Shown here one piece after another: positions 1 to 35,991 of a DNA stretch of 35,991 bases. The number at the start of each line of letters is the position of its first letter. Within the stretch, counting starts at the first letter, position 1. The position numbers were made by a program, and so were the translations under genes. Origin of the DNA: Campylobacterota bacterium. Lineage in GTDB: Bacteria > Campylobacterota > Campylobacteria > Campylobacterales > JAJVLF01. Where the stretch lies: assembly GCA_029255845.1 (NCBI GenBank), contig JAJVLF010000017.1:1-35991 (forward strand). The letters run 5' to 3'. Under the pieces are notes generated by a model. The model saw nothing but the letters and a program-made list of their open reading frames with translations, did not search any database and was not told the DNA's origin.

Positions 1-165
1 TAGAAACTTATCATTACATGAAGCTATAATTGTAATATCAAATAAATTGTTCCATTAATATTTATTTCACTAGATATATCTTAAACAAGACATAGACAGT
101 GAAGTATGCTCACCACCTTAGGAGAGATGGTGTGAGTGGAAACTTATAACTTTTAAAAGAAACAC

Positions 166-749
166 ATGAATATACTAATAACAGGTTTTGCCATTTTAAT
201 TATAGATGCCCTATTAAGCTATTTGTTATCTTATAAAGTAAGTGACTCCATTAATCTATTTATAGCCATGACAACATTTTTAAGTATTTTCTTTGCTGTA
301 TATCAACTACAAAATAACCATAAATGGAATTTAAAACATACTGCAATGACAGAGGCAACAATGGCAGAGAAAAATATACAGAAGCTATTAAGTTTCTAAA
401 TGATAGTATTCAATACAGAGAAGCCGTATCGTCTTATTCCCTCAAAGAAATACATAAGTATCTTTGCGATGAAGAAGACCACACTAAAAATCCTCCCATA
501 ACAGATAAAGGAAAAGATATTAAACATCATATTTTTACTATATTAAATTATTTTGAATATATTGCTGTTGGGGTTAACAATAATGTATATGATGAAAAAA
601 CTATAAAAGACTTATTGATTGGCAGTATGACAAAAGCAGATTTACTATTTGGCGAATATATGGAACATCTAAGAGAGAAACATGTTAAAGATAAATTATT
701 ATTTACTAACTTTCAATCATTAGTAAAGAAATGGAAGAGTAATGAATAA
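166..749 (+). pseudogene. Membrane-anchored DUF4760-like protein split by a -1 frame disruption (ORFs 166..399 and 324..749)
   Basis: ORF1 supplies an N-terminal TM segment and 'QNNHKWNLKH'; ORF2 supplies the C-terminal helical part 'ILNYFEYIAVGVNNNVYDEKTIKDLL...'. Adding one A in the A-run at 370-374 joins them (GAG AAA AAA TAT ACA GAA). Confidence 0.6.
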
Positions 750-798
750 TATGTTATTCATCTCCCCAATCATAGTTAGTAAGCATTAAAATCCTTTG

Positions 799-836
799 AG
801 TAGTATATACTAAAACTAGTTTTAGTATATACTACT
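799..836. repeat. 38-bp perfect palindrome AGTAGTATATACTAAAACTAGTTTTAGTATATACTACT
   Basis: Checked base by base around the centre 817/818. Confidence 0.9.
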
Positions 837-985
837 AAACTTAAAATAAATAAAATTATACAAATAAAACTAAAGATTCTTACTGGCTACACCTTCTCCT
901 GAAGTGTAGGCTAGACATAATAATATTCAACAGACAATAAACTAATACGACAAAACATAACTCCATCACTAAAACCTACATACTC

Positions 986-1020
986 CAGACTACAAGCCTT
1001 AGCTTGTAGTCTGTCTTTTA
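986..1020 (+). terminator. Rho-independent terminator-like hairpin
   Basis: CAGACTACAAGC-CTTA-GCTTGTAGTCTG (12-bp perfect stem) followed by TCTTTTA. Confidence 0.65.
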
Positions 1021-1029
1021 ACTATTAAA

Positions 1030-1215
1030 TCCTTATCCGATCTCTGCTTATGAGCAAGCTTAAAAGTATGTCTTAAAGCTGTCTAGAAAATCGGACATTA
1101 GAGGGCTGAGCGAGTTTGAAATTTTTAGGCTTTAAGACATAATTAAGGTTGCCCTTAAGGGGTCAGGAAGTGAAAGAGTGGTTTTTTACTTCGTTTTCTA
1201 GCAATATTTAAGAAA
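1030..1215. other. Structured intergenic element (candidate ncRNA or dispersed repeat)
   Basis: No ORF. Long-range inverted repeats TATGTCTTAAAGC / GCTTTAAGACATA, TCCGAT / ATCGGA and CTAGAAAA / TTTTCTAG; local hairpin TTAAGG-TTGC-CCTTAA (1143-1158). Locally more GC-rich than its flanks. Confidence 0.4.
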
Positions 1216-1395
1216 TCTTGCATAAAAAATGATGATATAAATACGAATAAAAATCTTAAGTTTATAAATATATTTTAAAATTATATAATTTCACTCGTAG
1301 TATAATTCCAAAGTGAGTTTATAGTTTTAATCAGTAAAGATATACAGATTAATATACGATAATTTTAATCTGTATTATATTTATAATATAATTAA

Positions 1396-2376
1396 TTATC
1401 CACCTATACCAGGCAACTTAGAGGTATCTTTAAAACTATCCACACTAATCATCTTAATATCATTATCTAGCATAATAATAATATGTTTTTTATCTTCACT
1501 AAATAGTATTTTCTTATAATTTTTATTTTCTTCTTTAAAGTATTTTATATCTTTCAAATTCCCCACATCGCTTATATCAATTTTTGAAATCCCATTAAGA
1601 CCTCGTGAAAGATAAACATAATTTCCATCAAATAGGAAATTTTCTACTCTAGGCATAGATAAAGAGCTTACCTCATTTAAAGTAAAATCATATACAGATA
1701 TATTATTATCACTTGCTAAAAATAAATGTTTGTTGTTTGAAGATATTAAATTTATTTTTTCAGGGACGGTTTTTTCTATTTCTTCTTTTATATTTTTCAC
1801 ATCTCTTAAATCATATTTAGTTAGCTTATTTAGGTTAGCTATGGTGTATAAATCTACATCGTCTACCAAATAAGAGCTATTTATTGGTTTTTCTATTTTG
1901 TTAAATTTAATATAACTATCTGCCTCTTTAGTTAATGGCTCAATATCTATTAGCTCTGTTTCTATATCAGAGTTTGCTAGCATTATAGTATTATCAGAAA
2001 AAACCTCAAAGCTAGTTGCTTCATGTTCTAATTCTACACTATTAATGAATCTTAAGTCATCACCGTCATCTATTTTAAATATATGTATCTTTTTATTTTC
2101 ATCTAGGATATATATATTATCTAATACTTTTTTAATAGATACAAAATCCGTCCTTGCTATAAAAGGCTTTACTGAACCTTGTTTTACAAGCTTACCATTA
2201 TTGTGAATATAATATATTTTATCTTTTGAAATAAGATATATTATATTATTATATGAAACCATATCTTGTAAATTATCATTTATTTTTAATATATTATTTT
2301 TCTCATCATCAACCAATTTAAAATCACAAGCTACAAAAATTAAAATAAAAGATAAATAGAAAAATATTTTTTTCAT
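1396..2376 (-). CDS. LVIVD-repeat/beta-propeller-like lipoprotein
   Basis: Signal peptide with lipobox-like 'FVAC'; 'GISKIDISDVGNLKDIKYF' resembles LVIVD repeats. Confidence 0.7.
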   Translation of the reverse strand: MKKIFFYLSFILIFVACDFKLVDDEKNNILKINDNLQDMVSYNNIIYLISKDKIYYIHNNGKLVKQGSVKPFIARTDFVSIKKVLDNIYILDENKKIHIFKIDDGDDLRFINSVELEHEATSFEVFSDNTIMLANSDIETELIDIEPLTKEADSYIKFNKIEKPINSSYLVDDVDLYTIANLNKLTKYDLRDVKNIKEEIEKTVPEKINLISSNNKHLFLASDNNISVYDFTLNEVSSLSMPRVENFLFDGNYVYLSRGLNGISKIDISDVGNLKDIKYFKEENKNYKKILFSEDKKHIIIMLDNDIKMISVDSFKDTSKLPGIGG

Positions 2377-2379
2377 AAA

Positions 2380-3807
2380 TTACTTACTCAAATGCTCTTT
2401 AACTATCTTATTCACAGCCACAGGATTAGCACTACCCTTGCTAAGCTTCATTACTTGCCCCACAAAAAAGCCCAATAATTTATCTTTACCATTTTTATAT
2501 TGCTCCACTTTATCCCCATTAGCACCTATAACTTCTTGAACAAAAGTCTGGATAGCACCATCATCATTTACTTGTCTTAGAGATAGCTTATCTATAATGC
2601 CCTCTACCCCAATATCATTATTTTCTATCATATAATCTAATGTCTTCTTCGCTCCTAAGCCACTTATCACATTATCTTTTATATTTGAAATAAGCGAACT
2701 AAGCGCATTGGGAGTAATAAAAGTATTTTCGATATTATCATCGCCCTTTAATCGCCCTAAAAGCTCCACAGACAGCCATACCACAGAAAGCTTAGGGTCG
2801 CTTTTTTGCTCCATCAAAGCATCAAAATACTTAGAAAGCTCATAATTACCAGTTAAAACATCAGCATCATATTCTTTAAGCTTGTAAGTCTCTATATATC
2901 TTTTTTTCTTATCTTCTGCTAGCTCTGGAATTTCCTTTCCTTTTTCAAATAAATCATCGTGAATTATCACAGGAGGCAAATCAGGGTCAGGAAAATACCT
3001 ATAATCAGCAGCTTCCTCTTTCCCTCTCATACTTCTAGTAGAGTCTTTATTCACATCATAAAGCCTCGTTTCTTGTCTAACTTCCTCATCATAATTACCA
3101 TCTTCCCAAGCATCTCTTTGTCTATGGACTTCGTAATTAATAGCTTTTGCGATATTTTTAAAAGAATTTAGATTTTTAATTTCCACTCTAGTATAGAGCT
3201 TCTCATCGCCCATAGGTCGAATAGACACATTAGCATCACATCTAAAAGAGCCTTCTTGCATATTAGCATTAGAAATACCCAAATACCTAACGATAGAATG
3301 AAGCTTTTTCAAATAAGCCACAGCCTCATCACTATTTCTCATCTCAGGCTCTGAAACAACCTCTAAAAGAGGAGTCCCCGCTCTATTCAAATCCACTTTA
3401 GAATAGCTAGTTTCGTGGATATTTTTACCAGCATCAGTCTCTAAATGAGCTCTGGTAACATTTATTCTTTTATTTTTATTATCTACCTCAATATCCAAAA
3501 ACCCACCCTCAACAACAGGAGTCTCAAATTGAGAAATCTGATACCCATTAGGCAAATCAGGATAAAAATAATTCTTCCTCTCAAAAGTAGAATGCCTATT
3601 AATTTGAGAACTAATAGCCTTCCCTAAAGACACAGCCTTTTGCACAGCAAGCCTATTAAGCACAGGCAAAGACCCTGGCAAAGCCAAACAAGTAGGACAA
3701 GTATTAGCATTTTCATCTCCTGCAAACTCCGTAGAACAACCACAAAATAACTTTGTTTTAGTATTTAACTGTATATGAACCTCTAAACCAATAACCGTTT
3801 CAAACAT
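2380..3807 (-). CDS. gatB: Asp-tRNA(Asn)/Glu-tRNA(Gln) amidotransferase subunit B
   Basis: '[24 protein letters not shown]', '[14 protein letters not shown]', '[12 protein letters not shown]': full-length GatB signatures. Confidence 0.97.
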
Positions 3808-4024
3808 CGAGCAAAACCCACCTTTTCCGTTTATTTTATCAATTTTTTATTAATCTTGGATGGGTCGGGTTGGTTATTTAGTAAAATTAAACCTATGTTA
3901 ATAGAAGTTCCCTATAGTCTTATTTGAATTAATTCAGAAATAAAAACATATTTTTATACAGTTTTTATTACTATAATAAGAGTTAATAGATAAAATAAGA
4001 AATAAACAAATAGGGTTAAATAAA

Positions 4025-5569
4025 ATGAGCTTAAAAAAGCTTCCAATAGGCATACAGACATTTAAAAGTATAATAGAAGAAAATTATCTATATATAGATA
4101 AAACTAAAATAGCTTTAAATCTTATAGAAAATCATAAATATGTATTTCTTTCTCGTCCTAGAAGATTTGGTAAAAGCTTGTTTCTTGATACTCTCTCTCA
4201 GATATTCAAAGGTAGCAAAGAGTTATTTAAAGGCTTAGACATTTATGATAAATGGGATTTTAATGTTAAGTATCCTGTGATTAAGATAGATTTCTTTGGG
4301 GATTTACGAAGTGGAAAGAGTTTAGAAAAAACTATTTTATCAGTCTTAAGAAGTAATCAAAATAATTTAAATGTAGAATGTAATGATACTACCCATTTTG
4401 GGTCTTGCTTTAAAGAATTAATAGAAAATACTTCTAAAAAATATAATCAAAAAGTAGTAGTTTTAATAGATGAATATGATAAAGCTATACTAGATAACTT
4501 AGACCAAATGGAAGTAGCAAAAGAAAATAGAGAAATAATAAAAGGATTATATTCAGTTTTAAAAGGATGTGATGAACATTTAAAATTCGTTTTTCTTACA
4601 GGAGTATCAAAATTTAGTAAAGCTAGTATATTTAGTGGATTAAATATGCTTGAAGACATTAGCTTAAACCCAAAATATGGGAATATATGTGGATATACTC
4701 AACAAGATATAGAAACTACATTTCTACCTTACTTAAAAGATGTAGATTTAGAGAAAGTCCGAGAGTGGTATAATGGATATAACTTTTTAAAAGATGATGT
4801 GTATAATCCTTTTGATATTTTATTGTTTATTAAGAATGAATTTATATATACAAATTATTGGTTTGAAACAGGAACTCCTAGTTTTCTAATAAAACTAATC
4901 AAAGAAAATGATTACTTTATACCAAATTTATCTAATATGACTATAGGAGAAAAACTATTAAATAGTTTTGATATAGATAACTTAGATTTAGAAGTGATAC
5001 TCTATCAAGCTGGATACTTAACAATAGATAAAAAAATTATAGATGAAGAAAATGATATAATAGAATATAAACTAAAACTACCAAATAAAGAAGTAAAAAA
5101 CTCTTTAAGTGAATACATAATATTAACTATGTATAAAAACACTAATCCAAATAATTTTATAAGAAGTCTAAGAGCTTCATTAAAGAAGTCAAACCTTGAA
5201 GACTTTAAAAATACTCTAGTATCCATATTTGCTTCAATCCCTTACACAAATTTCACAAATAACAATATCCAAATATACGAAGGATTTTATGCAAGTATAA
5301 TTTATGTATATTTACAAAGCTTAGGAATTGAGATAATAGGAGAAGACATAACCAACAAAGGAAGAATAGATTTATCTGTATTTATTGAAAATAAGTTATA
5401 CATAATAGAGTTTAAAATGGATACCAATAAAGATAATGCACTAAAACAAGTAAAAGATAAAAATTATGCACAAAAATATCTTAATCAAAATAAAGATATA
5501 TATTTAGTAGGTATTAATTTTAATGAGCAAGATAAAAATATATCTAGTTTTGAGTGGGAAAAACTTTAG
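4025..5569 (+). CDS. AAA-ATPase-like (PF09820 type) / PD-(D/E)XK nuclease (PF08011 type) protein
   Basis: 'KLPIGIQTFKSIIEENYLYIDKT', 'FLSRPRRFGKSLFLDTL', 'VVLIDEYDKAI', C-terminal 'GRIDLSVFIENKLYIIEFK'. Confidence 0.9.
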   Translation: MSLKKLPIGIQTFKSIIEENYLYIDKTKIALNLIENHKYVFLSRPRRFGKSLFLDTLSQIFKGSKELFKGLDIYDKWDFNVKYPVIKIDFFGDLRSGKSLEKTILSVLRSNQNNLNVECNDTTHFGSCFKELIENTSKKYNQKVVVLIDEYDKAILDNLDQMEVAKENREIIKGLYSVLKGCDEHLKFVFLTGVSKFSKASIFSGLNMLEDISLNPKYGNICGYTQQDIETTFLPYLKDVDLEKVREWYNGYNFLKDDVYNPFDILLFIKNEFIYTNYWFETGTPSFLIKLIKENDYFIPNLSNMTIGEKLLNSFDIDNLDLEVILYQAGYLTIDKKIIDEENDIIEYKLKLPNKEVKNSLSEYIILTMYKNTNPNNFIRSLRASLKKSNLEDFKNTLVSIFASIPYTNFTNNNIQIYEGFYASIIYVYLQSLGIEIIGEDITNKGRIDLSVFIENKLYIIEFKMDTNKDNALKQVKDKNYAQKYLNQNKDIYLVGINFNEQDKNISSFEWEKL

Positions 5570-5682
5570 ACATTGTAATATATTTAGATTAGTTGAATAA
5601 TATTAAAATTGGTTGAGGGTCATATATTTACTATTATCATTGATGTGGTCTTCCTTTTTAGGGGATGTTATAGTATAAAACC

Positions 5683-7020
5683 TCAAAACTTATTTTTATT
5701 TAAAACAGATAATTCTTTTAGTTTTTTTATCCCATATGCCCATATTATAAATGCTGAGAGTATTACACTTAAAGCAATACTAAGCCATATATAAATTATA
5801 TTTTGTGTGTATATTATGACTACTTCTAATAATGCTATAGGGAAAATAATTTGTCTTATTATACTTAGATAAAAAATAAATTTTGTTTTTTGTATGGCTT
5901 GAAGCAATGAGATATAAATAAAAATAACCCCAAAAGCAAAAATTAAAAAAGCTTCTATTCGCAAAAAGATAATGCCCTCTTTTAATACCTCGCTATCATC
6001 AGTAAAAAAAGAAATAAGATACTCAGGGAAAAACATCAAAACTATAAATGAAGCTATAGCAAGATAAGCAGAATAATGTAGCGATATTTTAATTGTTTCT
6101 TCTATTCGCTCAAATTTTTTGGCTCCGTTGTTTTGTGCTGATATAGTTAAGACAGCTACACTTATTCCAATAATAGGCATAATGACAAGTTGCTCTATTC
6201 TCATACCTATACCAAGGGCTGCTATGACAGACTCACCATAAGGGGAAGCATAATAAGTTACAATAAATACTCCAAGAGACATAAAAACCATATTCGCAGT
6301 TGGGGCTATGCCAAGCTGTAATAGTTTTTTATGCACTATTATATTGAAATAAAATTTTGTATTTAGGATTTTCGTTTTATATAGTTTATAGCCTAGATAT
6401 AATATTAATATAGTCTCTGTTATTAAGGTGGCGATAGAAATACCTTTTATCCCAAATCCCCATTTTATGAATAAATAATCAAGAACTATATTTATGAAAA
6501 AAGTAGCTATCATAGCATTTCTAGCAGAAATCATATCTCCTTGAGCATTAAGAAAGGAGTTTAAAAACATTGATACTATAAAAAGTATAGAGCCATAAAT
6601 AATTATATTGATATAATCCAAAGCAGATTGAAGATAGCTACCACTAGCACCTAAGTATCGCATAAGAAATTCACTACTTAAAAGACCAATAATAGTGCTT
6701 ATGATAGATAAAACGATAGCAAATAACAAAGCATTTTGAGCCATATTTTGTGCTTTTTCTTTATTTTGCTCACCAAGAGCATTTGCGACCATAGAAGTAA
6801 TAGCCTCACTCATTCCGATACCAATAGAAAGTAGCAAAAAATACAATGGAAAAGAAATTGACATAGCAGCCAAAGCTTCTATAGAGATAAATCCCGCGAA
6901 ATATGTATCTGTGATATTATATAAAGTATGAAATAAAAACCCTATACTTGCAGGAATAGCGAGAGATTTTAAGGTCGATTTAATATCCCCATTTGTTAAA
7001 TTGGTTTTTAGTTTTGCCAT
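5683..7020 (-). CDS. MATE family efflux transporter
   Basis: Polytopic; 'SLAIPASIGFLFHTLYNITDTYFAG', 'GIGMSEAITSMVANALGEQN'. Confidence 0.93.
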   Translation of the reverse strand: MAKLKTNLTNGDIKSTLKSLAIPASIGFLFHTLYNITDTYFAGFISIEALAAMSISFPLYFLLLSIGIGMSEAITSMVANALGEQNKEKAQNMAQNALLFAIVLSIISTIIGLLSSEFLMRYLGASGSYLQSALDYINIIIYGSILFIVSMFLNSFLNAQGDMISARNAMIATFFINIVLDYLFIKWGFGIKGISIATLITETILILYLGYKLYKTKILNTKFYFNIIVHKKLLQLGIAPTANMVFMSLGVFIVTYYASPYGESVIAALGIGMRIEQLVIMPIIGISVAVLTISAQNNGAKKFERIEETIKISLHYSAYLAIASFIVLMFFPEYLISFFTDDSEVLKEGIIFLRIEAFLIFAFGVIFIYISLLQAIQKTKFIFYLSIIRQIIFPIALLEVVIIYTQNIIYIWLSIALSVILSAFIIWAYGIKKLKELSVLNKNKF

Positions 7021-7126
7021 AGGTTAATATTGTTTTTCATACTTTTTAATGTTATTTTTTATATGATTATTATATCTAAAATCTCTTATACAGCTACATA
7101 GGTGCTTATATTTCCTTTCTATTTCC

Positions 7127-8464
7127 TTAAGCAAAATAAACTTTAAAATATTTACCTTTTAATTTAGTATTATTTAATTTATCACAAGTTTTTTTAGAAA
7201 CCTTTCTTTTAATAGCCACAAAAGAGCAAAAATCTAAAATATCTATTCGTCCGACATCATCTTTCTCAATATTTATGGCTTTTATTAAAGTGCCTAAAAT
7301 ATCTCCTTTTCTTATTTTTTGTTTTTTACCAGCATTAATAAATAAAGTATCATATATTGGTGTAAAATCATATTTTTCATTTATTGTTAGGCTTGATGGT
7401 GATTGTAGGGTTTGTTCTTTATTGTATGTGGTTTTTAGCTCTTGAAATAAATCAATATCTTGTATGTCTATTAAAGAGATGGCTTTGCCACTTTTACCTG
7501 CTCTTGCTGTTCGTCCTATTCTGTGAATATATGTTTCTAATGTGTTTGGGAAGTCATAATTTATTATGAGAGATATATCGTCTATATCAATGCCTCTTGA
7601 GGCTACATCGGTTGCTATTAAAATGGGGTGGCTTTTATTGGAGAATAATATTAGGGTTTCATTTCTTTCTTTTTGGTCTAAATCACTATGTAAGACCAAT
7701 GGGGAAAGATTGTTTTTTGTTAGTTTGTCTGATAGTTCATCGCATTCTATTTTAGTATTACAAAAAATTAGAACAGAATCTGGCTTATATGTATTAAAAA
7801 TCTTTAAAATATTTTGACATTTTTCATGATAGCTACTTTCATAAAAGACCTGCTCGATGATGTTTTCATTATGTGTAGATTCTATTACTATTTTAGTCGG
7901 TTTATTTAAAATATCTTTTGCTAAATCCTCAATGCCCAAAGGGTAAGTAGCAGAAAATAGCATAGTTTGTCTCTTTTTTGGGATATAAGAAATTATCTCG
8001 TTAATATCATCATAAAAGCCCATATCAAGCATTTTATCGGCTTCATCTAGCACTAGAGTATTTATATTTTCAGGATTAAAGTTTTCTTCTTTTAGATGTT
8101 TTAAAAGTCTTCCAGGAGTTCCTATGATGATATGAGCTTGATGAGAAAGTGAATGCACTTGAGGTCTGTAGGCAACCCCACCACATAAAGTTAATATTTT
8201 TACATTATGTTTATATCTAGCTATTTTTTTAAGCTCATTAGCTACCTGATTAGCAAGCTCTCTAGTGGGAGATATGACTAATGATTGTATTCTAAATTTA
8301 GAAACATCTAGCTTATGCAATAAAGCAATACCAAAAGAAGCCGTCTTTCCACTCCCCGTTTTAGCTTGAGCTATTAAATCATCACCATTTAAAGTAATAG
8401 GTAAAGATTTCTCTTGTATTTCGGTTAAATTATTATAGCCTAAGCTCTCTAAGTTGCTTAGCAT
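7127..8464 (-). CDS. dbpA: DEAD-box ATP-dependent RNA helicase, DbpA type
   Basis: 'AQAKTGSGKTASF', 'DEAD', 'SAT', 'HRIGRTARAGKSG', C-terminal DbpA-like RNA-binding domain 'KGDILGTLIKAINIEKDDVGRIDI'. The start may lie 7 codons upstream (8485, ATC); see findings. Confidence 0.93.
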   Translation of the reverse strand: MLSNLESLGYNNLTEIQEKSLPITLNGDDLIAQAKTGSGKTASFGIALLHKLDVSKFRIQSLVISPTRELANQVANELKKIARYKHNVKILTLCGGVAYRPQVHSLSHQAHIIIGTPGRLLKHLKEENFNPENINTLVLDEADKMLDMGFYDDINEIISYIPKKRQTMLFSATYPLGIEDLAKDILNKPTKIVIESTHNENIIEQVFYESSYHEKCQNILKIFNTYKPDSVLIFCNTKIECDELSDKLTKNNLSPLVLHSDLDQKERNETLILFSNKSHPILIATDVASRGIDIDDISLIINYDFPNTLETYIHRIGRTARAGKSGKAISLIDIQDIDLFQELKTTYNKEQTLQSPSSLTINEKYDFTPIYDTLFINAGKKQKIRKGDILGTLIKAINIEKDDVGRIDILDFCSFVAIKRKVSKKTCDKLNNTKLKGKYFKVYFA

Positions 8465-8497
8465 TTTCTTATCTAAATTATTGATGTTTGTCCTTAG

Positions 8498-9178
8498 TTA
8501 ATTCATAATAGTAGCTAAAATTCCTTTAAGGGAATAATCACTTAATGTTTTATGGATAATATTTTTAGTTTCTTTATAGTCTATATTATGCTTTTTAGTC
8601 ATAAATTTTAAATTATTTAATATAGATTTATTATTTTTCATATTTAAAAGCTCATATAAAAATTTGGTTACTTCAAAAAAATAACTCTCATAATCTAAGT
8701 CTTTATATACCAATAAATATGTTTGCTTTTTTATTGATGGATTATCTAAATGAATGGAGTATTGACTTTTTATTAATCTCGCATTAATGCCTAATTTATA
8801 CCTTTTATTCCAAGAGAATTTATTAACTCTAAGCTCATTTGGTAAATTAAATATATTAATTTGAGCTAATTCAAATTTTAAAATATCTAAAGCAAATCTT
8901 CTTATTTCTAGCTTGTTTATTTCTATAAAGTTTATAAAATCTTTCATCATATACATTGGTAAGGGCATTATAGGTTTTGAATTTGCGATATACTCTTTTA
9001 TAAAAAAATCTAAATCTTCGCTTTTTGTTTGTTTGGTATATAATGGAAACCCTGAGCTTATGAAATGCCTTTTGGCATTAAAAATAAGATTTCTATATGT
9101 ATTAATGCCTTTAATTTTAGAGTCTTTTTTTTGTGTAATATCTTTAAAAAACTCTTTTTGTAAATCAGGCATTATCAC
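8498..9178 (-). CDS. HvfC/BufC-like partner protein (DUF2063-type N-terminus)
   Basis: Overlaps the 3' end of the DUF692 gene; N-terminal 'LQKEFFKDIT...YRNLIFNAKRHFISSGFPLY' resembles DUF2063 proteins. Confidence 0.65.
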   Translation of the reverse strand: MIMPDLQKEFFKDITQKKDSKIKGINTYRNLIFNAKRHFISSGFPLYTKQTKSEDLDFFIKEYIANSKPIMPLPMYMMKDFINFIEINKLEIRRFALDILKFELAQINIFNLPNELRVNKFSWNKRYKLGINARLIKSQYSIHLDNPSIKKQTYLLVYKDLDYESYFFEVTKFLYELLNMKNNKSILNNLKFMTKKHNIDYKETKNIIHKTLSDYSLKGILATIMN

Positions 9179-9992
9179 ATATTGTTTTAATTTTATTAAA
9201 TTCTTTTGCTAATGTTTTAAATGGCGGGATATTATTATCTCTTTCAAGCAACACAGGGGATTTTTTTCTTTTTAGAGTAAAATTTAATAGCTCTAAAACA
9301 TCATCTTTAACTTTTGAGCCATGAGTGTCTATCAAATCCCCATTATCTGTCTTTAAATGACCTGCTATATGATGATATGCGATATGCTCCTCATTTATTT
9401 CTTCTATAAATTTATATGGAGAGAAATTATGATTTTTAGAATTTACATATACATTATTTACATCAAGAAGTAGCTTTGAGCCACTTTTTTTACAGACTTG
9501 ATTAATAAACTCACTTTCACTAAATTCACTCTCTATATCATAATACCAAGAGGCATTTTCTAAAATTAATTCTCTATTTAGAAAGTTTTGAACATAATCG
9601 ATATTATCAACTATTGATTGCACAGATTTGTTAGTTAAAGGGGGTGGCAAAAGCTCATAGGTTTGCTTGCCATGAAAATGACAAAAAGAAAAATGCTCTG
9701 AGTAATGCTTAAAACCCCATTCATCTAAAAACTTTTTCATTTTAATTAAAAATAATTTACTCATACCTTCTTTCATTTGCGAGGTCTCAGAAGCGATAGA
9801 AAGAGATACCCCATGGCACATTATAGGATATTTATCTACTAGATTTTTAAATAATTTTTGATGTTTTTTTGGGATGACAAACCAATTTTCTGGAATAATC
9901 TCAAGCCAATTAGGTTGTAATATAGAGCTATCAAGCAAATCATACATAAACTCATCTCTTAGACCTATCCCTAAGCCTTGAAATTTTTTCAT
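9165..9992 (-). CDS. DUF692 / multinuclear non-heme iron oxidase (MNIO; HvfB/BufB/MbnB family)
   Basis: 'GLGIGLRDEF', 'HGVSLSIAS', 'SEHFSFC', 'LLDVNNVYVNSKNH', 'HIAGH...IDTHGSKVKDDV', 'LLERDNNIP'. Confidence 0.92.
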   Translation of the reverse strand: MKKFQGLGIGLRDEFMYDLLDSSILQPNWLEIIPENWFVIPKKHQKLFKNLVDKYPIMCHGVSLSIASETSQMKEGMSKLFLIKMKKFLDEWGFKHYSEHFSFCHFHGKQTYELLPPPLTNKSVQSIVDNIDYVQNFLNRELILENASWYYDIESEFSESEFINQVCKKSGSKLLLDVNNVYVNSKNHNFSPYKFIEEINEEHIAYHHIAGHLKTDNGDLIDTHGSKVKDDVLELLNFTLKRKKSPVLLERDNNIPPFKTLAKEFNKIKTICDNA

Positions 9993-10002
9993 ATTTAGAA
10001 GA

Positions 10003-10968
10003 TTATAAAAGTTCTAAAACTTCTTTAGCATGATAAGTGATAATCATATCAGCCTCAGCTCTTTTAAAAGAAAACATATTTTCCATTAAGATAGCCTCAT
10101 AATCTACAATACCTGCTTTTTGAGCATATTTTAGCATAGCATATTCTCCACTTACATTATATACAGCTAATGGAATATGGGTTTGTTTTTTTATTTCATT
10201 CACTATATCTAAATAAGCAAGGGCTGGTTTTACCATTAATATATCAGCTCCTTGTTTTTCATCTTCCTTGCTTTCTTCTATTGCTTCTTGTTTATTTCTA
10301 AAATCCATTTGATATGTTTTTCTATCTCCAAATGATGGAGCTGAATCTGCTATATCCCTAAAAGGTCCATAATAAGCCGAAGCAAACTTTGTAGAATAAC
10401 TCATAATTGCTAAATCTTGAAAATCATTTTTATCTAAAAAATTTCTTAAAGATATTATTATATTATCCATCATACCGCTAGGAGCTATCATATTTGCCCC
10501 TGCTTTTGCATGGATTAAAGCCTGTGCATTTAAAATATCTAATGTTTTATTATTATCTACTTGTTGTGTTTTATCATCTATAATGCCACAATGACCGTGG
10601 CTTGTGTATTCACAAAAACATAAATCTGTAATTATATATATATCTTTATTGCTAGATTTTATAGCTTTAATACATCTTGATATTATAGAGTTTTCACTGC
10701 AAGCCTCACTGCCAACATCATCTTTATATGATGGAAGAGCAAAAAGCATAATAGCATTTATGCCTAATTTAGATAATAAATCACATTCTTTAACTATCTC
10801 ATCTATGCTCATTTGAAATATCCCACCACCAAGAGAGAGGATTTCTTTTTTTATGCCTTCGCCTTCTAGGACAAAAAGAGGATATATTAAATCATTTGAA
10901 GATAAACTAGTAGAAGATACTAAGTTTCTTATTTGTGAGTTATTTCTTAGTCTTCTAAAGTTTTTTAT
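10003..10968 (-). CDS. hemB: Delta-aminolevulinic acid dehydratase (porphobilinogen synthase), probable ATA start
   Basis: The ATG-called ORF (10812) lacks the conserved N-terminus; in-frame upstream codons read (M/I)KNFRRLRNNSQIRNLVSSTSLSSNDLIYPLFVLEGEGIKKEILSLGGGIFQ back to an ATA at 10968-10966. Confidence 0.9.
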   Translation of the reverse strand: MKNFRRLRNNSQIRNLVSSTSLSSNDLIYPLFVLEGEGIKKEILSLGGGIFQMSIDEIVKECDLLSKLGINAIMLFALPSYKDDVGSEACSENSIISRCIKAIKSSNKDIYIITDLCFCEYTSHGHCGIIDDKTQQVDNNKTLDILNAQALIHAKAGANMIAPSGMMDNIIISLRNFLDKNDFQDLAIMSYSTKFASAYYGPFRDIADSAPSFGDRKTYQMDFRNKQEAIEESKEDEKQGADILMVKPALAYLDIVNEIKKQTHIPLAVYNVSGEYAMLKYAQKAGIVDYEAILMENMFSFKRAEADMIITYHAKEVLELL

Positions 10969-11426
10969 TGTTTATTCTTTCTAGCATTTAGCTTGGTTAG
11001 TTTGTCAATTAAATCTTTAGAAATATTTCTATAAAAATATGCAAAAGGAACTATACATTTTTCAAAATTGTCATAATTAATCAAAAATGCTAATGTTACA
11101 GTATCTTGAGTAGCTCTAACTGTAGCTTGTCGTGCTCTTTTCTCTAAGCCAGATATTTCACCAAAAAGAGCATTAACCCCCAATACTCCTACAACAGATC
11201 TAGATGTTACTACATTACATTCTCCAGCAAGGATAAAATAAACCATTTCTGAACGATCTCCTTCTTTTATAACTATCTCTCCTTTAGCAAAAGTAGTAAA
11301 TTCTACTTTAATAACAATAGACACGATATCAGCATCATTCATACTTTTAAAGATATGGAATTTCTCTTTACTAGCTAGTAGTTGCTCTAGGGCGGTTGGT
11401 TTTTTTTTAAATTCTTCTTTTGTCAA
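10965..11426 (-). CDS. Stand-alone cyclic nucleotide-binding domain protein (Crp-like sensor domain, no evident HTH)
   Basis: 'GEIVIKEGDRSEMVYFILAGECNVV', 'LFGEISGLEKRARQATVRATQDT'. Confidence 0.85.
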   Translation of the reverse strand: MTKEEFKKKPTALEQLLASKEKFHIFKSMNDADIVSIVIKVEFTTFAKGEIVIKEGDRSEMVYFILAGECNVVTSRSVVGVLGVNALFGEISGLEKRARQATVRATQDTVTLAFLINYDNFEKCIVPFAYFYRNISKDLIDKLTKLNARKNKQ

Positions 11427-11483
11427 AATATATCCAATATAATAATTTTAATTGAAGTCTATCATATAAATATAAATATAAAA

Positions 11484-12263
11484 TTAAAAGTCAACCAACA
11501 CTATATCTTTTTTAGAAAAATAAGCACATTTACTAAACCCTATATCTTTAGCAATATTTTGCACTTTTATTAAATCCTTACCTACATCTTCAATTCTATG
11601 GGCATCACTAGAAAAGGTTATATTAATATTTTCTTCATAAATAAGAGATAATAAATTAATGCAAGGATACTGCTCACATATAGGCTTACGAAAACCCGCT
11701 GTATTTATCTCTACCACCATATTTGATTTTTTAATGGCTTTAATGGCATTTTTAGCCAAAAGTCTTATATCTTTTGAGGGTCTTTTATTAAATACCTTTA
11801 TCAAATCCAGATGCCCCACTATATGAAAAAGATTTGATTTTGCCATATTTTCTATAGCTAAAAAATACAAAGAATAAAGCTCATCAATATCATAATTTTT
11901 ATATTTCCCTATAAAAGTAGGATTATCAAACCCCCATTCATTTATAAAATGAACAGAGCCTATTAAATAATCCACATCTCTTTTAGTAATATCTTCATTA
12001 GTATATTTATCTATAAAATCCACTTCATAAGCTAGCTTAATATCTATTTCATTTTTATATTCATTAGCTAAAGATAACACCATATCTTCATATATATCTA
12101 TTTCTTGATATTTCATTCTATATTTAGGGTCAAAGTCCATAGGGGCATGGTCGCTAAAGCCATAAACTTTGATATTTTGTTTGATGGCTTGCTGGATGTA
12201 TTCTTTTGTAGTTCCACTTGCATGATTGCAAAGTGTTGTGTGATTATGTAAATCTATAAGCAT
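11484..12263 (-). CDS. PHP-family histidinol-phosphatase-like protein
   Basis: 'LIDLHNHTTLCNHASG', 'GFSDHAP', 'GSVHFI', 'HIVGHLDLIK', 'SSDAH'. Confidence 0.88.
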   Translation of the reverse strand: MLIDLHNHTTLCNHASGTTKEYIQQAIKQNIKVYGFSDHAPMDFDPKYRMKYQEIDIYEDMVLSLANEYKNEIDIKLAYEVDFIDKYTNEDITKRDVDYLIGSVHFINEWGFDNPTFIGKYKNYDIDELYSLYFLAIENMAKSNLFHIVGHLDLIKVFNKRPSKDIRLLAKNAIKAIKKSNMVVEINTAGFRKPICEQYPCINLLSLIYEENINITFSSDAHRIEDVGKDLIKVQNIAKDIGFSKCAYFSKKDIVLVDF

Positions 12264-12307
12264 AATTAACCTTTGGTTTTATGCTTATTTTAATATATAA
12301 TTATAAA

Positions 12308-12338
12308 AAGTAGCATATTATTTTATAAAATGCTACTT
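12308..12338 (-). terminator. Intrinsic terminator downstream of flagellin
   Basis: Minus strand AAGTAGCAT-N13-ATGCTACTT followed by TTTATAA; perfect 9-bp stem. Confidence 0.7.
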
Positions 12339-12412
12339 GGCAAAGCTGGAATGGACTTAGGATACTTCTATTAATATAATTGGACAGTTATATTAATGTA
12401 TAATTAATATAA

Positions 12413-13996
12413 TTATTGTAATAATCTAGTTATATTTTGTAACACAGTGCTAGATTGTGCTAATGCATAGCTTCCAGCTTGAGCTAAAATACTTCCTCTT
12501 TTGAAATTACTTGATTCTTCTGCAAAATCTGCATCTCTTATTTGAGACTCTGAAAATTGAACATTTGTTTTAGTAACAGAAATATTATTTACTGTTGCTT
12601 CTAATTGTATTTGAGTTGAACCTAAATCAGATCTAATTTTATCAAGAGCTTTAATAGCCGTATCTGCTATATCCATTACCGCATGAGCTCCAATAGCAGT
12701 AGTTACACCAGCTGATAAACCATGAGTGCTTTTTGGGTTTGCTGGGTCGCTTAATACTTTTGTTTGTTGAAATATAAGAGTATTTTTATTAGAATGAGCT
12801 CCCATAGCAGACGCTTTATCAGCATTAAATGTTCCTCTAGCTGTTCTTAAATTAATGATTGCTTCAGATGCTTTAGCATCACCGGTACTTCCAAAACCTA
12901 TCGAATTAGCAAAATCTCCGCCAGACTCCCCATCTGATATTATAATATCTCTAGCATCATTTCTTATAAGAGTTAATCTCCCATAGTTAGAATGCTCCTG
13001 TGTGCCTACAGCCTCTAATCCTAATAACTCAAGACCTGATGTTGCCTTTAGGTTAATACCTCTACCATCTGTGCTAGTTAATGTGAAATGACCTCTAGCA
13101 TCTATTGTAGCTCTAGCCCCTATTTGATCTGTTAGATTATTAATAGCAGCTACTATTTTACCATCTGCATCATCAACTTCAACATCATTAATAGTTCCTA
13201 ACTTAACACCATTAATTATTAATCCAACTATGTCATTACTTCCATCTGCTCCTTTTCGTTTTCCAACTGGAACTTCTCCTGTGGATTCAATATTCCAAGC
13301 AGCTCTAACTTGAAGCTCATTAGAGTTTTTATTAATTACTTCTGTTAAAGCACCTAAGCCTGTTCCTACTGAGTGAGAAATATGGACAGCTTCTAAAGTA
13401 ATATCATCTCTACCATTTACTGCTTTAAATGTAAGAGTCACATCCTTACTTTCTGTAATATTTTTACCAGTTTCAAATCTAGTTTGCCCTATTTTATCAG
13501 AAGATGTTGCACCTATTGATGCATTAATAGTTGTATGTGAATAAGCACCTATTTGAAATTTTGCATTTGAATAACCACCAGCAAGAAGTGATTTACCATT
13601 AAAGGTAGTTGTTGCTGCTATATTATCAAGCTCTTCCATTAATCTTGTGATATCTGCTTGAAGTGCTGATCTTGATTCAAATGTTTGACCATCTTGTGCT
13701 GATTGAACTGCTTTAACTTTGATAGTATCAAGTATTTTTATTTGCTCATCCATAGCTTTATCTGCTATTTGAATAATCCCTATCGCATCATTGGCATTTC
13801 TAATCGCCTGACCTAATGATTTTGCTTGAGTTCTTAATGAATCCGCAATTGCCATTCCAGATGCATCATCTGCTGCTGTGTTGATTTTATAACCTGAACT
13901 TAATCGTTCTAAAGATTTGCTTAAACCTTTATTTACATATGTTGCATTAGTATGCGCCGTTGAGGCTGAAGTGTTGTTAGCTAATGAAAAGCCCAT
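12413..13996 (-). CDS. flaA: Flagellin
   Basis: D0/D1 signatures 'LSKSLERLSSGYKINTAADDASGMAIADSLR' and C-terminal 'QIRDADFAEESSNFKRGSILAQAGSYALAQSS'. Confidence 0.97.
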   Translation of the reverse strand: MGFSLANNTSASTAHTNATYVNKGLSKSLERLSSGYKINTAADDASGMAIADSLRTQAKSLGQAIRNANDAIGIIQIADKAMDEQIKILDTIKVKAVQSAQDGQTFESRSALQADITRLMEELDNIAATTTFNGKSLLAGGYSNAKFQIGAYSHTTINASIGATSSDKIGQTRFETGKNITESKDVTLTFKAVNGRDDITLEAVHISHSVGTGLGALTEVINKNSNELQVRAAWNIESTGEVPVGKRKGADGSNDIVGLIINGVKLGTINDVEVDDADGKIVAAINNLTDQIGARATIDARGHFTLTSTDGRGINLKATSGLELLGLEAVGTQEHSNYGRLTLIRNDARDIIISDGESGGDFANSIGFGSTGDAKASEAIINLRTARGTFNADKASAMGAHSNKNTLIFQQTKVLSDPANPKSTHGLSAGVTTAIGAHAVMDIADTAIKALDKIRSDLGSTQIQLEATVNNISVTKTNVQFSESQIRDADFAEESSNFKRGSILAQAGSYALAQSSTVLQNITRLLQ

Positions 13997-14054
13997 TGAT
14001 AAATCCTTTTATCTTAGTATTAAATATATATGAGATCCGTCTCGATACAAAAGC

Positions 14055-14081
14055 AATATCGGTGAGATTAAAATAACTTTA
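14055..14081 (-). promoter_or_regulatory. Sigma28-type flagellin promoter
   Basis: Minus strand TAAAGTTA-N11-CCGATATT about 60 nt upstream of the flagellin ATG. Confidence 0.75.
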
Positions 14082-14112
14082 ATAAAAGATTAAAAAAAAC
14101 TAAAAAAAACAT

Positions 14113-14177
14113 TTATTTAAGCTAAAAAAGGGCTTATTTTAAGCTAAATACTAACTTATTTTTAACTAAACAATAGC
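14113..14177. repeat. Three imperfect 21-22-bp direct repeats between xseA and the flagellin promoter
   Basis: TTATTTAAGCTAAAAAAGGGC / TTATTTTAAGCTAAATACTAAC / TTATTTTTAACTAAACAATAGC. Confidence 0.6.
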
Positions 14178-14204
14178 TTAAAAACAAATTAATAATAGAG
14201 GAGT

Positions 14205-15521
14205 TTAAGATTTCTCCATCACGATAGCCCCTATTGAGGCAGTGCTATCATCTAAGGTAAATTTGTCATTTACATTAATTTGAGATAAGACAATAGATTT
14301 ATTCTTTTTTTTGATTATTGCATAGCCTTTTTTTGGTTTTAGTTTTGGATTTTGGGACTTATAGACTTGTTTTAAAAGCAGTATATTTCTATCTGATTCT
14401 CTTATTTTATTATCAATAATATTTTGCATTAGATTTTTCATATCTGATAGATTATGCTTTAAAAAAACATTATTTTTTGCATATTTATATATATTTTCTT
14501 CCATATAATTAATCTCATTTGTATTTTTTATAAGCTTATGAGATATAATGCTAGATATATTTTTATAAAGCATATCTATATCATTTCTTAAATGCTGGTG
14601 CATTACTTGAATAGAGTTATTTTTAATCATATTATAATTATGAGCTAATTCTTTACTTTTCCTTTCCATAACCCCATTAACAAATGTATCCAGATTATTA
14701 TAAAGCTCAACCATCAATTCAAGATAATAATTTTTATCAGGCAATATAATCTCCATAGCAGAAGAAGGAGTGCTAGCTCGTTTATCCGCCACATAGTCAC
14801 TAAGAGAAAAATCACTCTCATGACCTACCGCCGAAACAACAGGAGTATTAGCATTAAAAATAGCATTAGCAACCTCTATAGTATTAAAGCACCACAAATC
14901 CTCTAAACTACCACCTCCACGAGCTACTAGTATTAAATCAGCCCCCATTGTATCTGCTCGTTTAATATTCATAGCTATATTATTTTTCGCATTTTCTCCT
15001 TGAACTAAAGTATCCATAAGACTAAGCTTAGTATTTGACCATCTTTTTAAAGTAACATTTTTAATATCCTCAATAACCGCACCTGACTTTGAAGTGATAA
15101 TAATAATCCTCTTAGGAAATGGAGGCAAACTCTTCTTTATACTATCATCAAAATACCCCTTATCTTTCAATTCCTTTTTTAATTGCTCATAAGCCAAATG
15201 CAAATTACCATCCCCCTTAGCATCTATTTTCTGAGCAATGATTTGATAATCCCCACGAGGAGGATAAACATTAATAGAGCCTGTAATATAAACACTTAAC
15301 CCTTTCTCTAGCTTAAACTTCAAATATCTAGCATTGCCTTTATACATCACAGCCTTAATGGAAGAATCAAATTTCTCATCTTTAATAGTAAAATAAATAT
15401 GCCCACTTCTCTGATGATAAGTAACAGAAGAGATTTCACCTTGCACATAGATACTCATAAGCTCTCTCTCTAAAATGGACTTTATGGTTATATTTAGGCT
15501 AGATACAGTTATAGGGTTCAT
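14205..15521 (-). CDS. xseA: Exodeoxyribonuclease VII large subunit
   Basis: 'MNPITVSSLNITIKSILERELMSIYVQGEISS', 'IIIITSKSGAVIEDI', 'ARGGGSLEDLWCFN', 'SAVGHESDFSLSDYVADKRASTPSSA'. Confidence 0.97.
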   Translation of the reverse strand: MNPITVSSLNITIKSILERELMSIYVQGEISSVTYHQRSGHIYFTIKDEKFDSSIKAVMYKGNARYLKFKLEKGLSVYITGSINVYPPRGDYQIIAQKIDAKGDGNLHLAYEQLKKELKDKGYFDDSIKKSLPPFPKRIIIITSKSGAVIEDIKNVTLKRWSNTKLSLMDTLVQGENAKNNIAMNIKRADTMGADLILVARGGGSLEDLWCFNTIEVANAIFNANTPVVSAVGHESDFSLSDYVADKRASTPSSAMEIILPDKNYYLELMVELYNNLDTFVNGVMERKSKELAHNYNMIKNNSIQVMHQHLRNDIDMLYKNISSIISHKLIKNTNEINYMEENIYKYAKNNVFLKHNLSDMKNLMQNIIDNKIRESDRNILLLKQVYKSQNPKLKPKKGYAIIKKKNKSIVLSQINVNDKFTLDDSTASIGAIVMEKS

Positions 15522-15652
15522 ATTATTTCTTTTGATGGGATTAATATGAGATTATAACAAATATTTTAATAAACCAAAATACTTTATGCCATTTAAGGAA
15601 AACCTTATTTCTTAAGTCTATAATTCCATCTTTAAAGAAAAAAAGGAAAAAT

Positions 15653-16696
15653 ATGTTTAAAAAATATGCATTACTTTTAATGATTATTGCAAGTGCTAGT
15701 TTATATGCTAAAAATAATATGAAAATTGTAGGCTCATCTACCGTATATCCATTTAGCTCAGCAGTAGCAGAAGAGCTAGGAGCTACCACAAAACATTCTA
15801 CTCCTACTGTAGAATCAACAGGTTCTGGTGGAGGGATGAAGCTTTTTTGTGCAGGTAATGGGAAAAATACTCCAGATATTACGAACTCTAGCAGAAGAAT
15901 GAAGAAAAAAGAATTAGAGCTTTGTAATAAAAACGAAGTTAATGACATCACAGAAGCAATGATAGGATATGATGGTATCGCATTTGCTCAAAGAAAACAA
16001 AATAAACCTTTTAGTATCACCACAAAACAGCTTTTACTAGCAGTAGCAAAAGAAGTCCCTAATAAAAGCGGGAATAAATTAATACCCAATCCATACAAAA
16101 AATGGAGCGATATAGACAAGAGCTTACCACAAAGAAAGATTGTAATTTACGGACCACCAAAATCATCAGGAACTAGAGATGCTTTTGAAGATATGATATT
16201 AAAGCACCAAACTAAAAAGATGAAATCCTATACAGATATTTATAAAAAAACAGGCAATAAAACATATAAAAAATATAAACTCATAAGAACGGATGGCGTA
16301 TATATTCCAAGTGGTGAAAATGATAACTTAATAGTGGCTAAATTAAATAAAAACAAATATGCTTTTGGTATATTTGGGTATTCGTTTTTGATAGAAAATG
16401 ATGATAAAGTCCAAGGTGCAAAAATAAATGGAATATCCCCAACTCCAGAAGCCATATCAAGTGGAAAATATCCTATTTCAAGAAGTTTGTTTTTTTATAT
16501 TAAAAACTCTCATGCTAAGAAAAACCCAGCTATAAATGAATATGTAGATATGTTTATGTCTGAAGATATGATAGGCGAAGATAGTATTTTAGGAGAGATA
16601 GGGCTTATTTCTTTGTCTGATGATAAAAGAGAGAAAATAAAAAAGAATGTAGCTAAAAGAGTGAAACATACATTAAAGTTTTATGGTAAAAATTAA
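15653..16696 (+). CDS. PstS-like phosphate-binding periplasmic protein
   Basis: Signal peptide; 'IVGSSTVYPFSSAVAEELG', 'STGSGGGMKLFCAG', 'GPPKSSGTRDAFEDMIL', 'FGIFGYSF'. Confidence 0.9.
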   Translation: MFKKYALLLMIIASASLYAKNNMKIVGSSTVYPFSSAVAEELGATTKHSTPTVESTGSGGGMKLFCAGNGKNTPDITNSSRRMKKKELELCNKNEVNDITEAMIGYDGIAFAQRKQNKPFSITTKQLLLAVAKEVPNKSGNKLIPNPYKKWSDIDKSLPQRKIVIYGPPKSSGTRDAFEDMILKHQTKKMKSYTDIYKKTGNKTYKKYKLIRTDGVYIPSGENDNLIVAKLNKNKYAFGIFGYSFLIENDDKVQGAKINGISPTPEAISSGKYPISRSLFFYIKNSHAKKNPAINEYVDMFMSEDMIGEDSILGEIGLISLSDDKREKIKKNVAKRVKHTLKFYGKN

Positions 16697-16908
16697 TGAA
16701 TTATAAAGAATATAAAATAATATATGTAGTAGAGGGTGGCTTAGGAACTATTTTTCTAGGTGCTTCAGGAATACCCATTAAGAAAATGGAAACCGCATTA
16801 AATAAAGAAGTCCTTGACGGATGGCAAGTAGTTTTTCAAGTTATTGAAAGCAAAAGATTTTTACTATTTTGGAAACGAGAAGCTGTTATTATTACTCTAG
16901 GAAGATGA
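16696..16908 (+). CDS. DUF4177-like small protein
   Basis: 70 aa, 'EYKIIYVVEGG...ALNKEVLDGWQVVFQV...LLFWKRE'; start overlaps the upstream stop (TAATG). Confidence 0.6.
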   Translation: MNYKEYKIIYVVEGGLGTIFLGASGIPIKKMETALNKEVLDGWQVVFQVIESKRFLLFWKREAVIITLGR

Positions 16909-16910
16909 TT

Positions 16911-17285
16911 ATGTTAGATAAAAGTGAAGCTTTAGAAAAAGAAGAAGCCTTAAGATGCGAAATACAAGACTTATCCAATGAGAATAAAAAGATATTTTAT
17001 TCAAAAGTAGAAGATAAAATAAAAGACCCTGATACTTATGCCGTCTTAAATTGGATATTTTTATCAGGATTACATCATTTTTATTTAAAAAAATGGACTA
17101 AAGGGATTATAAACCTATCTTTATTTGTGATTAGTATTTTATTATTATTTAGTGCATATACATATTGGGGAATTGGAATTTTAGTAGCATTGTTTATTGT
17201 AGAGCTAAGAGAGTTATTTCAATCTCAAATAATAGTTTTGGATTATAATAATAAGATGATGGAGAAAGTTCTTCAAGGATTATGA
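16911..17285 (+). CDS. TM2-domain-like small membrane protein
   Basis: 'AVLNWIFLSGLHHFYLKKWTKGIINLSLF'. ATG at 16911 preceded by AGGAAG, better than the ORF-track start at 16869. Confidence 0.65.
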   Translation: MLDKSEALEKEEALRCEIQDLSNENKKIFYSKVEDKIKDPDTYAVLNWIFLSGLHHFYLKKWTKGIINLSLFVISILLLFSAYTYWGIGILVALFIVELRELFQSQIIVLDYNNKMMEKVLQGL

Positions 17286-17387
17286 TTATATATTTATAGA
17301 TGTTATAAAATGTATAAAGTAGTTTTATAAAATTTATTTAACTTCTAACAAGTTAATATTTCTTGAGATATAACATTAAGGGAGTTT

Positions 17388-17807
17388 ATGAAAATAACAT
17401 TTATTTTATTAGCATTATTATTTGTAGGTTGTGGCTCCAATAACCCTAAGTATGCAGACAACAATAATACAGAAGGTGTTGTAATAGACCCAAAAACAAA
17501 ATTAATGTGGCAAGACAATTTAGATGCAGAAGAAAATACATTAAACTGGTATGACTCTATTAAGTATTGTAATCATTTAAATTTATCTAACTTTCAAGAT
17601 TGGGAATTGCCATCTAGGGATATTCTCGTGACATCTTATAAATCAAAAGAAATTTTTGCTTTTACTTCTTATAGCCTTTATTGGAGTTCGTCTAGTTATG
17701 AAAGCAATTCTAGCGATGCTTGGAGTGTACTTTTTGATTATGGATATGCGTATAGTTATATTAAGACTGATTTGCATTATGTTCGTTGTGTGCGAGGTAT
17801 AAGATAA
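17388..17807 (+). CDS. DUF1566 (Lcl C-terminal-like) lipoprotein
   Basis: Lipobox 'FVGC'; 'VVIDPKTKLMWQDN...W..SIKYCNHLNLSNFQDWELPSRDIL...YWSSSSYESNSSDAWSVLFDYG...VRCVRG'. Confidence 0.85.
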   Translation: MKITFILLALLFVGCGSNNPKYADNNNTEGVVIDPKTKLMWQDNLDAEENTLNWYDSIKYCNHLNLSNFQDWELPSRDILVTSYKSKEIFAFTSYSLYWSSSSYESNSSDAWSVLFDYGYAYSYIKTDLHYVRCVRGIR

Positions 17808-17936
17808 ATTTATTTGTTGTATTAGTTTCGTATATTAATAGAGGTTTCCATATCTTGTAATTATGATAAAAATAAAAATTATTCTTTTATTGTAGTATGC
17901 TATAATCTCTTTTAATCATACATTAGAGAGTTAAAT

Positions 17937-18155
17937 ATGCAAACAATAACATTAAAAATTGAAGATAGTATAAATGATAAATTTTTATGGCTTTTAAATC
18001 ATTTCTCACAAAATGAAATTGAAATCCTAGATAAAACAACATATCAAAGCGATGATGAATACCTAAAAAGCATTAAAGGCATGGAAGAAAGCATTATAGA
18101 AGCTTCAAAAGAACCACTAGAAAATTACATTACATCTGATAAACTAGATTGGTAG
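17937..18155 (+). CDS. RelB/Phd-type antitoxin-like protein (partner of a decayed toxin)
   Basis: 72 aa; '...YLKSIKGMEESIIEASKEPLENYITSDKLDW' immediately 5' of a Txe/YoeB-like reading frame. Confidence 0.65.
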   Translation: MQTITLKIEDSINDKFLWLLNHFSQNEIEILDKTTYQSDDEYLKSIKGMEESIIEASKEPLENYITSDKLDW

Positions 18156-18156
18156 A

Positions 18157-18412
18157 GTGTATCTATTATTATTTTCACCACAAGCAAAAAAGATTCTAAA
18201 AAAATAGCTTCAAAGAGACTAAAGCTAAAAGTACAAGAATTGCTATCTTTAATTGAAAAAGAACCCTTAAAATATACACCACGATTTGAGTGCTTATCAG
18301 GCAATCTAAAAGGCAAAATATCAAGAAAAATAAATAACATAGATTGATATATGAAGTTTTTGAAGAAAGTAAAATAATTAAAATTTATAGAATGTGGACA
18401 CATTATGAATAA
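18157..18412 (+). pseudogene. Txe/YoeB-family mRNA interferase remnant with two frame disruptions
   Basis: Three-frame reconstruction: VYLLLFSPQAKK / DSKKIASKRLKLKVQELLSLIEKEPLKYTPRFECLSGNLKGKISRKIN / HRLIYEVFEESKIIKIYRMWTHYE*. Frame changes at 18186-18191 (A-run) and about 18336. Confidence 0.75.
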
Positions 18413-18433
18413 TAATTTAAAAAAATGTAAATA

Positions 18434-18567
18434 ATGTCAAGATGGGTTAGTGAATTTAATGATAAAAATACAACTTGAGATGAGTTAAAAATGCATTAGA
18501 ATGAAGTGAAGCTGATGAAACAATAACAGAAGATGTAGAAGAATTATCTTATTATGTTTTTAATTAA
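18434..18567 (+). pseudogene. Decayed small ORF with two in-frame TGA codons and one frame disruption
   Basis: Reconstruction MSRWVSEFNDKNTT*DELK/NALE*SEADETITEDVEELSYYVFN*. Confidence 0.4.
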
Positions 18568-19051
18568 TATTTTTATTTATTTGCTTTAACTCAATTGCTT
18601 TTAAGTTGTAATACGGGTATATATGTAAATCTTTAACACCCACTAATCTGAAATGACCTAGCAAAAAACTATATCCCTTTAAATATACCGTTTCTTTTTG
18701 TTTTTTTACTAAGATGTATCCACTTTGTATTCCTATACTATTTTTACGACTGTATATAATCCCTTTATTTTCAAATATTTGTGTTTCGTATTCATCAAAG
18801 AAAAAAATAGCAAAATTTTTATAAAATCCTATAAACTTATATTGCGAATTGTCATGGGAATGTGTGTAATGCTGTTTGTATGTTTTGTTTTTATGTGCAT
18901 TTATTACATCTTTATTAAAATTGCTTTTTGATATTTCATATATTAGATGGTTTATGTATGGTATTTTATTAGATGCTGTTATGAATACAGATAGAGCTAA
19001 TATTGTTAATATTGTTTTCAATTTCTTATCCTTGTTTTTTAGTATAAGCAA
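18560..19051 (-). CDS. Hypothetical membrane-anchored protein overlapping ftsW
   Basis: N-terminal hydrophobic helix; start overlaps the ftsW 3' end. Confidence 0.6.
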   Translation of the reverse strand: MLILKNKDKKLKTILTILALSVFITASNKIPYINHLIYEISKSNFNKDVINAHKNKTYKQHYTHSHDNSQYKFIGFYKNFAIFFFDEYETQIFENKGIIYSRKNSIGIQSGYILVKKQKETVYLKGYSFLLGHFRLVGVKDLHIYPYYNLKAIELKQINKNIN

Positions 19052-20195
19052 GCTTACTAATACTAAGCACCATCCCTATAGCTACAGATAAAGACAAAGT
19101 AGCACTTCCTCCATAAGATATAAAAGGAAAACCTATTCCCTTGATAGGGATTAATCCTGATATTCCTAATATATTCATTAAAAATGGTGATACTAAAAGC
19201 ATAAATATGCCTATACAAAATAATGAGAATGTTACATTTTCTACTCTGTTTGCTATGGCTAGGACTCTTTTTAAGACCCCGAATATAAATATACTAAGAA
19301 TGATAATGCCAAAGATTAAACCTCCCTCTTCCATTATTCCAGAAAAGGCAAAATCTGTGTGTATGTCTGGTAAAAATCCGTATTTGTAGTGGCTGTTGCC
19401 TAAGCCTACTCCTATTAATCCGCCGTGGGTTATGGTGTCTAGCGATCTTTCTATTTGGTAGTGTTGGGGGATGTATTCTATTTTGAAGTTGTTAGCTAGC
19501 TCATTTGGTAGTATTGTTAAAATAAAGTCTTGTATATTTGCCCACCAAGTATATACTCTGCTTATTCTATGGGGGAATGTTTTTATTAGGATGAATATTG
19601 TGGATATTATGATTAGCACAGAATAAAAAAATAATTTGGCAGAAATACCCGCGAAAATAAACATTACTATTATTATTCCTGCTAAGACTATGCTTTGACC
19701 TAAGTCATTTTGCATAATGGCTACTAATATGATGGTTAACATAAATACTAAAAAATATGGACCTATTACCTTTAATTCTTCTATGAAAACTCTTTTTTTA
19801 AATAGCTTCCTATGAAAACTCCATGCTAGAAATGTAATAAAACCTATCTTAAAAAACTCTATGGGAGATATGGAGAAAAAGGGGAGTCTTATCCATCTTT
19901 TTGCTCCTCCTGCTTCTGTAACCATAAAGCTTGGTAGGAAATTCATAAATAGCATTAAGATAAAAAAGAAAATAAAAAAGAAAATACCCAAAGGCATTAT
20001 TAGTTTATGAGGATCAGCCAAAGATAATCCCCACATTATGCCAATAGATACCGTTGCTATAAAGATATATTTTTTAAAATAATGAAATTCACTTGCTCCA
20101 TGAAGAGCTGAGATATGCACAGTAAGCGAATATGAAAATAAAACTCCTATTATGATTAATAAGGAACTATAAAGAAATAATTTTTTATCTACCAA
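19026..20195 (-). CDS. ftsW: FtsW/RodA/SpoVE-family (SEDS) protein, probably FtsW
   Basis: Polytopic; 'ARSLDTITHGGLIGVGLGNSHYKYGFLPDIHTDFAFSGIMEEGG'-like region, 'LIPIKGIGFPFISYGGSATLSLSVAIGMVLSIS'. Confidence 0.93.
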   Translation of the reverse strand: MVDKKLFLYSSLLIIIGVLFSYSLTVHISALHGASEFHYFKKYIFIATVSIGIMWGLSLADPHKLIMPLGIFFFIFFFILMLFMNFLPSFMVTEAGGAKRWIRLPFFSISPIEFFKIGFITFLAWSFHRKLFKKRVFIEELKVIGPYFLVFMLTIILVAIMQNDLGQSIVLAGIIIVMFIFAGISAKLFFYSVLIIISTIFILIKTFPHRISRVYTWWANIQDFILTILPNELANNFKIEYIPQHYQIERSLDTITHGGLIGVGLGNSHYKYGFLPDIHTDFAFSGIMEEGGLIFGIIILSIFIFGVLKRVLAIANRVENVTFSLFCIGIFMLLVSPFLMNILGISGLIPIKGIGFPFISYGGSATLSLSVAIGMVLSISKLAYTKKQG

Positions 20196-20335
20196 TTTTA
20201 AGCCCCAAAGTGCAATTTTTTAAGATTGAGAGTATACAAATTATAACCTTAAGGGAACCTCTATTAAGCTATCATTTATAAAAATAAAATAGGTAATAAA
20301 TAAATCTATTACTAATACCATTCCCCGTTAAAGAG

Positions 20336-21844
20336 TTAAACCCCTATCCGAACAACCTCATCAAAAGAAGTCTGCCCATTTTCAACTAACTCTCTTAATC
20401 TATCTGAAAGAACTAACAAACCTTTTTTAACTGCCATAGTCCTTAGAGCATAATCATTACTTTCAGTTTTCATCATTATTTTAACATCATCATCTATTAT
20501 AAATAATTCTCCTACTGCTTTTCTTCCTATATATCCTGAGTAATTGCATTTTTTACATGAGCTGTGTTTGTATACTGTGGTGGTTGTTTTTATTTTTAGG
20601 CTTTTTTTGATTTCTATATTTAGATTATCTTCTTGTTTGCAGTCTTCGCATAATATTCTTACTAGTCTTTGAGCTAAAACACCTAATAAGGAAGATGATA
20701 ATAGGAAATTTTCCACTCCCATATCTAGCATTCTGGAGATGGAGGCTGTTGCATTATTGGTATGTAGGGTTGATAGAACTAAATGTCCTGTTAATGCAGC
20801 TTGGGTTGCTATTTTTGCTGTTTCACTATCTCTTATTTCTCCTATCATTACTATATCTGGGTCTTGTCTTAGTATGCTTTTTAATCCTGAGGCGAAAGTT
20901 AGACCTACTTTATTATTTACTTGTATTTGGCTTATGTCATTGCTTTTATACTCTACTGGGTCTTCTACTGTTATTATGTTTTTTTCTGGGGATACTATTT
21001 TATGCATTAATGAATGTAGGGTTGTTGATTTACCGCTTCCCGTGGGTCCTGTTACTAAGATAATGCCGTAAGAGTTTTTAATTAATTCATTTAAGTCATC
21101 AATTATATCTTTTTTAAAGCCCAATTCATCTAATGATGGAATTTGTGAGCTTTGCATTAATATCCTCATAACAACTCTCTCACCATAATATGTTGGCAAA
21201 ATAGAGACCCTTATGTCTAGGGTATTTCCTGCTATTTTTATTTGGGTTCTTCCATCTTGTGGAATTCTTTTTTCAGATATGTCTAAATTAGATATTACCT
21301 TAATTCTTGATATTATAAGGTTCATTATATTAATTGCTAGTTTAGCATGAGTTATTAGCACTCCATCTACTCTGTATCTAACTAAACCCTCTTTTTCATG
21401 CATTTCTATATGAATATCACTTGCTTTCTTTTTTACACCTTGATAAAAGAGAGAATTAACAAATTTAATAATAGGGGCAGATTCTTCGCTCTCTAATATA
21501 TCCGCAGATGTTTTTAGAAACTCAGTTAAGCTAATTTCTTCTTCATCTTCATATTCTTCGCTTTTGGCTTCTATGCCATCTAAGTCTTTATCTGTTCTTG
21601 CTTCGAGGCATTTATTATATAGCCTATCAAAGCTTTCTTCATCTAAAAAACAAAGAGGATAATCAAAATGATACTTCGCAATATACCCTAAAGAAATAGT
21701 CATATACTTTTCATATATAGCTATGCTTATTTGCTCATCTATCATTGTAAATAAGCAATAATTCTTTACTGCTAAATGATTATCAACTCCATCTACTTCT
21801 AATGGCTCAAGCTCTGTATTATGTATATGCTGACTAAGTCCCAT
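20336..21844 (-). CDS. gspE: Type II secretion ATPase GspE
   Basis: 'ASDIHIEMHEKEGLVRYRVDGVL', Walker A 'GPTGSGKSTTLHS', 'EDPVEYK', 'ILRQDPDIVMIGEIRDSETA', C-terminal CxxC pair. Confidence 0.95.
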   Translation of the reverse strand: MGLSQHIHNTELEPLEVDGVDNHLAVKNYCLFTMIDEQISIAIYEKYMTISLGYIAKYHFDYPLCFLDEESFDRLYNKCLEARTDKDLDGIEAKSEEYEDEEEISLTEFLKTSADILESEESAPIIKFVNSLFYQGVKKKASDIHIEMHEKEGLVRYRVDGVLITHAKLAINIMNLIISRIKVISNLDISEKRIPQDGRTQIKIAGNTLDIRVSILPTYYGERVVMRILMQSSQIPSLDELGFKKDIIDDLNELIKNSYGIILVTGPTGSGKSTTLHSLMHKIVSPEKNIITVEDPVEYKSNDISQIQVNNKVGLTFASGLKSILRQDPDIVMIGEIRDSETAKIATQAALTGHLVLSTLHTNNATASISRMLDMGVENFLLSSSLLGVLAQRLVRILCEDCKQEDNLNIEIKKSLKIKTTTTVYKHSSCKKCNYSGYIGRKAVGELFIIDDDVKIMMKTESNDYALRTMAVKKGLLVLSDRLRELVENGQTSFDEVVRIGV

Positions 21845-21845
21845 T

Positions 21846-23711
21846 TTATAATTCTAATTCTTCATAATCTTCTGTTATTTCTTCTGCTTTATTTTTATAG
21901 TTTTTTGTCAATTCTTTTAAATATGCTCTTTTTAATACTTCTAATTCAGATAGCTCTTCTCTTAAATCCGATAAACTAGAGCCTTTAGCGATAATATAAG
22001 GAGTTAAAATAATAACTAAATTTATATTATCTTCCACATCTTGCTTGGAAGAAAATAAATATCCTATAAGAGGTATATCAGATAAAATAGGCAATCCCCC
22101 GCTTCCTTTTGATTGTCTTTTTCTAGTAAGCCCACCTACTATTACACTTTCTCCATGACTAACAATAGCAGCTGTTTTTACTTCTCTTTTTGTGGTTGTA
22201 GGAGAGCCTGTGCCTCCTGTGCCTTCTAGGACATCTTGGATTACGACATTTATATTTAATGTTACTCTTTCATCACTTGATATTCTTGGTTTTACTTTTA
22301 GAGTAATTCCTATATCTTCTCTTTTAAAACTATTTTTAGTAGTTGTGGTTGTAGAAGATGAGCTTGTAATTATTGATATGGTTTCTGCTACTTTTATTGT
22401 GGATTCTTGATTGTTTATACAAGAAATAGAAGGCTCAGAGACTATCTTAGCGGCTGAATTATCAACAAGAAAATCTATACTAGCTCCTATAACAGCTCCA
22501 CTTTTTGAAGATGTATCAATTGATTTTGATAATACAGATGAAGCAATTGATTTTCCCCCTGTATTAGCAGAAAAGCTAAATAAACCAGCTCCCGTTACAG
22601 CTCCTCCCTCTACTCCATATTTCACACCCATTGAATCTGATTTTTTCTTATTTATCTCAATAATTTGTGCTTTTACATATACTTGTTGTTGTGATACATC
22701 AAGTTTTTTTATTAGATTTATTATAGACCTAAGCTCTCTTGGAGGACCTACTAGAAGTATTCTATTGGATTTATTATCTGCTCCTATATATGGCTTATCT
22801 GCGGTATTTTTATAATGTTTTTTGGCTATTATAGGGGACATTATTTTTAATATATCTTTCGCATCAGCATTTTGAAGATATATTACTTCTGTTGTTTTTT
22901 CTGTTTCTTTATTTGCATCTCTATCTACTTTTTCGATATATGCTTGTAAATATTTTAAGTTTTTTCCACTTCCTATTAATATAAGTGATTGTATATCTTT
23001 ATTAATCATAATAGTAACTTGATTTTCTAAAACCCCACTACCAAACAATGAACGAGCTATTTTTTGAGCCTCAGAAGATATAGAATTTAATGCCACATTT
23101 TTAATAGGGATAGTAATAAGCTTCTTATCAATGCCTCTTTCTAGTAATTTAATGGCTTGTTTGATAAGCTTTATATTTTTTGGGTAATCTGTAATAATTA
23201 AAGTATTAGTATTTCTATTAGTAAGCACTTTCCCATATCTTGATGCTATATGTTTTATTTTAGAAGATATTACATCCACATTTTCTCGTTTTATATCTAT
23301 AAACTCTGTAATAAATTGCTGTAGGTTTTCTAAGTCACTATCTCCAAATACAATAGGTATTCTTGATTTTGATGCTTCCGTGCTTCTAACAATCTTTAAA
23401 GTATTTTCATCTCCTACAAGAGTAAACCCCTTATTGTCTAAAACAGATATTAGTATATCAACAAGCTCTTTTTTTCTAACTGGCTTGGTTCGGACAAAAT
23501 CTACTTTACCGCTTATCTTTTGGCTTAGTAGGATGTTTTTATCAAGCACTTTAGATGTTATTTTAATTAAATCTAATATTGGCAAATCTTTAAAGTCAAT
23601 ATTTACAATATCATCCCCATCTGTAATAAAAACCTTCTTTTTCTTTTTAGCATCTAAAGACATACTACTTACAATAAGTATAGCTAAAATAACCCTTAAA
23701 AATTTACCCAT
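21846..23711 (-). CDS. gspD: Type II secretion secretin GspD
   Basis: N-domains plus secretin C-domain 'VKAQIIEINKKKSDSMGVKYG', 'ESVIVGGLTRKRQSKGSGGLPILSDIPLIGYLFSSK'. Confidence 0.95.
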   Translation of the reverse strand: MGKFLRVILAILIVSSMSLDAKKKKKVFITDGDDIVNIDFKDLPILDLIKITSKVLDKNILLSQKISGKVDFVRTKPVRKKELVDILISVLDNKGFTLVGDENTLKIVRSTEASKSRIPIVFGDSDLENLQQFITEFIDIKRENVDVISSKIKHIASRYGKVLTNRNTNTLIITDYPKNIKLIKQAIKLLERGIDKKLITIPIKNVALNSISSEAQKIARSLFGSGVLENQVTIMINKDIQSLILIGSGKNLKYLQAYIEKVDRDANKETEKTTEVIYLQNADAKDILKIMSPIIAKKHYKNTADKPYIGADNKSNRILLVGPPRELRSIINLIKKLDVSQQQVYVKAQIIEINKKKSDSMGVKYGVEGGAVTGAGLFSFSANTGGKSIASSVLSKSIDTSSKSGAVIGASIDFLVDNSAAKIVSEPSISCINNQESTIKVAETISIITSSSSTTTTTKNSFKREDIGITLKVKPRISSDERVTLNINVVIQDVLEGTGGTGSPTTTKREVKTAAIVSHGESVIVGGLTRKRQSKGSGGLPILSDIPLIGYLFSSKQDVEDNINLVIILTPYIIAKGSSLSDLREELSELEVLKRAYLKELTKNYKNKAEEITEDYEELEL

Positions 23712-24571
23712 TAATACACTTCATAATCAATTTCCTTTGTTTCATTTCCTCGTTTAATAGAAAGCTTTAATCTTTTCACATTGTCTATATTATAGTATAT
23801 TTTAAATGCATCTCCATAGCTTTTTAAAGATTTATCATTCACATGAGTGATGACATCTTCTTTTTTAAGTCCTAATTTAGAAAATAAACTACCTTCTTTT
23901 ATTTTTCTTATTCTAAAGCCTACTATCTTTTTATTTACTATTTTCTCTTTTATGGATATTTCTTTCCATATACTCTTATAATCATTTCTATATTTGAATA
24001 TCTTTTCTCTTGGTATAGCTAGTATGCTATCATCTGTATTTGCTTCTCTTGTTTTATCTCGCACACTTATTATATTATCATTTTTTGAAGAGGCTTTTTT
24101 ATCTTTAATGCCATCTATGGCCATATTATATTTTGTGCCATCTTTATCAAATATAGCCTCAGATGTTGTTGTATTTACAGATACTAATGTATATAAATCT
24201 TTTAATTTATCATTTAAATCTACTAAAATAGATTTTTCATTTTTCTTGCCTTTTTTATCATGGACAATTATAAATGTATTTTCTTTTTTATTTGCATTAT
24301 AATATATAGCTTTTAGAGTAAATTGTGTTAATTCTAAAATAGGCTTTACGACTTTAGGAGGCTCTATTTTCTTAATAGGCTTTATAAAGATTTTATTGAT
24401 ATTTAGCCTATAATAGTCTATTTCTATGCTTTTTTTTGGCATTGTTTCTAAACCCACATTAGAAAATATAAAATACAAAGGAGTATATATCACAAAACAA
24501 AAAGCAATAACCATAAAGATATTTGCTAAAAAAGAAATGATATTTTTATCTAAACTTATATTCATAAACAT
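23711..24571 (-). CDS. gspC: GspC-like inner-membrane protein with C-terminal PDZ-like domain
   Basis: Single N-terminal TM; 'GFRIRKIKEGSLFSKLGLKKEDVITHVNDKSLKSYGDAFKIYYNI'. Confidence 0.8.
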   Translation of the reverse strand: MFMNISLDKNIISFLANIFMVIAFCFVIYTPLYFIFSNVGLETMPKKSIEIDYYRLNINKIFIKPIKKIEPPKVVKPILELTQFTLKAIYYNANKKENTFIIVHDKKGKKNEKSILVDLNDKLKDLYTLVSVNTTTSEAIFDKDGTKYNMAIDGIKDKKASSKNDNIISVRDKTREANTDDSILAIPREKIFKYRNDYKSIWKEISIKEKIVNKKIVGFRIRKIKEGSLFSKLGLKKEDVITHVNDKSLKSYGDAFKIYYNIDNVKRLKLSIKRGNETKEIDYEVY

Positions 24572-25073
24572 ATCCTCCTTTATTATCTTTTTTCATCATA
24601 GAGAGGATTTTATTATATTTTGTTTTTAGTATTTTAGATGGTTTTAGCTTGATTAGTAAGGTTTTTGATAATAAATCAATATGCCCTTTAAGCTCTCCTA
24701 TATTGCCAATAGAATCTATATTTATAGTAGTAGGAGAAAAAATATTATGAGATATATGAATATCATTAATTTCTCTTGGCATAAACTCATTAAGATGTCT
24801 GTTTATCTTTATGCCTTCTATGTCTATATTATTAAATAATATCATTAAACTAAAAGACATTTCTTTAATATTTGCTATCTTTATATCTTGATAGTAGATT
24901 TTAGCTCCATCAATATAAAATAAATTTAAAATATCTTTTGTTTTTTCTCCATTGATATATACTTGTTGCTTAGCTATAGTAGATTCTAGCTTATAATACA
25001 GTATATTTTTAGGCATTATAGCTATAAGTATCAATAAAGAAATAATAAGTAAGACTGGTGTTAGTTTATTCAA
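24546..25073 (-). CDS. GspN-like T2SS accessory protein (TTG start)
   Basis: Position in operon; 'GELKGHIDLLSKTLLIKLKPS'; TTG start overlapping the upstream TGA (TTGA). Confidence 0.55.
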   Translation of the reverse strand: MNKLTPVLLIISLLILIAIMPKNILYYKLESTIAKQQVYINGEKTKDILNLFYIDGAKIYYQDIKIANIKEMSFSLMILFNNIDIEGIKINRHLNEFMPREINDIHISHNIFSPTTINIDSIGNIGELKGHIDLLSKTLLIKLKPSKILKTKYNKILSMMKKDNKGGYVYEYKFR

Positions 25074-25477
25074 AATGTAATGTCCATAGCAAATGTTTTA
25101 TTATAATCATCTTTTGTTTTTATAGATAGAGTATTGATACTCCAGCTGGTGGAAAGGATTTTATTGCTTAATTTATGGATTTTATTTAATTCATCCACTT
25201 TAGCATCTATATCTATATGGGCTTTTCTTTTGGTTATTTTACTTTGCATATATTGCCCATCAAATCCAGATGAGTTTAATATATTATTCATTTTTTTATC
25301 TGCATTTTTATTATTATATCTCACCCTTAAGCCATTTAGGTATTTACCTTCTTGTTTTAGTTTTTCTATATTTATGTTTTTATTTTCTATTTTTTGATGT
25401 AAAGTGCTATTTTTATATGCAAAAACTATGGCCACTAAGAACATTAAAGCTGATATATGAAGTTTATTTATAGTCAA
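25070..25477 (-). CDS. GspM-like T2SS protein (TTG start)
   Basis: N-terminal TM, coiled region, position between L-like and N-like genes; TTGA overlap. Confidence 0.55.
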   Translation of the reverse strand: MTINKLHISALMFLVAIVFAYKNSTLHQKIENKNINIEKLKQEGKYLNGLRVRYNNKNADKKMNNILNSSGFDGQYMQSKITKRKAHIDIDAKVDELNKIHKLSNKILSTSWSINTLSIKTKDDYNKTFAMDITF

Positions 25478-26577
25478 AACTCACCTTTTATGCTTAATAT
25501 ATTATCTTGAATTCTTAAAGAGTTTAATTCAAAATATTTTAATAAGTATTGTTTATAGTCTTCTGCACCTTTTAACTCTTCTTCTTTACTTTTATTATCA
25601 TCACTTTCTTTTATAGATATCGCAAGAATGAATTGCCCATCTCTTATATCTATATCTCTCATAAAATCCCCTGTTTTTAGAGGAATATCAAATAAATTTT
25701 GGATATTTTCTTTTATTTTTATTTCTTGTGATAGTTTTTTTTCTAAAGATTTTTTTATACTTTTTAGCTGTAATGATGAGGTCGGTATTTTATATTTATT
25801 TATTATTGTTCTCTCTTGTTTAATTACTTTATTATAATCATCTTTTAACACAAAATATCTTGTCGCTAGAGAAAAAGCAATTATAGAAATAGATATAACT
25901 AAAATATTAATATATTTTGAGTCTAACATCCCATCATTTAGGCTTATATTCAAATTATGTTTTGATTTTTTAATATTGTTTAGTGAAAACTCTAAACTTT
26001 CTATTTCTACATCTGCTTTCAAAAGAGATTTAGGTAAAACAACATAAATATCATCTCTATTATATAGGCATTTATCATCATCTATTGTGATAATATCATT
26101 AGTAAATTCATTTTGAGCAAGGTATATTTTACTCACTAAAGACAAATCAAGATTAGAGTTTTTTAATGTATCAAGTATCTTTTGTGAATCATAAGCAAAA
26201 AGTATAAAATCATCATTATCTTTAATAGCAAAATACTTATATTCCCCATCAGGGACTTGAGAGCCAAAACAAGAAAGAGCTAATTTAGATGCTTTACTCT
26301 CACTACTAACAGGCAATGATTCTCTTTTTACCCAATAAAACACAGGAGATAAAACAATATTACAAGGTTTATCTATATATGATAAATCCACATTTTCATT
26401 ATGAATAAAAATATTAAAATCCACATTTAGTGACTTTTTATAAGCATTAATTCTAGTATTTATTTCATTAATAATTAGTTTTAATGTTTCACGACTAAAG
26501 ATGCTATCCACATTTAGTGACTTTTTATAAGCATTAATTCTAGTATTTATTTCATTAATAATAGATTTTAATGTCAC
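25474..26577 (-). CDS. GspL-like T2SS protein, GTG start preferred
   Basis: Cytoplasmic domain + TM + periplasmic region; GTG at 26577 preceded by AAGGA-N5, better than the ORF-track start at 26631. Confidence 0.65.
   Translation of the reverse strand: MTLKSIINEINTRINAYKKSLNVDSIFSRETLKLIINEINTRINAYKKSLNVDFNIFIHNENVDLSYIDKPCNIVLSPVFYWVKRESLPVSSESKASKLALSCFGSQVPDGEYKYFAIKDNDDFILFAYDSQKILDTLKNSNLDLSLVSKIYLAQNEFTNDIITIDDDKCLYNRDDIYVVLPKSLLKADVEIESLEFSLNNIKKSKHNLNISLNDGMLDSKYINILVISISIIAFSLATRYFVLKDDYNKVIKQERTIINKYKIPTSSLQLKSIKKSLEKKLSQEIKIKENIQNLFDIPLKTGDFMRDIDIRDGQFILAISIKESDDNKSKEEELKGAEDYKQYLLKYFELNSLRIQDNILSIKGEF
26419..26562. repeat. 57-bp perfect direct repeat, 87-bp period, in frame in gspL
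   Basis: Copies at 26419-26475 and 26506-26562; encodes IINEINTRINAYKKSLNVD twice. Confidence 0.92.
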
Positions 26578-27469
26578 TTGCTTCCTTTTTCTCAAAATTA
26601 TATTTAAAAATTGCTTTTGTTTTCTTCTCAAATACTGTTATATCTAGTCTGCATATAGCTAGCCAAGATTTTGTTTTTATATTTAATGCACTAAATGTTG
26701 TATTATGTTCTTTACCAAATGCCTCATTTAAATCACTAATAGTTTCATTTTTATCTACAATCTGCTTAATCTCTTCTATATCTTTTTTTGTAATTTGTGA
26801 TAATAGGCTTGTATCCATATAATTAATATCTATATTAGCATCATCAAATCTAAAATATTTATTAAAATCCACTTTATTAATATTGCTATCTGTTGTTTGT
26901 TTTATATAATAATCTTTAATCTTCTTTAAATGTCCTAAAGAAGATATAAATCCATTCTCAAATCTATTATCTCTATAAGCTATCTCACTTACCGAAGCTC
27001 GTGGTTCTAAATCCTTGTCAATACTGTCAGCTAATATATCTAAAAAATAATCCACATCCACCACATTAGCTTCATATAATAATCGTGCAATTATATCATA
27101 AATGTGCTGATTATATTGAGTGGTAGTTTCATTATTTTTTTTATAATAAACTATAAGATTATTGATATTTATTTTTTTATTATCAGGAGCAAATTTTATA
27201 GACATCTCAATGCCACTTTTTTTATCTTTGAAACTTATATCTTGTGCTAATAAAATATCAAAAGTTTCTTTATTGCTCACAAAAGAGGACTTGCTCTTTA
27301 AGACATTTATAATATTAGAAATTAATATATTATTTTGATGGATTAATTTACTATGATTGTATAAATTGAAGTTTTTTTTTGTGATTTCTGTATTTATACC
27401 AATGATGACTATTAAAACTCCCATTAAAAAAATAGTGGATATTAGTATAATGCCTCGTTTTTGTTTTAT
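26555..27469 (-). CDS. gspK: GspK-like minor pseudopilin, probable ATA start
   Basis: In-frame extension upstream of ATG 27424 gives (M/I)KQKRGIILISTIFLMGVLIVIIGINTEI, a prepilin-type N-terminus. Confidence 0.8.
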   Translation of the reverse strand: MKQKRGIILISTIFLMGVLIVIIGINTEITKKNFNLYNHSKLIHQNNILISNIINVLKSKSSFVSNKETFDILLAQDISFKDKKSGIEMSIKFAPDNKKININNLIVYYKKNNETTTQYNQHIYDIIARLLYEANVVDVDYFLDILADSIDKDLEPRASVSEIAYRDNRFENGFISSLGHLKKIKDYYIKQTTDSNINKVDFNKYFRFDDANIDINYMDTSLLSQITKKDIEEIKQIVDKNETISDLNEAFGKEHNTTFSALNIKTKSWLAICRLDITVFEKKTKAIFKYNFEKKEASDIKIYY

Positions 27470-27984
27470 TTTTTTAACCAGAAGCCTTGACCTTCATATA
27501 TGCTACCTCTATCAGATATTGTTCGCTCTTTCCAGACATATCTTTTGAGTTTATCGCTATATTTAAATTCCCATAAAATAGAAGCTCTAAATAAACCTAT
27601 AATATCATTCACTCTTTCACTATAAGCTGACATACCAATCAAATTCCATCCATCATTGATTTGTAATTTACTAATTTGATACCCTGTCTTTCTTGGCAAG
27701 CTTATATTTTCATCTTTACTCATTTTAATCCAAAAGCCTTGACCTGGTGGAATACTCGCACCATAGTTTTTGCTCCATTTATTAGAAGAAAATGTCCATA
27801 AGGTATTATTATCAACATTTTTAATAGTAGATGTATCAAGAACTGCATTAGTAGGGGGAGAAATTAAATTCCATCCAACTCTTAGCTTAATTTTAGCTTC
27901 TTGCACATTAACAAGATTTGGGGAGGGGGGACCCTGTGATAGGGAGATTTGCATCAAAATAAATAATAAAAATAATTTATTCAT
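27466..27984 (-). CDS. Secreted protein with two GWNL...GQGFW repeats, first gene of the T2SS operon
   Basis: Signal peptide 'MNKLFLLFILMQISLSQ'; 'GWNLISPP...GQGFWIK' and 'GWNLIGMS...GQGFWLKK'; stop overlaps the gspK ATA start. Confidence 0.75.
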   Translation of the reverse strand: MNKLFLLFILMQISLSQGPPSPNLVNVQEAKIKLRVGWNLISPPTNAVLDTSTIKNVDNNTLWTFSSNKWSKNYGASIPPGQGFWIKMSKDENISLPRKTGYQISKLQINDGWNLIGMSAYSERVNDIIGLFRASILWEFKYSDKLKRYVWKERTISDRGSIYEGQGFWLKK

Positions 27985-28028
27985 TGATGCGATTTACAAA
28001 TAGCTTATGCTATTTGTAAATATAAAAC

Positions 28029-28310
28029 TTATTTACCAGCTTCTACTTGGTCTTTAAATTTTTTACCAGCTTTAAATGAAGGAACATTTTTATCATTAGT
28101 TTTATACTTTTTCTTAGTTCCAGGAACTAAACCTTCTCTACCTTTTTGTAGTTTTCTTGAAAATGAACCAAATCCAATAAATTCTACTTTATCACCTTTA
28201 GCAACAGCACCAGTAATAGTAGCAAAAGCACTCTCAATCATTTTTCTTGTAGCATCTTTAGTAGTTCCACAATCCTTAGCAACAGCCGAAATAAAATCAC
28301 TCTTATTCAT
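28029..28310 (-). CDS. HU-family DNA-binding protein
   Basis: 'MNKSDFISAVAKDCGTTKDATRKMIESAFATITGAVAKGDKVEFIGFGSFSRKLQKGREGLVPGTKKKYKT'. Confidence 0.95.
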   Translation of the reverse strand: MNKSDFISAVAKDCGTTKDATRKMIESAFATITGAVAKGDKVEFIGFGSFSRKLQKGREGLVPGTKKKYKTNDKNVPSFKAGKKFKDQVEAGK

Positions 28311-28340
28311 AAATAAACCTTTTTTTTAAATATGGAGGTT

Positions 28341-28369
28341 ATTTTATTGAAAAAAAAAACTATTGTCAA
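28341..28369 (-). promoter_or_regulatory. Sigma70-type promoter for HU with a T10 spacer tract
   Basis: Minus strand TTGACA-N17-TAAAAT; the spacer contains ten consecutive T. Confidence 0.65.
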
Positions 28370-28448
28370 GATAATTATTGATTTATTAGTGCAAAATTTA
28401 GTATTATAGGGGGGGTTGTCAAGAAATAATAAATAAAAAGGATTTAAA

Positions 28449-29588
28449 TTGCACAAAATTGAAGAATACACAGATGATTATTTACTAAATATATTTAAAA
28501 AGTATATATTTATATCTACCTCTATTTTATTGGTTTTATTTATTAAATACATACATATCAACCCTGCCTTACTTTTTCCTATTGTTTTAAATGTGGTTGT
28601 GTTTTATATTGTTAAATATAATGCTCCTATAAAGATAATGACTCATATTTTTATTATTATACTTTTACTATCTATATTAGGAAGCTTCTTTTATATCACA
28701 CATAATTCATTTTTGGTGTTTTTAATAATGGTATCTATGTTTCCTTATTTGACATTTTCTTTAATTAAATTTGATATGGCTATTGTTTATAATGTTATTT
28801 TACCTTCTAGTATATTTATTCTTAATCAATATCTTGGGCTTTTAGATATTATTGATAATAGTATTTTATTGGTATTTTACTTTTTAACTACTCTTTCTTC
28901 TTTATTTTTTGCTACATCTAGAATATTTCAAGTAAAAAATATAGAAAATATTAGTAGCTATTTAGATAATGAAATAAAACTAAGAGATGATAAAATAGAT
29001 GATTTAGATAATGAAATTACAAAATTACTAAATAAGGTTGATAATTTAAAAATCAAAGATGATATTACAGGGTTTTATAAAAAAGATATTACGATAGAAT
29101 TTTTACAAAATGAGGTTATAAAATCTATAAGGCTTAATCATACACTTTTATTAACTTGTATTCATATTAAAAATTATACAAGAATACAGCAACTCTATGG
29201 AGAAGAAACTCTCAAAAAAGCTCTTAAAGAAGTATCTCAAGCTTTAAAAGCCACTATAAGAAGAACAGATGTTATAGGATATTTTGATAAAGAAACCTTT
29301 ATGTGTATAATGCCTAATACTTCTTTTGATAATTTTTCTATACTTTCAAATAAAATATCTAAGCAAGTTAAAAAAATAGTAGTAGAAAAATTTTTTATAG
29401 AAATATCTATGGGAATATCATCAATAAATGGTGCAAACTATGATATACAAATAATAGTAGATGAAAAAGAATTTAGCATAGTATCACAAATGCTAAATAT
29501 GTCAAGACAAGGTGTAAATATAGCTAATAGAGAAAATGTTCCTTTTCATCATTTTGAAATTAAGGAAAATTCTAATTCAGCAAACTAA
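28449..29588 (+). CDS. Membrane protein with degenerate GGDEF domain (TTG start)
   Basis: N-terminal TMs and coiled coil; 'DDITGFYKKD...RRTDVIGYFDKETFMCIMPNTSFDN' aligns with GGDEF proteins but has DKETF in place of GGDEF. Confidence 0.8.
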   Translation: MHKIEEYTDDYLLNIFKKYIFISTSILLVLFIKYIHINPALLFPIVLNVVVFYIVKYNAPIKIMTHIFIIILLLSILGSFFYITHNSFLVFLIMVSMFPYLTFSLIKFDMAIVYNVILPSSIFILNQYLGLLDIIDNSILLVFYFLTTLSSLFFATSRIFQVKNIENISSYLDNEIKLRDDKIDDLDNEITKLLNKVDNLKIKDDITGFYKKDITIEFLQNEVIKSIRLNHTLLLTCIHIKNYTRIQQLYGEETLKKALKEVSQALKATIRRTDVIGYFDKETFMCIMPNTSFDNFSILSNKISKQVKKIVVEKFFIEISMGISSINGANYDIQIIVDEKEFSIVSQMLNMSRQGVNIANRENVPFHHFEIKENSNSAN

Positions 29589-29649
29589 GATTATTTTCAG
29601 CACAAACTAAAGTTATTTTAAAGTAAAACTAAAGTTATTTTAAAGTTAA
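29585..29649. repeat. Three tandem about-22-bp repeats ending in a sigma28-like -35 element
   Basis: AAACTAAGATTATTTTCAGCAC / AAACTAAAGTTATTTTAAAGTA / AAACTAAAGTTATTTTAAAGTT. Confidence 0.75.
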
Positions 29650-29656
29650 ACGATAT
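29629..29656 (+). promoter_or_regulatory. Sigma28-like promoter upstream of giant protein 1
   Basis: TAAAGTTA-N13-CGATATC, near-identical to the flagellin promoter elements (TAAAGTTA...CGATAT); about 30 nt from the ATG. Confidence 0.5.
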
Positions 29657-29683
29657 CAATATCATATAAATATCAAACTCAGG

Positions 29684-32600
29684 ATGGATAATATGTATAA
29701 GGATATATTTAAAGGTTATTTTAATTTACTGTTAGTTGTTTGTTTCAGTGTTTTTCTAAATTCTGGAGCACATCAACTTTGGCTCACAAATGGAGTATGG
29801 CAACCCGTAGGAATTCAAGGTATCTATACACTTGATCAAGGTGCTACTACTTGGGAAGCAGATTTCACAAATATTATAGAAGATAGAGCAGATTCAAATG
29901 CTACTTATGTGAGAGGCGATAAGGCAACTGCAAATAATTATTATGTAGATAAAAATAATATGATGGTAAAAGATTATCATACTTTAACTTCAAAACTTCA
30001 TGCCACCATAGGGTTATTTGCGATTAAAGGTGGAACTTCAAAAAAAGTATCAAATTATATTGACTTAGATGGATCTGAAAAAAATAATGTAAAAATGAAA
30101 GTTCTCAAAACTAGAGATAAAGATTATAATCTTCCTATGTATCGTATGTATATAGAGGGAAGACCAAATGTTCCTGCTATTAGGATAGATTATCAAGCTG
30201 ATTATGAGGGGGATAAATTTAGAATTAAATTTGGAGAAGAAGAAGAAGATTATTATGCTTATTTTAGATCAACTGCTACTTTTCAACATCCATCAAAACT
30301 AAGAGTAGAAGTGATAGAAAAAATTACTTCAAGCTCACCTATTGATAGAGCGGTTGATTTTAATATATCAGATAATAGTTTATTATTATTAGCAGAAAAT
30401 TCATTTAAAATATTAGATGATGATGGGATTACTGTAGGAGGAGATGGGGTTACACCATTTAATCCTTCCAAAGGTGATTTTTTAACTATGTATAGCTTTA
30501 ATGGTTATAAATGGGATATTTTTAATAGCACGAATATAAATATAGGTTCAAATGATTTTGAAAAATTTAATCCTGGCACTGGCTATTGGGCGCTTGCAGA
30601 AAGCCAAAATGCTCATAATGATAATAATCAAAGTAAAATAGGCATAATTACCAAAGATGAGCATGAAATACTAGATGAAACATATGCTAATGTGATAGAT
30701 GGGTGGAATATGCTATCTTTTCCTAAAGGAGATTTGCGATATGCTACTTCTGGTATGTTTATTCCTTTAGATGTAATTTTTGCCGAAAATGGAATTAATT
30801 TATTTTTCTCGCATTTAGGTAATGTGGATGCTACTTTGGCTAATTCAAGAGGAAATAATATTATCTTAGAAGCTAATGGCACAGTAAGTTATGTTGATTT
30901 TAATGATTCTGGAGATGTGGCACAATATATAAATCTAGCTGTTAAAAATAAACAAATAATGTATTCAGAAGAAACTAATTTAAGAGCATTTCCAGCTATG
31001 GGTGTTAATGGTCTTAATACTAAAAGAGGAGTTATGCTAATATCAAATCATCTTTTTGAGGTAAATAGCTCTAATTCTTCAATTACTACATTAACAGGAA
31101 GTCCCCTTAGACCAACAGTATATAACACTTATTCTTCTATATATGGAGAATATTTCTTAGGAATAGAAGTGAATGATTTAAGTGGCACAGATATTAATGG
31201 CTCTATAGATATATTTATGCCTGGAGCTAAATTTAGCTCAGCTGGTGCTAAAGCTTATGACTTAAATAATTCTACTACTACACCAGATGGTGTTATAAAA
31301 ACAATAAATTCTATTGGTAGTGCACTAAATAGAGCAGCTATTCCACTTAATGAAACAGCTGGTGGAACACCAACAGAAACTTTTTTAATAGACTTTAAGT
31401 TTGAGACACAAAAATTAGTTAAAGATTATGATAACCCTATCTCATTTCCATCTATATTGCTATCTACTCAAACAAGGTTTAGCATAAGAGATACTACATA
31501 TATGCAGGTATTTAGGCATGAACATAATGGTTCATTTTATGTAGTAGGAGCAAAATCTGAGCTTGTGAAAAGTGGTGGTGGAGTTACTTTAAAAGATGCC
31601 ATAAACTCCAAAAAGGATATTACTAATATAGTTTATACAGATTTAGGAAATAAATATTTTTCTATATCTTCACCAACAATTAGAAATTTAGATTTATTAG
31701 AAGCAGACGATAGTTTTTATTCGAGATTATTTGATGATGTTGCTTTAAATAATGGAGATATTCCAAGAAAAAACCTAATGAGAGGGGCTGTTACTTTTGT
31801 GAGAGATCACAGAAATATAATGTCTGTAGATGTAAGAACCAATTTAAAAATACTAGAAGGCAATAAAACTATGCTTCCTAATGATACAAATTTTTCAGAA
31901 TATAATGTATCTCTTACAAATAATGGTGGTTTTAAAGTAAATGGTAGTTTTCCTTTTAGTTCAAAAGATTTAAAACCAAATGCTATTTGGTCTACAGATT
32001 TTCCTCAACAAGATGGACCTATAAATATGATGGCAAGACAAGGGAAAGAAATTTTAGAGATTATGACTATGAATAAATCATCAGCTAATGAAAACTATTG
32101 GGCTTTTACGGATTTGACAAAAGATCCAGATGAGTGGTATACTAGTGATCAAAAAGATACTCAAGATATTTTTCATATTTTTAATCAAAAAGCATATTGG
32201 GTAAAATTAAAAGATAAAATGAAAATAGTTCCACAGAGTGTAGATGCTAGTGCTAAAAATAGCTATATAGATAAACCAAATTCTAGTTTTAAAAGAAGAG
32301 TATATACACATTTTAATAATCATATAGTAGATGCTATAGGAAAAACCACAAATCATTTAGATCATACTTTAACGATAAAACTAGATAGAGGTTTTATGGA
32401 ACCTAATGAGCATTCTTATTATGATGTTTTAGCTATCATAGCAGGTGAAGAGCATAGATTAAGACATAATGGTCAAGGTTTTCAGATACGAATATCTTCT
32501 AATGAATTAAATATTAGAGAGAAAAATGATAATGTTAAATATCCTATACTAATAAAAGCCTATGATGGTTTTGGTAATAAATTTGAAGAAAATGCCACAA

Positions 32601-33592
32601 ATCATGTATGGAATATGGATTACTCTAAACCTAAAATACCTCATATAAAATGGAATACAGAAGGTGATTTAGTAGTTACGATAACAGAGGCAAACACCAC
32701 ATTTGAAATATATCAAGACTATATTTCTGATATAGGAATAGATAGATTAAAAAATAAATTAGCAAATAATAAATTAAGTGAAAATAATAATTTAGCATGG
32801 AAAGTTCCAGGAAATGCAGATGAGGGTGGTCTAAAAATATTAAAAATAATAGCTAAAAGAACTATACCAAATAATAATTTTTTATATTCAGATATGAAAG
32901 TATTTCCTTATGCTCCATTAAAACTTAAAGCAGGAGATGAAAAATCAAAAGAAAGTCTGCATATTTTATCAATAGATGCAAATAGTAGCAAAAATACTAT
33001 ATCTAATCCTTATTCATTTAAACAAAAGCAATATTTAACTCTTAAAGCTCCTAGTGATAGCATTACTCCTAAACATAATGGAAGTAATGGCATAGATAAT
33101 GGGGTAGAAATATCTAGATTGAAAAAAGCAATAGATGATAATGAGGCTATTAAGATGGTATATCATCCAGAAGGCCGTAATGAGGGAGATAAAAGACTTA
33201 GTGCTTTTGGTGGTAATGAAACTATGTATTTAAATATATTAAGTCAATTTCATACAGACCCCAAACCAATAGCATATATTACATATATTAAAGAATATGC
33301 TGGCAAACCTTTTTATGTATCCTATGATGGAAACCTATATAAAGGATTTTTTGCAAAAAGTGATAAACATAATAATGATGCTAATTCTTATAATTTATAT
33401 TCGGGTTCTATTAATGCATATTTTGACACAAGAGGACCTGAGGGAAATTTAATTGATTATGCAAAATCTAATCTTAATTCTCAGCCTATCATTATTCCTA
33501 GTAAGCCTATAGCAATTGACAATAATGCAAGTAAAGACTCAAATGACAGTAATGGCTCAAATCCAGCACCAGGAACACCTCCGTTGCCTTAG
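29684..33592 (+). CDS. Giant exported protein with GWNM/G-x-GYW repeats (paralogue 1)
   Basis: 1302-aa ORF, signal peptide-like N-terminus, 'NGVWQPVGIQG', 'FNPGTGYWALAE', 'VIDGWNMLSFP'; homologous to the following ORF. Confidence 0.85.
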   Translation: MDNMYKDIFKGYFNLLLVVCFSVFLNSGAHQLWLTNGVWQPVGIQGIYTLDQGATTWEADFTNIIEDRADSNATYVRGDKATANNYYVDKNNMMVKDYHTLTSKLHATIGLFAIKGGTSKKVSNYIDLDGSEKNNVKMKVLKTRDKDYNLPMYRMYIEGRPNVPAIRIDYQADYEGDKFRIKFGEEEEDYYAYFRSTATFQHPSKLRVEVIEKITSSSPIDRAVDFNISDNSLLLLAENSFKILDDDGITVGGDGVTPFNPSKGDFLTMYSFNGYKWDIFNSTNINIGSNDFEKFNPGTGYWALAESQNAHNDNNQSKIGIITKDEHEILDETYANVIDGWNMLSFPKGDLRYATSGMFIPLDVIFAENGINLFFSHLGNVDATLANSRGNNIILEANGTVSYVDFNDSGDVAQYINLAVKNKQIMYSEETNLRAFPAMGVNGLNTKRGVMLISNHLFEVNSSNSSITTLTGSPLRPTVYNTYSSIYGEYFLGIEVNDLSGTDINGSIDIFMPGAKFSSAGAKAYDLNNSTTTPDGVIKTINSIGSALNRAAIPLNETAGGTPTETFLIDFKFETQKLVKDYDNPISFPSILLSTQTRFSIRDTTYMQVFRHEHNGSFYVVGAKSELVKSGGGVTLKDAINSKKDITNIVYTDLGNKYFSISSPTIRNLDLLEADDSFYSRLFDDVALNNGDIPRKNLMRGAVTFVRDHRNIMSVDVRTNLKILEGNKTMLPNDTNFSEYNVSLTNNGGFKVNGSFPFSSKDLKPNAIWSTDFPQQDGPINMMARQGKEILEIMTMNKSSANENYWAFTDLTKDPDEWYTSDQKDTQDIFHIFNQKAYWVKLKDKMKIVPQSVDASAKNSYIDKPNSSFKRRVYTHFNNHIVDAIGKTTNHLDHTLTIKLDRGFMEPNEHSYYDVLAIIAGEEHRLRHNGQGFQIRISSNELNIREKNDNVKYPILIKAYDGFGNKFEENATNHVWNMDYSKPKIPHIKWNTEGDLVVTITEANTTFEIYQDYISDIGIDRLKNKLANNKLSENNNLAWKVPGNADEGGLKILKIIAKRTIPNNNFLYSDMKVFPYAPLKLKAGDEKSKESLHILSIDANSSKNTISNPYSFKQKQYLTLKAPSDSITPKHNGSNGIDNGVEISRLKKAIDDNEAIKMVYHPEGRNEGDKRLSAFGGNETMYLNILSQFHTDPKPIAYITYIKEYAGKPFYVSYDGNLYKGFFAKSDKHNNDANSYNLYSGSINAYFDTRGPEGNLIDYAKSNLNSQPIIIPSKPIAIDNNASKDSNDSNGSNPAPGTPPLP

Positions 33593-33595
33593 TGT

Positions 33596-33670
33596 CGGAT
33601 TACGGAGAACAGAGAACGGATTACGGAAAAAAGGGTTTAGATAACTTTACTCTGTAATCTGTAATCCGTT
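33596..33670. repeat. Direct/inverted CGGATTAC repeat cluster, terminator-like
   Basis: CGGATTACGGA at 33596-33606 and 33617-33627; inverted partner GTAATCCGTT at 33661-33670 (pairs with AACGGATTAC 33615-33624). Confidence 0.75.
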
Positions 33671-33769
33671 ATATTTAAAAATATACTCTTTTATTTATAA
33701 AATATTAAAGTTGTCGATGTCATACAAAATATTGTACATTTTACACATTGATTCAAAAAGGAGTTTGAA

Positions 33770-35991
33770 GTGATAAGTCAAGGAAGAATTAAAATAGGTA
33801 TAGTTTTATTTATATTACTAAATACTGTAATGTTAAATGCTGTTATACAAACAGAACTAAGAAATGGGGAGTGGCAACTAATAGGGTTTATGGGTCCTCA
33901 AAACTCTGCAGCATCAGGCTCATATAATGGAGATTTAAATAGAGAAGTAATAGATATAGCAGATGCAAATACTACTTATTTAGTAAAAGAAAGTAATGGT
34001 GCTAATGGACAACTAGCATATAAAACTGGTATATTAGATACAAATCTAGCAACAACTTATACAGGCACAACAACACAAATAGGCTCTAGTATAGGAATAT
34101 TTGCTATTAAAAATCAACAATCTCCATCAGGTGAAACTACTCTAGCTTCTACAGAAGCAACAGCTGTTAAAATGAAAATAGCTAATCCAAAACAATTTAT
34201 AATTAATTTACCAAAATATAGAATGTATATAAAAGGTAAATCAGCTCCTGCTGTTAGAGTAGATTATCAAGCAAACTATGAAGGACAAAAGATTAGTATG
34301 AAGTTTGGTAGTGAGACTAAAGATTATGTAGTGTATTTTAATCATGCTAATACTTTTATGTATCCAGCAATCCCACTAAATAGTGCTGATATTGAAGCAG
34401 GACAACATGATTCTTTGTCTACTCTTATACAAGATGCAATTGATTTTGATACTTCTGATAATAATATAACAGAAATGTTAGTTAATAATAGATATACCGT
34501 TAAAGATACAGCAGGTGTATATAATAAAGATTTAACTGACTTTTCTTCATCTACTGATTATCAAGCAACAGTATATAGGTTTTCTAATGGGGCTTGGGAG
34601 GTTTTTGATAGTAGAAATGCTAAACAAAGCTCTAATGCTTTTGATAAATTTAATACAGGTAAAGGGTATTGGGTTAAGATTGATAATGCTGCTACTGCTA
34701 GGGCAATAGCAGGTGAAGAATTAATTATTCCTAAAACAGGTTTAATAACTTCATCTTCAGCTATAATTAAAGATAATGCTTATATGAATGCTAAGACTGG
34801 TTGGAATTTATTATCATTTAAAGATACAAATATAAGATATGCTCCTAGTGGGGTTTTTATTCCTCAAAATGTTTGGAATAGAAATGATTTATTTGGTGGA
34901 GTTAGATTATTCTTTAAATCAGAAGGAAGATCTAATGGTGTTCTTAGTGGTAATATTAATTTAGGAACTACAATTGATAACAACTATTCAGATACAAATT
35001 CTGCAGCAAGAGCTATTAATTTAGCTATGCAAGTAAAAAATGATATATCAAGTGAGTTTCAAAAGATTAGAGCTATACCTGCTATAGATTTTAATGCTAC
35101 TGGTGGTGATAGCACACCAGGTATTATAATTTTATCAGATGGTTTGTTTGAGATAAATACTTCAGGAAATACAACAACTGGTGCTCCATTAAATCAAGTT
35201 ATAAAAACAATAGCTAAAGGGAAATTAAAGCAATTAGCTAATGGAAACTATGGTTCAGCATATGGTGAATATATGAACTTTATCAATATAAATACTGCTT
35301 TAGATGCTTCTCGTGATGTTAATGCTTCTCTATCTGTATATATTCATAATGGTAATTCTGCTGCTCAAAAAACAAATGCATTAAATGATGGTAATAATTC
35401 AAATAGATTAATAAATGTTTTAGATGCATTTACAAGAGCTGCTACTAAAAATGGGGAAACAGCTCCTTATACAAGAACGGCAGGGTATTTGGCAACAGTA
35501 AACTTTAATGCTGTTACTGACTATACTGATGATAATAATATGACTCATATGCTTATAGCTTCAGGAGAAAGATATTCTATTTCTGATTCTACTTTTACTA
35601 AAGTATATAAATATAAAGATGGTGGTAAATTTACAATAGTATCTTCAAAAGGTTCTACAAATGTAGATTCTTCTAGTGCTACTGATGCTACTGGGGCTGC
35701 GGATACTGTAGCAATTATTAATGCACAAACAGCAACTACAGGAGTCCGTGCAATAGATCTTGGTCAAGCAACAGGAACAACAAATCTATACTTTGCTATT
35801 ATGTCAACAGAAAAAGGTTTAGAATTATTAGAAAATGATTCTAAGAATTTATTTGAAGATATTGCATTGACTGATGGAGCTATTCCTAATATTGCTAGAA
35901 CAAGAGGAGCTATTACTACTGTTCATAGCACTAAGAACTTATTTGATACTAGTGTTGTTATTAATAGGGATGTTATTGATGGGAATGTTAG
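33770..35991 (+). CDS. Giant exported protein with GWNL/G-x-GYW repeats (paralogue 2), GTG start, truncated by window end
   Basis: AAAAGGAG-N6-GTG; signal-peptide-like N-terminus, 'NGEWQLIGFMG', 'LPKYRMYIKGKSAPAVRVDYQANYEGQKISMKFG', 'FNTGKGYWVKI', 'KTGWNLLSFKDTNIRYAPSGVFIP'. Not in the ORF track because it has no stop in the window. Confidence 0.85.
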   Translation, partial: MISQGRIKIGIVLFILLNTVMLNAVIQTELRNGEWQLIGFMGPQNSAASGSYNGDLNREVIDIADANTTYLVKESNGANGQLAYKTGILDTNLATTYTGTTTQIGSSIGIFAIKNQQSPSGETTLASTEATAVKMKIANPKQFIINLPKYRMYIKGKSAPAVRVDYQANYEGQKISMKFGSETKDYVVYFNHANTFMYPAIPLNSADIEAGQHDSLSTLIQDAIDFDTSDNNITEMLVNNRYTVKDTAGVYNKDLTDFSSSTDYQATVYRFSNGAWEVFDSRNAKQSSNAFDKFNTGKGYWVKIDNAATARAIAGEELIIPKTGLITSSSAIIKDNAYMNAKTGWNLLSFKDTNIRYAPSGVFIPQNVWNRNDLFGGVRLFFKSEGRSNGVLSGNINLGTTIDNNYSDTNSAARAINLAMQVKNDISSEFQKIRAIPAIDFNATGGDSTPGIIILSDGLFEINTSGNTTTGAPLNQVIKTIAKGKLKQLANGNYGSAYGEYMNFININTALDASRDVNASLSVYIHNGNSAAQKTNALNDGNNSNRLINVLDAFTRAATKNGETAPYTRTAGYLATVNFNAVTDYTDDNNMTHMLIASGERYSISDSTFTKVYKYKDGGKFTIVSSKGSTNVDSSSATDATGAADTVAIINAQTATTGVRAIDLGQATGTTNLYFAIMSTEKGLELLENDSKNLFEDIALTDGAIPNIARTRGAITTVHSTKNLFDTSVVINRDVIDGNV

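Follow-up and report, generated by a model that had tools for sequence, protein, structure and literature searches.

The window, by which we mean the whole 35,991-nucleotide stretch analysed here, is an entire contig (C79) of a 2.2 Mb genome, G000, from a group of environmental Campylobacter relatives in which a sequence unit that we call GWNL stands at the start or end of many large exported proteins. On its minus strand, from 27984 down to 20336, runs the gene order GWNL(172 aa)-gspK-L-M-N-C-D-E, and two genes for giant proteins lie on the plus strand (Table 1). The operon encodes both a GspD with an N0 domain and a GspE ATPase and is thus classed as a type II secretion system (T2SS), with the NCBIfam matches of GspE, GspD and GspC all falling below the curated cut-offs (GspD 321.7 against an equivalog cut-off of 351, GspE 554 against 630). 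We assigned gspK, L, M and N from BLAST matches in the corresponding operons of relatives, together with position and gene order. A preliminary description of this DNA spoke of a partial gsp operon. The set is in fact complete but scattered: contig C218 of the same genome carries gspG and gspH on its plus strand and gspJ and gspI on its minus strand, and gspF is on contig C29, so that GspC, F, G, H, I, J and K are all encoded in G000. These calls differ in basis, GspG exceeding its NCBIfam cut-off, GspF and GspI lying below theirs, GspH giving a weak match and GspJ being called from its prepilin motif and position.

Three observations concern the surroundings of the operon. The gap that separates the HU-type and GWNL genes contains an inverted repeat (TTTACAAATAGC/GCTATTTGTAAA, window 27988-28020) whose stem is not G+C-rich, a possible terminator or regulatory hairpin. 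At 8498-9992 of the window a pair of genes resembles, by eye only, DUF692 (MNIO-type) and DUF2063, possibly a modified-peptide locus. Viral contigs and plasmids were searched for and none was found; four viral pattern matches were seen.

Table 1. Features of the window and, in the last four rows, members of a ~200-aa family at other loci
Feature	Coordinates	Strand	Basis or remark
FtsW/RodA-type gene	downstream of gspE		by eye
gspE, ATPase	20336..21844	-	NCBIfam TIGR02533, 2e-166
gspD, secretin	21846..23711	-	NCBIfam TIGR02517, 9e-96
gspC	23711..24571	-	NCBIfam NF041515, 9e-18; PDZ domain
gspN	24546..25073	-	BLAST vs relatives (up to 1e-35) and position
gspM	25070..25477	-	weak BLAST (2e-5) and position
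gspL	25474..26631	-	BLAST vs operons of relatives
gspK, tip pseudopilin	26555..27469	-	BLAST vs gspK of G018, 1e-34; start codon inferred
GWNL/gspK overlap	27466..27475	-	seven-A run leading into the GWNL stop codon (TAA); gspK in -1 frame
Stand-alone GWNL protein, 172 aa, ends GFWLKK	27466..27984	-	ORF; unit HMM 53.5 and 31.7 bits
GWNL unit 2, aa 110-171	27472..27657	-	unit HMM
GWNL unit 1, aa 35-87	27724..27882	-	unit HMM
HU-type gene, 93 aa	upstream of the 172-aa GWNL gene		by eye
Giant 1, 1302 aa, begins with a signal peptide; its N-terminal GWNL pair is divergent and broken up by insertions	29684..33592	+
Giant 1, unit 1 second half (YSFNGYKW...GTGYWA)	30425..30592	+	12.1 bits; profile-profile 94%
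Giant 1, unit 2 first strand (DGWNMLSFP)	30698..30754	+	unit HMM and profile-profile
Giant 2, cut by contig end, 740 aa present	33770..35991	+
Giant 2, unit 1 second half (YRFSNGAW...GKGYWVK)	34511..34678	+	25.5 bits
Giant 2, unit 2 first strand (KTGWNLLSF)	34793..34888	+	6.9 bits alone; profile-profile
~200-aa family	L088 (G000:C218) 6877-7581
~200-aa family	L156 5647-6237
~200-aa family	L068 13269-13859
~200-aa family	L069 3729-4325

A stand-alone GWNL protein in contact with gspK

The 172-aa protein consists of a signal peptide and one pair of ~52-aa GWNL units, as the preliminary description had it, and both the open reading frame and the unit HMM bear this out. It gave no credible match in Pfam, NCBIfam or PHROGs. 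The reported overlap with gspK also stands, by way of an inferred start. The prepilin-type motif of gspK is KQKRG-IILIS, and no ATG, GTG or TTG occurs upstream of it; the likely start, judged from the sequence, is an ATA at 27469, which forms part of the ATAA closing the GWNL reading frame. Any gspK start upstream of the prepilin motif would bring the two genes into contact.

Alternatively, -1 frameshifting at the seven consecutive A residues could fuse the GWNL protein to GspK, since a canonical A AAA AAA heptamer directly precedes the GWNL stop and gspK lies in the -1 frame with none of the usual starts before its motif. We consider this highly improbable. An exported GWNL part in front of the GspK helix would put the body of GspK on the wrong side of the membrane, the ATA start in the ATAA overlap accounts for the same facts, and A7 runs are frequent in the window, with 19 on one strand and 32 on the other.

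The preliminary description had raised the further idea that this protein is a pilotin. The 172-aa protein (MNKLFLLFILMQISLSQGPPSP) is small, exported and encoded among gsp genes, as a pilotin or secretin assembly factor might be, but it has no lipobox and no cysteine, the cleavage region reading LSQ-GPP. Moreover, it amounts to a free copy of the module that ends many large exoproteins, searches of Pfam, NCBIfam and PHROGs gave it no known family, and in the gsp loci of about 18 relatives no GWNL gene precedes gspK. Such a role is hardly to be expected, and the idea finds no support here. A search with the 172-aa protein alone returned one related locus, in a genome apparently from a sulfidic cave. 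A second stand-alone GWNL protein, of 176 aa, is encoded in another relative, G020, where it clusters with a subtilase that bears GWNL, with an O-mannosyltransferase and with m144, a 144-aa secreted proline-rich protein considered below.

The GWNL module, its carriers and the giant proteins

The profile of the unit has 52 positions (consensus KKGWNLVGIPKNENISNIKSIFSNIKSIWIYKNGKWIKNPTTIKPGEGFWIK) and matches many proteins of G000 and its relatives. The units are mostly paired, about 70 aa apart, and a pair spans ~125 aa; GWNL is a ~52-aa, tryptophan-rich and probably beta-rich module. An alignment of 25 pairs found nothing credible in Pfam, NCBIfam or PDB sequences. AlphaFold models built from few sequences reached pLDDT values of 53 and 58, with a best Foldseek E of 0.16 that we treat as meaningless. 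Surface proteins in other phyla contain GWNL-like and G-YW motifs, an observation that serves purely as a lead. At the least, GWNL is a domain family unlisted in Pfam and NCBIfam that marks many exported proteins in several environmental Campylobacterota.

The placement of the module was analysed in 48 distinct complete carriers, which had been fetched for having the module, position within the protein not being a selection criterion. In 44 of them the GWNL block stands at one end of the protein, either at the extreme C-terminus or just behind the signal peptide, compared with a mean of 11 and a maximum of 21 in 20,000 draws with random placement. The last unit lies no more than 5 aa from the C-terminus in 22 carriers (random mean 1.2, maximum 7, again in 20,000 draws), and two units were detected in 32. 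A crude hydropathy test finds a signal-peptide-like start, the Sec signal of T2SS substrates, in 42 of the 48. A lipobox is present in none of them, as against 34 of 370 other signal-peptide- or transmembrane-like proteins from the same loci (p = 0.04), a background that includes inner-membrane proteins. The bodies of the carriers comprise subtilases, a beta-propeller and PKD, fibronectin and bacterial Ig domains, and are ordinary for T2SS-type exoproteins. Expansion of the module is patchy: G004 has at least 37 GWNL matches, including tandem proteins of 1619 and 2330 aa that end in a double pair of four units (L096), and most genomes have none. Two loci of G000, L091 and L092 (on C146 and C227), share their GWNL genes, which score equally, and are probably an assembly duplication, which slightly inflates the GWNL locus counts in this genome.

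The two giant proteins of the window had been said to share the GWNL signature, and this proves correct, though the resemblance is weak and divergent. Single-sequence scores are modest (Table 1). When the GWNL-pair profile was compared with one built from the giants and distantly related proteins, giant residues ~240-360 matched with 94% probability, while two control regions gave 0.1%. Both giants are N-terminal carriers in which a large insertion splits each GWNL unit. No credible match was found for giant 1 in Pfam, NCBIfam or PHROGs, or for giant 2 in Pfam or NCBIfam. Relatives of the giants occur at about ten further places in G000, and the giants of a family of genomes designated f14 align with those of the window over 1061 columns with 100% probability. 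A diguanylate cyclase gene adjoining the giants was considered as a link and dropped, as it is seen only in the window.

GWNL genes and the type II secretion genes

A second contact between GWNL and gsp genes is found on contig C218, where a subtilase with one C-terminal GWNL unit has a 4-bp ATGA overlap with gspI. The genes gspJ, gspG and gspH surround this pair, and m144 overlaps the subtilase gene. In G022 a GWNL-subtilase lies ~1.3 kb from gspJ with one opposite-strand gene between them, and further GWNL-subtilases occur in G020 and G001. The catalytic Asp/His/Ser motifs are apparently intact in the G000 and G020 enzymes; in that of G022, Glu replaces Asp. Most GWNL genes are not close to gsp genes. 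By our own rough estimate, which assumes some 15 GWNL loci, roughly 2,200 genes and a few gsp-adjacent slots, the probability that two GWNL genes would be placed beside gsp blocks by chance is near 0.001.

The m144 gene is found in 17 of the 399 genomes of the order; GspD is present in all 17, and 11 are GWNL-positive. In three genomes m144 lies inside a gsp operon: beside the GWNL-subtilase in G000, in the order gspG-H-I-J-m144 in G004, and in the order gspG-H-F-m144-SapC-family-TM protein-protein O-mannosyltransferase-PA14-like in G018 (L156, G018:C238, 3538-9621). It also adjoins GWNL genes in G020, G022 and G154 and a giant-type gene in seven genomes of family f14. Through the G018 operon, T2SS is possibly linked to the SapC family (Pfam PF07277) and to the O-mannosylation of proteins, and the SapC-family gene in it is a neighbor hint, the one we have, of S-layer membership. 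The idea that m144 resembles the N-terminal domain of DsbC found no support among PDB sequences. Separately, a ~200-aa family with an N-terminal membrane helix adjoins gsp genes in several genomes, including genomes in which no GWNL protein was detected (Table 1).

The GWNL profile matches 34 of the 399 genomes of the order, and GspD is present in 33 of these as compared with 206 of the 399 overall (Fisher 2e-9, kinship ignored); the lone GspD-negative genome is a 480-contig assembly that contains GspD fragments. A phylum-wide draw yielded no GWNL outside the order, the genomes listed in it all being of this same order. The expected co-occurrence is seen, and we initially accepted it as support, but it does not discriminate. 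A control with the generic extracellular domain PKD_4 finds GspD in 70 of 71 genomes, and because the same pattern is obtained, the co-occurrence says little about a specific tie and was largely set aside; lifestyle may explain it. In addition, no GWNL module was detected in 173 of the 206 genomes with a T2SS, so that the module is not a general T2SS requirement.

The PKD result lends weight to a reading in which GWNL is a general extracellular binding domain, carried by large surface proteins, with no special tie to T2SS, its operon positions being accidents local to G000 and its co-occurrence a reflection of a free-living lifestyle. The limitation of the GWNL-gspK pair to one genome and the patchy expansion of the module agree with this. 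We regard it as rather unlikely, as there are two independent gsp overlaps in a single genome and m144 occurs both in three gsp operons and, elsewhere, beside GWNL and giant genes. The proposal of a dedicated secretion substrate family gains support from the GWNL-subtilase that overlaps gspI and from the m144 links among gsp operons, GWNL genes and giant-type genes.

Putative roles of the module and comparison with known systems

As a whole, these results are best read as indicating a family of T2SS-exported proteins whose terminal module serves either to retain them at the cell surface or to dock them to the secreton. We rank retention first, as a tentative choice. GWNL carriers would cross the inner membrane in a Sec-dependent manner, non-acylated, exit through the T2SS and remain on or near the cell surface, with GWNL, mostly in pairs, as a putative terminal retention module and the giants as presumed divergent members of the family. 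The 172-aa protein would be the free module, translationally coupled with the tip pseudopilin GspK, and may be either a small protein that partners the exoproteins at the surface or a first cargo. The use of the module at either end, its pairing and its aromatic content suggest a retention role; in particular, placement at either end would sooner be expected of a module that binds or anchors than of an export tag that is processed.

Ranked second, and with distinctly lower probability, GWNL would be a docking signal recognised by the T2SS, probably through the GspI-J-K tip, with the 172-aa protein as a dedicated adaptor or tip subunit. GspK and GspI are located in the pseudopilus tip, and the two GWNL genes of G000 that directly overlap gsp genes are coupled to precisely these two, which suggests docking there. 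The recurrence of the stand-alone form in G020, clustered with a GWNL-subtilase and m144, points in the same direction. On the other hand, within the order the module is missing from most genomes that have a T2SS, which hence recognise cargo without it, GWNL-rich relatives have no GWNL gene at gspK, and export tags do not usually vary between the two ends of a protein.

The retention reading has parallels in the SLH, GW and choline-binding modules, which are repeated, aromatic-rich and placed at either end of surface proteins, as GWNL is; the GWNL alignment shows no Pfam relation to them. In type IX secretion, a terminal domain (CTD) is carried by many exoproteins and also by the protease and machinery components PorU and PorZ. 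GWNL likewise ends exoproteins, a protease and the product of a machinery-linked gene, but here the machinery is T2SS and the module is also N-terminal, and 25 GWNL members gave no credible match to type IX CTD models in NCBIfam or Pfam. A T2SS counterpart of the type IX CTD/sortase logic, with a GWNL docking signal read by the tip, the 172-aa protein as adaptor and the GWNL-subtilase processing cargo, is conceivable but improbable. The choice of cargo is a long-standing open question in T2SS because, to our knowledge, no common cargo signal is known. A terminal module on many candidate cargoes, made alongside two tip pseudopilins, would offer a directly testable handle on it.

Associations of T2SS with a terminal module common to several proteins, or with a dedicated surface protein, are already known (PMC3237569, PMC6219818, PMC7821379, PMC12802150); we found no description of the GWNL module and its operon coupling in the literature searched. 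GspN-dependent T2SS lipoproteins carry a sorting motif (PMC12802150), and the present system resembles theirs in having GspN and putatively surface-held cargo but differs in that none of the 48 carriers has a lipobox. For Slr4 of Pseudoalteromonas and the Aeromonas S-layer, a dedicated T2SS lies beside the S-layer gene (PMC7821379). A gsp cluster is similarly linked here with genes for large surface proteins, but many different carriers share the terminal module, and a surface lattice is not something that we infer from the genes. A further comparison is with the GlyGly-CTERM proteins and rhombosortase, which have been linked to T2SS export (PMC3237569, PMC6219818). There too a terminal module is found on many unrelated exoproteins, some of them serine proteases, with T2SS export and surface placement, which the GWNL carriers would share. 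No GWNL member matched GlyGly-CTERM in NCBIfam, and in place of a Gly/Ser-rich motif, hydrophobic stretch and basic end the C-termini are module strands of the GFWIKK type. Whereas GlyGly-CTERM is C-terminal only, tripartite and cut at its hydrophobic stretch (PMC3237569, PMC6219818), GWNL is a folded-looking ~125-aa pair, without such a stretch, that is used at either end of the protein.

Follow-up and report, generated by a model that had tools for sequence, protein, structure and literature searches.

A family of giant, modular, probably secreted proteins encoded by two tandem genes and further dispersed copies in a Campylobacterota genome

The window analysed here, 35,991 bp that make up one entire contig (C79) of a genome assembly of 2.22 Mb in 265 contigs (G000), ends in two neighboring genes, copy a and copy b (Table 1). 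Judged from sequence and predicted structure, their products belong to a hitherto undescribed family of large, modular proteins that are probably secreted. The joint claim that these giants are secreted, stay at the surface as adhesive or sheath/matrix proteins, are probably substrates of type II secretion, and have been diversified by gene conversion is advanced tentatively, at a little under an even chance; the estimates for export and for role were counted as non-independent in this figure.

Results

Both giant reading frames at the end of the window are real, lie on the same strand, and are homologous, as had been claimed in a first-pass annotation made from the sequence alone. In BLASTP, copy a and copy b align over 758 columns with 32% identity (306 bits, E 8e-94), a similarity far above chance. 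The peptides quoted in that annotation are present in the translations, and the Ser/Asn/Pro tail it ascribed to the first protein indeed ends copy a. The likelier start of copy a is the ATG at 29693, with AGG shortly upstream; copy b starts with GTG at 33770, directly preceded by AAGGAG, and is incomplete because the contig stops at 35991. A GATTACGGA-rich inverted repeat is located between the two genes (33593-33680). Elsewhere in the window (8498-9992), a RiPP enzyme of the MbnB/TglH/ChrH type adjoins a DUF2063 protein; this pairing is known from metal-related RiPP operons.

Table 1. Giant genes, their domains (copy a), and neighboring features in the window.
Feature	Position	Strand	Remarks and basis
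PDZ protein, GspC-like	23711-24571	-	Pfam PDZ E 2.1e-7
GspD	21846-23711	-	Pfam Secretin E 7e-42, GspD N0 E 1.9e-15
GspE	20336-21844	-	Pfam T2SSE E 1.8e-129
Type II secretion operon	20336-27424	-	GspE, GspD, PDZ protein, then putative GspN/M/L/K
Small secreted-type protein	27466-27984	-	Two GWN...GFW modules; directly in front of secretion operon
Membrane GGDEF protein	28449-29588	+	Upstream of copy a, same strand; Pfam GGDEF E 3e-15
Copy a, giant exported protein	29684-33592	+	1302 aa; ORF, 9-row family alignment, full-length profile match
Signal peptide, N-terminal	29693-29767	+	By eye; no lipobox
Y domain copy 1 (RMYI...DYQ block)	30095-30295	+	Residues 138-204; profile and hhalign
W...GYW / GWN module 1	30356-30793	+	Residues 225-370; W, YW, and W invariant across 37 members; hhalign
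Module with weak flagellin hook-IN match	31376-31888	+	Residues 565-735; placement by eye
YW module 2	31886-32263	+	Residues 735-860; segment profiles, hhalign
Beta-sandwich region, probably Ig/FnIII-like	32261-32923	+	Residues 860-1080; AlphaFold and Foldseek, suggestive
Y domain copy 2, C-terminal	33101-33388	+	Residues 1140-1235; profile and hhalign
Low-complexity S/N/P-rich C-terminal tail	33461-33589	+	Translation of copy a
Copy b, giant exported protein	33770-35991	+	740 aa; frame still open at contig end

For the domain architecture, the family alignment was split into segments, each of which was used as a profile query. In three members, the profile of the first Y domain also hit the C-terminus (domain E 3e-5 to 9e-3), and hhalign paired it with the C-terminal domain at E 1.6e-6. 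This is the RMYI...DYQ domain pointed out in the first-pass annotation, where its internal repetition as the C-terminal domain had been missed. GYW modules 1 and 2 were likewise related to each other (hhalign E 6.1e-6), whereas two cross-control pairs gave E 0.46 and 0.7. Across 37 N-terminal halves, W253, Y277, W278, and W317 (numbering of the aligned segment) are invariant, as are W92 and Y124 in the C-terminal half. The copies on contigs C66, C231, and C247 carry a beta-helix-like insert ahead of module 2 (by eye). AlphaFold modeled the N-terminal half with a mean pLDDT of 77.6 and a pTM of 0.61, the C-terminal half with 68.9 and 0.62, respectively. Calcium loops were considered and rejected: some members have a DxDxDG-type motif close to the N-terminus, but its presence is inconsistent.

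The earlier description of the family as unknown held throughout the searches. No giant tested had a match above cut-off in Pfam or NCBIfam, including carbohydrate-binding families (Pfam GbpA_D3, at 0.0076, was below cut-off), and no known catalytic domain was found in these scans. A sequence search of the PDB returned nothing significant (best E 0.52), and Foldseek matches at E<=0.001 were absent, both for the two halves against the PDB and for the N-terminal half against a viral fold library. The best rows for the C-terminal half were the beta-sandwich proteins SdrE (E 3.3e-3), IL-7 receptor, and SiiE, which is only suggestive, with a probability of <=0.75 among the matches listed. No paper on these giant proteins was found in the literature.

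Queried with copy a and with the family profile, the genome yielded seven N-terminal halves (C79a, C79b, C214, C199, C66, C195a, and C195b) and as many C-terminal ones (C79a, C214, C199, C66, C195b, C231, and C247). The simplest reading would be about seven giant genes, C231 and C247 carrying the missing C-terminal halves of C79b and C195a. Copy b probably continues on C231 or C247; no end overlap of >=21 nt joins either of them to C79. The homologous tandem pair noticed at first stands, but amounts to two of ∼7 copies, the rest of which are on other contigs. In the phylogenetic tree, all seven N-terminal halves form one clade (support 100/100), within which copy a groups with the C214 copy (86/69) and copy b with those of C66 and C195a (100/99). 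Because the two genes of the window fall into different old subfamilies and are not sisters, a simple local tandem duplication is disfavored as their origin. The paralogues of this genome are ∼35% identical (9-row family alignment); copies other than copy a also have a hydrophobic N-terminus, and several end in Gly/Asn/Pro tails of differing sequence.

The first ∼1.95 kb of C247 resemble animal DNA, a 54-aa exon matching human WWP1 with E 5.9e-19. At this place (L015, 1-1950), the WWP1-like HECT ligase exon is fused to the bacterial gene, an apparent host-symbiont assembly chimera. A silent, promoterless cassette as an explanation for the truncated C247 copy was rejected, since the animal-like DNA at the contig start marks the contig as chimeric or mis-assembled.

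Sequence exchange between copies had escaped the first-pass annotation. The copies on C66 and C231 are 98.1% identical over 1608 nt. The shared tract of ∼1.5 kb exceeds 99% identity from C66 position 2761 through to the gene end: windows of 60 nt share 40 and 48 positions at the 5′ edge, then 58-60 from 2761 onward, and only 25 immediately past the stop codon (4248-4250), downstream of which the two contigs carry unrelated genes. This pattern would result from gene conversion or from a partial duplication of recent date; a repeat-induced assembly error may also have caused it.

The genome contains other repeats as well. A 161-bp palindromic, MITE-like element (∼80% self-complementary) is present on C231 (L016, 9295-9455) and on many other contigs, in dozens of copies, more than 30 of them at 94-100% identity. 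On C31 (L117, 4783-10543), it recurs every 800 bp exactly, with seven identical 119-aa ORFs without Pfam match in between; so complete an identity could be an artefact of assembly. On C213 (L118, 1244-2150), a 113-bp unit that stems from the palindrome forms eight perfect tandem copies.

The first-pass annotation had also missed the type II secretion operon on the same contig (Table 1). Its GspN/M/L/K genes were assigned by eye, the gene order matching K-L-M-N-C-D-E of relatives; a 69-bp direct repeat (26419-26487 and 26506-26574; 95.7% identical) lies close to where two overlapping secretion genes meet. The small protein encoded in front of the operon matched the family profile weakly (E 8.7e-4) and the module profile with E 1.4e-3. 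When used as the query, it retrieved similar units at >=7 other places in the genome (E<1e-3). The proteins that carry these units contain PKD, subtilase, beta-propeller, or Lcl_C domains, the fusion at the subtilase locus being unsure as the matched stretch contains a stop. The N-terminus of a sulfatase, inspected by eye, also shows the GYW motif, its similarity to the giants there being weak (domain E 0.16). Taken together, this points to a module that may be used by secreted proteins in general.

Sec signal peptides were read by eye at the N-termini of the complete copies, and secretion of the giants is well supported. An autotransporter beta-barrel translocator was not found in the Pfam scans, the C-terminus being a low-complexity tail; nor was there an RTX match as in type I adhesins, and a signal peptide is present. 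With a Sec signal peptide in a genome that encodes a type II system, the giants show two features expected of a type II substrate, and export by this route seems slightly the better bet. The type II loci of eight family-bearing relatives contain no giant gene, so the proximity of the two in G000, the only genome of this comparison where it occurs, is supporting evidence only. Co-occurrence is uninformative because a secretin is present in each of the 46 genomes tested, whether or not they have the giant family.

The family matched 25 of the 299 genomes of the order, G000 included, in the family-level groups f14, f23, f16, f5, f21, and, weakly, f7. In relatives, the proteins are 1000-1400 aa long, often with several per genome, and occur in >=5 other families of the order. 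When 397 genomes of the phylum were sampled, eight among the matches listed had E<=1e-4, G000 among them, and all were from the same order. With the improved profile, one or two copies per genome were counted in f14, about three to seven loci in f23 (including some fragments or split hits), and seven in G000; the low number in f14 means that copy expansion is not general. In f14 (L082, 1841-9250, and other loci), the longer type of giant is encoded in an operon with a Big_2 lipoprotein, a second lipoprotein, and a small exported protein, an arrangement that would suit a surface complex; the short f14 type is flanked by housekeeping genes. Single-sequence queries found no such lipoprotein partners in G000, a weak negative.

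Genome content suggests, strongly but indirectly, that G000 is 'Candidatus Thiobarba', the filamentous gill epibiont of deep-sea Bathymodiolus mussels. RuBisCO is encoded (E 7e-138), but absent from all 59 relatives examined. Contig C191 carries genes for the large and small RuBisCO subunits, a hypothetical protein, and a CbbQ-like protein; C199 carries those for fructose bisphosphatase, phosphoribulokinase, transketolase, and phosphoglycolate phosphatase (named by eye). Both gene orders match, by eye, the Calvin-cycle clusters of 'Ca. Thiobarba' (PMC6908604). Thus, G000 combines membership of the Campylobacterales with RuBisCO and two Calvin-cycle gene clusters, and its size of 2.2 Mb, its GC content (28-31% on the contigs measured), and its isolation at the family level agree with the same report (PMC6908604). 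Animal-like DNA is present in the assembly at the start of C247.

Discussion

The first-pass annotation had suggested that the giants may be surface, stalk, or matrix components. Signal peptides, size, beta-rich structure, the lack of detected catalytic domains, and low-complexity tails fit this suggestion; for an adhesive or matrix function, we consider the chances evenly balanced. In the mechanism we propose, the signal peptide would take the giants through the inner membrane via Sec; the type II system encoded on C79 would most likely carry them across the outer membrane, after which they would remain on or around the cell surface, where they would mediate adhesion or build a sheath or matrix. 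Each giant has two ∼70-aa Y domains, one near each end, together with GWN/GYW modules and predicted beta-sandwich domains. The ∼7 copies derive from one ancestor, and occasional recombination would overwrite parts of them and vary the C-terminal half.

The data show the family, its copy number, its architecture, and the shared tract; type II export, retention at the surface, an adhesive or matrix role, and host attachment are what we infer from them. The genome paper offers no explanation of how the beard-like epibiont holds on to mussel gills (PMC6908604), and the giants are testable candidates for this attachment. The family also offers a way into the large exoproteins that lack annotation in several families of the order. 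A more far-reaching proposal, that GYW-sharing, type II-secreted giants attach campylobacterotal epibionts to animals and vary by gene conversion, GYW being a new retention or export signal, is speculative and rather unlikely to hold in full. If GYW did act as a sorting or retention signal, exoproteome prediction for many uncultured Campylobacterota would benefit.

Because the GYW motif also occurs with sulfatase, subtilase, and PKD proteins in G000, the giants could instead form a secreted glycan-binding scaffold that holds the sulfatase and subtilase on host mucus or particles, serving nutrient capture rather than attachment. That no carbohydrate-binding family scored above cut-off, that the GYW similarity of the giants to the sulfatase is so weak, and that the likely organism is a chemoautotroph make this unlikely. 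Somewhat less probable still is a general, host-independent structural role in the periplasm or outer membrane: the presence of the family in several families of the order and the housekeeping neighbors of the short f14 type would agree with it, but patchy distribution and strong differences in copy number do not fit housekeeping. About as improbable, or slightly more so, is a switching S-layer or sheath set like sap of Campylobacter fetus, with one copy expressed and the others acting as sequence donors. The several copies, the mosaic exchange limited to one part of the gene, and the filamentous growth of the likely organism (PMC6908604) speak for it. Neither clustered cassettes nor a shared invariant 5′ region with a single promoter were found, however; the copies are dispersed full genes with diverged 5′ ends and their own signal peptides wherever the start was assembled, the two C-terminal halves lacking a start sit where a contig ends or within an apparently chimeric contig, and the paralogues share only ∼35% identity. 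An origin of the proteins as phage- or mobile-element-derived fibers is highly improbable: they are large and beta-rich, and the N-terminal half gave weak Foldseek rows with phage proteins (best E 9.6e-3, probability 0.13), but they have signal peptides, form a single clade in G000, and no phage genes were noticed at the loci read.

The preferred reading, secreted adhesive or sheath/matrix proteins, can be set against known systems. With flagellin hook-IN proteins, the giants share a Flagellin_IN match (E 8e-4) in only 1 of 37 members, and no flagellin N- or C-terminal helices were reported. The Ig-like adhesins SdrE and SiiE resemble the predicted beta-sandwich region in the weak Foldseek similarity, which is not significant and does not identify an adhesin in the PDB; they differ in having no sequence relation to the giants, which lack sortase, type I, and autotransporter signals. 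The Sap S-layer proteins of C. fetus are made without cleaved signal peptides and exported by a type I system. Like the giants, they are large, multi-copy, surface-type proteins of Campylobacterota that recombine between copies; in contrast, the giants have Sec signal peptides, are encoded at dispersed loci, lack a common conserved 5′ region, and are only ∼35% identical. Although the type II neighborhood of the giants is not conserved in the relatives examined and they are putative substrates, they share with type II exoproteins a Sec-type signal peptide, a large multi-domain build, and a type II operon on the same contig.
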